Source: a virus | Strand: one strand, 5' to 3' | Length of the DNA stretch: 45,775 bases | IMG/VR virus record: IMGVR_UViG_3300047497_000289 | Span: 1-45,775 of that record | Shown: positions 1-45,775 of the stretch, piece by piece | Numbering within the stretch: the stretch's first letter is position 1 | Layout: each line of letters opens with the position of its first letter | Notes under the pieces: generated by a model | The model's database searches: none | Seen by the model: the letters and a program-made list of their open reading frames with translations, nothing else | What the model was told of the DNA's origin: nothing | Program-made: the position numbers and the translations under genes

Positions 1-1005
1 TCAGAACGCGTGGTCGAAGGCCACCTCGCCTTGAACGGCGACCTGGTAGGCGGAGACGCTGCGCTCGAAGAAGTTGGTCAACTCCTGCACGTCCTGCAGT
101 TCCATGAAGGCGAACGGGTTGCGTGAGCCGTAGAGGGCCGGGAGCTTCAGCTTCAGCATGCGTTGATCGGCGACATACTGCAAATACTGGCGCATTTCTG
201 TGCGGGTGAGACCCGCCACGCCCTCGGACAGCACATCGTCGGCAAAGGCGCATTCGCATTCCACCGCTTCTTCGATCATGGTCTTGACCTGCGCGGCCCA
301 GTTCGCGTCGAACAGTCCGGGCTCTTCTTGGCGAACCGTATCGAGCACCTCGTAGGCGAAGGCCATGTGCGCGCTTTCGTCGCGGAACACCCAGTTGGTG
401 CCGGCGGCCAGACCGGGCAACAGCCCGCGCGAACGCAGGAAGTATACGTAGGCGAAGGCGCCGAAGAAGAACAGGCCCTCGATGCAGCTCGCGAAGCAGG
501 TAAGGTTTAGCAGAAACTGCCTCCGGTCGGCCAGGGTCTCGATGCGGTTGAGGTTCTGCACCGAGTCCGTCCAACGCTGGCAGAACTGCGCCTTGCGGCT
601 GATTGACGGGATGTTGTCGATGGCGGCGAAAGCACGGGCGCGCTGCGCTTGATCGGGAATGTAGTTGTCGAGGAGAGTCAGATAGAACTGCACGTGCAGC
701 GCCTCCTCGAACAACTGGCGGGACAGGTACATGCGCGCTTCGGGCGCGTTGATGTGCTTGTAGAGGCTCAGGACCAGGTTGTTCGCCACGATGGAATCGC
801 CGGTGGCGAAGAAGGCCACGAGACGCTCGATGAGGTGACGGTCGGCCGGGCTCATGCGCCGCTGCATGTGACCCAAATCAATTTGGAAATCGATTTCCTC
901 CACGCTCCAGGTATTCTTGATGGCGGCGCGGTACATCTCATAGAACTTCGGATAGCGCATGGGCCGAAGTGTGAGATTGAAACCGGGATCGAGTAAGTGG
1001 CTCAT
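1..1005 (-). CDS. nrdB: Ribonucleoside-diphosphate reductase class Ia, beta subunit
   Basis: The 334-residue protein is the radical-generating small subunit that pairs with NrdA to make deoxyribonucleotides in the cytoplasm. The di-iron ligands of the family are all visible: D70, E101, H104, E176, E210 and H213. The radical tyrosine is Y108, seven residues after E101, the same spacing as E115/Y122 in E. coli NrdB. Length is somewhat under the usual 340-375. The start at 1003-1005 overlaps the nrdA stop by four bases (ATGA), so the two are translationally coupled. The tyrosine supports an ordinary Fe-Tyr enzyme rather than a class Ic type. Confidence 0.97.
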   Translation of the reverse strand: MSHLLDPGFNLTLRPMRYPKFYEMYRAAIKNTWSVEEIDFQIDLGHMQRRMSPADRHLIERLVAFFATGDSIVANNLVLSLYKHINAPEARMYLSRQLFEEALHVQFYLTLLDNYIPDQAQRARAFAAIDNIPSISRKAQFCQRWTDSVQNLNRIETLADRRQFLLNLTCFASCIEGLFFFGAFAYVYFLRSRGLLPGLAAGTNWVFRDESAHMAFAYEVLDTVRQEEPGLFDANWAAQVKTMIEEAVECECAFADDVLSEGVAGLTRTEMRQYLQYVADQRMLKLKLPALYGSRNPFAFMELQDVQELTNFFERSVSAYQVAVQGEVAFDHAF

Positions 1006-3383
1006 TGGCAGGCCTCGCAGCTGTCGGGGTTCTCGAGCGAGCAGGCAAGGGCGGCGTTGTCGTTACCGGCCTGCTGCTCTTGAACCGTGGTTTTGGAGAT
1101 TTTCGTCGCGGGCCGCGATCGCAGGTAGTACGTGGTCTTGAGACCCCGCTTCCAGGCATACATGTACATGCTGGACAGCTGACCGATGTTCGGATTGGCG
1201 ATGAACAGATTCAAGGATTGGCTTTGATCGATGTAGGCGCCGCGGTCGGCGGCCATCTCGATCAGGGACTTCATGGGGATTTCCCATGCGGTACGGTAGA
1301 TGCTTTTGACCTCCGTGGGAATCGAGTCGATACCTTGCACGGAGCCGTCGGCCAATTTGATGGCGTCGCGCATCTCGGGGCTCCACAGACCCAAGAGCTT
1401 GAGTTCTTGCGCGAGGTGCGAGTTCACTTGCAGAAAGTCACCCGACAGCGTTTCACGCTTGAACAGGTTGGAAATTTGCGGCTCGATGCACTCGTAACAG
1501 CCGGCGATGGAAGCGATGGTGGCCGTGGGGGCAATGGCGATCAGCAAGCTGTTGCGCAGGCCATGCCGGCGAATCTCCGTGCGCAGTTCCTGCCAGCGCT
1601 CCGGGTTGGAGGGGGTGACGCCCCAGGCGTCGAATTGCAGTTCGCCCGCCGCGGCGCGCGTTTCCGGGAAGCTGGGATGGGCGCCGTGTTCGCGGGCCAA
1701 TTCCATGGAGGTGCGCAGCGCATGAAAATAGATTTCCTCGGAAATACGAGCCGAGAGGCTGCGGGCCGCTTCGCTGTCGAAGGGCAGGCGGAGTTTGAAG
1801 AACACGTCCTGTAGCCCCATGAGGCCCAAGCCCACGGGACGCCACCTCATGTTCGATGAGCGTGCGGCGGCTATCGGATAGAAGTTCAAGTCGATGACGC
1901 GGTCGAGCTGCCGCACGGCCAATTCGACGGTGATGCGCAGCTTGTCGAAGTCGAATTCGCGGCCTTCGAGATGGCGGGCGAGATTAATGGACCCCAAATT
2001 GCACACCGCGCTTTCGCCGTGGGTGGTGACCTCGATGATCTCCGTGCACAGGTTCGAGAGGTGCACGGCGTTGTGGGCCTGAGCCGTTTGGTTGCAGGCG
2101 CGGTTGGATTTGTCCTTGAAGGTCATCCAGCCGTTGCCGGTCTGGGCCAAGGTGCGCATCATGCGGGCGTACAGATCCCGGGCGGCCAGGGTCTTGCGAG
2201 CCAAGCCGCGGGCTTCGGCCTGCACGTAGGCCTGTTCAAAAGCGGAGCCCCACAGGTCAGGCAGTTCCGGCACGTCCTTGGGATCGAACAGCGACCAGGG
2301 TTCGTTGGCTTCCACGCGCTTCATGAACAGGTCCGACACCCAGTTGGCCACGTTCAAGTGGTGGGTGCGGCGGGCGTCGTCGCCGGTGTTGTCGCGCAGT
2401 TCCAAGAAGGCTTCGATGTCGGCGTGCCAGGTTTCGAGGTACACGCAGGCCGCGCCCTTGCGCTTACCGCCTTGGTTCACCGCGGCCACCGACGAATCCA
2501 GGGTCTTGAGCCAGGGAACGATGCCGTTCGACAACCCGTTGGTGGAGCGAATGAGCGAGCCTTCGGAACGCACCCGATGCCAGGCGACGCCGATACCGCC
2601 CGAGAATTTCGACAGCAGAGCGATGTCCTTGTACTTCTCGTAGACTCCTTCCAGGGAATCGGGAGGTGAATCCAGTAGGAAGCAGCTCGACAGCTGCTCA
2701 TGCAGCGTTCCGGCATTGAACAACGTCGGCGAGCTCGGCAAGTAATCCAACGAGGAGAACAACCGATACTGCTCGATGGCTTCATGGACCGTGGTGCTCA
2801 GGGCCACGGCAACCCGCATCCAAAAATAGGGCGGCGTCTCGATGACGTAGCGCTTCGTGGGATGCTTCAAGAGGTACCTATCGTAGAGTGTCCGGATGCC
2901 GAAATATTCGAAGCGCTGGGTGCGCTCGACGTCGATGGCGTCATTCAGCTTACGAGCGTTGGACTCAACGAATTGCAACACCCGCTCGTTCACCAGGCCG
3001 ACATCGAAGCCGGTGCGAATGGATTGCGAGAACGAGTAGATGCCGAGACCTTGGACTTCCTTGTCGATGAAGGCGCCGAGCAGGCGCGCCGCGAGCTTAG
3101 AATACGCGGGTTCGTCCGCCATGAAAGAGGACGCCGTGCGGATGGAGAGCTCGTCCAATTCGCGGGTGGTGGCGCCGTCGTAGAGACCGGCAATGGTCTT
3201 CAGTGCCACGCGCATGGGATCGACGTCGGCAATGCCTTCGCAGCAGCGGGTCACGGCGCGAACGATTTTGTTCACATCGATGGGCTCGTGCGCGCCGGAG
3301 CGTTTCTTGACGCTCATGGGCGCGCGGGGCGAGGGCGGGGGATTCAAATTGAATTGGGGTTGAGCTATCTGTTGTGTGGTCAC
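1002..3383 (-). CDS. nrdA: Ribonucleoside-diphosphate reductase class Ia, alpha subunit
   Basis: This 793-residue catalytic subunit reduces ribonucleoside diphosphates together with NrdB. An ATP-cone lies at about residues 24-115. The catalytic set is present: C234 and C461 as the redox pair and N445-x-C447-x-E449 in the active-site loop. A C-terminal C789-x-x-C792 pair would take reducing power from thioredoxin or glutaredoxin. A YYLRSRP segment near the C-terminus carries the tyrosine pair of the radical path. The start is GTG at 3381-3383 with AAGGAA just upstream; the first 22 residues are poorly conserved in type, so an ATG 22 codons later is possible. The gene lies behind a cobalamin riboswitch. 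Confidence 0.96.
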   Translation of the reverse strand: MTTQQIAQPQFNLNPPPSPRAPMSVKKRSGAHEPIDVNKIVRAVTRCCEGIADVDPMRVALKTIAGLYDGATTRELDELSIRTASSFMADEPAYSKLAARLLGAFIDKEVQGLGIYSFSQSIRTGFDVGLVNERVLQFVESNARKLNDAIDVERTQRFEYFGIRTLYDRYLLKHPTKRYVIETPPYFWMRVAVALSTTVHEAIEQYRLFSSLDYLPSSPTLFNAGTLHEQLSSCFLLDSPPDSLEGVYEKYKDIALLSKFSGGIGVAWHRVRSEGSLIRSTNGLSNGIVPWLKTLDSSVAAVNQGGKRKGAACVYLETWHADIEAFLELRDNTGDDARRTHHLNVANWVSDLFMKRVEANEPWSLFDPKDVPELPDLWGSAFEQAYVQAEARGLARKTLAARDLYARMMRTLAQTGNGWMTFKDKSNRACNQTAQAHNAVHLSNLCTEIIEVTTHGESAVCNLGSINLARHLEGREFDFDKLRITVELAVRQLDRVIDLNFYPIAAARSSNMRWRPVGLGLMGLQDVFFKLRLPFDSEAARSLSARISEEIYFHALRTSMELAREHGAHPSFPETRAAAGELQFDAWGVTPSNPERWQELRTEIRRHGLRNSLLIAIAPTATIASIAGCYECIEPQISNLFKRETLSGDFLQVNSHLAQELKLLGLWSPEMRDAIKLADGSVQGIDSIPTEVKSIYRTAWEIPMKSLIEMAADRGAYIDQSQSLNLFIANPNIGQLSSMYMYAWKRGLKTTYYLRSRPATKISKTTVQEQQAGNDNAALACSLENPDSCEACQ

Positions 3384-3467
3384 TGTGTTTCCTTCACGAG
3401 TTCAATCGCCGGAGTGCACAGTCGTTGGCTAGGGTTCGAGGGCGCGGTGTTGGGACGCGCGTGAGTA

Positions 3468-3520
3468 CCTTTCGCCGGCAACTGCTCCCCCGAGCAAGGT
3501 GGAACTCCGACGGCGAAAGG
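3468..3520 (-). promoter_or_regulatory. Inverted repeat in the nrdA leader, possible expression platform
   Basis: Positions 3468-3477 and 3511-3520 are perfect 10-base inverted repeats (CCTTTCGCCG and its complement). They enclose a second small hairpin around a CCCCC core. The structure sits between the cobalamin aptamer and the nrdA start, about 85 bases before the start codon. It could be the part of the leader whose folding depends on the aptamer, but no U-tract follows it and the ribosome site is not inside it. Its role is inferred from position only. Confidence 0.4.
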
Positions 3521-3615
3521 GCGGGGTGTGGCCTGCGCGGATGAGGCAGACACGTTACCCGGCCGCTCCTCCCACGAGAGCTCCAGAGCCGTACAACTTC
3601 CCCATCGGGAAGAGG

Positions 3616-3811
3616 ATCGCGGCAGGTCTTCGGACTGATGGGCGTTCGGCCGTTGTGGCCGCTTTCTACCGCACGCTGCTTCCCAAACCGGCGACTTGCG
3701 TCGACAATTCAGTGCCGTTGGCGTGTTTCGTTCCCATTTACCGCTGCGGGGCAGTTCCGGGTTCTCACCGGATTCCCTCTTAGGTCCAGCACTAGTGCTG
3801 GACACCGCAAT
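3616..3811 (-). ncRNA. Cobalamin (B12) riboswitch ahead of nrdAB
   Basis: Read on the minus strand, the segment shows the cobalamin aptamer core in order. A hairpin with a perfect 10-base stem (GTCCAGCACT) is followed by AAGAGGGAATCCGGTGAGAA, then CTGCCCCGCAGCGGTAA, GGGAACGAA and the B12-box-like AACGGCACTGA, and it ends in GAAGACCTGCC. Seven bases at 3805-3811 pair with 3616-3622 to close the outer P1 stem. The downstream gene is the B12-independent reductase. By analogy with B12-riboswitch-controlled nrdAB in Streptomyces, B12 binding would repress it while a B12-dependent class II enzyme takes over; that enzyme is not in this window. Confidence 0.93.
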
Positions 3812-3818
3812 GGGACAC

Positions 3819-3847
3819 AAGATATTGTGTTTACCGAGGTGGGTCAA
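3819..3847 (-). promoter_or_regulatory. Promoter of the nrdAB riboswitch transcript
   Basis: On the minus strand TTGACC (3842-3847) and TATCTT (3819-3824) are separated by 17 bases. The predicted start, near 3812, falls at the first base of the riboswitch P1 stem, which supports both calls. Confidence 0.65.
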
Positions 3848-3886
3848 CCCTATTTATGCTGCGCTGCAATTAGATTGCGAAGGGAC

Positions 3887-3914
3887 TTCAAACCTCGAAA
3901 ACTTCCTATATAAT
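3887..3914 (+). promoter_or_regulatory. Promoter of the tRNA cluster
   Basis: A perfect TATAAT lies at 3909-3914 with a weak TTCAAA 16 bases upstream (3887-3892) and a GC-rich discriminator after it, as in stringently controlled stable-RNA promoters. It points to the three tRNA genes and is divergent from the nrdAB promoter. Confidence 0.6.
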
Positions 3915-3995
3915 CCGCGCGCACTTCCGATTCGGTTTGCACGAACCCGAGCATCGGCCTGGAACATACGTTTGGCGCAGTCGTTTTTGTTGAAG

Positions 3996-4072
3996 GCGCC
4001 CGTAGCTCAACTGGATAGAGCACCGGCCTTCTAAGCCGGCGGTTGCAGGTTCGATTCCTGCCGGGCGCGCCA
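3996..4072 (+). tRNA. tRNA-Arg (anticodon TCT)
   Basis: A full cloverleaf can be drawn. Acceptor GCGCCCG pairs with CGGGCGC, the anticodon loop is CTTCTAA with TCT at positions 34-36, the T-loop is TTCGATT, and CCA is encoded at 4070-4072. It reads AGA codons. It is first of three tRNA genes in a row. Confidence 0.96.
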
Positions 4073-4091
4073 CTTGTCGGAAGTTGACGAT

Positions 4092-4168
4092 GGTGGACGT
4101 AGCTCAGCTGGTAGAGCCCCGGATTGTGATTCCGGTTGTCGCGGGTTCGAGCCCCGTCGTCCACCCCA
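4092..4168 (+). tRNA. tRNA-His (anticodon GTG)
   Basis: Acceptor GTGGACG pairs with CGTCCAC. The anticodon loop is TTGTGAT with GTG. The His-specific extra G at -1 (4092) faces the C73 discriminator (4165), and CCA is encoded at 4166-4168. Confidence 0.95.
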
Positions 4169-4217
4169 CCTTTAGAAAGTGGTTGGATCGTGCAGTGTTT
4201 GTGCGGAAAGGTTTATT

Positions 4218-4293
<76 letters not shown>

Positions 4294-4303
4294 AATTCAA
4301 TGA

Positions 4304-4354
4304 CTTAGACGCGGGTAGCTCGGGAAGCGTCTAAGAATTCGACAAGTGTCTAAG
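4304..4354 (+). repeat. Three CTTAGAC/GTCTAAG elements, candidate integrase arm sites
   Basis: CTTAGAC at 4304-4310 is followed by GTCTAAG at 4329-4335 and 4348-4354, the last two 19 bases apart and both followed by AA. They sit between the tRNA-Lys 3' end and the integrase, where arm-type sites of a tyrosine integrase are expected. Function is inferred from position and repetition. Confidence 0.4.
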
Positions 4355-4533
4355 AAAGCTAGCCGCCGATGAGCAGCGGCCCCATCGACTCAAAGGAGGC
4401 ATTCAAGAAGGCGAAGGCATTCGGAATCAGCGACAAGTCGCTTCGCACGACGCGCAATCGCCTCAAGGTCAAGCCGCAGAAGGTCGGGTATGGCGCCAAT
4501 GGTCGTTGGGTATGGGAACTGCCGACCGACGAA

Positions 4534-4551
4534 GATGCCCACGTGGGCATC
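4534..4551. repeat. Perfect 18-bp palindrome within a GGGCATC-rich stretch
   Basis: GATGCCCACGTGGGCATC is a perfect dyad. The GATGCCC/GGGCATC word returns at 4564-4570 and 4612-4618, with a near copy at 4593-4599. It could be a binding site or simply reflect the repeated DAH/G-rich peptide of the gene remnant. Confidence 0.45.
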
Positions 4552-4659
4552 AAAGGTGCCTTAGATGCCCACACACTGGGAGAGGGCGCCTTAGGCATCT
4601 TTGACAACAAAGGGCATCTTAACAAAGGAAATAGCGCGGTAGCCGACGACGCGGAGGGG
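4545..4659 (+). repeat. 115-bp inverted repeat, copy 1
   Basis: Compared by eye with the reverse complement of 6286-6400, the two copies have equal length, no gaps and six mismatches (about 95% identity). Both encode the same peptide in the same frame relative to the repeat. Together they bracket the integrase and the two genes after it. Confidence 0.95.
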
Positions 4660-4661
4660 TT

Positions 4662-5636
4662 TCATCGTACCGGCACCAATTTGCGGCGCCTGGTGTACAC
4701 CTCGCGCATTTGTCCCGTATGTCCTAACACGTTTCTCTCTCCTCCGTCAGTTTGCGCCTTCGCGCGAATTGCCTTGAATTGAAAGCCGGTATCTAGCCGG
4801 CGCATGTTGCTGATAACGCCCCACACGGTGAGGGGCTTCCCGAATCGGTTGGTGAGCAGGTAGTCATGCTCCTGGGCCGGCCGCGGCGCTCGGTACTTGT
4901 TGGCGTACTGGCGCGTCATCCGTTCGGTGCGCGCCTTGAGAATGGTGTCGACCAGCTCGCGGAGCGTCGGCGTCCAGGCCGTGACTACGTGCTTGCCGGT
5001 CTTGGACTCGGTGAACTCGATACCCTCGGCGGTGAGGTTCGACAGCTTCAACGCGCGAAGGTCGACCGCGCGAATCCCGGTCAGGTAGGCGAGCTGCATC
5101 ACCTCGGCGAAGTGTACGGGCGCCTCGTCGATCTTCGCAGACAGGTCGGCCGATTTGATGGCGACCTTGCTCGGCTTCTCCGGGTTGCGCCGAATGCCGC
5201 GGCAGGGGTTCGCCTTCGCTTTGCCGTGGCGCATTGCCCACTCATAAGCGCTCGACAGCGCGGCGCGCTCGCGGTTGCCGCTGATGGCGCCCTTCCCCTT
5301 CTTGTTCACCTTGCGCTTTTGCAGGTACTGAGCAACGTCGGCCGCCTCGACTTCGTGCGGCAACAGGTCGCCGCAGAAATCATTGAGCCGGCCGAAATAA
5401 AAATACTTGTACTGCCGGCGCGTCGACTCGGCCAGGGCGGCAAAGTCACGCGAGGCGGTGAAGTCGGAAAAGATGCCGAGCAGCGTTTTGCTCGGCTCGC
5501 CGGTCAGCTTCGCGAGGGCGCGATGTAGTTCGCTCGGGCTCTCGCTCACGCGACAAAGCGGCGTCCACTTATTTTTATCGACGTAAAAATAGCGGCCGTG
5601 CTTTTCATGGACTTTGGGCGGTAATTTCTTCTTCAT
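4662..5636 (-). CDS. int: Tyrosine recombinase/integrase
   Basis: This 324-residue site-specific recombinase would integrate and excise the prophage. An N-terminal SAM-like core-binding region covers about residues 50-150 and the catalytic domain about 160-320. Catalytic residues visible are R189 (TGIRAVDLR), K212 or K215, R291, H306 (LGH) and the nucleophile Y314. The box II position often held by His is K288 (FKAIRAK), a variant also common among phage integrases. As in lambda, the 3' end of int faces the attachment site and the excisionase-type gene lies just upstream, overlapping the int start by about 30 bases. Confidence 0.95.
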   Translation of the reverse strand: MKKKLPPKVHEKHGRYFYVDKNKWTPLCRVSESPSELHRALAKLTGEPSKTLLGIFSDFTASRDFAALAESTRRQYKYFYFGRLNDFCGDLLPHEVEAADVAQYLQKRKVNKKGKGAISGNRERAALSSAYEWAMRHGKAKANPCRGIRRNPEKPSKVAIKSADLSAKIDEAPVHFAEVMQLAYLTGIRAVDLRALKLSNLTAEGIEFTESKTGKHVVTAWTPTLRELVDTILKARTERMTRQYANKYRAPRPAQEHDYLLTNRFGKPLTVWGVISNMRRLDTGFQFKAIRAKAQTDGGERNVLGHTGQMREVYTRRRKLVPVR

Positions 5637-5844
5637 CGTCGAAAATCTCCCAATGGGGTCCCCTCTTTACCGCCTTGGTGACTGCGCGGTCAAGCGCGGC
5701 CGGCGTCGTCACGGGCCAGCCGTCCGCGTTGAGCATGTACTTGATACCCTTGTCGCGACACCACGAGGCGACGGCCGAGCGCTGCTTGCGACCGCTTAGC
5801 GCCTTCAGATACTCGGCGTCACCGACTATCTTCGATTCGGTCAT
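5605..5844 (-). CDS. DUF4224-type small protein, probable excisionase
   Basis: The protein is 79 residues when started at the ATG at 5842-5844, which shares ATGA with the stop of the upstream gene. The open frame extends further upstream, but that part is out-of-frame sequence of two other genes. It has the DUF4224 pattern: a short helix-turn-helix with W28, KGIKYMLNADGWPVTTPAAL and an acidic tail. Members are regularly found next to phage integrases and are thought to act as directionality factors. It overlaps the int start by 32 bases. Function is inferred from family and place. Confidence 0.75.
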   Translation of the reverse strand: MTESKIVGDAEYLKALSGRKQRSAVASWCRDKGIKYMLNADGWPVTTPAALDRAVTKAVKRGPHWEIFDDEEEITAQSP

Positions 5845-5957
5845 ATCGGCCTCTTGCAGTACCAGCACAGCGCATTGCGCGCCTTCTCCAACGGGCCGCC
5901 GCATACGTTGCAATTGCCGCGGAGCAAATCGCGCTCTGCCTCGATTGCGCTGCTCAT
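5841..5957 (-). CDS. 38-residue zinc-ribbon-like protein
   Basis: This small gene has two Cys-x2-Cys pairs (CNVC and CWYC), a pattern expected to bind one zinc ion. It begins MSSAIEAERDLL and ends KRPI. Its start overlaps the stop of the membrane-protein gene upstream, and its stop overlaps the DUF4224 start, each by four bases (ATGA). That chain of overlaps is the main evidence that it is real. The role is unknown; similar zinc knuckles occur in many phage early operons. Confidence 0.75.
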   Translation of the reverse strand: MSSAIEAERDLLRGNCNVCGGPLEKARNALCWYCKRPI

Positions 5958-6163
5958 GGCGTCGCATCCGCGTGGGCCATGTCCTCAAGCGTCGGCGCGT
6001 GATCCAGCTCGCGCACGCATGCCATGCCTCCCGACAGTTTGCGCACCGGTACACCGCCCTGGCTGGTGCACCGCGCGGCCTCGTGATGCTGGTACGCGAG
6101 GAATGCGACGAGCACGACGGCCGCGACGGCAAAGCAAAGGTAGTCTCTGAATTTATCGCTCAT
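5954..6163 (-). CDS. Small membrane or exported protein
   Basis: The 69-residue protein has one hydrophobic helix near the N-terminus (about residues 9-24, LCFAVAAVVLVAFLAY) after a short charged head. A polar tail with two cysteines (C32, C49) follows, which might form a disulfide if exported. GGAGAT stands directly before the ATG. It is joined by ATGA overlaps to the genes on both sides. No known family was recognised. Confidence 0.7.
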   Translation of the reverse strand: MSDKFRDYLCFAVAAVVLVAFLAYQHHEAARCTSQGGVPVRKLSGGMACVRELDHAPTLEDMAHADATP

Positions 6164-6672
6164 ATCTCCTCGCCCCCCTGGGCGCGCGGCAACGGTGACA
6201 TTGCCGGTTTGGTCTTGAACGAGCTACGCCTATTATCCGGCGAGCACGACGGTGAGCAGCAGATGCGAGTCCAACCGCGCCGAGGCCCCTCCACATCGTC
6301 GGCTACCGCGCTTTTTCCCTTATTAAGATGCCCTTTGCTGTCAAAGATGCCTAAGGCGCCCTCTCCCAGTGTGTGGGCATCTAAGGCACCTTTGATGCCC
6401 TGGGTGCGCGAGACCAAGGCGGACAAAAAGGCCCGCATGAAGCCTCGCAAGCGCCCGGAGGTCGCCGAGCAACTTCTTAAGGCGAATCTGGTCGACAAGA
6501 TCGGCAATCGGTACGGTCTCGCCAAGTCCTGGCCGTGTTTCTTGCCAAGGTCATAGGCCAATTGGATGCGCTCACGCGACACGGTTGCTCCGGTGCGGAG
6601 CCCGTAGACGGCGCCGGCACACCAAAAGCCGACGGACACCGCGAGGAGTAGGAGCAGGTATAGGAGCGTCAT
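6160..6672 (-). CDS. Membrane-anchored protein with composite C-terminal part
   Basis: Started at 6670-6672 the product has 170 residues. One hydrophobic helix (residues 2-22) is followed by a plausible phage-like stretch ending near LGKKHGQ. From about residue 48 the frame uses AGA, TTA and AGT codons rarely seen in neighbours, while the opposite strand shows GC-rich third positions (6409-6540). The frame then runs through the 115-bp repeat. I read this as a small membrane protein whose 3' part was replaced by inserted DNA. The frame still ends in an ATGA overlap with the next gene. Confidence 0.45.
   Translation of the reverse strand: MTLLYLLLLLAVSVGFWCAGAVYGLRTGATVSRERIQLAYDLGKKHGQDLARPYRLPILSTRFALRSCSATSGRLRGFMRAFLSALVSRTQGIKGALDAHTLGEGALGIFDSKGHLNKGKSAVADDVEGPRRGWTRICCSPSCSPDNRRSSFKTKPAMSPLPRAQGGEEI
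6286..6400 (-). repeat. 115-bp inverted repeat, copy 2
   Basis: This is the partner of 4545-4659 in opposite orientation, with six mismatches and no gap. It lies inside the 170-residue frame, in phase with the peptide encoded by copy 1. The distance between the inner ends is about 1.6 kb and covers the integrase, the DUF4224 gene and two small genes. Confidence 0.95.
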
Positions 6673-6734
6673 GACTGCGCCTCTCGCGAATGCCGGGCAT
6701 CGTTGCAACACGGATAGGTATTGCAAGTGGCCAT
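6669..6734 (-). CDS. Possible 21-residue cysteine-containing microprotein
   Basis: The frame reads M-A-T-C-N-T-Y-P-C-C and ends in REAQS. Its ATG shares TAATG with the stop of the gene upstream, and its stop shares ATGA with the membrane-protein start. Such coupling on both sides is unlikely by chance and fits the style of this operon, but length alone makes it uncertain. It may serve only to carry ribosomes to the next gene. Confidence 0.45.
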   Translation of the reverse strand: MATCNTYPCCNDARHSREAQS

Positions 6735-6931
6735 TACTGTTTCTCCTGTGAAGAAGGTGCTGCAGGCTTGTTCGTCGGCGCGATGCCGGCCAGCGCGCTA
6801 TGCCACGGCCAGCGGCGCCGAAAGTGAAGGTTCACGAGCATCAGCTCGCGCTGATCGGCCGACAGGCGCGGATAGATCGCGCGCACGTAGGGGCCGGCCG
6901 CGTCGAGCAGCTCGGCGCCGTGCTTATCCAT
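6734..6931 (-). CDS. Hypothetical early phage protein
   Basis: The 65-residue product is mostly helical by composition in its first 40 residues (ELLDAAGPYVRAIYPRLSA) and has a Pro/Ala/Ser tail. It resembles short proteins of phage early operons but carries no motif I can name. The start overlaps the end of the upstream gene by eight bases. Confidence 0.65.
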   Translation of the reverse strand: MDKHGAELLDAAGPYVRAIYPRLSADQRELMLVNLHFRRRWPWHSALAGIAPTNKPAAPSSQEKQ

Positions 6932-7271
6932 TCGCCACCTCGCGCGACTCGCTGAGCTGCTCGACTAACGCCGTCAGCTCGTTGATCTTGTTGGCCTGCT
7001 TCACCGAGTGCGAGTGAAGGCGCGCGATGACGTTGCTCGCCTTCTCAAGCGCGGCCGTCAAGGCGCTGCGCTCGCTCGGCCGCGAGTGCGTGCCGGCTTG
7101 GAGCTGCAGCGCGATCCGCGTGCATTCAACGATATCCTCTTGGATGTTGCGCATTAGCTCGGGGAGCAGCGGGCGCGCTTTCGCCTTCGCGTTCGCCAGC
7201 TTCTTGGATTGGTGGCGGGCGCGCGATAGCAGGCGGCTTGCCACAAAGAATTCTTCGGCACGATTAAGCAT
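6924..7271 (-). CDS. Hypothetical helical protein
   Basis: The 115-residue product is rich in Ala, Leu, Lys and Glu, with a likely coiled coil in the last 50 residues (heptad-like ALTAALEKASNVIARL, then INELTALVEQL). The N-terminal third is basic. Its start overlaps the stop of the gene upstream by eight bases. No enzyme motif was seen. Confidence 0.7.
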   Translation of the reverse strand: MLNRAEEFFVASRLLSRARHQSKKLANAKAKARPLLPELMRNIQEDIVECTRIALQLQAGTHSRPSERSALTAALEKASNVIARLHSHSVKQANKINELTALVEQLSESREVANG

Positions 7272-7551
7272 TGGTTTCTACCTTGTTGGGTTTCCAAAAA
7301 CAGTTGTCCCAAGAGCCGACATCGCGGCCGTCGGGGTCGATCTTTCGAAGGGTGTAGGCGGCGAGGCAATCCAGCCCTTTGTCAAAGGCGACGCTATAAA
7401 CGCGTCGCTTGGTGGTGAGCGCTACCACCATGGCGTTTCTGCAGATGCACTGCTTTGCGATCACGCCGAGGTCGCCGGGCTTGACATCCTTGGGGTACTG
7501 ATAGCCCTGGACGGCAACGACCATGACTTTGTCGCCAGCTTTGAACGTCAT
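7264..7551 (-). CDS. KOW/SH3-like hypothetical protein
   Basis: The start at 7549-7551 gives 95 residues and shares ATGA with the gene upstream. The N-terminus (FKAGDKVMVVA, then VKPGDLGVIAK) is the beta-strand pattern of small SH3-like barrels such as KOW domains, which bind nucleic acid or protein. The open frame continues 600 bases further upstream but there only shadows other genes. No closer family was recognised. Confidence 0.65.
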   Translation of the reverse strand: MTFKAGDKVMVVAVQGYQYPKDVKPGDLGVIAKQCICRNAMVVALTTKRRVYSVAFDKGLDCLAAYTLRKIDPDGRDVGSWDNCFWKPNKVETNA

Positions 7552-7934
7552 GCGCTCTCCTCCAGCAACGAAATTTGCCGCGCGTCGTCGGCGAACCGGT
7601 AGCGACGCGCGGTGATTTTTTCGTACTGAGGATAGGAGCGCGCATGCGCGGCCGGGTCCTTGGCCGGCGCGTACCCCATCGTGATTATCTGCCGGTCGCG
7701 CATCCAGCCGGTGATTAGGCTGCGCGCGATTGCGCCCCATGAGTTGTGATGGTGTGGCGCCTCGATGCCGCTCTCTGTCGCCACCAGGCGCAGAGTTTCG
7801 CCAGTGAACCGGAAGCCCTCGGGGCGGCTCGCGAACAATCCGACGATCACGGCGCGGTAGCGGTCCGACCACAGCACCTCGGGCGCAAGCACCTGTTCGA
7901 TGCCGTCGTCTCTCAATTCCTTGCCTTGGCTCAT
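7548..7934 (-). CDS. Conserved-type phage early protein
   Basis: Started at 7932-7934 (ATGA overlap) the product is 128 residues. The middle carries EAPHHHNSWGAI and later YAPAKDPAAHARSY, a pair of motifs I know from many small phage early proteins of unknown function that resemble a winged-helix fold. It lies in the same operon as SSB and the recombination ATPase, so a role near DNA is plausible but not shown. Confidence 0.65.
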   Translation of the reverse strand: MSQGKELRDDGIEQVLAPEVLWSDRYRAVIVGLFASRPEGFRFTGETLRLVATESGIEAPHHHNSWGAIARSLITGWMRDRQIITMGYAPAKDPAAHARSYPQYEKITARRYRFADDARQISLLEESA

Positions 7935-8248
7935 GCTGCCTTCCTTCGGCTGCTCTCCAATGAGCGCCATACTTCAATGATGAGTTCGGACTTCTGACGC
8001 TTCGCCTTGAGGGTCTCGAAAGTCTTGACGCTCGCGATGTAGGCATCGTCGGCCGCGACAACGTCGGGATGCACCTCGGCCGCGTGCTCGCGGCTGGCGA
8101 CGGTTCCCTCTGCCGTGAGGAAGATTCGCGACCGCACGCGCTTGCGAAGAATCTCGGCCTTGAGCAGCTCGGCCTTCTCCTGCGCAAACTCGATGTCCGT
8201 CTGCGCGAGGAAGTGCATAGCGCGCTCCATTTGGTTTACGTCGATCAC
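7931..8248 (-). CDS. Hypothetical helical protein next to SSB
   Basis: The 105-residue product is strongly helical, with two long amphipathic stretches and a basic C-terminus (SSRRKAA). It lies immediately after the SSB gene, separated by eight bases, which suggests a part in phage recombination or replication. No catalytic motif was seen. Confidence 0.65.
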   Translation of the reverse strand: MIDVNQMERAMHFLAQTDIEFAQEKAELLKAEILRKRVRSRIFLTAEGTVASREHAAEVHPDVVAADDAYIASVKTFETLKAKRQKSELIIEVWRSLESSRRKAA

Positions 8249-8256
8249 TGGGCCTC

Positions 8257-8757
8257 CTAAAACGGTATGTCGTCGTCGAAATCGTCATCACCAGCCGGCG
8301 CCGGCTGTTGCGCCTGGGCGCTTCGAGCGGGCGCGTTGCCGCCCCATGCGTCGCGCGTCTGCCCGCGTTCCGCCTGCCCGTTGCTGTTGCCGTTGCGGCG
8401 CATGCCGCGCTCCTGCTGTCGGGCTGGCGCCTCGTCGCGGTCGTCGCGATCCTTGGCTTTCCCCATGAACGTCAGACGCTGCACGTTCAAGCGCAGCTCG
8501 GCGCCGTGGCGGCCGTTGTGCTCCCAGGTGCGAATGTCGACATCGCCTGAGACTGCGACGGGCGTGCCCTTGGCTACATAGGCTTCGAGCTTCTCGGCGC
8601 GCTCGCCCCACAGTGCGCATGCAACCCATAGCGTTTGTTTGTTGTCACCAAAGCCGGTCGACACCGCGACGCTGAAGTTAAGGACGCTCGTGCCTCCCGG
8701 CGTGGTGCGCAGCTCGGCGTCCCGGCCGACGTAGCCGGCAAAATGTCCCTGATTCAT
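8257..8757 (-). CDS. ssb: Single-stranded DNA-binding protein
   Basis: The 166-residue protein has the OB fold over residues 1-105, with GHFAGYVGRDAELR at the start and WVACALWGERAEKL in the middle. A low-complexity Gln/Gly/Arg linker follows and then the acidic tip DDDFDDDIPF, through which SSB recruits partner proteins. It coats single-stranded DNA during phage replication and recombination. Overlap with the Gp157 gene upstream (ATGA) and closeness to the Sak4-like ATPase mark a recombination module. Confidence 0.95.
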   Translation of the reverse strand: MNQGHFAGYVGRDAELRTTPGGTSVLNFSVAVSTGFGDNKQTLWVACALWGERAEKLEAYVAKGTPVAVSGDVDIRTWEHNGRHGAELRLNVQRLTFMGKAKDRDDRDEAPARQQERGMRRNGNSNGQAERGQTRDAWGGNAPARSAQAQQPAPAGDDDFDDDIPF

Positions 8758-9323
8758 ATCTTCACCTCCAACCGGGTGGCGACGGTGAGGCGCGCGCCGG
8801 GGACTGGGGTTGCGGGGATCGCTTCGCCGGCCGGTATCTTCTCGACGAGCGCGGCGTACGCCTTGAGGGCGTCGACGATTGCCTTTTTGTCGGGCGACGT
8901 GTCGGGCGGCGGCGCAAAGATCACATCGGCGAAGCTCGGCGGCGTTGACTTGAACGAGCGGGGCACGATGGTCGCGTCGTCAATGACGACCGCGGCGGGG
9001 TTCTTTCGCACCGCGAGGGTTACTTCGGGCGTCTCGATCTTGTGACGGCCGAGTACTTCCATCACCGATTTGAGGTAGTCGCGCAGGCCGGTCGCCTTCT
9101 TGTTGATTCGCTTGGCGCGCTCCTTGTATGCCTCGGCGAGCATCTCGGCGCCGGCCGCGTCGTGCTCCAGGTTCATGGCAAATTTGATGATGTTGACGGC
9201 CTTCACCTCTAGCTCGCCTTCGAGTCCTTCGAGCGTGTCAGCGATCACCTCGGGCGGCACGTCGTCATCCGCGAGGCGCTCCAGGGCGCGGAACTGCTCG
9301 GCGATTGTGAATAGGGAAGCCAT
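8754..9323 (-). CDS. Siphovirus Gp157-like protein
   Basis: The 189-residue protein has the Gp157 family order: an N-terminal helical region with DDDVPPEVIADTLEGLEGEL, a coiled coil with AEAYKERAKRINKKATGLRDYL, and a C-terminal part with KIETPEVTLAVRKNPAAV. Members occur beside SSB and annealing or ATPase genes in phages and were linked to resistance of the lysogen to phages in Streptococcus. The molecular role is unknown. Stop and start overlaps join it to both neighbours. Confidence 0.88.
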   Translation of the reverse strand: MASLFTIAEQFRALERLADDDVPPEVIADTLEGLEGELEVKAVNIIKFAMNLEHDAAGAEMLAEAYKERAKRINKKATGLRDYLKSVMEVLGRHKIETPEVTLAVRKNPAAVVIDDATIVPRSFKSTPPSFADVIFAPPPDTSPDKKAIVDALKAYAALVEKIPAGEAIPATPVPGARLTVATRLEVKI

Positions 9324-10363
9324 TAGGCGGCCTCCCCTTGCGCTTCGCGCTTGTCGCCCTCATCGAACAGCGCGAGCGTGTTGGTATCGCCGGCATTCTG
9401 CATGGTGCCGATGTCGGTGTTATCGCTCGCGGTCGTGGGCCGCTGCAGCTCGTCGGGCTCGGCTTGCGCCTTGGTGTCGAGTTCGGCTTTGCGCTTGTCC
9501 TTCGCCTCCTCGAAGCGCTTCAGGGCGGCGAGGTCGCCTACCTTCTTCGCCGCGCGCTGCGCGGCGGTCCATTGTCCGCGCAGCACAATCATGTCCTGTG
9601 CGTTCTGAATCGCGGTTAGATGCGCCTTCGCTTCGTCGGCATTCATCTCGGGGTCTGCGGGCGGCTGCTGCTGCGCAGGCGGCTGCTCAGCCACGCCAGA
9701 GTCAAGCCACTGCGCCAGGCGCTTGCCGGTCTCAGCCGTGATGATGTGCGGTTGCGGGAAAAGTCGCGTGCGGTCTTTGCTCGCGACGGCCCAGTGTCCG
9801 CTATGCTCCAGGTCTAGCACGACGGTGAATTCGTATTCGAACCCGTCACGCTGCACGGCCTTCATTCCGAGCTTTTTGACTTTCTTGTCGTCGCCTTGGA
9901 CGGTCTCAGTCTTGCTACGCGAGGTGGCGATGATGTGCATGGGCGACTGCAGCATCGCGTCGATAAAGGCGCGGTGGCGCGGCGTGGTCTCGCTCCATGC
10001 GCTCCAGGTGTTGCCGCGGAATTTCGCCTGAGCTATCTGCTCGTTGATGTCGAGACAGCCGCCCGAGCCGTCCCATTCGTGCGTCGCGCTGTCGACGATG
10101 CAAATGTCGAAGCCTTCACGCGCTGCGAGTGCGAGCGCTTCAATGTAGCGCTCGGGCGTGTAGGGCGGTGTCAGTTCGAGCGTCGCGAAATCGACCATGT
10201 CGCTGTAGAGAGATGCGGAACCGTGTTCCGTATCGATCACGGCGATTTTGCCGCCGATGCCTGCGGCGAGGAGCAAAGCGGAGTAGGTCTTACCGGAACC
10301 GCTTGGGCCAGTGACGGCGAGGCGGAGTCGTGCTTGTTTGCGTTGTGCTTTCTGAAATTGCAT
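9323..10363 (-). CDS. Sak4-like recombination ATPase (AAA_24 / RecA-core)
   Basis: The start at 10361-10363 is preceded by GAGGGT and gives 346 residues. Walker A is GPSGSGKT (residues 19-26), and the Walker B-like strand is FDICIVD ending at D91. The segment IIATSRSK after residue 155 fits the sensor of RecA-type cores. A charged, Gln/Pro-rich tail covers about 230-346. Sak4 proteins support SSB-dependent single-strand annealing in phages, and SSB lies two genes downstream. The open frame extends upstream without a credible start. Confidence 0.85.
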   Translation of the reverse strand: MQFQKAQRKQARLRLAVTGPSGSGKTYSALLLAAGIGGKIAVIDTEHGSASLYSDMVDFATLELTPPYTPERYIEALALAAREGFDICIVDSATHEWDGSGGCLDINEQIAQAKFRGNTWSAWSETTPRHRAFIDAMLQSPMHIIATSRSKTETVQGDDKKVKKLGMKAVQRDGFEYEFTVVLDLEHSGHWAVASKDRTRLFPQPHIITAETGKRLAQWLDSGVAEQPPAQQQPPADPEMNADEAKAHLTAIQNAQDMIVLRGQWTAAQRAAKKVGDLAALKRFEEAKDKRKAELDTKAQAEPDELQRPTTASDNTDIGTMQNAGDTNTLALFDEGDKREAQGEAA

Positions 10364-10477
10364 TTTTGTATACCCTCGATGTGTTGCTGATGTTCTAACT
10401 GTTGCTGGTGGAACTCGGCGGCGTTCATAGCCGGCGCGCTCGGTAATGCGGGTCATGAATGGTCCGAAAGAATGGAG

Positions 10478-10492
10478 CATGCTTATCCGGTT
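10478..10492. repeat. 15-bp inverted repeat left of the methylase gene
   Basis: CATGCTTATCCGGTT at this place is the exact reverse complement of 11228-11242. It overlaps the stop codon of the adenine methylase gene, which lies wholly between the two copies. Confidence 0.9.
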
Positions 10493-11207
10493 AGCGCCCA
10501 TAGTCCGCGTCCGCGGGCACGAACAAGCGTTCGGTGCGAGACTCCTTGCCGTTCGCGCTCGTGCGAATGTCCGTTTTCGTGGTGACTTCAAAGGCAACGC
10601 GAAAGGTTGGTGGGGCTGTGTACTCTGACACGAACACCGCGTATCCCTCCGCGTGCTTGGCAAGACACCAATCCCAAAAATCACTCCAACTGAAGGCTCC
10701 CACGGCCCCGTATTGGGTCGTGCCGGCGTAGGGCGGGTCGCAGTAGATCACCGCACTAGTGGGCAACGGACACGTCCTATAGTCCCCACAATGCCAGCGC
10801 ACACCCTTCAAGCCATGCGCCTTTTTCCTCAATGACGACGCGGCATTAGCGGCGTAGTTACGATTCTCGCCGCCGCGCGCGTATCCACCAAACCATTTCC
10901 CGGCGAACGAAACGCCGAACCCGATGAACGCCGTGAGTGGGTCGGACGGGTCTCGCCTACGATTCGCGTCTGCGTATTCATCCTCGTTGACGTATTGCGG
11001 GGGCACCCACCCGTCGGCGAGCGCACGCCACATGGTCATTAGGGCCTCGTTTGCGTCGCCGCCTACGCGATTGGGGGCGGGCTGCGCGGTCATCATCGCA
11101 GCGCCCCCAACGAACGGCTCGACGTAAGCGCCGCGCTCCGCGACATAGGGGCGCATGAACGCTGCCAGTTTCGCCGCCGTTCGCTGTTTACCGCCGAAAT
11201 ACTGCAT
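10491..11207 (-). CDS. D12-class DNA adenine N6-methyltransferase (Dam-like)
   Basis: The 238-residue enzyme would methylate adenine in double-stranded DNA with SAM. Motif X is YFGGKQRTA at residues 3-11, motif I is EPFVGGAAMM at 30-39 and the catalytic motif IV is DPPY at 157-160. It is a little shorter than E. coli Dam. No restriction enzyme is adjacent, so it is an orphan methylase that may protect phage DNA or influence phage gene control. AGGA lies before the ATG, which shares TAATG with the upstream stop. A 15-bp inverted repeat brackets the gene. Confidence 0.93.
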   Translation of the reverse strand: MQYFGGKQRTAAKLAAFMRPYVAERGAYVEPFVGGAAMMTAQPAPNRVGGDANEALMTMWRALADGWVPPQYVNEDEYADANRRRDPSDPLTAFIGFGVSFAGKWFGGYARGGENRNYAANAASSLRKKAHGLKGVRWHCGDYRTCPLPTSAVIYCDPPYAGTTQYGAVGAFSWSDFWDWCLAKHAEGYAVFVSEYTAPPTFRVAFEVTTKTDIRTSANGKESRTERLFVPADADYGR

Positions 11208-11395
11208 TACGCATTCCTATGGGTATCAACCGGATAAGCATGGAATGGAGAATTGAGGCGGCGTAGCAGCGTCGCGCGGCGCTGGCGGCGCGTGATGCGA
11301 ATGCTTCCGCCAATCGCGGCGCCGGTCAGGGGCAGCGCCATGACCAGGGCGCAATGTGCGCAGGATAGGTGCGCCCACCATGCCGCGAAGCTCAT
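11207..11395 (-). CDS. Small putative membrane protein
   Basis: The 62-residue frame has a hydrophobic first half (AAWWAHLSCAHCALVMALPL, then GAAIGGSI) and a strongly basic second half. One helix with a positive-inside tail is plausible. It joins the HNH gene by ATGA and the methylase gene by TAATG, which is the main support. The methylase-side inverted repeat lies within its 3' end. Confidence 0.55.
   Translation of the reverse strand: MSFAAWWAHLSCAHCALVMALPLTGAAIGGSIRITRRQRRATLLRRLNSPFHAYPVDTHRNA
11228..11242. repeat. 15-bp inverted repeat right of the methylase gene
   Basis: AACCGGATAAGCATG pairs exactly with 10478-10492. Both copies also have GAATGGA close by, which hints that the repeat was once longer. 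Confidence 0.9.
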
Positions 11396-11808
11396 GCTGC
11401 CACCGCGGCGCAGGCGTAGCAGGTGGCGCCTTCTGAAATCTCAAGGCCGCATTCGCCGCACAGATTGCCGCGCGCGATAGCCGCTGCGCGTGCGCGCTCG
11501 TCGCGTCGGCTGATGTTCTCCGTCGAAGTGACGGCATCGAGGTGCTCGGGGTTGATGCAAAGAGAATTGACGCACGTGTGATCGACTTCCAAGCCCTCGG
11601 GGATCGGGCCTTTGAATGTTTCGAAGGAAACCCGGTGCGCCGCTCGGTTCACGTGCTTGCCGGCAATGCGCAGCGTTATGCGCCCGACGAAGTCGCCGCC
11701 TCGCCGAGCGACTTTTTTTGCGGTCCAGAGCCAGCAGCCGGTGAGGCGGTTGATACGGACGTGGGCCTTGAGGCGCTCGGCGAGGCTGGCGTATTTGCGG
11801 CGGCTCAT
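11392..11808 (-). CDS. HNH endonuclease with C-terminal zinc ribbon
   Basis: The 138-residue protein carries an HNH core at residues 73-100: the DH pair at 76-77, then SLCINPEHL with H89, typical of the small phage HNH family. Two Cys-x2-Cys pairs at 117/120 and 130/133 form a likely zinc ribbon. It could be a homing-type nuclease or take part in packaging; its place in the early left operon, far from terminase, favours a homing or accessory role. ATGA overlaps link it to both neighbours. Confidence 0.88.
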   Translation of the reverse strand: MSRRKYASLAERLKAHVRINRLTGCWLWTAKKVARRGGDFVGRITLRIAGKHVNRAAHRVSFETFKGPIPEGLEVDHTCVNSLCINPEHLDAVTSTENISRRDERARAAAIARGNLCGECGLEISEGATCYACAAVAA

Positions 11809-12137
11809 ATGCCGGCCTTCGCGAGCGCGGCGCGCATGGCGTCGGTGATGTCCTTCACGTGTGCCGGTGTGATGGGCTCGCGGCTGTCGACCATCGCGAG
11901 GTAGCCGCTCAGAGCGGCGGCCATCTCAGGCGCGGCGGCGATCAAGTACGCATTCGCTGAGACGCGCTCCTCGGTCATTGCGCATTCGGCGACGTAGCTG
12001 CAAGCGTCGGGAAGTTCTGCAATCGGCGTGAGTTCGCCGAGCTTGAGCGGCGGTCCACCGTACACGGTCCACGAATGCAGGGGGTTGACGTTGACCGCGG
12101 CGACCCAGGGGGCTGGCGTGTGCTTGGGGGCGCTCAT
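11805..12137 (-). CDS. Hypothetical early phage protein, paralogue of the next gene
   Basis: The 110-residue protein begins with HTPAPW and contains NAYLIAAAPEMAAAL and a helical C-terminus ending in AMRAALAKAG. The gene at 12134-12412 has the same plan (HTPTPW, an alanine-rich helix, MHAALAKVQS). The HTPxPW start and the residue order NA.LIAAAPEM.AAL are well known from uncharacterised phage proteins. No function is established. Confidence 0.75.
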   Translation of the reverse strand: MSAPKHTPAPWVAAVNVNPLHSWTVYGGPPLKLGELTPIAELPDACSYVAECAMTEERVSANAYLIAAAPEMAAALSGYLAMVDSREPITPAHVKDITDAMRAALAKAGI

Positions 12138-12412
12138 GATTGCACCTTGGCGAGCGCGGCGTGCATCATGCGGTTCGCTGCGTCGTGGTCAGCGCTGGCC
12201 GGGTAGAGCTTGCAATTGCGTAGTGCCATCAACGCTGCTACTAATTCATCGTGCGCGTTGACACACTTGACGATATGGGCGGCGTTCGCTTCTGCGTTCG
12301 CGGCCGGATCAGCAAATATTTCGCCTATCGTGAATCCCAAATCAGGGCCGATAAGGTCAACGCCTTCGGCATGCCTGTGCGTGGTCCAAGGCGTCGGCGT
12401 GTGAGTGCTCAT
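12134..12412 (-). CDS. Hypothetical early phage protein, paralogue of the gene after it
   Basis: The 92-residue protein starts with HTPTPW and has NAAHIVKCVNAHDELVAALM in the middle, the common pattern of small phage ORFs of unknown function. It probably arose with the 12137-11805 gene by duplication. It is the second gene of the leftward operon and shares ATGA with both neighbours. Confidence 0.75.
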   Translation of the reverse strand: MSTHTPTPWTTHRHAEGVDLIGPDLGFTIGEIFADPAANAEANAAHIVKCVNAHDELVAALMALRNCKLYPASADHDAANRMMHAALAKVQS

Positions 12413-12768
12413 GACAGCACCTCATCGGCGAATCCGTCCTGCTGCGCGACTTCGAGCGGGTGCAATCGATATTCGCGCCGGCCTTCGCGAAAGTCAGGCG
12501 AACGCTGCAAGGAGATCGCGGCGAGCTTCTCGAGATTTTTCTCGCGGCGGCGGCGGTTGGCGTCATGCGTGTACAGCTCGACGCGGATCGCCTCGACCGT
12601 GGCCGACGGCAGGAACTCGACGCCTTTGACGGCTAGAAGCTGGTCGTCAAGGCAATCCGGGCCGCTGTACAGCTCGATATGCCCGATGGCGTTTGAATTG
12701 CGCTCGTTGTAGTGGACGACGAGCCAGAGGGGGAAGAACCCGGGGAGGGGAAGGGTAGCGGTCTGCAC
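12409..12768 (-). CDS. Hypothetical protein, first gene of the leftward operon
   Basis: The start is GTG at 12766-12768, with AGGAGAG eight bases upstream, and gives 119 residues. The N-terminal half is beta-rich (FFPLWLVVHYNERNSNAIGH), the C-terminal half basic and helical. No family was recognised. It follows the operator-covered promoter by about 30 bases and so should be expressed earliest in this arm. Confidence 0.7.
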   Translation of the reverse strand: MQTATLPLPGFFPLWLVVHYNERNSNAIGHIELYSGPDCLDDQLLAVKGVEFLPSATVEAIRVELYTHDANRRRREKNLEKLAAISLQRSPDFREGRREYRLHPLEVAQQDGFADEVLS

Positions 12769-12802
12769 GTTTTCTCTCCTTTCGGCGAAATGCCGAGAGG
12801 AG

Positions 12803-12831
12803 ACAATACCAACTACTAGTTGTGATTACAA
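12803..12831 (-). promoter_or_regulatory. Early leftward promoter (pL-like)
   Basis: On the minus strand TTGTAA (12826-12831) and TATTGT (12803-12808) are 17 bases apart. Two operator dyads overlap the -35 and fill the spacer, so repressor would block polymerase. The transcript would start about 30 bases before the first gene. A perfect TTGACA further upstream (12891-12896, minus strand) has only a weak TAACGG at 17 bases. Confidence 0.6.
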
Positions 12832-12841
12832 CTATTAGTTG
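12810..12841. promoter_or_regulatory. Left operator, two repressor sites
   Basis: CAACTACTAGTTG (12810-12822) and CAACTATTAGTTG (12829-12841) are each perfect dyads around a central base and lie 19 bases centre to centre, about two helical turns. They share the CAAC-N5-GTTG form with four sites near the cI/cro genes. They overlap the leftward promoter. Confidence 0.75.
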
Positions 12842-13064
12842 GGATTTGGGGCAACCGAAGATAATCGCCGTTAGTTACGGCACTTTAGTTTGTCAATAGA
12901 GAATACCCTTACTGTAAAAGGGCGAAAATCCTACAGCGGGAAATGTGGCGACAGGGCAACGTGAGAGGGGGATGGGTGTCGCTATGGTCCTTCGAGCAAG
13001 TCACGGATTCCGGTGTTTGTCAGGGAGTTATTCGGCACCTCATCGTCGACTCGAAGGGTGCCCC

Positions 13065-13511
13065 CTATTTTTTTGCGGGGCTAGCGTGTTGCCACACTCC
13101 CCCGGTATTCGGCTGCGGGTCGTCGCGCCATCCGCTGTCAAGCACTCGCTCGGCGGCTATCTGTAGGCTCGGATCAGCATTTCGGAATGCCTGCAAAAGT
13201 AGTAATTCGCGCTCGCTGTATAGGGCAGAGCGGGGCGGCTGCGGCTTCGATTCCGGCCAGTTCGGACTTTCGCCAGTAGCCAACCATTGTTGATTGGCGC
13301 CAGTAATTTTGCAGATCATAGTCAGGTGGGTCTGATCGGGGAATGCTTCCCCTTTCAGCCATTTGGTCACGCCTTGATCCGATAGGGCGACCTTGAATTT
13401 ATTCTTGAATTCGTCCCGAAGCCATGGTGCGCGGCCCCTTTCCTTTGGGGGTGCGCCCTTGACTAGGTCGATAGCCTCATGCAGGCGTTCTGCAAACGCG
13501 CGTCTCTGCAT
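13065..13511 (-). CDS. CI-like phage repressor, HTH only
   Basis: Started at 13509-13511 the product is 148 residues. A helix-turn-helix of the Cro/CI type covers about residues 33-75 (VALSDQGVTKWLKGEAFPD, then HLTMICKITG), followed by WLATGESPNW as in many phage repressors. The C-terminus is a short helix and a polar tail. The S24/LexA-type peptidase domain is absent, so RecA-triggered self-cleavage is not expected. It is divergent from the Cro-like gene, with operators between. An upstream ATG (13530-13532) lies inside an operator and has no ribosome site. Confidence 0.8.
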   Translation of the reverse strand: MQRRAFAERLHEAIDLVKGAPPKERGRAPWLRDEFKNKFKVALSDQGVTKWLKGEAFPDQTHLTMICKITGANQQWLATGESPNWPESKPQPPRSALYSERELLLLQAFRNADPSLQIAAERVLDSGWRDDPQPNTGGVWQHASPAKK

Positions 13512-13525
13512 GTCTTTACCGGCTA

Positions 13526-13616
13526 CAACCATACGTTGCAGTGTAACCAAGCTACGGTCGATTATCAGTTGCGATTCAATGCCAACCGCAAGTTGACCAT
13601 TCCCAACCGTGGGTTG
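13526..13616. promoter_or_regulatory. Central operator region between cI and cro
   Basis: Three sites of the CAAC-N5-GTTG form occur: 13526-13538, 13583-13595 and 13604-13616, the last two 21 bases apart. TTGACC (13593-13598) with TAACCT (13617-13622), spacer 18, is a reasonable rightward promoter overlapped by two of the sites. GATAAT on the minus strand (13561-13566) is a candidate -10 for the repressor gene, although its -35 is unclear. Confidence 0.7.
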
Positions 13617-13629
13617 TAACCTATGTTGC

Positions 13630-13878
13630 ATGGACATAACGCAATCCGAGGGCGAGACCCTCACCACAGAAACTTTGCCCGTGCAGCTCGCTATCGACGC
13701 GGCGGGCGGTGAGAGCAAGCTCGCGCGCCAGTGCGGCATAACACCGCAGGCCGTCCAAGGCTGGCGCCGTCGTAAGCGGATACCGCCCGAGCGTGTATTG
13801 CAGATTGAGCGAATCACAGGCATCTCGCGCCACGATCTGCGCGCCGATCTGTACCCGCTCGAATCTTCCGCAGGGTAG
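13630..13878 (+). CDS. Cro/YdaS-like DNA-binding protein
   Basis: The 82-residue protein carries one helix-turn-helix at about residues 26-60 (GGESKLARQCGITPQAVQGW, then PPERVLQIERITGISRHDLR), the pattern of Cro and YdaS-type regulators that use sequential numbering of lysogenic switches. It faces the repressor gene. The ATG at 13630 has no ribosome site; the predicted transcript start is at or next to that ATG, so the mRNA may be leaderless. A GTG at 13609 would add seven residues but lies inside an operator. Confidence 0.8.
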   Translation: MDITQSEGETLTTETLPVQLAIDAAGGESKLARQCGITPQAVQGWRRRKRIPPERVLQIERITGISRHDLRADLYPLESSAG

Positions 13879-13935
13879 GGCGTTTAAGTCATCCAAATTT
13901 TTAAGTTAAACCACTGCCGCACGCCTGGTGGATTA

Positions 13936-13948
13936 CAACCGTTAGTTG
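13936..13948. promoter_or_regulatory. Distal operator-like site
   Basis: CAACCGTTAGTTG fits CAAC-N5-GTTG. The preceding GATTA is shared with the left operator site at 12829, giving an 18-base near match. No good promoter was found across it in either direction. It may act on the replication operon or the small minus-strand gene. Confidence 0.6.
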
Positions 13949-14007
13949 CGACGCAGTATGGGAGAGATGTTTTGCACGTTGTAGGGGATTTGACTAAACG
14001 CCCGAAA

Positions 14008-14154
14008 TTAGTGTTGCGGGCCTTCCCGGTTCTTCAATTCCATCAGCATCACCTGAATGTTTTTAACGCGATCTTCAATGTCAGTAACGGTGTTGAAGAT
14101 GGCCCACAGGCCCAGGCTGATCCAAATCATCGCGCCGAAGAAATACCAGTTCAT
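14008..14154 (-). CDS. Minus-strand 48-residue membrane microprotein
   Basis: The frame begins MNWYFFGAMIWISLGLWAIF, one clear transmembrane helix. An amphipathic charged helix follows (DIEDRVKNIQVMLMELK). GGA lies before the ATG. It runs against the rightward early genes, between cro and the replication gene, where no plus-strand frame looks coding. Small single-helix phage proteins of this shape include superinfection-exclusion factors and holin regulators; function here is unknown. Confidence 0.65.
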   Translation of the reverse strand: MNWYFFGAMIWISLGLWAIFNTVTDIEDRVKNIQVMLMELKNREGPQH

Positions 14155-14318
14155 TGCGGTTCCGTAGACAAGGCAAATGCCTCGCTGCGCATTAAATCAG
14201 CCGTGGCGGCCACACGGCAACAGTCCCCCATTTATCGTTTTACTCGCGAGTTTCTGCGCGGTCTGTCTCCTCCCGCGCCAATAGTTGGTAGGAAATCGCT
14301 GTCGGAGGTGTCCACCCT

Positions 14319-15356
14319 ATGAGCGGCTACACGCCCCTGTTCGATTCGCTCACTACGGGCACCCTCTACGGTCGATGGCCTGATATCGGTGTGTGGCCCA
14401 TCGTGCTTTCTCTCGCCGATCACGCCGGCATCGTCGACGTAACCCCGCAATTTCTCGCGGGCGTCACGGGTTTGCCGGTGGCCGAGGTAATCGCCTGCAT
14501 GCAGCGATTCTGCGAGCCTGATCCCTACAGCCGTACTCGTGTCGAAAACGGCGCGCGCCTCAAGCTGATTGACGAGCATCGCACCTGGGGTTGGCGCGTC
14601 GTCAATCACGGGAAGTACCGCGAGAAAGCGCGACTCATGGGCAAGGATGCAGCACGCACCGAGTCCGGCGCCGATGCCGAGCGCAAGCGCCTAGCTCGTG
14701 AGGCACAGCGAAGTGCCCCCGAAGTCCCCCGGTGTCCCCCGGTGTCCCCCGAAGTCCCCCTCTCATACTCATACTCAGACTCAGACTCAAACTCAGAGGG
14801 AGAGGCGCGCTCGCTCGATTTGCCGAGCAATTCCGAAAACGCGCCCGACGTTCCACGGGGAACCGCAGAGGCCTCCTTCCTCGAGCGCGAGCGCATCCAC
14901 GCTGAGCGAATGCTCGAGCTGAAAGCGATCTACCCTAAAGCGGCGCGCGAGGGATGGATAACGGCCGAGCGCACCATACGCCGGATCATCGAGGGCGGCG
15001 TTACCTGGGACACGCTCATCGCGGGCGTGAAGCGTTACCGCAAGCATTGCGACGCCGAGAATCGGCCGGCCTCCGATCCCGCCCGCTGGTTTGGTGACGA
15101 GAACATGCCGTGGAACGGCGAGTGGCCGATATCGAAAAAGACCCCGCGCGGAGCCATCGCGCCGGCCGGTCCGAGCAACGAGGCGGCATGGGCGGAAGCG
15201 AAGGCGCGCGCAAAGGCCATCGGCTTTCGGCCGCCCGCCGCAGGGGAGACGCCAGCCGGCTACACGACGCAAATTAAGCTCGCCGAAAACGCGCGTCCGG
15301 TGCCGGCCGTCGCGCAGCGCCTCGGCCTCGCCGGCATCAAGCGGATAGGTGCGTGA
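14319..15356 (+). CDS. Phage replication initiation protein-like
   Basis: The 345-residue protein has a DNA-binding N-terminal part (about 1-110: YTPLFDSLTTGTLYGRWPDI, HAGIVDVTPQFLAGVTGLP, then WGWRVVNHGKYREKAR), typical of phage proteins that start replication. A Pro then Ser/Asp-rich linker covers about 130-160, and a basic helical C-terminus includes AERTIRRIIEGGVTWD. GGAGGT precedes the ATG. It is probably an O-like or helicase-loading initiator; no helicase gene is in the window, so the host helicase would be recruited. Short tandem DNA repeats lie in the linker. Confidence 0.75.
   Translation: MSGYTPLFDSLTTGTLYGRWPDIGVWPIVLSLADHAGIVDVTPQFLAGVTGLPVAEVIACMQRFCEPDPYSRTRVENGARLKLIDEHRTWGWRVVNHGKYREKARLMGKDAARTESGADAERKRLAREAQRSAPEVPRCPPVSPEVPLSYSYSDSDSNSEGEARSLDLPSNSENAPDVPRGTAEASFLERERIHAERMLELKAIYPKAAREGWITAERTIRRIIEGGVTWDTLIAGVKRYRKHCDAENRPASDPARWFGDENMPWNGEWPISKKTPRGAIAPAGPSNEAAWAEAKARAKAIGFRPPAAGETPAGYTTQIKLAENARPVPAVAQRLGLAGIKRIGA
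14711..14797 (+). repeat. Tandem 10-base and 6-base repeats in the replication gene
   Basis: Five 10-base units of the type GAAGTCCCCC/GGTGTCCCCC fill 14711-14760, followed by six 6-base CTCANA units at 14762-14797. The 10-base unit is not a multiple of three, so gain or loss of one would shift the frame. Confidence 0.85.
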
Positions 15357-15544
15357 TGAACAAAGACCAGCGCATTGCAAAGCTCGCCGCCGACTTCGCC
15401 GAGGCGCAAGCGCGCATCGCGGTTCTCGCCGGCATCATCATCGATCTGAATTTGGAGGTGACGCGACTGCGCCAGCTCGCGGCCGGCGCGAATCCTGAGA
15501 TGGATGAGTGGGAAATTCTCGCCAATCGGATGCGCCGATGGTGA
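15356..15544 (+). CDS. Small coiled-coil protein
   Basis: The 62-residue protein is a single predicted coiled coil over residues 5-45 (RIAKLAADFAEAQARIAVLA, then IIDLNLEVTRLRQLA). The ATG overlaps the stop of the replication gene by one base (TGATG). It may be an accessory to replication; no family was recognised. Confidence 0.65.
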   Translation: MNKDQRIAKLAADFAEAQARIAVLAGIIIDLNLEVTRLRQLAAGANPEMDEWEILANRMRRW

Positions 15545-15822
15545 TGGGTCGCAGGAAGGCGCCCGAACCCGCCTCCTCGGGGTTCGAGCACCTGTTCACG
15601 CAGCTCGACCGCGAGACCTACCTCGCGCGCCTCCTGGGCGGCTACGGCGTGCATGTGTTCCTGGGCACGTCGACCACGGAGAGCCGCAAAGCGAACCTTC
15701 GCGCGGCCATTGTTGACCTGGGCCTTTCCGACCGCGTAGCCGTCCAGCAACGCGGCCTCACGTTCTCCGAATGCTTCGAAAAAACCTACTCCGAACCCTT
15801 GAGGCAAATGTCGCTGATATGA
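15544..15822 (+). CDS. Hypothetical early protein
   Basis: The 92-residue product has HLFTQLDRETYLARLLGGYG at its start and GLTFSECFEKTYSEPL near its end. The second motif occurs in small phage proteins of unknown function. The ATG at 15544 shares TGATG with the upstream stop; an ATG at 15538 is possible. The stop overlaps the VRR-NUC start. Confidence 0.65.
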   Translation: MGRRKAPEPASSGFEHLFTQLDRETYLARLLGGYGVHVFLGTSTTESRKANLRAAIVDLGLSDRVAVQQRGLTFSECFEKTYSEPLRQMSLI

Positions 15823-16262
15823 CCATACGCAAAGCCCTGGCAATTGTGCGCGAGCCCGGTAAATCGGTGAGTGGCCGGCTCGCACCGCTCGAACGTGTCG
15901 AGCAATCGGTATTTTTCCAATGGCTGCGGTACTTCACCTATGACGGGCTCAAGGTGTTTGATTACGCCTACGCGATCCCCAACGGCTCGTTTCTCGCGGG
16001 CGATGCCAAGCGTCGAGCGATCCAGGCCAACGCCCTCAAGATGCAGGGGCTCAAGCCGGGCTACCCTGATGTGAATATCGACCTGCCGGCCAATGGCTTC
16101 CACGGCCTGCGAATCGAGATGAAGCGCATAGGGGGCGATCCACCCCCCGAGGAGCAAACGAACTGGCATAAGCGCCTGCGCGCCGTCGGCTTCGATGTCT
16201 GCGTGTGCTACGGGTGGGAAGAAGCGAAGCGCGCGACGCTCGACTACTTTACGCGCCGATGA
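15819..16262 (+). CDS. VRR-NUC domain nuclease
   Basis: The 147-residue protein is a stand-alone VRR-NUC nuclease of the PD-(D/E)xK fold, the type that also forms the catalytic part of FAN1. Visible pieces are EQSVFFQWLRY at the start, the strand GYPDVNI with D84, the active-site E100-x-K102 in GLRIEMKR and the later EEQTNWHKRL. It probably cuts branched or flap DNA during phage replication or recombination. It is joined to its upstream neighbour by ATGA. Confidence 0.9.
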   Translation: MTIRKALAIVREPGKSVSGRLAPLERVEQSVFFQWLRYFTYDGLKVFDYAYAIPNGSFLAGDAKRRAIQANALKMQGLKPGYPDVNIDLPANGFHGLRIEMKRIGGDPPPEEQTNWHKRLRAVGFDVCVCYGWEEAKRATLDYFTRR

Positions 16263-16633
16263 GGAGGCCGAAACGGGAGCCGGACGTGTCCCACCTGATG
16301 ATTGACCAGGGCGAGCGCATCGAGCGCGGCGCTCGCCATCCGCTGTCCGGCACGGATGCGGAGTACTCCTTTGGCGGCGGCGACTGGGTCGACGCGTTTA
16401 CCGCGGTGGCCGTCGGACGCTTCGACCGAGACGACAACGAAACGCAGCACCGCGCCGAGCTGCGCGAGTCGCTGACGGGCCTGGACATTCGAGCGATTGA
16501 GCGGGCCTCACGCTGGCCGAGGCGCGGGCGCATTCCAAAATGGTTTAGCAACTGGATAGGGAGCGACGCATGTACTACGACCCGGACGACGACGGAGACG
16601 GCGGGGGCGACGGCGATATGTGGGGAGTGGTGA
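16259..16633 (+). CDS. Hypothetical early protein
   Basis: The 124-residue product starts at 16259 (ATGA overlap with the nuclease gene). The central part DAFTAVAVGRFDRDDNETQH and WPRRGRIPKWFSNWI look like coding sequence. The last 20 residues come from a Thr-rich stretch that overlaps the next gene by 64 bases. No family was recognised, although similar small proteins of phage replication regions exist. Confidence 0.6.
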   Translation: MRRPKREPDVSHLMIDQGERIERGARHPLSGTDAEYSFGGGDWVDAFTAVAVGRFDRDDNETQHRAELRESLTGLDIRAIERASRWPRRGRIPKWFSNWIGSDACTTTRTTTETAGATAICGEW

Positions 16634-16707
16634 TAGGCATCGGGCTGATTTGCTTCATTGCCGGTGCCTGCTACGGCGGCGCGTGTGCCATCTCATGGCT
16701 GCAGTAA
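16570..16707 (+). CDS. Small acidic membrane protein
   Basis: The 45-residue protein has an Asp/Gly-rich head (YYDPDDDGDGGGDGDM) and one hydrophobic helix (WGVVIGIGLICFIAGACYGG). It overlaps the gene before it and shares TAATG with the next one. Function is unknown. Confidence 0.6.
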   Translation: MYYDPDDDGDGGGDGDMWGVVIGIGLICFIAGACYGGACAISWLQ

Positions 16708-17132
16708 TGCAGGAGCGCGACGCCCGAGCGACCAACCGTATGGACCCCGAAACGCTCGTAGTTCATCGCCGGCTCGAAGCCTGGGGGCGTTGGGGCAAGG
16801 ATTCGCAGGTGCAAGGGTTTGCGTCCTCATCCCCCATCGCTCGCATGATGGAATTTGGCATCAATGGAGCCGGCGCCGGCTCGCCGCCGATCACGATGCC
16901 CGAGGCTATCGCCGAGATTGACTGGCTACTGACGACCATCCCCAAAAACGAGGAGCGGGCGATACGCCGCTACTACCTGTGTTGGGAGCCTATCGAGGTC
17001 TCGGCCAGGGCGCTGCACATGTCGGTCCGCGACCTGCAGCGGCTCTTGCAGAAGGCGCGGTTTCGAATTGGGGTATCGCTCGATTTGAACGCGCGCATAA
17101 ACCCGTCTAAGGTCGCGACCGTGGACGATTAA
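16707..17132 (+). CDS. Q-like late antiterminator
   Basis: The 141-residue protein has a C-terminal sigma-like helix-turn-helix (SARALHMSVRDLQRLLQKAR) after an acidic middle (AIAEIDWLLTTIPKNEERAI), as in short phage Q or ArpU-type antiterminators. It is the last gene of the early right operon and is followed within 40 bases by an intrinsic terminator that guards the late genes. That placement fits its job of letting polymerase through. The ATG shares TAATG with the upstream stop. No direct motif proves the role. Confidence 0.65.
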   Translation: MQERDARATNRMDPETLVVHRRLEAWGRWGKDSQVQGFASSSPIARMMEFGINGAGAGSPPITMPEAIAEIDWLLTTIPKNEERAIRRYYLCWEPIEVSARALHMSVRDLQRLLQKARFRIGVSLDLNARINPSKVATVDD

Positions 17133-17171
17133 CCCTCACCACACATCCCCTCTGGTGGTTCTCACCTCTAA

Positions 17172-17199
17172 AAGCCCGCAATCACGCGGGCTTTTTTTT
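17172..17199 (+). terminator. Intrinsic terminator ahead of the late genes
   Basis: AAGCCCGC (17172-17179) pairs perfectly with GCGGGCTT (17186-17193) across a six-base loop, and an eight-base T run ends at 17199. It sits between the Q-like gene and the late operon, where a Q-controlled terminator is expected. Confidence 0.92.
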
Positions 17200-17212
17200 G
17201 GAGCTTTTCCGC

Positions 17213-19969
17213 ATGTTGCGATCCTTGAAAGCGCTGCTACTGCTGGCGTTCGCGTTGCCCGCGTTTGCCGCGTATCAGCCGATCATCACCACGCCGGGGT
17301 CAGCCGATAACCTGGCATCGGGCGGCGCGAAGCTCGACGCTAACTTTGTCGATCTCTACGGCACCCTGTACGCGCCGATCACCGGGGACGTGTCGATAGC
17401 CTCGGGCACGAATCACAGCTCGATCAATCCGGGCTCGGTCACGCTCGCCGACTTCGCGAACTTCCCGGCCAATTCCTACCCTTGCAATTTGTCGGGCTCC
17501 TCCGCGGCGCCCTCCTGGTGTACGCCTGGCACGGGCTCGGGCGGCGGGACGAGCAGCGCGTACAACACGCTGAACCTGTGCAGCTACACGGGCGGCGGTC
17601 AAACCGTCGACCCCAACGGCGTCAATGACAGCCTCGTAGCCGTCAACAATGCATTCCAGACCTATGGCGGGACCAATACCGTCATACAAGTCAATTGCCC
17701 GATTTACCTGCACATGGGCAATAGCGCGAATCAGATTTATGTGAAGGCCGGCACCAATGTGATGATCGGTCCTACCGGTCAATTCATTGTCGATAATACC
17801 GGCGTCAATGTTTTCGTTTGGGTGAACGTCCGCGGCGGGACCTGGACCTGCGCCAACGTCACGAGCAATTGCATCGAGTACAGCGCCAACGCGGGCGCGC
17901 TGATGGCCGGCTGCGGCCTGAGCTGCGGTCCGTTCGCGCCAGGCGTCAGCGCCGAGTATTCGGGGCTGCAAAGCTATCTCACCGCGCACGGCGTCAGCAT
18001 GGGGACGACCGGACAGCCGTCTTGGCAGGGTCAATCGCCATTCCTGCCGGTCTTTGCTCTGCGCGGCAATACGACTGACATCACTTTCCGCAACATGTCG
18101 TTTGGTGCGCCGGCCGGGGCGAATCCGCAAGCGTTCATGCCCGCGGCGGTCGGCCTGTATTTCGAGTGGAACGTCGGCGCGACCGCGGCGAGCCCGAATA
18201 CGCCGGCCGCCGACTCGGCCAACATGTCGATCCCGACCGACATCACGTTCGATCACACCATTGTCGATGGTGTCGATATGGCGTTTCAGGGCAGTTGCTA
18301 CTGCAAGTTCTACAACACTGAGGGCAAGCGCTACTCGGATATGCAGGACGGGACGGGCGGCTCCGTCACGTTCGCGACCTTGGGCTCGACCAGTGCGACC
18401 CTGCCATCGCCCTGGACTTTGGCTACCGGTCAATACGCGTTCACGACGACGGCTTCGCAGACGATCTGCGCCCAGTTCACGCAGGGCCAGACGCTCGTCA
18501 ATAACTACCTCACGTGCGGGTCTGGTACTGCAAACAATCCGTCCGGGGCCGGGGTCTCGACCACGCTATACGGTTCTCCATCGCTCACCGTCGCGACGGG
18601 GAACATCGGCGGCTTTAACCAGTGGTTTGCGCCGCCGCACCTTTACTACATTTTCGACCAGCTCGTCGCCGGCACCAAACAACAGCTCGTTATTCAAGGC
18701 ACCGTCGACCAGGGGCCTTTTGTCACGCTCCTCCCGAATGAGCGGCCAGGCGGTACGCTGCTCTCGCTTAAGACCAGCCTCACCAATAACACGATAGTAG
18801 ACAGCTACACGTCGCTGCGTCCCGAAGGCTTCCTCGATTTGGAGCCGTGCACCAGCACGTGCGGCGGTCGATTCAGCAACATTTACGTTTCGTTCAATTC
18901 GCAGACGCCGACCCTCAACGGTACGCCTATCTGGGGTTGGCGAATTATCGGCGGCCCGATTCAAGATGTCGTTTTCAGCGACATCAGCATATTTGACCAG
19001 GCGACCGAGCCGGCTGCCTTCCCGGTCAACGGCGTGGCCATCCCTTGCGGCTCGACCGATGTCGAGTTTCGCAACTTCCGAATTTTCCTTAACGATTGGC
19101 CGCTGTCGGCGACCTGGTTCCCGTCGTATCAGTTCTGTGGCGATCATTTAAAATTTCAGAGCGAGATACACCTCGCGGCCTCCAGCTCTACGGCGACCTT
19201 CCACGGGCCGTTCTACCAGCAAGGAAGCAACCTAGTCCAAAACTCAGATATGGACATTTCGGTCTTTGGCTGGCGCCAATTTCCGATGACCTTTACCGCG
19301 AATCCCGCGGTAAACGACACGACCGAAACCCTGTTGACGGCATGGCCTTATAGCTCGGGCTCGTGCGAGATATACCTGACGGACGGCTCCATTCGATATG
19401 CCACCGTCACGAACAATTCGACCACGCTCGGCACCTTCACCAATGGATTCGGCGTCAACACGCCGATCAGCACAGCATCGAGCGCGACGGGCGCGGTGTG
19501 CGGCGGCGCGAGCGCGCTGCGCGATAACTACACGGGCTACGAAGCGCGCATAGGCATTTCGCAGAGCGGAAAGGGCTACGGCAACCATTTCCATGTCCGC
19601 GACGTTGATGCGAATTGGGAAGCGACTGAAAGCGGTCAGACGACCATCGAGGATTGGTGTCAAGAGCTTGTCGGTACGCCCACCTCGCCGACCATCATCA
19701 GCTTCCCAAACTATTTCGGCATCTACGCCACGAGCTGGCAAGTCGACACCGCGCTCGTGGGCGCCACGGGAACGATGAACATCGGATTTTCGGGCGGCTC
19801 GCAGCTCTTGAGCGGCGGCACGATCACCACGAGCAACAACCAATTTCCTTGGGTTGCGCCTGTCACCAGCACCGGCAATGCCGTGACGCTCACGCCGACC
19901 GGGGGCACCGTCACGGGCGGATCGGCGCAGTTGTCCGTCTGCGCGCGCTCGGTCTCGACCACACACTAA
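17213..19969 (+). CDS. Large exported beta-rich protein, probable tailspike or adhesin
   Basis: The start at 17213, after GGAG, gives 918 residues. A Sec signal peptide (LRSLKALLLLAFALPAFAA) occupies residues 2-20 or so. Next comes TTPGSADNLASGGAKLDANF, a short segment I associate with N-termini of phage tail fibres. The body is rich in Gly, Ser, Thr and Asn, with features of a beta-helix spike (repeated ITFRNMSF-type strands around 290-370). Paired cysteines are frequent, which suits an exported protein. A pectate-lyase-type depolymerase is possible, but no catalytic set was identified. Confidence 0.6.
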   Translation: MLRSLKALLLLAFALPAFAAYQPIITTPGSADNLASGGAKLDANFVDLYGTLYAPITGDVSIASGTNHSSINPGSVTLADFANFPANSYPCNLSGSSAAPSWCTPGTGSGGGTSSAYNTLNLCSYTGGGQTVDPNGVNDSLVAVNNAFQTYGGTNTVIQVNCPIYLHMGNSANQIYVKAGTNVMIGPTGQFIVDNTGVNVFVWVNVRGGTWTCANVTSNCIEYSANAGALMAGCGLSCGPFAPGVSAEYSGLQSYLTAHGVSMGTTGQPSWQGQSPFLPVFALRGNTTDITFRNMSFGAPAGANPQAFMPAAVGLYFEWNVGATAASPNTPAADSANMSIPTDITFDHTIVDGVDMAFQGSCYCKFYNTEGKRYSDMQDGTGGSVTFATLGSTSATLPSPWTLATGQYAFTTTASQTICAQFTQGQTLVNNYLTCGSGTANNPSGAGVSTTLYGSPSLTVATGNIGGFNQWFAPPHLYYIFDQLVAGTKQQLVIQGTVDQGPFVTLLPNERPGGTLLSLKTSLTNNTIVDSYTSLRPEGFLDLEPCTSTCGGRFSNIYVSFNSQTPTLNGTPIWGWRIIGGPIQDVVFSDISIFDQATEPAAFPVNGVAIPCGSTDVEFRNFRIFLNDWPLSATWFPSYQFCGDHLKFQSEIHLAASSSTATFHGPFYQQGSNLVQNSDMDISVFGWRQFPMTFTANPAVNDTTETLLTAWPYSSGSCEIYLTDGSIRYATVTNNSTTLGTFTNGFGVNTPISTASSATGAVCGGASALRDNYTGYEARIGISQSGKGYGNHFHVRDVDANWEATESGQTTIEDWCQELVGTPTSPTIISFPNYFGIYATSWQVDTALVGATGTMNIGFSGGSQLLSGGTITTSNNQFPWVAPVTSTGNAVTLTPTGGTVTGGSAQLSVCARSVSTTH

Positions 19970-19981
19970 TCGGAGTCATCC

Positions 19982-20500
19982 ATGTTCGCTAAGCTGAAAA
20001 ATACCTTCTTGCTGCTCCTCGCAGTGATGTGCTTTTCCTCGCTTGCCTGGCAGCCGGCGCAGGCGGCCTCGTTCTCGTATTTCCTCATCAATAAGCTGCT
20101 CGACTCCATTGCGCGAGGGCAGACGTACACGCCGCCCGCGACGTTGTACATCGGCCTGGCCACGAGCAGCGGATCACAGTCGGCATGCGGTAGCGAAGTC
20201 ACCGGCACCGGCTATGCACGGGTGGCGTATGCCAGCTCGCTCACCAATTGGAGCGGCACGCAGGGCGCCGGCAGTACGACCCCGTCGAGCGGTACGAGCG
20301 ATCAAATATCGAACAACGTGGCGATTGTCTTTGGCTCGCCGACGTCCAATTGGGGCACCGTCACGACGGTATGCGCCTGGGACGCCTCGACGGGTGGGGA
20401 CCTGATATGGTTCCAGGCGCTGCAAACCTCGCAGGCCATCGCGAGCGGCTCGCAGCCTCCGCAGTTCGCCATCGGCTCCCTGGTCTGGTCCCTGAACTAA
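19982..20500 (+). CDS. Tail-fibre-type protein with a signal peptide
   Basis: The 172-residue protein has a clear Sec signal peptide (KNTFLLLLAVMCFSSLAW, then QPAQAA as cleavage site near residue 29). The mature part matches a common phage tail protein pattern: TLYIGLATSS, EVTGTGYARVAY, then a C-terminal beta region. That family is normally cytoplasmic and built into the virion, so the signal is unexpected. It lies 12 bases after the large exported protein. Confidence 0.7.
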   Translation: MFAKLKNTFLLLLAVMCFSSLAWQPAQAASFSYFLINKLLDSIARGQTYTPPATLYIGLATSSGSQSACGSEVTGTGYARVAYASSLTNWSGTQGAGSTTPSSGTSDQISNNVAIVFGSPTSNWGTVTTVCAWDASTGGDLIWFQALQTSQAIASGSQPPQFAIGSLVWSLN

Positions 20501-20506
20501 GACTCG

Positions 20507-22204
20507 ATGGGAGTCTACCGACCCTCGACGCTCGTCATTGAGTGTCCGACCGCAAGCGCGGACGGCCTCTATCACGGGCGTTACCCGCATGGGAATGCGC
20601 CGGCACCCTCGATGCTCGCCGCGGCCATTGCCGACATTACGGGAGGCTCGGCGAATCTCACGATAAGCCCTGCGACGGGCGCGCAGCTCGCCGCGACGGT
20701 GTCTGATGTCAGCGGCGGGTCGGCCTCGTTGGGCTTTGTAGCCGGCGCCTCGATCCGCGTTGGCTCGGGTGCGCTGTCGACGACCTTCGTCGACCAGAAC
20801 AACAACCCCGTGCAGCTCATGGGGTTCAACGTCAGCGGCATGGAGGACAGCATCCCGCAGGGCTTCGAGCCTTGGGCGGATGACGGCGGTACGCCTGACT
20901 GGGCGGGTATGCGCAACAACTGGGGCGCGAACTTCGTGCGCTTGCCGGTCTGCTCAAACGCGATCCTCGGCGACACGATTTGCCCGACGGCGACGCAGGC
21001 TATCTCCTTCACGGCGACGCCTGGCGCTAACTCCACGAGCGGCCAGCTCGAGACCGCCTGGCCGTTGGCGAGTGGGTACTACCCGATTTGCGGGACTGAT
21101 ATCAATTGGTCGGGGTATTTCACTCAGGACTCAAAGACGGTGACCTGGCCGGAGCTGGCGTACGCCAATGGCAACGCGGCGCCCAACGCGGTCATATGGG
21201 GCACGCCGCGCAGCGCCGATCCCTACGGGAATGCCGTTGCGGCGCTCGATGCGGCTATCGCGGGCGCGCAGCAGAACGGCATGATTCCCATGATCGACAT
21301 GCACCGCGTCGGTCCCTATCTCACGTTCGGCCAGACGAGCTACTACCTCGCGGCCATCGCTCAACAGCCCATGGCCGACTATCGGGCTATTGCTTTTTGG
21401 GAGTTCTGCGCGAACCGCTACGGCACGCAAGCCGCGCCCATCACGGTCAATGGCTACACGATCAACAACAACCTGATCGTATTCGGCCTGTGCAACGAGC
21501 CGCGCTTGAGCGACTACGGCGGCCCGGTCTATACCGGCAAGAACGGCACGGGGACGAAGCTCACGCAAGACACCGCGCTTTTGACCAGCGGGTGGGCCTC
21601 GGGCGTCGTCAATCAGAGCCAGGGCGGCACTAACTATTCAATCACGGCGCAGTGGCAGACGGCCGGCTATCAGGACATCGTCAACGCGATCCGCGCCACG
21701 GGTGCGCAGAATCCCTGCGGCCTGTCCGGTAACTACTGGTCGGGCCAGGTTGCGAATTTCGAGATTTACACGCCGATAGACTCGGCTAACCAGCTCTTTT
21801 ACGAGTGGCACGCCTACCCGAATGCGTCGAGCTACGCCAACGAGACGGCCGATCCTTGGCCGAGCAATGGCGTCACGAATCCGGGCTCGGGCACCTCGGC
21901 GAACTACAACGGCGCCAATTCGCTCATTGCGGCCGGCAAGTGCCTGTTCATAACCGAATACGGCGACTACGGCGGGACGACCATCACGGGCGGCTGTCCG
22001 TCCATGACGAACCTCCTCAACTGGATATTCGAGCAGACGCACCCGGTCTCGAATGCGGCGTGGCAATTCAACAGCTATAGGCCGTACAACACCACGTCCG
22101 AGCAGTTCTTCCTGAACAGGTGGACCGATAGCACCCAAACGGCCTACACCGCTATAACGGGCTGTGGGACGGTCCTGCAGCCTCGCATGTTGGAGCGCGC
22201 ATGA
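20507..22204 (+). CDS. Tailspike-like protein with GH5 glycoside hydrolase domain
   Basis: The 565-residue protein has an N-terminal part (1-85) with two copies of an ITGGSANLTIS-like strand, then a GH5 TIM barrel. The barrel motifs occur in order: ANFVRLPV (141-148), IPMIDMH with H266, VFGLCNEP with acid/base E331, FYEWHAY with H435, LFITEYGDYG with nucleophile E484, and AAWQFNSY at the end. GH5 enzymes cut beta-1,4 glucans or mannans. Here it probably breaks down a capsule, cellulose or exopolysaccharide on the host surface. There is no signal peptide, unlike the two genes before it, and no clear ribosome site. Confidence 0.82.
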   Translation: MGVYRPSTLVIECPTASADGLYHGRYPHGNAPAPSMLAAAIADITGGSANLTISPATGAQLAATVSDVSGGSASLGFVAGASIRVGSGALSTTFVDQNNNPVQLMGFNVSGMEDSIPQGFEPWADDGGTPDWAGMRNNWGANFVRLPVCSNAILGDTICPTATQAISFTATPGANSTSGQLETAWPLASGYYPICGTDINWSGYFTQDSKTVTWPELAYANGNAAPNAVIWGTPRSADPYGNAVAALDAAIAGAQQNGMIPMIDMHRVGPYLTFGQTSYYLAAIAQQPMADYRAIAFWEFCANRYGTQAAPITVNGYTINNNLIVFGLCNEPRLSDYGGPVYTGKNGTGTKLTQDTALLTSGWASGVVNQSQGGTNYSITAQWQTAGYQDIVNAIRATGAQNPCGLSGNYWSGQVANFEIYTPIDSANQLFYEWHAYPNASSYANETADPWPSNGVTNPGSGTSANYNGANSLIAAGKCLFITEYGDYGGTTITGGCPSMTNLLNWIFEQTHPVSNAAWQFNSYRPYNTTSEQFFLNRWTDSTQTAYTAITGCGTVLQPRMLERA

Positions 22205-22674
22205 GCCTGACTGCCTCGGTCACCCTCGCCGCGCCCCTTTACGTGGGACCGGGCGGGGTGCTTGATCCCGACTTCTGGCTCGACAATGTGCCGGCAGCCG
22301 GGGATACGCTGCAGTACGACGGGACCTACCTCACCATCGAGCCCAACGGCGAGACGGTGTGGACCACCAACAACGCGACCGCGGCGGTGCAGTTCGATGA
22401 TGGGACGGGCCTGGCGACGGGCACCATCACCATTACCCCCGATATGGTCGCGTACGTGGCCGACACGAGCGGCGGAAGCGCGACGCTCACCCATCCCGCG
22501 CCGGAAGTGGCTACGGACGTTTATTTCGACTCGACAACGGTCAAGTTCGACAGCACGACCGTCTTTTGGGATGGCACGCACGGCAACAGCGGCCCGCTGT
22601 CGATCGACCCCTTGTACATCGTCACGCGGCCGTCGCGTCGTACCTTCACCGTCAGCAGGAACATGGCCCAGTGA
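22201..22674 (+). CDS. Hypothetical beta-rich late protein
   Basis: The 157-residue protein is made of short beta stretches with many Thr, Asp and Gly, including TGTITITPDMVAYVADTSGG and a duplicated FDSTTV. The start overlaps the GH5 gene stop (ATGA). It is probably a small virion or adaptor protein tied to the spike genes; the family is unknown. Confidence 0.65.
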   Translation: MSLTASVTLAAPLYVGPGGVLDPDFWLDNVPAAGDTLQYDGTYLTIEPNGETVWTTNNATAAVQFDDGTGLATGTITITPDMVAYVADTSGGSATLTHPAPEVATDVYFDSTTVKFDSTTVFWDGTHGNSGPLSIDPLYIVTRPSRRTFTVSRNMAQ

Positions 22675-22982
22675 GCGTTTACTTCGACACGAAAGACCCG
22701 GCAGAGGCCGTACCGCTGACGTTTGACTTTACCCTGGACCTTGCCACGGGTGAGACGCTCACCGGTACGCCGACCGTCACCGTTACGACATTCTCGGGCG
22801 TCGATCTCACGCCCGCCGACATTTTGAACGGCTCGCCGACGCTCGATACAACCAGCATGAAAGTGCTCGTACCCGTCATTGCCGGGAATATCGGCTGTGT
22901 CTATCAATTCGTCGTGGAGTGCGCGACCACGAACGCTTATAAGACGCTCGTTTTCGTCGCGCTGCTACCCGTCAACCGCTAG
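22671..22982 (+). CDS. Conserved-type small late protein
   Basis: The start is GTG at 22671 and shares GTGA with the upstream stop, giving 103 residues. The pattern of strands (FDFTLDLATGETLTGTPTVT, then VYQFVVECATTNAYKTLVFV) matches a family of small phage proteins found near spike and capsid genes. The fold is probably an Ig-like sandwich. No function is established. Confidence 0.7.
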   Translation: MSVYFDTKDPAEAVPLTFDFTLDLATGETLTGTPTVTVTTFSGVDLTPADILNGSPTLDTTSMKVLVPVIAGNIGCVYQFVVECATTNAYKTLVFVALLPVNR

Positions 22983-22991
22983 GAGCCCTCT

Positions 22992-23252
22992 ATGCCCATG
23001 CCGCCCCGTCTGATGCGTCCCATTCCAGCCGCGAAGGTGAAGCCCATGCCGTTGGGTTCAAGCTCAGGTCCAGGCGCTGGGGTGGGAGCGAATGCGCCCT
23101 CGATCACCAAACCCGCGGCGCCGGCAATGGTGCCACCTGTTACCCGCGCAAAAGGCGTCAGCAAAGTGCCTGCCAAAGCGCCAGGCGCTGCGGGACCGAA
23201 AGACGTGATTCACCCGCAATCCCATGCGGCATTTATGAAGCTAGGGAGTTGA
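22992..23252 (+). CDS. Pro/Ala-rich small late protein
   Basis: The 86-residue product is low-complexity, with many Pro, Ala, Gly and Lys, and ends with HPQSHAAFMKLGS, a short motif that looks conserved in type. GGAG lies before the ATG. It is likely disordered and may be a minor virion or DNA-binding protein. Confidence 0.6.
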   Translation: MPMPPRLMRPIPAAKVKPMPLGSSSGPGAGVGANAPSITKPAAPAMVPPVTRAKGVSKVPAKAPGAAGPKDVIHPQSHAAFMKLGS

Positions 23253-23305
23253 TTTAGCTTCAGTTATTGGCGGGCTTCTACCCCGAGGGGCGAGGCAGAG
23301 AGACT

Positions 23306-23704
23306 ATGGCGAATCGGACAAAGCTGACACCAAAGAAGCGCAAGGCGTTTATTGCGGCTCTCGCGACCGGGAGCGTGTCCAAAGCCTGCGAAATGATCGG
23401 CATGTGTCGGCAGCGGCTTTATGAGGTCAAGGCGATTGATGAGGCGTTCTCCAAGGAATGGGATAGCGCTATCGAGCAGGGAACCGACGCGCTCGAAGAT
23501 GAGGCATGGCGCCGAGCGGTCGAAGGCGTCGACGATCCGGTGTACTTCATGGGCACGCGCGTCGATACCGTGCGCAAGTACTCGGACGGCCTGCTGACGC
23601 TGCTCTTGAGGTCGCGCCGGCCGGACAAGTATCGCGAGCGCACCAGCACGGAGCTGACGGGCAAGGATGGCAAGCCGCTCGCTGTCGTGGTTGAGTTCAT
23701 CTGA
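23306..23704 (+). CDS. Terminase small subunit
   Basis: The 132-residue protein recognises phage DNA for packaging. Its N-terminus holds a helix-turn-helix (KLTPKKRKAFIAALATGSVS, then KACEMIGMCRQRLYEVK) of the small-terminase type, followed by EDEAWRRAVEGV, RKYSDGLLTLLLRSRRPDKY and a C-terminal GKDGKPL, all common to this family. The ATG at 23306 fits the family start better than an upstream one at 23267. The terminase large subunit follows directly. Confidence 0.9.
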   Translation: MANRTKLTPKKRKAFIAALATGSVSKACEMIGMCRQRLYEVKAIDEAFSKEWDSAIEQGTDALEDEAWRRAVEGVDDPVYFMGTRVDTVRKYSDGLLTLLLRSRRPDKYRERTSTELTGKDGKPLAVVVEFI

Positions 23705-24963
23705 CGAATCGAGCGCAGCTTCCCAAGAAGCTGAAATTTCTCTGGGAGCCCAAGCGGTACAAGTCGATCCGCGGCGGCCGTGGTAGCGCCAAGAGCTGGT
23801 CAGTCGCTCGCACGCTGCTGATTAGGGGCACCATGCGCCCGCTGCTCGTGCTGTGCACGCGCGAGGTGCAACAGTCGATTAAGGCGTCGTGCCATAAGCT
23901 GCTCTGCGACCAGATCGCTAACTTGGGACTGGGCGCCTTCTACGACATTGGCCAGGCCGAAATAGTCGGCGTCAATGGGACGAAGTTCATGTTTGCCGGC
24001 TTGTCCGACCAGACGGCCGAGTCTCTCAAGTCGTATGAGGGCGTCGATATCGTGTGGGTGGAGGAGGGCCAGGTCACCTCCGAGCGTTCCTGGGAAATCC
24101 TGATACCGACCATCCGGCGCGATGGCTCGGAGATTTGGATTACCTGGAATCCGCGCCTTGACACGGATGCAACGTGGGTGCGCTTCGTCGAGAAGCCGCA
24201 TCCTGAGACCATCGATTGCGAGATGAACTGGCGGGATAACCCGTGGTTTAACTCGATCATGGAGGCCGAGCGGCTGCACGCCAAGGCGACCATGACGAAT
24301 GCGCAGTATGAGAACGTCTGGGAGGGCAAGTGTCTACCGGCGATCTCGGGCGCGATCTACGCCGATGAGGTCGCGGCGATGTACACAGAGGGTCGCATCG
24401 GCGCCTTCCCGTACGATCAGCGGCTGTTGGTCTATCCGGTCTTTGATCTTGGGTGGAATGACAGCATGGTGGTCGGGCTCTGCCAGCGCGTGGCAAGCTC
24501 GATGCGCGTCATTGACTACATCGAGGACAGCAAAAAGACCCTCGCCTGGTACTCGGCGCAGTTGCGGGCGAAGCCGTACAACTATGGAACGCTGTTCCTG
24601 CCGCACGACGGTGACCACGGCGACTACAAGACGGGCGCCAGCGCGAAAGACCTGATGGAAGGCTTGAGCTGGACGGTTCACGTGTTGCCGCGCGTCGACA
24701 TAGAGCACGGCATTCGAGCCGCTCGCATGATGTTCTCTGGCGCGTATATCGACCGCGAGAAGTGCGCGCGCCTGGTGGAGTGTCTGAAGCGCTACCGCCG
24801 CGGTGTGCCGAACAGCACGGGCGAGCCGGGCTCACCAGTTCACGATGAATTCAGTCACGGCGCCGATATGTGGCGATACGCCGCAATGGCTGCGCCTGAG
24901 ATGACCAATTCTCAGGGCATGAGTCTGCCGGCGCTGAAGTACGGCAAATCCGGCATCGTTTAA
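23701..24963 (+). CDS. Terminase large subunit, apparent CTG start
   Basis: The packaging ATPase-nuclease has 420 residues when read from CTG at 23701. The first ATG (23833) would cut off the P-loop RGGRGSAKS (residues 24-32) and the family N-terminus LPKKLKFLWEPKRYKSIRGG. No ATG, GTG or TTG occurs in frame between the upstream stop at 23692 and 23833. CTG at 23701 shares CTGA with the small-subunit stop, like the other overlaps in this phage. Walker B is VDIVWVEE (to E122), and a nuclease-type FDLGWND follows at about residue 212. The protein is close to the XtmB/Terminase_3 type. Confidence 0.9.
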   Translation: MTNRAQLPKKLKFLWEPKRYKSIRGGRGSAKSWSVARTLLIRGTMRPLLVLCTREVQQSIKASCHKLLCDQIANLGLGAFYDIGQAEIVGVNGTKFMFAGLSDQTAESLKSYEGVDIVWVEEGQVTSERSWEILIPTIRRDGSEIWITWNPRLDTDATWVRFVEKPHPETIDCEMNWRDNPWFNSIMEAERLHAKATMTNAQYENVWEGKCLPAISGAIYADEVAAMYTEGRIGAFPYDQRLLVYPVFDLGWNDSMVVGLCQRVASSMRVIDYIEDSKKTLAWYSAQLRAKPYNYGTLFLPHDGDHGDYKTGASAKDLMEGLSWTVHVLPRVDIEHGIRAARMMFSGAYIDREKCARLVECLKRYRRGVPNSTGEPGSPVHDEFSHGADMWRYAAMAAPEMTNSQGMSLPALKYGKSGIV

Positions 24964-24975
24964 AGAGGTTGCGAT

Positions 24976-25188
24976 ATGAACATGGTTCCCCCTGCTGGCG
25001 GTGACAGCTTCGTGGGCTACTCGGGTATTCAGTACACGAGCACCGACGGGTCAAGCCTGCAAATTGGTCCGGCTGACGTTCAGCAAGCGCTCGGCCGCGG
25101 CTGGACTGAGAACGATGCCGGCGTCGCCGGTACTGCCACCGAGACACCCGCGGCGCCTGGTGCGGCTCCCTGGAATACCTGGGACTGA
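24976..25188 (+). CDS. Small late protein with PPxGGDxF domain
   Basis: The 70-residue protein consists mainly of PPAGGDSFVGYSGIQYTSTD followed by a beta/helix segment ending QQALGRGW. The same pattern forms the N-terminal domain of the mature protein at 29104-30594 (PPSGGDTFTG, YTS, IGDGD, LIRNW). The C-terminus is Ala/Pro-rich and ends in WNTWD. It is probably a small virion attachment module. AGAGG lies before the ATG. Confidence 0.65.
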   Translation: MNMVPPAGGDSFVGYSGIQYTSTDGSSLQIGPADVQQALGRGWTENDAGVAGTATETPAAPGAAPWNTWD

Positions 25189-25189
25189 C

Positions 25190-25387
25190 ATGCAGCACGC
25201 GCAAGCCGAGCCGCTCGATACCGCGATCTGCCCGAATCATGGCGGCCGAATCGCGCAGGGGCTCGCGCAGGGCGACTACTACGGCAAACGGTACTGGTGC
25301 CCGATTGGGAACAAGGTGTGGACGCTGACGCAGCGACCCAATGACATGCGCCGGCCATTGAACTATCCAAAACTGGGGATTTTATGA
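25190..25387 (+). CDS. Small hypothetical late protein
   Basis: The 65-residue product has two cysteines in CPNHGGRIAQG and YWCPIGN, perhaps a metal or disulfide pair. It begins one base after the upstream stop and shares ATGA with the next gene. Function is unknown. Confidence 0.6.
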   Translation: MQHAQAEPLDTAICPNHGGRIAQGLAQGDYYGKRYWCPIGNKVWTLTQRPNDMRRPLNYPKLGIL

Positions 25388-25695
25388 TTGAGACATCGAA
25401 GGTTGAGGCCGGCTCTGTGATTGGAATTAGCACGGCCGCCGCAAGCCCGCTGCTTGGCGTCGCCGAGCATCCGTTGATTCCGTCGACCAGCGACGCGCGC
25501 ACCGTCAACAACGTGATGCGCCATCAGTACCGCGTTCTCACCGACGCCGAGAAGGCGCAAATGCAGAAGATCAAGGACGACGCGCGGGCGTTTCACGAGT
25601 TTCTCGACTCGCTCGGCAAGTCTCGGGAAATCAGCCTCGCGCAGACGCGCATCGAAGAAGCCTGCATGTGGGCTGTCAAGCATCTAACCAAGTAG
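25384..25695 (+). CDS. Acb2/Tad1-like hairpin protein, candidate anti-CBASS
   Basis: The last 58 residues of this 103-residue protein match the helical-hairpin pattern of Acb2 (T4 Vs.4-type): MRHQYRVLTDAEKAQMQKIK, then FLDSLGKSREISLAQTRIEE and MWAVKHLT. Acb2 hexamers bind cyclic di- and trinucleotides and so blunt CBASS, and related proteins act on other nucleotide-signal defences. The Y49-R50 and K62/K64 positions correspond in place to nucleotide-binding residues as I recall them. The first 44 residues are an extra, flexible segment. Family membership rests on pattern memory, not a search. It is located among packaging genes. Confidence 0.65.
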   Translation: MIETSKVEAGSVIGISTAAASPLLGVAEHPLIPSTSDARTVNNVMRHQYRVLTDAEKAQMQKIKDDARAFHEFLDSLGKSREISLAQTRIEEACMWAVKHLTK

Positions 25696-25704
25696 GAGTA
25701 ATCC

Positions 25705-25890
25705 ATGTCATTCAAGCATCTTGTCTCTGAAGGTCTCACTGAGACTCATTGCGACGGCGCGAGCCATCTCGCCATCACCAAGCCCGATCACGCGCATAGC
25801 GGCGTGCCGCTCGCCATCGAGGAGAGCGATTGCAACTGTCCCGACCCGGAAGCGAAAGAGCCGGCCAAGGGTAAGAAGGCCGACAAGTAA
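25705..25890 (+). CDS. Small hypothetical late protein
   Basis: The 61-residue product has His and Cys residues (ETHCDGASHL, HAHSG, DCNCPD) that could bind metal, then a Lys-rich tail (AKGKKADK). AGGAG lies before the ATG. Its stop shares TAATG with the next start. Function is unknown. Confidence 0.6.
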   Translation: MSFKHLVSEGLTETHCDGASHLAITKPDHAHSGVPLAIEESDCNCPDPEAKEPAKGKKADK

Positions 25891-26084
25891 TGAGCCTGGC
25901 GCTATACGGTGAGGTCGAGAAGCTCAAGGAGCGGGTTCGCGCTTTGGAGCTTGCGCGCGGCTCCGATCTAATCGATTTGGTTCGCGAGAACAAGCAACTG
26001 CGCGAGCGGCTCGATGCAATAGAGGAAAGCCTCGGTATAGCGCCGGCAGATGCGGCCGACAAGAAGGGAAAGAAGCGTGGCTGA
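25890..26084 (+). CDS. Small coiled-coil protein before the portal gene
   Basis: The 64-residue product is a single heptad-like coil (VEKLKERVRALELARG, then LVRENKQLRERLDAIEE) with a Lys-rich tail. It overlaps the portal gene start by eight bases. It could be a head-assembly helper; no family was recognised. Confidence 0.65.
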   Translation: MSLALYGEVEKLKERVRALELARGSDLIDLVRENKQLRERLDAIEESLGIAPADAADKKGKKRG

Positions 26085-28404
26085 AAAGCAGGCCGACGCG
26101 CCGAACGGGAAGCAGATGACAGACGACGAGCTGCTACACCTCGTCGGCCAGTACGAGAAGCAAGCGCTGGGGTCGTCGACCGCAACGGGTACAGTGGTCA
26201 CGGGAACCACGTACCCGAATGGCGACCAGATGACCACGCTCGAAGTCGACCGCTTCAACGCGCTAAACGCCTACGCGGCGCGGCCGTTGGGCAACGAAGT
26301 CGAGAACCGTTCGCAGGTCGTCATCCCTGAGCTACGCGATACGGTGGAGTGGATCATGCCGCAGCTCATGCGCATATTCGTCGGCAGCAAGACGCCTTGC
26401 CGATTCGATGCGCGCGGCCCCGATGATGTCGACCAGGCGCAGCACGAAACCGATGCCGTGAACCATGTGTTCATGAAGGAGAACAACGGCTTTTTCGTGC
26501 TGCATGACTTCATCAAGGACGCGCTACTGCTGCGCAATTCCTACGCGAAGGTCGACACGGAAGAAAAGACAGAGACCGGCGTCGAGAAGTACACGGGTGT
26601 TTTCGAGACCGAGCTACCGCGCATCCTCACCGAGGAGCACGGCGAGACAATCGAAATCATCGGGCAGAGCGAATACACGGTGACGATCCCGCCTCCGATT
26701 CAGCCGCCGCCGATGCCTGGCCAGCCGCCGCAGCCGGCGCCGCCGCCCATGACGGCGCAGTGCTTCGATATCCAGATTCGTCGCAAAAAGACGAAGAAGC
26801 AGACTAAGGTGATGTGCATCCCGCCCGAGGAGATGCGCGTCCATTCTGGCGCTCGTGGGAGCCTGGGTGATGTGCCTTTCGCCGGCCACATGACCAATAA
26901 GACGCGCTCCGAGCTGATTATTGACGGGTTCAAAAAGGAAGTGGTTGACACCATTCCGCCCGGCAAGATGAATTTTCTCGAAATGGATTCGTTGGCGCGC
27001 AACGTCGTGACGGACCAGCTCAACGCCGACTCGCCGGCCGACTTCTCGATGCAGGAAGTCGAGTTTAGGGATTACGCGGTCAAGGTCGATTACGACGGCG
27101 ACGGGGTTGCGGAGCTTCGCCGCATCAAGATTGCCGGCGATGTGATCCTTGAGAACGAGGAGATTGACGAGACGCCCTTTGCGAGCGGCTCGGCGATCCG
27201 CATGCCGCACCGGCACACGGGCATCAGCTACTACGATTTGCTCGTCGATCTGCAGGTGATTAAAACTCAGCTATTCCGCGCTGGCTTGGACAATCTGTAC
27301 CTTGCCAACAATGAACGAGTGGCCGTCGATTGGCAGAATGTCAACATCGATGACTTACTCACGAGCCGGCCGGGCGGTGTGGTTCGCACCAAGGGAAACC
27401 CGGCAGAGGCGATTATGCCGATGCAGACGGCCTCGAACATCACCGAGCAGGTGATACCGGCGCTGCAGTACACGGACAGCCTCCGCGAGATGCGTACCGG
27501 CGTCGGCCGCGACACCATGGGCCTGGACGCCGACGCGCTGCAGAACGTCACGAAGGGCGGCCAGCTCGCCGGCATGGCGGCGGCCTCGATGAAAATCTAC
27601 ATGGTCGCGCGACTGCTCGCCGAGGGCGTCAAAGAGATTTTCTCGAAGCTCCATGGCGAGATGGTGCGCAATCAGGACCAGGAGTTTTTCTTTGAAGTCG
27701 CAAACCAATGGGTTACCGCTGATCCAACGTCGTGGCGCAAGCGATCCTTGGTCACCGTTAACGTTGGGTTGGGCAGCGCGAATCGCGAGGAGGGGCGCGC
27801 GAACCTCGGGCTACTCCAAGGCATGCAGCAGCAGCTTCAGCCGTTCGGCCTCATTGCGCCGTCGCACGCTTACAACGTGTTCAAGCTCGGGGTCAATCTC
27901 CTGGGCTATGAGAATGCGTCGGAATTCGCGATGGACCCCAAGAGTCCCGCCTATGCGCAGCATCAGAAGGAAATGCAGCTACAGCAGCAGCACGCGCCGC
28001 CTAATCCCGCGGTCCAGGTCGCACAAATCAAGGCGCAGAGCGACCAAGCCGTCGCGCAAGGCCAGGCGCAGCGAGACATCCTCAAGCTGCAAGGCCAGCT
28101 CGCGGTAGCGCAAGGCAATCTCTCGGCCGCCAACGCGCGTGCTCAGGCGGAAATGCAGCACGCAGCCGGTCAGGCCATGCTCGACCGCACGCACGAAGCG
28201 CTGCTCGAACAGCACTCGCGGACGCACGAAGCGGTGCAGGGCAACGTCGAGCGTCAAAACGACGTCGCCGACATCAACAGCGGCATGGCGCAGACGCTCA
28301 TCAAGGTCATCGGCCAGATTGTGGCATCGCAGCTCAAGCAGAACGCCGCGGCGGACGCTGGCCAGGTCGTCAAACATGATTATCAGGAGGTCAAGGATTT
28401 ATGA
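26077..28404 (+). CDS. Portal protein
   Basis: The 775-residue portal forms the ring at the capsid vertex through which DNA enters and leaves. The start is GTG at 26077 after AAGGGA. The family segment NRSQVVIPELRDTVEWIMPQ followed by LMRIFVGS is near residue 80, as in large podovirus portals of the P22/epsilon15 kind. A Pro-rich insert lies near 205-220. The last 150 residues (Gln/Ala-rich coil) would form the long barrel known from P22 gp1. The terminase gene lies upstream and capsid genes downstream. Confidence 0.92.
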   Translation: MAEKQADAPNGKQMTDDELLHLVGQYEKQALGSSTATGTVVTGTTYPNGDQMTTLEVDRFNALNAYAARPLGNEVENRSQVVIPELRDTVEWIMPQLMRIFVGSKTPCRFDARGPDDVDQAQHETDAVNHVFMKENNGFFVLHDFIKDALLLRNSYAKVDTEEKTETGVEKYTGVFETELPRILTEEHGETIEIIGQSEYTVTIPPPIQPPPMPGQPPQPAPPPMTAQCFDIQIRRKKTKKQTKVMCIPPEEMRVHSGARGSLGDVPFAGHMTNKTRSELIIDGFKKEVVDTIPPGKMNFLEMDSLARNVVTDQLNADSPADFSMQEVEFRDYAVKVDYDGDGVAELRRIKIAGDVILENEEIDETPFASGSAIRMPHRHTGISYYDLLVDLQVIKTQLFRAGLDNLYLANNERVAVDWQNVNIDDLLTSRPGGVVRTKGNPAEAIMPMQTASNITEQVIPALQYTDSLREMRTGVGRDTMGLDADALQNVTKGGQLAGMAAASMKIYMVARLLAEGVKEIFSKLHGEMVRNQDQEFFFEVANQWVTADPTSWRKRSLVTVNVGLGSANREEGRANLGLLQGMQQQLQPFGLIAPSHAYNVFKLGVNLLGYENASEFAMDPKSPAYAQHQKEMQLQQQHAPPNPAVQVAQIKAQSDQAVAQGQAQRDILKLQGQLAVAQGNLSAANARAQAEMQHAAGQAMLDRTHEALLEQHSRTHEAVQGNVERQNDVADINSGMAQTLIKVIGQIVASQLKQNAAADAGQVVKHDYQEVKDL

Positions 28405-28751
28405 TTAAGCCTACAGTGGGTCGCGTTGTGTTGTTTCACCCTGAAAATGACGTTGCCTCGGGTAACTTTGCCCCCGCGCCAATATGCGCCGGTATTGTTG
28501 CTCACGTTTGGTCAGACACGTGCGTCAATCTGGCGGTATTCGACCGCGACGGCGTGCCGCACTCGTACACCTCCGTGCTTCTCGTTCAGGACGGAGACGC
28601 GCTGCCAGATAACGGGCGTTATGCCGAATGGATGCCATACCAAAAGGGGCAGGCCGAAAAGGCTGAGTCGCTAGAGTCGGCGCTGTCCAAGAAATTGGAG
28701 CCGCTCCTAGAGGCTGCGATTCAGGTGGCATTCGCGAGGGCGTTCAAGTGA
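28401..28751 (+). CDS. Conserved-type phage protein of unknown function
   Basis: The 116-residue protein starts with KPTVGRVVLFHP and has AGIVAHVWSDTCVNLAVFDR, a pattern I know from small proteins in many tailed phages. The fold is probably a small beta barrel. A helical C-terminal part follows (LESALSKKLEPLLEAAIQVA). It shares ATGA with the portal gene. No function is established. Confidence 0.7.
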   Translation: MIKPTVGRVVLFHPENDVASGNFAPAPICAGIVAHVWSDTCVNLAVFDRDGVPHSYTSVLLVQDGDALPDNGRYAEWMPYQKGQAEKAESLESALSKKLEPLLEAAIQVAFARAFK

Positions 28752-29104
28752 AGCGCCTCCCCTTCGCGCTCGCCGCTCTCCTCGCTGCCGGCGTCGCCAG
28801 CGCTGCAACAGCATCGCTCTCCTGGACGCCGCCGACGGCGAACGTCGACGGTTCGGCCATTACCGGGACCATCACCTACAACGTCTACCAGGGCGTACAA
28901 GGGGCGACGCCCGCTAAGGTGCAAAGTGCACTCACCACGGCGAGCGCGACGGTTACCGCGGGCCTCACGCCGGGGACGACGCAGTGCTTTACCGTGACGG
29001 CCGTCGTCAACGGGGTGGAGAGTGCGCAGAGCAATAGCGGGTGCGCGGCGGTCAGCTATCCGACGCCGGGTGCTCCGACGCAAATCACCGTAGTCATTCA
29101 CTGA
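28748..29104 (+). CDS. Exported fibronectin type III-like protein
   Basis: The GTG start overlaps the upstream stop (GTGA) and gives 118 residues. A signal peptide (KRLPFALAALLAAGVASAA) precedes one Fn3-like domain: LSWTPPTANVDGSAI, ITYNVYQG, then TPGTTQCFTVTAVVNGVES. A single domain of this kind often mediates binding to sugar or cell surfaces. As an exported protein it should reach the periplasm or outside, not the virion assembly site. The next gene also encodes an exported protein. Confidence 0.75.
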   Translation: MKRLPFALAALLAAGVASAATASLSWTPPTANVDGSAITGTITYNVYQGVQGATPAKVQSALTTASATVTAGLTPGTTQCFTVTAVVNGVESAQSNSGCAAVSYPTPGAPTQITVVIH

Positions 29105-30594
29105 TGAAGCGTCTATGTGTCGCGGTTGCCGCGTTGTTCGCGGTAATCGCAGCCCATGCGGCGATCATGACGCCGCCGAGCGGCGGTGACACGTTCACCG
29201 GGGTGACTGGCACGGTCTACACCAGCTCGGGCACTGCGATCACGATAGGCGACGGTGACAAGCGCCTTGCGCTCATTCGCAATTGGGTGGAGGTCCCGTA
29301 TCAATCGCAGGTCCCGACCTTCGCGCAGTTGTCGCCGCTCGGCGGCCCGCCCACCTACACGAGCGACCAGGGTCTAGCCGTTTGGAGTGGTACGGCGTGG
29401 GTCGCAGTGGGGAGCGGTATAAGCGCATTGCCGGCCGGCGCGATCTTCGGCGCGGCGTGTACGACTGGCACGTGCGCGCCTTCCGCGCTCTCATCCACGG
29501 ATCTTCTGTTCAACACATCGAACGATATGCTAACCATCGGTGGCTCGCAGTCTGCCAACGAGTCGAGCGTGTTCTCGAATTTCACCGTTATCAACCCGCC
29601 TGCAGGAACGTTTTCGGCGGCACGTGGCTGGGGCTTGTATCTGAAAGGTGGCGATAACAACTCGGCTACTGCTGGTAGCACCGCTGGCGGGGTAATTATC
29701 CAGGGCGGTACGATCACCAATCCATCGGCAAGCACCATAACTGGTGCCGTGTCGATTCGCACCGCGCCGGAAGAAGTCAACGCTACCGGGAATTACGGGT
29801 CAACCCAACTCATCAAGATTTACAGTGGCGGCACTACCACGGCCGGGGCACAGTCGGGAAATGTGCTTTTGTCTACCGGCCCTTCGCCCGGCAACACTGG
29901 GAGCATGATATTTCAGACCGGCGCCAACCTTGGGACGAGCGGCGTAGTTGGAAGCGGCAATTTTCAGTTTATCGTAGGTAGTGTGACAGCCGGCGGCACC
30001 GGGCTCGGTGGGAATTTCACTGTAACGCTTCCGCAAGAAGATAGCCCTGCACTCAACACGTACCATGGGTCGTTTGTCGTAAGCGGCGGAGAAATTCTCG
30101 GAATTTCCTCTAAACAGGATTGGTTCACAAACGAGACCCTAGCGGGAAGTATTGTGTTGCAGCCGTCACTGTCCTCATGCGATCCGTGCAACGGCAACGG
30201 ACAAGTGATGCTCCTCGATGCAGACGGAACGGGCGGCGTCGAAGTCGACTATCAGGGCTCGCTCGAAGCCTATAGCGGCATTATCGACAACAACGAGGAA
30301 ACCTCCTACACCGCGGCTATCAGCGGCACGGGATGCACCGCGATTGCGAGCAAGACTGGCGGCCCGACCGCTGGCGCGTTCAACGTCACGGCGACGGCGG
30401 GCTCTACCTGCACGATCACGCTCACATTCGGCGGCCTCACGGCTACCGGGTGGGTATGTCATGCCTCCGAGTCATCGAGCGGCGTGGCCATTCCTCAATT
30501 CCAGTCGGCGGTGTCGACCACCTCTTGCACCATCAAGGGGACCATCGCGACGAGCGGCGATTTAGTAACTTGGGACGCGCGAGGCTACCGATAA
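29104..30594 (+). CDS. Exported beta-rich fibre-like protein
   Basis: Started at 29104 (TGATG overlap) the product is 496 residues. A signal peptide (KRLCVAVAALFAVIAAHAA) is followed by the PPSGGDTFTG domain shared with the 70-residue protein at 24976, then by a Gly/Ser/Thr-rich beta region with repeats such as GGVIIQGGTI and GNVLLSTG. Near the C-terminus TGCTAIASKTGG and TATAGSTCTITLTFG resemble the tail-fibre C-terminal folds of other phages. It is probably a fibre or surface protein; the signal peptide is odd for a virion part. Confidence 0.7.
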   Translation: MKRLCVAVAALFAVIAAHAAIMTPPSGGDTFTGVTGTVYTSSGTAITIGDGDKRLALIRNWVEVPYQSQVPTFAQLSPLGGPPTYTSDQGLAVWSGTAWVAVGSGISALPAGAIFGAACTTGTCAPSALSSTDLLFNTSNDMLTIGGSQSANESSVFSNFTVINPPAGTFSAARGWGLYLKGGDNNSATAGSTAGGVIIQGGTITNPSASTITGAVSIRTAPEEVNATGNYGSTQLIKIYSGGTTTAGAQSGNVLLSTGPSPGNTGSMIFQTGANLGTSGVVGSGNFQFIVGSVTAGGTGLGGNFTVTLPQEDSPALNTYHGSFVVSGGEILGISSKQDWFTNETLAGSIVLQPSLSSCDPCNGNGQVMLLDADGTGGVEVDYQGSLEAYSGIIDNNEETSYTAAISGTGCTAIASKTGGPTAGAFNVTATAGSTCTITLTFGGLTATGWVCHASESSSGVAIPQFQSAVSTTSCTIKGTIATSGDLVTWDARGYR

Positions 30595-30863
30595 TGACAC
30601 CTGAACAAGAACAAATCCGCGCGGGTCAAGCGCGCGAGTGGCTCGAAAATCCCATGTTCAAAGAAGCACGGGAAAAGATCGAAGCCGGCCTCGCCGCTCA
30701 GCGGCGCAAGGTCCCGATGCGTGAGACGGACATGCACACTCGGCTGATTCTCACCGAGCAGCTATGGGCGAACCTGATCTCGTACCTGCAAGAATCGGTC
30801 GACACGGGCAAGTTTGCCCAGTTCGAAGTCGAGCGGCAGAAGCGACGCATGGGTGTGTTTTGA
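30594..30863 (+). CDS. Small late protein upstream of the scaffold gene
   Basis: The 89-residue protein is helical (EQEQIRAGQAREWLENPMFK, then LTEQLWANLISYLQESV) and resembles small proteins that precede scaffold and capsid genes in many podoviruses. It shares TAATG with the gene before it. Function is unknown. Confidence 0.65.
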   Translation: MTPEQEQIRAGQAREWLENPMFKEAREKIEAGLAAQRRKVPMRETDMHTRLILTEQLWANLISYLQESVDTGKFAQFEVERQKRRMGVF

Positions 30864-31051
30864 GCGGTGAAGCGCCGGCCGAAGCGCCGACGATGACGGA
30901 TGTCGAAACCGTCGGATGCACCTGTGGGGGAAATCGCTTCATGCTGATATTCCCCAACGAGGTCTATTGCCCTGAGTGTCACTGCATCATGGGCTCTCTG
31001 AATTGGACTGCGACCGAAGCACCGCGCCCACGCGCGCAGCTCGACGCCTAG
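30860..31051 (+). CDS. Small zinc-ribbon protein, TTG start
   Basis: With TTG at 30860 (TTGA overlap with the upstream stop) the product is 63 residues. An ATG at 30893 would make it 52. CTC at residues 20-22 and CPEC-H-C at about 47-52 form a probable zinc ribbon. Function is unknown. Confidence 0.55.
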   Translation: MSGEAPAEAPTMTDVETVGCTCGGNRFMLIFPNEVYCPECHCIMGSLNWTATEAPRPRAQLDA

Positions 31052-31104
31052 CCGGATACGCGCGCCGGCCGCGTTTCGCCGGTCCCACAATCGAGGTTTG
31101 AACC

Positions 31105-32220
31105 ATGGACACTACCCAGTCGGGCGTGTCGCAAGATGCTATTGCCCAAAGCAATGCGGACAGCGAAAGCGCCTTTAACGATATCGCCGATGGCGTATTG
31201 AGTAATGAGGCGCTCGATGAGCGAGACCGTCGCGCACCGGAGCGACGCGTACAGGGCGACCGAGTGCCCGAGGCGCAGGGCGAGCAGCGCCAAGACGGCA
31301 AGACGGAAGGCGAGGAGCTGCAGGCCGAGGAAGGCGCGCAGCAGGGCGAGGGCCAGGGCGAGGGTGAGGGCGAAGGCCCGCAATACACGAGCCTAGAGGA
31401 TTATTTCGCCAAAGCGAATGTGAACTTTGACGACATCCGCTCGTTGCCGGTGACGGTGAAGATCGACGGCCAGACAAAAGCAGTCCCGTTCGCGGATGTG
31501 CTCAAGAGCTACCAGCTTGAAGGGCACGTCAACAACAAGTCGCAGGCGCTCTCCGAGCAGCAGCGGCAATTCGAGGCCGAGCGCATCGCCGCGCAGGGCT
31601 TCGTGCAGACGCAGATTCAGCAGGCGCACAGCCTGGGCAAGCTCGCCGCCGAGCAGTTGCTCTCCGAGTACAACCGGATTGACTGGAACGGGCTACGCCA
31701 AGCCGATCCCGGCATGTGGGCCGCCAAGCAACAGGAGTTTGGACAGCGCCAGGCCGCGATTAATAACCACATCGCGCAGGCGCAGCAGCTCTACACGCAG
31801 AGCCAGCAGCAGGCCGAGCAGACGCTCATGCAACAGCGGCTCGCGAACCTGCCGGCCGAGCAAGAAAAGTTGATTTCCTATCGGTCCGAGTGGGCCGATC
31901 CGACGAAGTTTGAGGCTGACAGAACGAAAGCGGTGCAAGCCGGCCGCAGTCTTGGGTTTACCGACTCCGAGATAACGCAATGGGCAAATTGGGACAGTCG
32001 CTTTCTGATAGCGATGGACAAGATTGCTCGTTTCGATGCTCTCCAAGCGGCGGCGCCCGAAGCTGCCAAGCGGGTTCGTGCGGCTCCTCCAATGGCCAAG
32101 CCCGGCACGCGCGTGAACCGCTCTCCCGCGCAAGCAAATCGCCAAGCCGTCCGCGAACGATTCCAGGCTAACCCACGGGATGAGGAAGCGGGCGCGGCGA
32201 TGTTTGACCAATTCATCTAG
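31105..32220 (+). CDS. Scaffolding protein
   Basis: The 371-residue protein sits directly before the major capsid gene. Its first 90 residues are acidic and Gln/Glu/Gly-rich and probably disordered. The middle (100-290) is a long coiled-coil region with FEAERIAAQGFVQTQIQQA and many Gln. The C-terminus is basic (KRVRAAPPMAKPGTRVNR), as needed to bind the capsid shell. It would guide procapsid assembly and then leave. Confidence 0.8.
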   Translation: MDTTQSGVSQDAIAQSNADSESAFNDIADGVLSNEALDERDRRAPERRVQGDRVPEAQGEQRQDGKTEGEELQAEEGAQQGEGQGEGEGEGPQYTSLEDYFAKANVNFDDIRSLPVTVKIDGQTKAVPFADVLKSYQLEGHVNNKSQALSEQQRQFEAERIAAQGFVQTQIQQAHSLGKLAAEQLLSEYNRIDWNGLRQADPGMWAAKQQEFGQRQAAINNHIAQAQQLYTQSQQQAEQTLMQQRLANLPAEQEKLISYRSEWADPTKFEADRTKAVQAGRSLGFTDSEITQWANWDSRFLIAMDKIARFDALQAAAPEAAKRVRAAPPMAKPGTRVNRSPAQANRQAVRERFQANPRDEEAGAAMFDQFI

Positions 32221-32232
32221 GAGTTTTTTACC

Positions 32233-33183
32233 GTGACTGTTCCAACGAACACGTACCAGGTCTACACGCAGACCAACATACGCGAGGACTTGTCGAATTC
32301 GATTTACAACGTCGATCCGATCAAAACCCCGCTTCTCAACATGGCGAAAAAGGCGAAGGCGGCTCAGACCTACCACGAGTGGGACACTGACTCTCTCGCG
32401 GCTCAGAACGTCACCAACGCGGCGGTGGAAGGCGATACGCCGACGCCTGCGACGTTGACCCCGACTGTGCGCTTGGGGAACTACACCCAAATCAGCGTCA
32501 AGACCATCTCTCTGTCTGGCACCTCTCAAGTTGTGACCGCGGCGGGCGGCACCAACAAGAAGGGATACCAGCTCATGAAGAAGTCGAAGGAGCTGAAGCG
32601 CGACATGGAAGGTATCCTCACCTACAACAACCCGAAGGCGGCCGGCACGTCGACCACGGCGCGCAACCTGGCCGGTCTTCCGGCATGGTTGGGTAGCAAT
32701 ACGGTGTTTGGCACGGGCGGTGCGAATCCGGCCTCGCTCAATGGCACCGTGGCGCGCACCTACGGCGCCGACACCGCGGTGACGGAAGCGCAGGTTAAGA
32801 CCGTGCTGCAGTTGGCTTACAAGAACAGCGGCGAGTGCCCAGAGTACTGCCTACTGTCTCCCGCCAATAAGCAGAACGTCTCGGCGTTCGCCGGTCCGGG
32901 TACTCGCTTCACCTGGGTGAAGGACAAGACCCTGGCGACGGCGGTTGACGTGTACCAATCGGATTTCGGCGAAGTCAAGATGATTCCCGATATCTTCCTC
33001 GCGCACTCAGCTGACATGTTCTTCGTCCAGCCGGCGTATATCGCGGTTGCGTACCTGCGGCCGTTCACCACGATTCCGCTCGCCAAGGTCGGCGACTCGG
33101 ATCAGTGGGAATTGGTTGTGGAGTACACCCTCGAACAGCGCAACGAGAAGGCGCACGCGGCCATCTACGATACCACGGGCTAG
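32233..33183 (+). CDS. Major capsid protein (SU10-type)
   Basis: The 316-residue protein starts at GTG 32233. Its N-terminus (TYQVYTQTNIREDLSNSIYN, then VDPIKTPLLNM) and the later YHEWDTDSL and NYTQISVKTISLSGT correspond to the HK97-fold capsid proteins of the SU10/DUF5309 kind. The conserved middle has KKSKELKRDMEGILTYNN and the C-terminus has RNEKAHAAIYD. Scaffold lies before it and an intrinsic terminator after it. Confidence 0.92.
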   Translation: MTVPTNTYQVYTQTNIREDLSNSIYNVDPIKTPLLNMAKKAKAAQTYHEWDTDSLAAQNVTNAAVEGDTPTPATLTPTVRLGNYTQISVKTISLSGTSQVVTAAGGTNKKGYQLMKKSKELKRDMEGILTYNNPKAAGTSTTARNLAGLPAWLGSNTVFGTGGANPASLNGTVARTYGADTAVTEAQVKTVLQLAYKNSGECPEYCLLSPANKQNVSAFAGPGTRFTWVKDKTLATAVDVYQSDFGEVKMIPDIFLAHSADMFFVQPAYIAVAYLRPFTTIPLAKVGDSDQWELVVEYTLEQRNEKAHAAIYDTTG

Positions 33184-33214
33184 TCAATAGCCTGTATTCG
33201 TAGCGTCGAAACAG

Positions 33215-33247
33215 AAGGCCGGTCCTTTGCGGGACTGGCCTTTTTTA
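33215..33247 (+). terminator. Intrinsic terminator after the capsid gene
   Basis: An 11-pair stem (33215-33225 with 33232-33242, one G-T pair) with a short loop is followed by a T run. It probably lowers transcription of the genes behind it relative to capsid. Confidence 0.88.
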
Positions 33248-33260
33248 TTGGGAGTTTCTT

Positions 33261-33554
33261 ATGTCGAGTATGCAGCGATATCGGACCATTGCCGGCACGG
33301 ATCAGGCGGTGGCGTTCACTACGGCGGCCTCGGCGCAGTCTGCAGCGGTTGGCTCTGCTACGTATGCGGTGCTGCTTTCCTGCTCGCAAAACGTTCATAT
33401 CGAAATCGGGCCGAATCCGACAGCGAAGGCGTCGACGTGGATGCTCAAGTCGACCGACCCCGGTTTGATCCTGGGCCTCGCGCCCGGCGACAAAATCGCG
33501 GTACTCGGTGACACCGCGGCGGGCACCCTTTACATGGTGGAGTTAACCTCGTGA
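33261..33554 (+). CDS. Small virion-type protein after capsid
   Basis: The 97-residue protein has an all-beta pattern (ATYAVLLSCSQNVHIEIGPN, then GDKIAVLGDTAAGTLYMVEL) typical of small decoration or fibre-knob proteins following capsid genes in phages. GGAG lies before the ATG. A capsid-decorating role is plausible but not proven. Confidence 0.65.
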   Translation: MSSMQRYRTIAGTDQAVAFTTAASAQSAAVGSATYAVLLSCSQNVHIEIGPNPTAKASTWMLKSTDPGLILGLAPGDKIAVLGDTAAGTLYMVELTS

Positions 33555-33880
33555 TTCACTCGCGCGATCAGGTCGACTTCAGCCTGCAAAATGAGCATCA
33601 AGTGAAGTATCACGAGGAGGACAATAAAATCATTGTGTCCTACCATCAGGACATATCCGAGCATCTGAAGATTGCGAAGGCTGAGCGCGATCTCGACTCG
33701 CGCGTGAAGAAAAAACACGAATTCCGCAAAGTGATGACGGTCCCCTTTAATGTCATCCAGAAAATCGCCAACGAGACGGGGCTCGACTTCTTAAACCCCG
33801 ACCACTCGAAGGATTTTTATAAGGTGCTCAAGCGGCATGAATACCGCGAGCTGCGCACCGTGCAGGACAATCGGCTGTAG
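33551..33880 (+). CDS. Hypothetical late protein
   Basis: The 109-residue protein starts at GTG (GTGA overlap). It is charged and helical (HLKIAKAERDLDSRVKKKHE, then FNVIQKIANETGLDF). Similar proteins stand between capsid and adaptor in podovirus-like phages; no function is established. Confidence 0.65.
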   Translation: MIHSRDQVDFSLQNEHQVKYHEEDNKIIVSYHQDISEHLKIAKAERDLDSRVKKKHEFRKVMTVPFNVIQKIANETGLDFLNPDHSKDFYKVLKRHEYRELRTVQDNRL

Positions 33881-33883
33881 CCC

Positions 33884-34531
33884 ATGCCGCAGATTAAGGA
33901 CTATCAGACGCTCTCGCAGGCGATCATCGACTTTTCGCATCGAACCGAGCTGGCCGGCCTGGTCGACTATTACATTCAAATGGCCGAGACCACTATTTAT
34001 CGCGATATTTTCCTCGCGAACATGGGTGACGGTATCAAGCAGATGGAAAGTCAGCTCGCGGGCCAGACCGATCCCGTTGCGGGCACCATGCCGATTCCGT
34101 CAGATTACCTGTCGCTTAAGGCAATGCAGGTCGTCGATGCCTCGGGCGCTGTCGTGACGCTCGATTACAAGGATTCCCAGTGGATTTACGACAACTACCC
34201 CATGCGCAGCTCCGACAAGATTCCGTCGTATGTGGCGCGCGATGGGACAAATTTTGTTTTCGGTCCTTACCCCGACCAGTCGTACACCATCCAAGGTTGG
34301 TACTACGCCGCGGCGACGCTGCTCAGTCCCAACAATCCGTCGACGTGGCTCGTCACGAGCGACCCTGACTTGATGCTGGCCGCGTGCCTCAAGGAAGTGG
34401 GTCCCTTCCTGCGCGACGACAAGGCGCTCTCGATGTGGACCGGGATTTATAACGCGAAGCTCGCGGCGCTGATTGCCAAGGATATGGCCGATAGATGGTC
34501 CGGCGCCACGATGCAAATTGAGACCGGCTGA
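33884..34531 (+). CDS. Head-to-tail adaptor protein
   Basis: The 215-residue protein opens with YQTLSQAIIDFSHRTELAGL, then VDYYIQMAETTIYRDI, followed by PIPSDYLSLK and a C-terminal helical part. This matches the adaptor proteins of SU10-like and related podoviruses that form the ring below the portal. Its place between capsid and the nozzle-like protein agrees. Confidence 0.82.
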   Translation: MPQIKDYQTLSQAIIDFSHRTELAGLVDYYIQMAETTIYRDIFLANMGDGIKQMESQLAGQTDPVAGTMPIPSDYLSLKAMQVVDASGAVVTLDYKDSQWIYDNYPMRSSDKIPSYVARDGTNFVFGPYPDQSYTIQGWYYAAATLLSPNNPSTWLVTSDPDLMLAACLKEVGPFLRDDKALSMWTGIYNAKLAALIAKDMADRWSGATMQIETG

Positions 34532-36273
34532 TGTCCGATACCGTATCGCTCATGTTTGGGCCGTGGGTGCCGGACTTCGCCAATGTGCCGGTTCCGGTGT
34601 CGAGCGCGGTGATGGAAGTCCCAGCCGCTGACTGCAGTAACGTGTATTTCGCGAACGGCCGCTACCAGTCGTTGCCGGGCTCGGTCGCTCAAGGCACCGC
34701 GCTACCGGGTCAGTGCCTGGGCGCTATCACCGTCATTGACCAGGAGGGTAGCCCGCAGATTTACGCGGGCACGGCCACGAAGTTGTATTGGTGGAACGGT
34801 GCAGGCTGGACCGATGTGAGCAACGGATTCACCTTCCTTGCAGCCTCGTGGTCGTTTGCGCAGTTCGGCTCCGACGTGCTCGCGTGCTTCGCGCCGCCGC
34901 AAGATTCGCAGATTTACGATATCTGGTATGGCACGGTTAGCACGCGCTACCTGACGATGCCCATCGGTGGGACGGGGTTCTCTATCCCCAATGGCGTCAT
35001 AGCCGGCTCGGTGGTCGGCGTTGTCAATCAGTTCGCGGTTATCGGCGATGTGTGGGTCGACGTTGATTATATGCCGCTGGGGAACGGCAACGGCGTCCAG
35101 ACGGTATTTACTACCACGCTGACGCAAACCCCCATCGCGCCTTGTTATGTGTATGCCGGCCAAATCTCGGCGGGCATCGGTGAGAGTGGGCCGCTCGTCG
35201 CCTGTCTAGACAACGGCGCCGGCGCCTTTGCGGTCACGGGCATGACCGGCACCATTAACTACAACACGGGTTTGATTACCCTGACTTTCACGACGCCGCC
35301 CCCGACGGGTAGCGTGGTGCAGGCAACCTACTTGCAGTCATTTCCCTACCGCGTGCAGTGGTCGGCTATCGCGAATGACTCCAGCTTTCCGACGCCGCTC
35401 ACGCAAGCCGCGCTCGCCGCGCAGTCGAGCTACGAAGATTTGAGCGCAGATTTCGGGCGTGTCCAAGCCATCATCGGATTTCCGCAATACGGTGTGGTGC
35501 TGCAGCGCTCGGGCATCACGCGCATGACTTACGTGGGCGGCGATGTGGTCTTTAGCTTCGCGCCCTACGAAAAGAAGCATGGCGCTGTCAGTCGCCTCGC
35601 GATTGTCGCCGTCGGCAACGTCATCTACTACGTGAGTGACGAAGGCTTCTATGCCACCGACGGCAACAGCGCGTTCAGCATCGGCACCACGGAAAACGGC
35701 TCGGTGGGTGTTGACCAGTGGTTCAAGGACAACGTCAATCCGGCCGCGATTCAGAACATCAGCGCCGGCTATGACTTTAATACTCGGTGCGTCGTGTTCG
35801 CCATTCCGACGGGCTCGAACATGCTGCCGGATACGCTCGTGTTTTACAGTCCCGCGTCGACTCAATGGACGAAGGCCGCGGTTCCGGTCGAGCTGGTCTT
35901 TGCAGACTACAACTCGGCCGGTCAGCATCGGCTCGGCATGTTCAACCAGGCGCACACGTTCGCGACTCTCTCGGGTCCGACCATGGCGGGCTACGTCGAG
36001 TCCGCGGATGTCTTTTGGCCGGATGGCAATACGCGCTACACCTTCGGGATCAAGCCGGTGATTGCGTGCACCGACACGCCGACGGCTCGCGCGGGTGTCC
36101 GCTCCACGATGGATGAGGCTATTAGGTATACGCCCGATGTGGCGCGCGACAAGTTCACGAAGGTGTGCAATGTCACGGCGCACGGGATGAATACCCGAGT
36201 ACGCGTCAGCTCGACGGCCTTCTCGACGCTCACGGGCGCGCAGCTCATTACCGACGACGGCGGCCCGTTTTAA
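34531..36273 (+). CDS. Tail nozzle / DNA-stabilisation-like protein
   Basis: The 580-residue protein is a probable beta-propeller like P22 gp10. It opens with MFGPWVPDFANVPVPVSSAV; repeated propeller-like strands (QIYAGTATKLYWWNGAGWTD, FPQYGVVLQRSGI, NVIYYVSDEGFYATDG) follow. A beta insert (about 190-270, GMTGTINYNTGLITLTF) resembles an Ig domain. It would cap the adaptor and hold the DNA in. The start shares TGATG with the adaptor gene. Confidence 0.78.
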   Translation: MSDTVSLMFGPWVPDFANVPVPVSSAVMEVPAADCSNVYFANGRYQSLPGSVAQGTALPGQCLGAITVIDQEGSPQIYAGTATKLYWWNGAGWTDVSNGFTFLAASWSFAQFGSDVLACFAPPQDSQIYDIWYGTVSTRYLTMPIGGTGFSIPNGVIAGSVVGVVNQFAVIGDVWVDVDYMPLGNGNGVQTVFTTTLTQTPIAPCYVYAGQISAGIGESGPLVACLDNGAGAFAVTGMTGTINYNTGLITLTFTTPPPTGSVVQATYLQSFPYRVQWSAIANDSSFPTPLTQAALAAQSSYEDLSADFGRVQAIIGFPQYGVVLQRSGITRMTYVGGDVVFSFAPYEKKHGAVSRLAIVAVGNVIYYVSDEGFYATDGNSAFSIGTTENGSVGVDQWFKDNVNPAAIQNISAGYDFNTRCVVFAIPTGSNMLPDTLVFYSPASTQWTKAAVPVELVFADYNSAGQHRLGMFNQAHTFATLSGPTMAGYVESADVFWPDGNTRYTFGIKPVIACTDTPTARAGVRSTMDEAIRYTPDVARDKFTKVCNVTAHGMNTRVRVSSTAFSTLTGAQLITDDGGPF

Positions 36274-36654
36274 ATGGTGCTGGTCAAGCCGGAAGAATTG
36301 CGGGACGTGTGGCCGCAGGCTCTGCCGTGGATTGATGCCGCGGTCGCGCGCAACCAGGGCGATGAAAAAACTATCGACGTGCTCATAGCGCTCGCGCGCG
36401 GTGTCTATTTGCTCTTTTGGGAGCCGGGCAAGTTCGCGGCCGTCGTGACCATAGCGCAGTACCCCTCGCAGAAGGTCGCGACCATCGTCTATTTCGGTGG
36501 AAAGGGCCTCGATGACATTAAGGCCGGATTCGAGGCGGGCAAGGCATGGGGCCGTGCGAACGGTATCAACGTCGTGCGCACCTACGGCCGTCCGGGGTGG
36601 GAACGGGTCGTCAAACTCAAAAAGGTAGGCGTCATTTTGCAGGAGAATCTATGA
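36274..36654 (+). CDS. Small protein, possibly acetyltransferase-fold, of tail region
   Basis: The 126-residue protein has the strand-helix order of small GNAT-fold phage proteins (GKFAAVVTIAQYPSQKVATI, then VYFGGKGLDDI, KAWGRANGINVVRTYGRPGW). No clear acetyl-CoA loop is seen, so activity is doubtful. The family occurs next to nozzle genes in podoviruses. It abuts the stop of the gene before it. Confidence 0.6.
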   Translation: MVLVKPEELRDVWPQALPWIDAAVARNQGDEKTIDVLIALARGVYLLFWEPGKFAAVVTIAQYPSQKVATIVYFGGKGLDDIKAGFEAGKAWGRANGINVVRTYGRPGWERVVKLKKVGVILQENL

Positions 36655-37127
36655 GCGGTAATCCCTCACAGTCGAGCGGCATGGGTAACGGCATCGGCAA
36701 CATGTCGCAGCTCGCCGCGGCGGTGCAAGCCTTGAGCGGCTCGGGCGGTGCGCCTGGGATGGCATCCGGCTCGATGGGCATGCCGTCGAGCGTCGGCAAC
36801 GCGGGCGGCACGATGACGCCGAGCAGTGGCAACCAATGGGCGCCGGCTTTCAATCAGTACCCGCTGACGAACGGGAGCAACGCGACGGCGATCTACCCGC
36901 AGCTCACGGGCGGCTACTGGAACCGGCTGACGCAGCAGCTCGCCGGCCCGCAGTATCAGCCGAGCAGCGGTCCCAATGCGATCACGCCAGGATCGCCGGC
37001 AGCGGGCGGCACGGCGGGGCAATCGACCAACCTGCCGAACTACGCGCCCGGCTCGGCCGGCGTCATCGGCCGCGGCGGCGGTCTCTTGGGCGGTCCTACC
37101 CGCATTAGCCTGGGTTCGTTGAAATGA
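36651..37127 (+). CDS. Gly/Ser-rich virion-type protein
   Basis: The 158-residue product is low-complexity, rich in Gly, Ser, Met, Asn and Pro, and has no hydrophobic helix. It is joined by ATGA overlaps to both neighbours in a run of likely ejection proteins. The role is inferred from place only. Confidence 0.65.
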   Translation: MSGNPSQSSGMGNGIGNMSQLAAAVQALSGSGGAPGMASGSMGMPSSVGNAGGTMTPSSGNQWAPAFNQYPLTNGSNATAIYPQLTGGYWNRLTQQLAGPQYQPSSGPNAITPGSPAAGGTAGQSTNLPNYAPGSAGVIGRGGGLLGGPTRISLGSLK

Positions 37128-38020
37128 GCGGCGGTGGTACTAACACAGTCAGTCAACAGACGGTCCCGTCATGGCTGCAGCCGTACTACACCTCGGCGCT
37201 TCAGACGGGGCAGCAGCTCACGAGCGGCGCGGGGCCGGCGTACTACCCTGGCAATCAGGTCGCGCCACTTAACCAGGTTCAAGAGTCGGGGATAGACTCG
37301 ATCATCGGCGCGGCGAGTCAGCCGAATGCGTCGGATGGCGCGCAGACCGCAAACGAGTTCGAGACCTCGGGCGCGCTGCTCAACCCGTCGTCTAATCCGT
37401 ACCTGCAGCAGACTTTTCAGCAGGGCGCCAACGCCGTCCAGAATCAATTGTCGACGGAGTTTGCCGGCTCGGGGCGGAACATCATCGGCTCACTGCCGGT
37501 GCAATCCGACGAGATGAACAACCTCGCGACGCAGCTCTATGGCGGCCAGTACGATACCGGGCTCAACACGATGACTCAGGCGTCAGCGCTCGCGCCGTCG
37601 ATTGACGCGGGCACGTATCAGCCGGGCGACAACCTGCTGAGCACGGGCGCGGGACTTCAGACGCAGACGCAAAACAACATTAATCAAAACGTCAACGCCT
37701 GGAACTACCAGCAGCAAATGCCCTACACGCAGCTCTCCTACATGGCGGGCCTGCTCGGGAACACGGGCTCGAAATTTGGCGCGAGCAGCAGCAGCACCAC
37801 GGGCACCGCGTCGCCCTGGTCGACGGCACTCGGCGCCGGTCTCCTGGGTAATAGCCTCTACGCAAACCTAGGCGGCGCGGGTGCCGGCGCCGGGGCCGCG
37901 GCTGGCAGCGCTGCGGCCCTCGATGCCTCATTAGCTACCGCAGATGCGGGCGCCCTCGGCGGCACAATCGGACTTGGCACCGCGGCGGCCGACGCTGCGC
38001 CGGCCTTGGCCTTGGCTTAA
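37124..38020 (+). CDS. Virion internal / tail-wire-like protein
   Basis: The 298-residue protein shows the phage pattern VPSWLQPYYTSALQTGQQLT, SSNPYLQQTFQQGANAV, then FAGSGRNIIGSLPVQSDEMN, followed by Gln-rich helices and a Gly/Ala-rich C-terminus. Proteins of this kind sit between nozzle and ejection genes in podoviruses and are thought to be inside the virion. The C-terminal low-complexity stretch could be membrane active. Confidence 0.7.
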   Translation: MSGGGTNTVSQQTVPSWLQPYYTSALQTGQQLTSGAGPAYYPGNQVAPLNQVQESGIDSIIGAASQPNASDGAQTANEFETSGALLNPSSNPYLQQTFQQGANAVQNQLSTEFAGSGRNIIGSLPVQSDEMNNLATQLYGGQYDTGLNTMTQASALAPSIDAGTYQPGDNLLSTGAGLQTQTQNNINQNVNAWNYQQQMPYTQLSYMAGLLGNTGSKFGASSSSTTGTASPWSTALGAGLLGNSLYANLGGAGAGAGAAAGSAAALDASLATADAGALGGTIGLGTAAADAAPALALA

Positions 38021-38036
38021 TCAGGAGAGAAATTGA

Positions 38037-38381
38037 ATGTCTGGTAATCCCCAATCGAGCAGCAGCGGCGGCGGCGCCAATAGCAAACAGGTCCTCACTC
38101 CGCAGCAGCTCGCCATTATGCAAGGCATGGCGGGTAACGCGCCGGTAAAGGCCGCGATGGCGGCTCAGCCTGGGCAGGCCGGACTGTTGGGCCAATCGGG
38201 CGGTGGTCAAGGCGTGGCGGCCATGGGCGGCAACCCTGCGGCCATGGGCGGGGGGGCGATGAGTACGCCAGGCGCTGGCGCTCCGCAAGGCAACGCGCAG
38301 CCGGCCGCAGGCGGCATCAATCCGCAGATTCTCTTGCAGCTCAAGCAGCAGTATCCGCAGCTATTCGGAGGCTCGCAGTAA
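38037..38381 (+). CDS. Gly/Ala-rich small virion-type protein
   Basis: The 114-residue product has a Gly/Ser head, a helix with LTPQQLAIMQGMAGNAPVKA and a C-terminal ILLQLKQQYPQLFGG. Its gene lies within the ejection-protein block. GGAGAG precedes the ATG. Function is unknown. Confidence 0.65.
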   Translation: MSGNPQSSSSGGGANSKQVLTPQQLAIMQGMAGNAPVKAAMAAQPGQAGLLGQSGGGQGVAAMGGNPAAMGGGAMSTPGAGAPQGNAQPAAGGINPQILLQLKQQYPQLFGGSQ

Positions 38382-40070
38382 ATGGGTCAGGGGCTGCTCG
38401 GTATAGACCCTGATCTGTCGATGCAGCTCGGCTTGGGGCTGCTCGCCGCAGGCGGAAAGAATCTCGCGGGACAGGGCAACATCGGCACCGCGCTACAGAC
38501 GGCCATGGGTAACTACTACGGTCAGAAAAAGGCGCAGCAGGACTTGCAATCAACGGCGCTCGCCAACCAGCAAGCCGCGCAGAAAAACGCGCTGCTACAG
38601 CAGGCCATGCAGCAGTACATGCAGCCGCAAGGATCGCAGCAGCCGGCGACCGCTCCGAGTGCATCACCGTCGAGCGCGCAGCTCTACGCGCCCACGCCTG
38701 GGCCTGGCGCTGCGTCTGGTGGTGCTCCGTCGGTTCCGTCTGCGATTCCGCCAGCGCCCACCGATTCAGAAATCAATTCCATGCCGGTCAACGGCCGCGA
38801 TCCCAATGCGATCCGCGCGCTCGGTTTGGCGCTCAACAAAGATCCGATGGTGACTGACAAGGAAATTTATGACCGGCAGCATGCGGCGATTCAGGAGAAA
38901 TTCGCGCCTACGCTCTCGAAGCTCCAGACCATCATAAAATCGGACGATCCGACGCGCGCAGTCAACGCTGACGGCTCGTTGAAAGCCGCCTGGTCGATGC
39001 TCGCGCCACAGTTGGGATATGACCCGGTGAGCGACTTCAACCCGCAGAACGTGCGCACGGCGCTGACGTACGGACACAATCAGCTCGCCTCCGCGATTGG
39101 CTCGCCGACGCTCTCGCCGACGGCTCGAATGATCCAGGGCACCGCGCCAGATGGCCGAATCACGCAAACCGATCCGATTACCGGCAAGGTCACGTATGAG
39201 GCGGCGGGCCCCGGCATCATCACGGCTGAGGACAAAGTAAAAAACAACATGGAAGCGGCGCGGCTCGCGATGGAGCAGCGTAAGAGTAACGCTGAACTCG
39301 GCCGCGTCGGCATGCCGAACGGCTATGAGCAGGACCCGGACAACCCCGGCAGCATTCGGCCGATTGCTGGCGGCCCTGCGGACCCGACGGCGGTCGGCGG
39401 CGGCATGGGCAATCGCAACGAGGTCATGTTTCAGCGCGTGGCGAATGCGGGAAACTCGGCGGCCGAGTCCATCAAGAATATCGGCGAATTGCCGGTCGGC
39501 GCCTCGACGGGATGGCTCGGCGGCTATCGGCCGGGAACCAGCCTGCTCACCTCGGTAAAAGGCGTGCTTGCTCAGAAAATGAACAGTCAGGATGTGCAGG
39601 ACTATCAGACCATGCTCGCGGGCGTGTCTCGAAATCTCGCGACGCTCGAAACCTCGGGCCTTGCGCCTGGCGGTTCGCTCACTCACTCGATGGATGCGCT
39701 CACCATCGGCGAGGGCGACACGCACATGACGAAGCTGCGCAAAATGGCCGAGATGCGGCAGATTGTCGACACGAACCTGCAACCGCAGCTCTCTAACCCG
39801 AAGATTCCGCAGCCTCAAAAGGACATGGTGCGCGGGATTCTCGCGAAGGTCGACGAGGCCGTACCGTTCACGCACAGCGACATCACGCGGCTTGAGCAAT
39901 CGCGTAACCCGCAGTCCACCATCATGGACTTTGCCAGGGGGCAAGGGCTCGGCGGCGCGACTGCGCCGGCCACGCCGACCGCGCCGGCATCCCGACCTTC
40001 GCAGCCGGACTTAGCCGCGGCGGCGGCGGCCGAATTGAAGCGACGCGCGCAGGCGGCAGGGGGTAACTAA
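38382..40070 (+). CDS. Putative internal virion / ejection protein
   Basis: The 562-residue protein begins GQGLLGIDPDLSMQLGLGLL and continues with a helix typical of phage ejection proteins. A Gln-rich coil covers about 45-85. The C-terminal half is helical with SLTHSMDALTIGEGDTHMTK and a Thr/Pro/Ala tail. It abuts the gene before it, and its stop shares TAATG with the next. Podovirus ejection proteins of this size leave the capsid with the DNA and extend the tail through the envelope. Confidence 0.68.
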   Translation: MGQGLLGIDPDLSMQLGLGLLAAGGKNLAGQGNIGTALQTAMGNYYGQKKAQQDLQSTALANQQAAQKNALLQQAMQQYMQPQGSQQPATAPSASPSSAQLYAPTPGPGAASGGAPSVPSAIPPAPTDSEINSMPVNGRDPNAIRALGLALNKDPMVTDKEIYDRQHAAIQEKFAPTLSKLQTIIKSDDPTRAVNADGSLKAAWSMLAPQLGYDPVSDFNPQNVRTALTYGHNQLASAIGSPTLSPTARMIQGTAPDGRITQTDPITGKVTYEAAGPGIITAEDKVKNNMEAARLAMEQRKSNAELGRVGMPNGYEQDPDNPGSIRPIAGGPADPTAVGGGMGNRNEVMFQRVANAGNSAAESIKNIGELPVGASTGWLGGYRPGTSLLTSVKGVLAQKMNSQDVQDYQTMLAGVSRNLATLETSGLAPGGSLTHSMDALTIGEGDTHMTKLRKMAEMRQIVDTNLQPQLSNPKIPQPQKDMVRGILAKVDEAVPFTHSDITRLEQSRNPQSTIMDFARGQGLGGATAPATPTAPASRPSQPDLAAAAAAELKRRAQAAGGN

Positions 40071-42361
40071 TGGACTTGACGCAACTGTCCGACGACGATT
40101 TGAAGGCGCTGCAGAAAGGCGATCTGTCGTCAGTATCGAGCGCGGGCCTGCGAATCATCAGCGGCGCGAAAGCGGTGCGCTCGTTCGATTCTGACGGCAA
40201 AGGCGGCTTGGTGCCGACAGGATCGCCGGCAGCGGCGGATTTGCGCAACCCCACCAACGGCATGTCGGGCTTCGATGAGTTCGCGGCCGGCATGGGCAAG
40301 GCGCCCGTTGACCTGGCGCGCGGTGCCGGGCAGCTCGTCGGGCTCGAATCGCGCAAGGATGTTGCTGATTCGCGCGCGCAGGATGCGCCGTTGATGGATA
40401 GCCGTGCGGCGTGGTGGGGAAACCTCATCGGCAACATTGCCACCATGGTCCCGGCTGCATTCATCCCCGGCGCCAATACGATGGCCGGCGCGGGTGCGAT
40501 AGGTGCGGCAAGCGGATTGCTCGCGCCCTCGACCAGCACGGGCGAGACGCTCGCCAATACCGGCATTGGAGCCGCGGCGGGGCCTGCGGGTCTGCTCGTC
40601 GGCCGCGGTGCCGTCGCGGCCGGGAAGGTGCTCAAGGCCGCGTTTATTGATCCCTTCACGAAATCGGGACAGCAGGCCATTGCGGCTCGCGCGCTTCAGT
40701 CTTTCGCCGGCAGTCCGCAGGAAGCCGCGGCGGCGGCCTCGCGCCTCGACAGTCCGCCCTCGATGCTGCCGGGGACTACGGCGACGACGGCCGAGCTTGC
40801 GAACAATGCCGGGCTCGCTCAGCTTGAGCGGACCTTGCGCAACAATCCCGAGTATATGCAGCAGTTCGCTGCACGCGACCAGGGGAACCGCGGCGCGATG
40901 CTTGGTGCGCTACAGGACATCGCCGGCACGCCCGAGCAGCGGGCCGCTGCAGAGGCTCAACGCTCGACCGTTACGGCTCCGCTGTATAAGGCGGCCGACA
41001 ATGCCTCGATCACGGTCGATGACAGCCTGAAAGGTCTGCTCGGTCGGCCGTCGATGCAAAAGGCGCTCACGCGCGCGCAGCAGCTCGCCGCGGAGAGGGG
41101 CGACGGGCCGTTGATCCTGCCGGAAATCGACCCCGCAGAGCTCGTGCCTAAGCCCAACCTCGAGACCGTGGCGCCGGCAAAGACCGGCGTACCCGATGCG
41201 ACGTCCGATTCGATCTTGCAGTACCTCGCCAAGCACAAGGTCGGCCTGTCGTCGGGCGAGTCGGCGGCGCAAGGTGTCGACCCCGCGGCGTTTCGCGACA
41301 TGGTCGACGGTGTGCCCAAAAACTTGCGGGTGTTTCGCAAAGGCGGCATGGACTTTGACCAGGCCGCCGAGCACCTCGCAGAGCAGGGCTACCCGGTCAC
41401 GGACCCGGAAGGCAACTATTCGCCTAATGAGCTGCTCCAGCGCATCACCGATGAGCTGGGCGGCCAGCCGTCCTATAGCGTGCAGAACACGCGCAACGTG
41501 GCGAAGTTCTCCAACGAGCGGCAGACGGACGCCTATCAGCAGGCGCTCGATGAAGCGCTGACCCAGCCCAAGACGCCGTCGACCATTCCCGGTAAGGGCG
41601 TGCAGTACCTGAAAATGAGCCTTAACGATCTGCTCGACACGGGGCAGCAAAAGGGCATGGGCGCTCACGAGCTGGGCGCGGTCAAGAGCACCGCGGCGAA
41701 CCTGCGCCAGTGGATTGGTGCGAATCATCCGCCCCTCGCGGCGGCCGACAGTGCATTCGATCAGCTCTCTCAGCCGATCAACCGCATGGACGTCGGGCAG
41801 AAGCTCTTAGATGCAGCGTCGCCCGCTCTCAACGATTTCGGAACCGACAAATTCAACGGCGCGGCATTCGCCAATACGGCATTACGCCAAGGGTCGCGGA
41901 TAGCCTCGCAGGTGACGGGCAATCCAAATGCGACGATAGACAGCGTCTTGCAGCCTCACGAGCTGGACGCGATCCGCAAGGTAGCCGAGCAGTTCGCGCG
42001 CACCTCGAATGCGCAGAACCTGGGCCGCGCGGCGGGCTCGAACACGGGCCAAAACTTGGTCAGTCAAAACGTGCTGTCCCAATTCCTGGGGCCGCTCGGC
42101 CTGCCGCAAAGCACTATCGGTCGCATGGCGGGAAGCACGGCCTACAGCACGCTCGGCAAGTTCGGCGGCAAGACGATCTACGCCGCGGCAGAGCCTGACG
42201 TGATGGGTGTCCTCACGCGCGCCGGCCTTGATCCCAAATTGGCGGCAGGCTTGCTGCGTCAGTCGCTCGCAAAGCCGGGCGCGACGGTGCCGCAGCTCCG
42301 TTCGCTGACTCCGCTCCTGCAGGGAATCCGCGCGGCGCGGTCAGCTAATTCGGCGCAGTAG
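40070..42361 (+). CDS. Large putative ejection protein
   Basis: The 763-residue protein starts with DLTQLSDDDLKALQKGDLSS, a pattern frequent at the N-terminus of phage internal proteins. The segment 115-185 (WWGNLIGNIATMVPAAFIPG and Ala/Gly repeats) is hydrophobic and could insert into membranes. The rest is helical and charged. Together with the 562-residue protein it probably forms the DNA-ejection set. A minus-strand microprotein overlaps its last codons. Confidence 0.7.
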   Translation: MDLTQLSDDDLKALQKGDLSSVSSAGLRIISGAKAVRSFDSDGKGGLVPTGSPAAADLRNPTNGMSGFDEFAAGMGKAPVDLARGAGQLVGLESRKDVADSRAQDAPLMDSRAAWWGNLIGNIATMVPAAFIPGANTMAGAGAIGAASGLLAPSTSTGETLANTGIGAAAGPAGLLVGRGAVAAGKVLKAAFIDPFTKSGQQAIAARALQSFAGSPQEAAAAASRLDSPPSMLPGTTATTAELANNAGLAQLERTLRNNPEYMQQFAARDQGNRGAMLGALQDIAGTPEQRAAAEAQRSTVTAPLYKAADNASITVDDSLKGLLGRPSMQKALTRAQQLAAERGDGPLILPEIDPAELVPKPNLETVAPAKTGVPDATSDSILQYLAKHKVGLSSGESAAQGVDPAAFRDMVDGVPKNLRVFRKGGMDFDQAAEHLAEQGYPVTDPEGNYSPNELLQRITDELGGQPSYSVQNTRNVAKFSNERQTDAYQQALDEALTQPKTPSTIPGKGVQYLKMSLNDLLDTGQQKGMGAHELGAVKSTAANLRQWIGANHPPLAAADSAFDQLSQPINRMDVGQKLLDAASPALNDFGTDKFNGAAFANTALRQGSRIASQVTGNPNATIDSVLQPHELDAIRKVAEQFARTSNAQNLGRAAGSNTGQNLVSQNVLSQFLGPLGLPQSTIGRMAGSTAYSTLGKFGGKTIYAAAEPDVMGVLTRAGLDPKLAAGLLRQSLAKPGATVPQLRSLTPLLQGIRAARSANSAQ

Positions 42362-42481
42362 GAGGCGTTTGAGCTTGCTGTCCTTCATCCATCGCGCGAC
42401 GGCGATGCGGCCGCATGCGGCTATGAAAAAGAACGGGACCGCTATCAACGGTTTTAGAGCAATCGCAGCTAACCAGGACAT
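42341..42481 (-). CDS. Minus-strand 46-residue membrane microprotein
   Basis: The frame from 42479-42481 encodes MSWLAAIALKPLIAVPFFFI, then AACGRIAVARWMKDSKLKRL, one hydrophobic helix with a basic tail. GAGGG stands nine bases before the ATG, a strong ribosome site. I know very similar short proteins from other phages. It lies antisense in a gap between two late genes and overlaps the 3' end of the ejection gene by 21 bases. Its orientation suggests separate regulation, perhaps from within the lysogen. Confidence 0.72.
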   Translation of the reverse strand: MSWLAAIALKPLIAVPFFFIAACGRIAVARWMKDSKLKRLLLRRIS

Positions 42482-42484
42482 ATT

Positions 42485-44215
42485 GTGACCCTCGCTTCTA
42501 GTTCTACTGTCGTTAAGCGTCAACCGCCATTGCTGCCGGCGACGATGCCCACCACACAAGCGGGCTGGTCACAATTCGTAACCTCAATGCAGGAGTGGTA
42601 TCAGTCCCTGCAATCCGCGCAGTCTGCCCCGAACGTGCTCCCGGCGCAATATTCGGTCGTTTCCACCCTGAGCGGCTTGCCGGCGTTCACGACCAGCAAT
42701 TGCACCGTGACGGCCGATACCGCCGAGAAGCTCTACGCGGCCGATTCTTTCAAAGTTGTTGCAACGGCGCCGGCCGCTACGGTGCAGTTCACCGGCTACC
42801 CCATCCCGATTCAAGCCAATCAACGATGGTATTGCGCATTCCAGGTCTACGGGACGGCTTTTACAGGGACGCTCTCGGTAAAGACCTCGGGCGGTACGGT
42901 TGTCTCGCAAACCGTCGCAGGCTCGACGGGCGCGGCCGGCTGGTCTCTGGTGTGGGCGCTTGTCGATCTCACGGCCTGCGGCGATTCTATGGCGACGTGG
43001 GAGATTACGTTCCCTGAGCCGGGAACGTTTTGGCTCGACGGCCTGCAAATGTCGCCGAGCGGGACGCCATTCCTCGGCGCTCCTCCCTTCGTCGTCGGCA
43101 CGGGCGGCGGTGCATTGCCGACTGGCGGTATCCCCGGATCAAGCATCGCGCCTGGCTCGATCACGGGCGGCACGGGCGGTGAAATCGCTGCGGTGACGGT
43201 GACCAACGTCAACATAGCGCCGGTCACGATCACGGCCGTCCAGATTGCGCCGGTAGCGATCACCTCGGTTCAGATCGCGCCGCTCACCATCACGGCCGCG
43301 CAGATCGCCGACAACGTCATCACCTCGGGCCAGATCGCAGAGAACACGATTCTTGCCGGCAACATCGCGGCCAATACGATCACGGCCGGGCAGATCGCGG
43401 CCAACACCATCACGGCGGCGCAAATCGCGAGTGAGACCATCCTCGCGGATAACATCCACGCCAATACCCTCACCTCGGGGCAGATTGAGGCGGGCTCGAT
43501 CCTGGGCAGCAGCATTGCCGCGTTGACCATCACCGGGTCGAACATTGCGGCGAACTCGATCACGGCGCTCAACATCGCCGCCAATGCCATCGAGACGGAC
43601 AACATCCAGTCCGGCGCGGTGACGGCGCTGCAGATTGCGGCGAACACGATCACGGCGCTCCAAATCGCGGCCAACACCATAGGTGCGGGTCAGTTGAACG
43701 TCACGAGCCTGTCGGCGATCTCCGCGAACCTGGGGACCGTCAACGAAGGCACCGTTATATTCAACAACGGCACCTATATGCGCGTGATGGGTATCGGCTT
43801 CGGCGTATCGAGCAACCTGCTCGATTGGTACGGGCCGACGCAAGCGAGCATCAGCACTTGCAGCGAAACCAACGCAATTTTTTATCAGGACACGAGCGGC
43901 AACAGCTACCACGGTGGCTTTGTCAATTTTCAGTCCGGCTCGAACAGCAACGGCGTCTACATCAAGTTTCCGGCCGATGCGTCGGGACGCGTGTACATCC
44001 TGCAGTTCGGCATCAGCTCGGCGACGGGCACCGATCCTAATACAGTCTTTTACCCTATCGCTTTTCCAAATGTCGTTGTGAGCGTCGTCGCCAATCCCGT
44101 ACACGCGGGGGGCGGTGGCATCCCGGCCAGCACGCTCAACGGTGACCCGAACCTTGGCGGCTTCGAGGTTTACACGGGCGGCTTTGGAATCTCATGGATA
44201 GCTTTTGGATACTAA
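42485..44215 (+). CDS. Tail fibre with tandem repeat shaft
   Basis: The 576-residue protein starts at GTG (AGGA upstream). Residues 1-200 are a beta domain with a carbohydrate-module look (FTGYPIPIQANQRWYCAFQV). About 235-405 is a shaft of some 17 ten-residue units of the form IAANTITAGQ, a trimeric beta structure by analogy with other fibres. The C-terminus (NTVFYPIAFPNVVVSVVANP, then GGFGISWIAFGY) matches the knob of many phage fibres and should contact the receptor. Confidence 0.85.
   Translation: MTLASSSTVVKRQPPLLPATMPTTQAGWSQFVTSMQEWYQSLQSAQSAPNVLPAQYSVVSTLSGLPAFTTSNCTVTADTAEKLYAADSFKVVATAPAATVQFTGYPIPIQANQRWYCAFQVYGTAFTGTLSVKTSGGTVVSQTVAGSTGAAGWSLVWALVDLTACGDSMATWEITFPEPGTFWLDGLQMSPSGTPFLGAPPFVVGTGGGALPTGGIPGSSIAPGSITGGTGGEIAAVTVTNVNIAPVTITAVQIAPVAITSVQIAPLTITAAQIADNVITSGQIAENTILAGNIAANTITAGQIAANTITAAQIASETILADNIHANTLTSGQIEAGSILGSSIAALTITGSNIAANSITALNIAANAIETDNIQSGAVTALQIAANTITALQIAANTIGAGQLNVTSLSAISANLGTVNEGTVIFNNGTYMRVMGIGFGVSSNLLDWYGPTQASISTCSETNAIFYQDTSGNSYHGGFVNFQSGSNSNGVYIKFPADASGRVYILQFGISSATGTDPNTVFYPIAFPNVVVSVVANPVHAGGGGIPASTLNGDPNLGGFEVYTGGFGISWIAFGY
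43195..43690 (+). repeat. Tandem 30-base repeats encoding the fibre shaft
   Basis: About 17 imperfect units, each 30 bases, encode the pattern I-A-x-N-T-I-T-A-x-Q. Phrases such as CAGATCGCGG and ACCATCACGG return throughout. Unit gain or loss keeps the frame. Confidence 0.85.
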
Positions 44216-44217
44216 CT

Positions 44218-44397
44218 ATGAGCAACCAAATGGATAACGGCGACCGAAGCCTAATGGGATATTTTTTCGGGCTTCTCGCCTCTTGGCTAACGTGGGTTAT
44301 GGGACACCTAGTAGAAATAAATCAGTTCTTGCAATTCATCGTTTTATGCCTCGGCATCGTCACTGGCGTGCTGGCAATCAGGAGGGCCTCGAAATGA
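44218..44397 (+). CDS. Putative holin-like small membrane protein
   Basis: The 59-residue protein has two hydrophobic stretches (MGYFFGLLASWLTWVMGHLV and FLQFIVLCLGIVTGVLAI) and a charged end, the usual form of a small holin or antiholin. It shares ATGA with the endolysin gene. The role is inferred from topology and place. Confidence 0.68.
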   Translation: MSNQMDNGDRSLMGYFFGLLASWLTWVMGHLVEINQFLQFIVLCLGIVTGVLAIRRASK

Positions 44398-44738
44398 CAC
44401 TACACGAAGCGCAAGCGCTGCACGTAAAGCTGGTGGCGTCGCTTATTAAATTCGCCTACAACAGCGGCTATGAACTCACCTGGGGCGAAGCGTATCGCAC
44501 GCCGCAACAGGCGCAGTGGGACGCGGCGCATCACACGGGCATCGTCGACAGCGTGCACTGTGACCGGCTCGCTGTCGATCTGCAATTGTTCAAAGACGGC
44601 GTCTACCTCACCGATCCCGAGGAATACAAATTCCTCGCGGAGTACTGGGTGTCGCTCGATCCGAGCTGCCGCGCTGGCTATTTCTTCACCACGAAGGATG
44701 CCGACCATTTTTCGATCACCTGGCAAGGAAGGAGTTGA
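44394..44738 (+). CDS. Endolysin, M15-type peptidase
   Basis: The 114-residue protein is a small zinc peptidase of the M15 (L-Ala-D-Glu / D-Ala-D-Ala) type. It has GEAYRTPQQA (31-40), zinc ligands H55 and D62 in SVHCDRLAVDL, and H105 in DADHF, the family order H-x6-D...H. It would cut peptidoglycan at the end of infection. No cell-wall-binding domain or signal peptide is present, so a holin must release it; holin-like genes flank it. Confidence 0.92.
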   Translation: MTLHEAQALHVKLVASLIKFAYNSGYELTWGEAYRTPQQAQWDAAHHTGIVDSVHCDRLAVDLQLFKDGVYLTDPEEYKFLAEYWVSLDPSCRAGYFFTTKDADHFSITWQGRS

Positions 44739-44739
44739 T

Positions 44740-45042
44740 ATGTCCACGGGTATTTTGCGTCTCATGCTCCAGGTCGCGGCCGTCCATCGGCTGATCGACG
44801 ACCAGGGCAACACCACGGCCGAGAATGTCACCATGTCGGCGGTCATCAAGGACGGCGGCGCCAATGGCGGATGGACGACGAGCACGCCTTCGGCTCACGT
44901 GCAATTCATCGTGAACAACCCGGCCGCCTTCGGTCAGTTTCGACCCAAGCAGATTTATAACGCCGACTTGTCGCTGACTCAGCCCGCAGCGCCTGCGCCG
45001 GCATTGCCTGCGGCTCCCGCGCCGGCCGCGGCGGCGTCGTGA
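44740..45042 (+). CDS. Small late protein with Pro/Ala tail
   Basis: The 100-residue protein has a beta-rich part (LRLMLQVAAVHRLIDDQGNT, HVQFIVNNPAAFGQF) and a tail of Pro and Ala from about residue 83. GGAG lies before the ATG. It sits in the lysis cassette; a spanin role is not supported because there is no membrane anchor or lipobox. Confidence 0.6.
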   Translation: MSTGILRLMLQVAAVHRLIDDQGNTTAENVTMSAVIKDGGANGGWTTSTPSAHVQFIVNNPAAFGQFRPKQIYNADLSLTQPAAPAPALPAAPAPAAAAS

Positions 45043-45254
45043 AGGTCGCGCTGCTCCTCGCTCGCGCGTACCTGCTCGGGCGGCTCAAGGAGGCGTCCAC
45101 CTGGCGCGGCATCATCCTATTCGCGACGGCCTACGGCGCGCACGTCAACGAGCAACAGGCCGTTGCGATCATCAGCCTCGGCGTCGGCTTCGCCGGCCTC
45201 GTGGGCGCCATGTTTCCCGATTCCCCAACCAACCCAAAGGAACTAAGCAAATGA
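45039..45254 (+). CDS. Putative phage holin
   Basis: The 71-residue protein starts at GTG (GTGA overlap). The order KEASTWRGIILFATAYGAHV, NEQQAVAIISLGVGFAGLVG and a final FPDSP is a well-known pattern of small phage holin-like proteins with two membrane helices. It would form inner-membrane holes for the endolysin two genes upstream. Confidence 0.75.
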   Translation: MKVALLLARAYLLGRLKEASTWRGIILFATAYGAHVNEQQAVAIISLGVGFAGLVGAMFPDSPTNPKELSK

Positions 45255-45502
45255 ACATCGGCTCCGTATTTTCTGAAGTTGCTACTGCCGTCAAGAACGG
45301 CGAAACCGATCTCCTAGAGCAGGTCGCGGCCATGGCCACGAACATGGCAAAGAGCCCGAATAAGGTCGAGCTGATCGTACAGGGCGCCATCCTGCTCGAT
45401 ACCGTCGCAAAAGGGATCCCTGACCCGAAGGTCCAGATGGTGGCGCAGTTGGCTTCCGCTGTCCTCACGGAAGCGCAAGCGATCATTGCGCCGGCCAAGT
45501 AG
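45251..45502 (+). CDS. Small helical late protein
   Basis: The 83-residue protein is helical throughout (EVATAVKNGETDLLEQVAAM, then PKVQMVAQLASAVLTEAQAI) and has no membrane segment of convincing length. It overlaps the holin gene by four bases. Function is unknown. Confidence 0.65.
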   Translation: MNIGSVFSEVATAVKNGETDLLEQVAAMATNMAKSPNKVELIVQGAILLDTVAKGIPDPKVQMVAQLASAVLTEAQAIIAPAK

Positions 45503-45511
45503 GGGGCCGCA

Positions 45512-45775
45512 GTGAAGGGCTACCTGTTCAACATCGCCTTGGCGCTCGACATCCTCGGGAGCGCGATCCTGGGCGGGATGCCGGGCGAGACCATGAGCGG
45601 GCGAGCTGGCACCGCTCAGCGCGAGGGCGCACTCAGAGGGCGCATCCTCGCGCCCGTCATAAACTTCATCATGCGCGACCCGAATCACTGCCAGGAAGCC
45701 ATAGCCGGCGACATGCGGCGGGCCGCGGCGGTGATTTCGGACGACGAGAGAGGGGCGAGTAAGCCTACGGGGTAG
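45512..45775 (+). CDS. Small conserved-type late protein, ends at the window edge
   Basis: The GTG start gives 87 residues. It begins KGYLFNIALALDILGSAILG, then GMPGETMSGRAG, and has RDPNHCQEAI. I know this pattern (one hydrophobic helix, ETxSxRAG, and a C-terminal HC) from small proteins beside phage lysis genes. Its function is not established. The stop codon is the last three bases of the window. Confidence 0.7.
   Translation: MKGYLFNIALALDILGSAILGGMPGETMSGRAGTAQREGALRGRILAPVINFIMRDPNHCQEAIAGDMRRAAAVISDDERGASKPTG

Follow-up and report, generated by a model that had tools for sequence, protein, structure and literature searches.

The window analysed here comprises the 45,775 bases of an IMG/VR virus record, in which an SU10-type portal, a terminase, a major head protein and a scaffold protein were recognized, the portal being remotely related to LUZ24-like and other phage portals. 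Within it, the genes for a large spike, a Gp80-type short fibre, a GH5-type glycosidase, a fibre-like protein, a Gp77-type adaptor and the terminase follow one another in that order (Table 1). The GH5 gene is therefore flanked by Gp80 (fiber I) immediately upstream and by Gp77 (fiber-tail adaptor) two genes downstream, with the large spike farther upstream, and the location beside spike-like genes that had been noted from the letters alone was recovered as a tail-fibre module. Gp80 and Gp77 are Pfam names for tail-fibre parts of podophage GP4. As in the fibre module of Ralstonia phage GP4, both families (PF23140 and PF23148) are present and close together; the GH5 protein and the signal peptides are extra features of the window. 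The short fibre also matched PDB entry 8jou chain a (2.4e-6). In tblastn the spike matched structural proteins of Cellulophaga phages that carry the annotation pectate lyase (24-28% identity), and the fibre-like protein was matched by blastp to the fibre proteins of two viral records, L002 and L188 (30% over 93 aa, 3e-7). GC content of the GH5 gene was 0.63 overall and 0.83 at third positions, and the neighbouring genes were alike.

Table 1. Positions in the window of the GH5 gene, its parts and the adjoining tail-fibre genes
Feature	Position	Strand	Basis
Large spike-like protein, 918 aa, Sec signal peptide	17213..19969	+	Cellulophaga phage matches; homologue in L188
Gp80-type short fibre (GP4 fiber I family), Sec signal peptide	19982..20500	+	PF23140, 8.7e-33
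GH5 protein, 565 aa, whole gene	20507..22204	+	PF00150, eight residues, model and fold matches
N-terminal segment, residues 1-76, resembling the adjoining fibre-like protein (22201-22674)	20507..20734	+	Local alignment
GH5 catalytic domain, residues 92-562	20780..22192	+	Profile match (profile includes the window protein itself); barrel strands in model
Barrel insert, residues 164-231	20996..21199	+	Missing from cellular relatives; first part resembles a spike stretch
E331 codon, predicted acid/base	21497..21499	+	Invariant in 59 relatives; position checked in sequence
E484 codon, predicted nucleophile	21956..21958	+	Invariant in 59 relatives; position checked in sequence
Fibre-like protein, 157 aa	22201..22674	+	Ending also found in sister-phage fibre proteins
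Gp77-type fiber-tail adaptor (GP4 family)	22671..22982	+	PF23148, 2.7e-6, exceeds its cut-off

The open reading frame was confirmed at the coordinates first proposed for it, from an ATG at 20507 to a stop at 22204. Its product was assigned to the Cellulase/GH5 family by a Pfam profile search (PF00150, E = 2e-21, 77.1 bits against a cut-off of 23.5), in agreement with the sequence-only reading, and GH5 was the sole Pfam domain detected, with no Ig-like domain and no fused Gp77. All of the GH5 landmarks claimed in that reading were present, although the classical positions number eight (R145, H266, N330, E331, H435, Y437, E484 and W519) and not six. The placement of E331 in an NEP motif and of the nucleophile at E484 was exact, because NEP starts at residue 330 and TEYG at 483.

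The GH5 protein matched no PHROG, and when its sequence alone served as query no close relative turned up in PDB, phages, viral contigs or genome contigs. Since the scans of the latter three were empty, cellular relatives were sought via a weak plasmid match and were gathered using patterns from the window protein and one relative. The nearest sequence relatives were bacterial GH5s, largely actinobacterial, at about 25-32% identity and with an identical catalytic set. Across an alignment of 59 cellular relatives the same eight active-site residues were invariant; of 112 columns with 90% or higher conservation among these relatives the window protein retains no more than 53, yet it has all eight of the catalytic ones (p = 0.002 for a random draw). 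A profile built from the cellular relatives only scored the window protein at 65 bits (2.6e-19), and the best of 200 shuffled copies reached 9 bits.

Structure was predicted with AF2 from a 62-row alignment (mean pLDDT 62, pTM 0.70), and the resulting model has its barrel strands in order as a TIM barrel, with low confidence at the N-terminus; a single-sequence prediction gave a pLDDT of only 31 and was of no use. In the AF2 model N330-E331 directly follows one strand (325-327) and E484 is part of another (480-485), these being strands 4 and 7, and the best PDB fold matches were all GH5 cellulases (top E = 1.5e-11). The sequence-only reading had staked its assignment on a GH5 profile match and on a TIM barrel carrying these two glutamates; the former was found by profile search and the latter, a (beta/alpha)8 barrel that places the glutamates at strands 4 and 7, was found in the predicted model. 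E331 would serve as acid/base and E484 as nucleophile in the retaining double-displacement mechanism of GH5.

Two parts of the protein resemble its phage neighbours. Residues 1-76 aligned locally with the adjoining fibre-like protein with a score of 64 (as high in 3 of 20,000 shuffles), and the insert within the barrel aligned with the window spike (score 75, 1 of 3000 shuffles as high) and with the spike of the sister record L188 (score 64, 3 of 3000 shuffles). These likenesses are modest and were spotted first and shuffle-tested afterwards, and a phage search with the insert-like stretch of the spike returned chance-level matches only. No hydrophobic N-terminal signal was found on the GH5 protein, in which it differs from secreted bacterial GH5s; those of Streptantibioticus cattleyicolor and other actinobacteria are cellular and are without the phage-type N-terminus or the barrel insert. 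Taken jointly, the N-terminal and insert likenesses suggest, modestly, a tie between the GH5 protein and its phage neighbours.

The sister record L188 has the same order of spike, short fibre, large protein, fibre, Gp77 and terminase, with a Gp77 that is 65% identical to that of the window and a spike that is 45% identical along its whole length. The large protein in the slot corresponding to GH5 (5032-7113, about 693-695 aa) is not a GH5 and had no match in Pfam, PHROG or PDB, and a stretch of it closely resembles the spike of the same record (score 114, 0 of 3000 shuffles). The GH5 insert compared directly with this slot protein was not significant (91 of 3000 shuffles as high), so that the likeness runs only through the spikes, and the GH5 N-terminus matched neither the slot protein nor the fibre of L188. 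Given its SNEVWN and AYEG motifs, we take the slot protein to be perhaps another glycosidase. When 98 related or fibre-linked records, many of them short fragments, were searched whole, a GH5 was found in L036 alone, whose terminase is related to that of the window (53%). The L036 protein (11983-14103, ~707 aa) is a different GH5, located between portal and scaffold genes, whose GH5 domain is preceded by ~120 residues and followed by ~250. A further viral contig (L183), which also carries a 1200-aa tape-measure-like protein, encodes at about 9605-11491 a GH5 that itself bears a signal peptide, a secreted-enzyme layout that contrasts with the window protein.

The novelty of a phage GH5 that was implied by the sequence-only reading had been overstated, as 35 phage records already carry a GH5 of the type found in Erwinia phage S6. 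These comprise Erwinia, Klebsiella, Serratia and Pseudomonas phages, among them PEp14, phiEaP8, LASTA and Parlo, and three unannotated faecal phage records. A viral fold search returned the GH5 proteins of Erwinia phages phiEaP8 and pEp_SNUABM_01, Pseudomonas phage Skulduggery and Klebsiella phage SopranoGao. In both SopranoGao gp18 and Skulduggery SKUL_18 a Gp77 domain, Ig-like domains and GH5 are joined in one protein, and PHROGs places the SopranoGao protein in a tail protein family. Their GH5 is thus tied, like that of the window, to a GP4-type Gp77 adaptor domain, whereas the window encodes Gp77 as a gene of its own, two genes from GH5, and has a GH5 of another lineage. S6 Gp95 is a GH5 with Ig-like domains that adjoins a GH48 protein; S6 virions reportedly degrade cellulose through Gp95, and P. 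fluorescens SBW25, the host of Skulduggery, is a cellulose maker. According to a review, S6 is unable to infect hosts without cellulose (PMC11512310), and host exopolysaccharide was proposed as the target of the Lastavirus endoglucanase by its authors (PMC10052179). Gp95 and its relatives share with the window protein a position in the tail or spike region, mostly of short-tailed phages, and a probable role in cutting host cellulose. In contrast to Gp95, the window protein belongs to a different lineage and has neither Ig-like domains nor a neighbouring GH48 protein. GH48 proteins with a Calx-beta domain were located beside the GH5 in phiEaP8 and S6 (L185, 7108-9516; L187, 21339-23768), each of which thus has two cellulase families side by side in one phage.

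Membership of the window protein in the S6 type was considered and rejected. A profile of four S6-type GH5s scored it at 10 bits (E 0.018), about the level of shuffled sequences; in the tree the S6-type proteins formed a 98/99 clade with the window protein outside it; and PHROG gave no match. The exclusion itself is based on the tree and the weak S6-profile score. In the same tree the window protein grouped with the cellular set with weak support (82/77) and on a long branch, a closeness that is somewhat biased because that set was collected with patterns from the window protein and one relative. The simplest reading of these sequence comparisons would be that GH5 was recruited a second time, independently, into a tail module of the Gp77 type.

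We propose, with a probability of roughly 0.7, that the window GH5 is a tail-associated, matrix-cutting glycanase of a short-tailed phage, most likely a beta-glucanase that opens a cellulose-like coat around the host. The phage-type N-terminal segment would fix the protein in the Gp80/Gp77 fibre assembly, and the exposed barrel would cut a beta-1,4-glucan that surrounds the host, with bacterial cellulose the likeliest, letting the tail reach the cell surface. We infer that the protein is present in virions, that it is active on such a substrate and that it has a role in infection. By analogy, a role in the tail is suggested by the Gp77-GH5 fusions, by the occupation of the L188 slot by another large protein, and by the position of the L036 GH5 among virion genes. 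The odds that the substrate is cellulose itself are about even; cellulose is better backed than mannan, as the PDB fold neighbours are mostly cellulases and S6 provides a precedent (PMC11512310), although the substrate could also be mannan or another beta-glucan. Against the proposal, the spike and Gp80 bear signal peptides, the N-terminal and insert likenesses are modest, and the cellular relatives are secreted enzymes and could act on plant polymers.

The last point leads to the possibility that the protein is an auxiliary metabolic enzyme, a soluble GH5 made in the infected cell and freed at lysis to degrade plant or environmental polysaccharide. Virus GH5s from soil and rumen contigs have been expressed, found active on mannan or carboxymethylcellulose, and read as auxiliary (PMC6786970, PMC10465536); the soil endomannanase (Emerson 2018, PMC6786970) resembles the window protein, by description only, as a GH5 on a viral contig, and differs in having been shown active and read as an auxiliary metabolic gene. 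The nearest relatives of the window protein are, moreover, bacterial and largely actinobacterial, and L183 bears a GH5 equipped for secretion. The window GH5, however, is missing an export signal, its gene lies between two tail-fibre genes and carries phage-type extra segments, and cultured phages exist whose GH5 is joined to a tail adaptor domain. An auxiliary role suits the gene position and architecture less well and is considered unlikely.

Sec-type signal peptides were called on four spike- or fibre-like genes of the window, the spike, the Gp80 short fibre and the genes at 28748-29104 and 29104-30594, using a simple hydropathy rule and not a trained predictor. When a ribosome-site requirement was added to this rule, 8 of 95 related loci were flagged, mostly for small lysis-like or other secreted-looking proteins. 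Signal peptides are kept in L188 on the spike (1148-3919) and on the short fibre (3952-4446), the latter matching phrog_3758 (virion structural protein) from residue 33, and in the window Gp80 homology begins directly after the predicted cleavage point. By the same rule the L188 slot protein, like the window GH5 protein, has no signal peptide. Signal peptides on the spike and Gp80 are unusual and are not explained by ordinary cytoplasmic tail assembly.

These signals would be accounted for if the spike and short fibre left the cell by Sec and the module, together with GH5 released at lysis, loosened the matrix around infected cells with no cytoplasmic tail assembly. The clear signal peptides in both the window and L188 and the start of Gp80 homology at the cleavage point favour such a toolkit, as does the fairly high cysteine content of the spike and GH5; the terminase of the window is cysteine-rich too, and cysteine content is therefore weak evidence for export. 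Since the GH5 itself is without a signal peptide and the Gp80 and Gp77 families are named for GP4 virion parts, we regard this explanation as improbable. It is very doubtful that the spike and short fibre are Sec-exported while the adjoining slot swaps large proteins including GH5, with the matrix-cutting part completed outside the cytoplasm or acting on the host surface before lysis. Least probable is a loss of catalysis that would leave the barrel as a receptor-binding protein that only binds glycan. Such a loss would fit how far the sequence has diverged (its branch is long, its insert is large and it is about 30% identical to cellular relatives) but not the retention of all eight catalytic residues in a protein that has changed at about half of its remaining conserved columns.

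If the window GH5 is indeed a tail-associated glucanase, tail-fibre modules of phages have taken up GH5 on two or more occasions, and in every case a GP4-type Gp77 is either its neighbour or its fusion partner. A cellulose-like matrix would then be suggested as a recurrent barrier or receptor for podophages, and some of the soil viral GH5 genes now assigned to carbon metabolism may serve in entry.

Several other features of the window were recorded. A full-length cobalamin (B12) riboswitch (RF00174, 99.6 bits against 31.5) is located at 3604-3824 on the minus strand, upstream of the phage class I ribonucleotide reductase genes nrdA (1002-3383, minus strand) and nrdB (1-1005, minus strand); none was found among 29 related viral records searched. 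At 3996-5636, genes for tRNA-Arg, tRNA-His and tRNA-Lys lie beside a tyrosine-recombinase-like gene and perhaps mark a lysogeny region. The terminase frame (23701-24963), which includes a GGRGSAKS nucleotide-binding motif, begins before the first listed ATG (23833); there is no ATG, GTG or TTG upstream of this ATG, and a rare start codon may be used.
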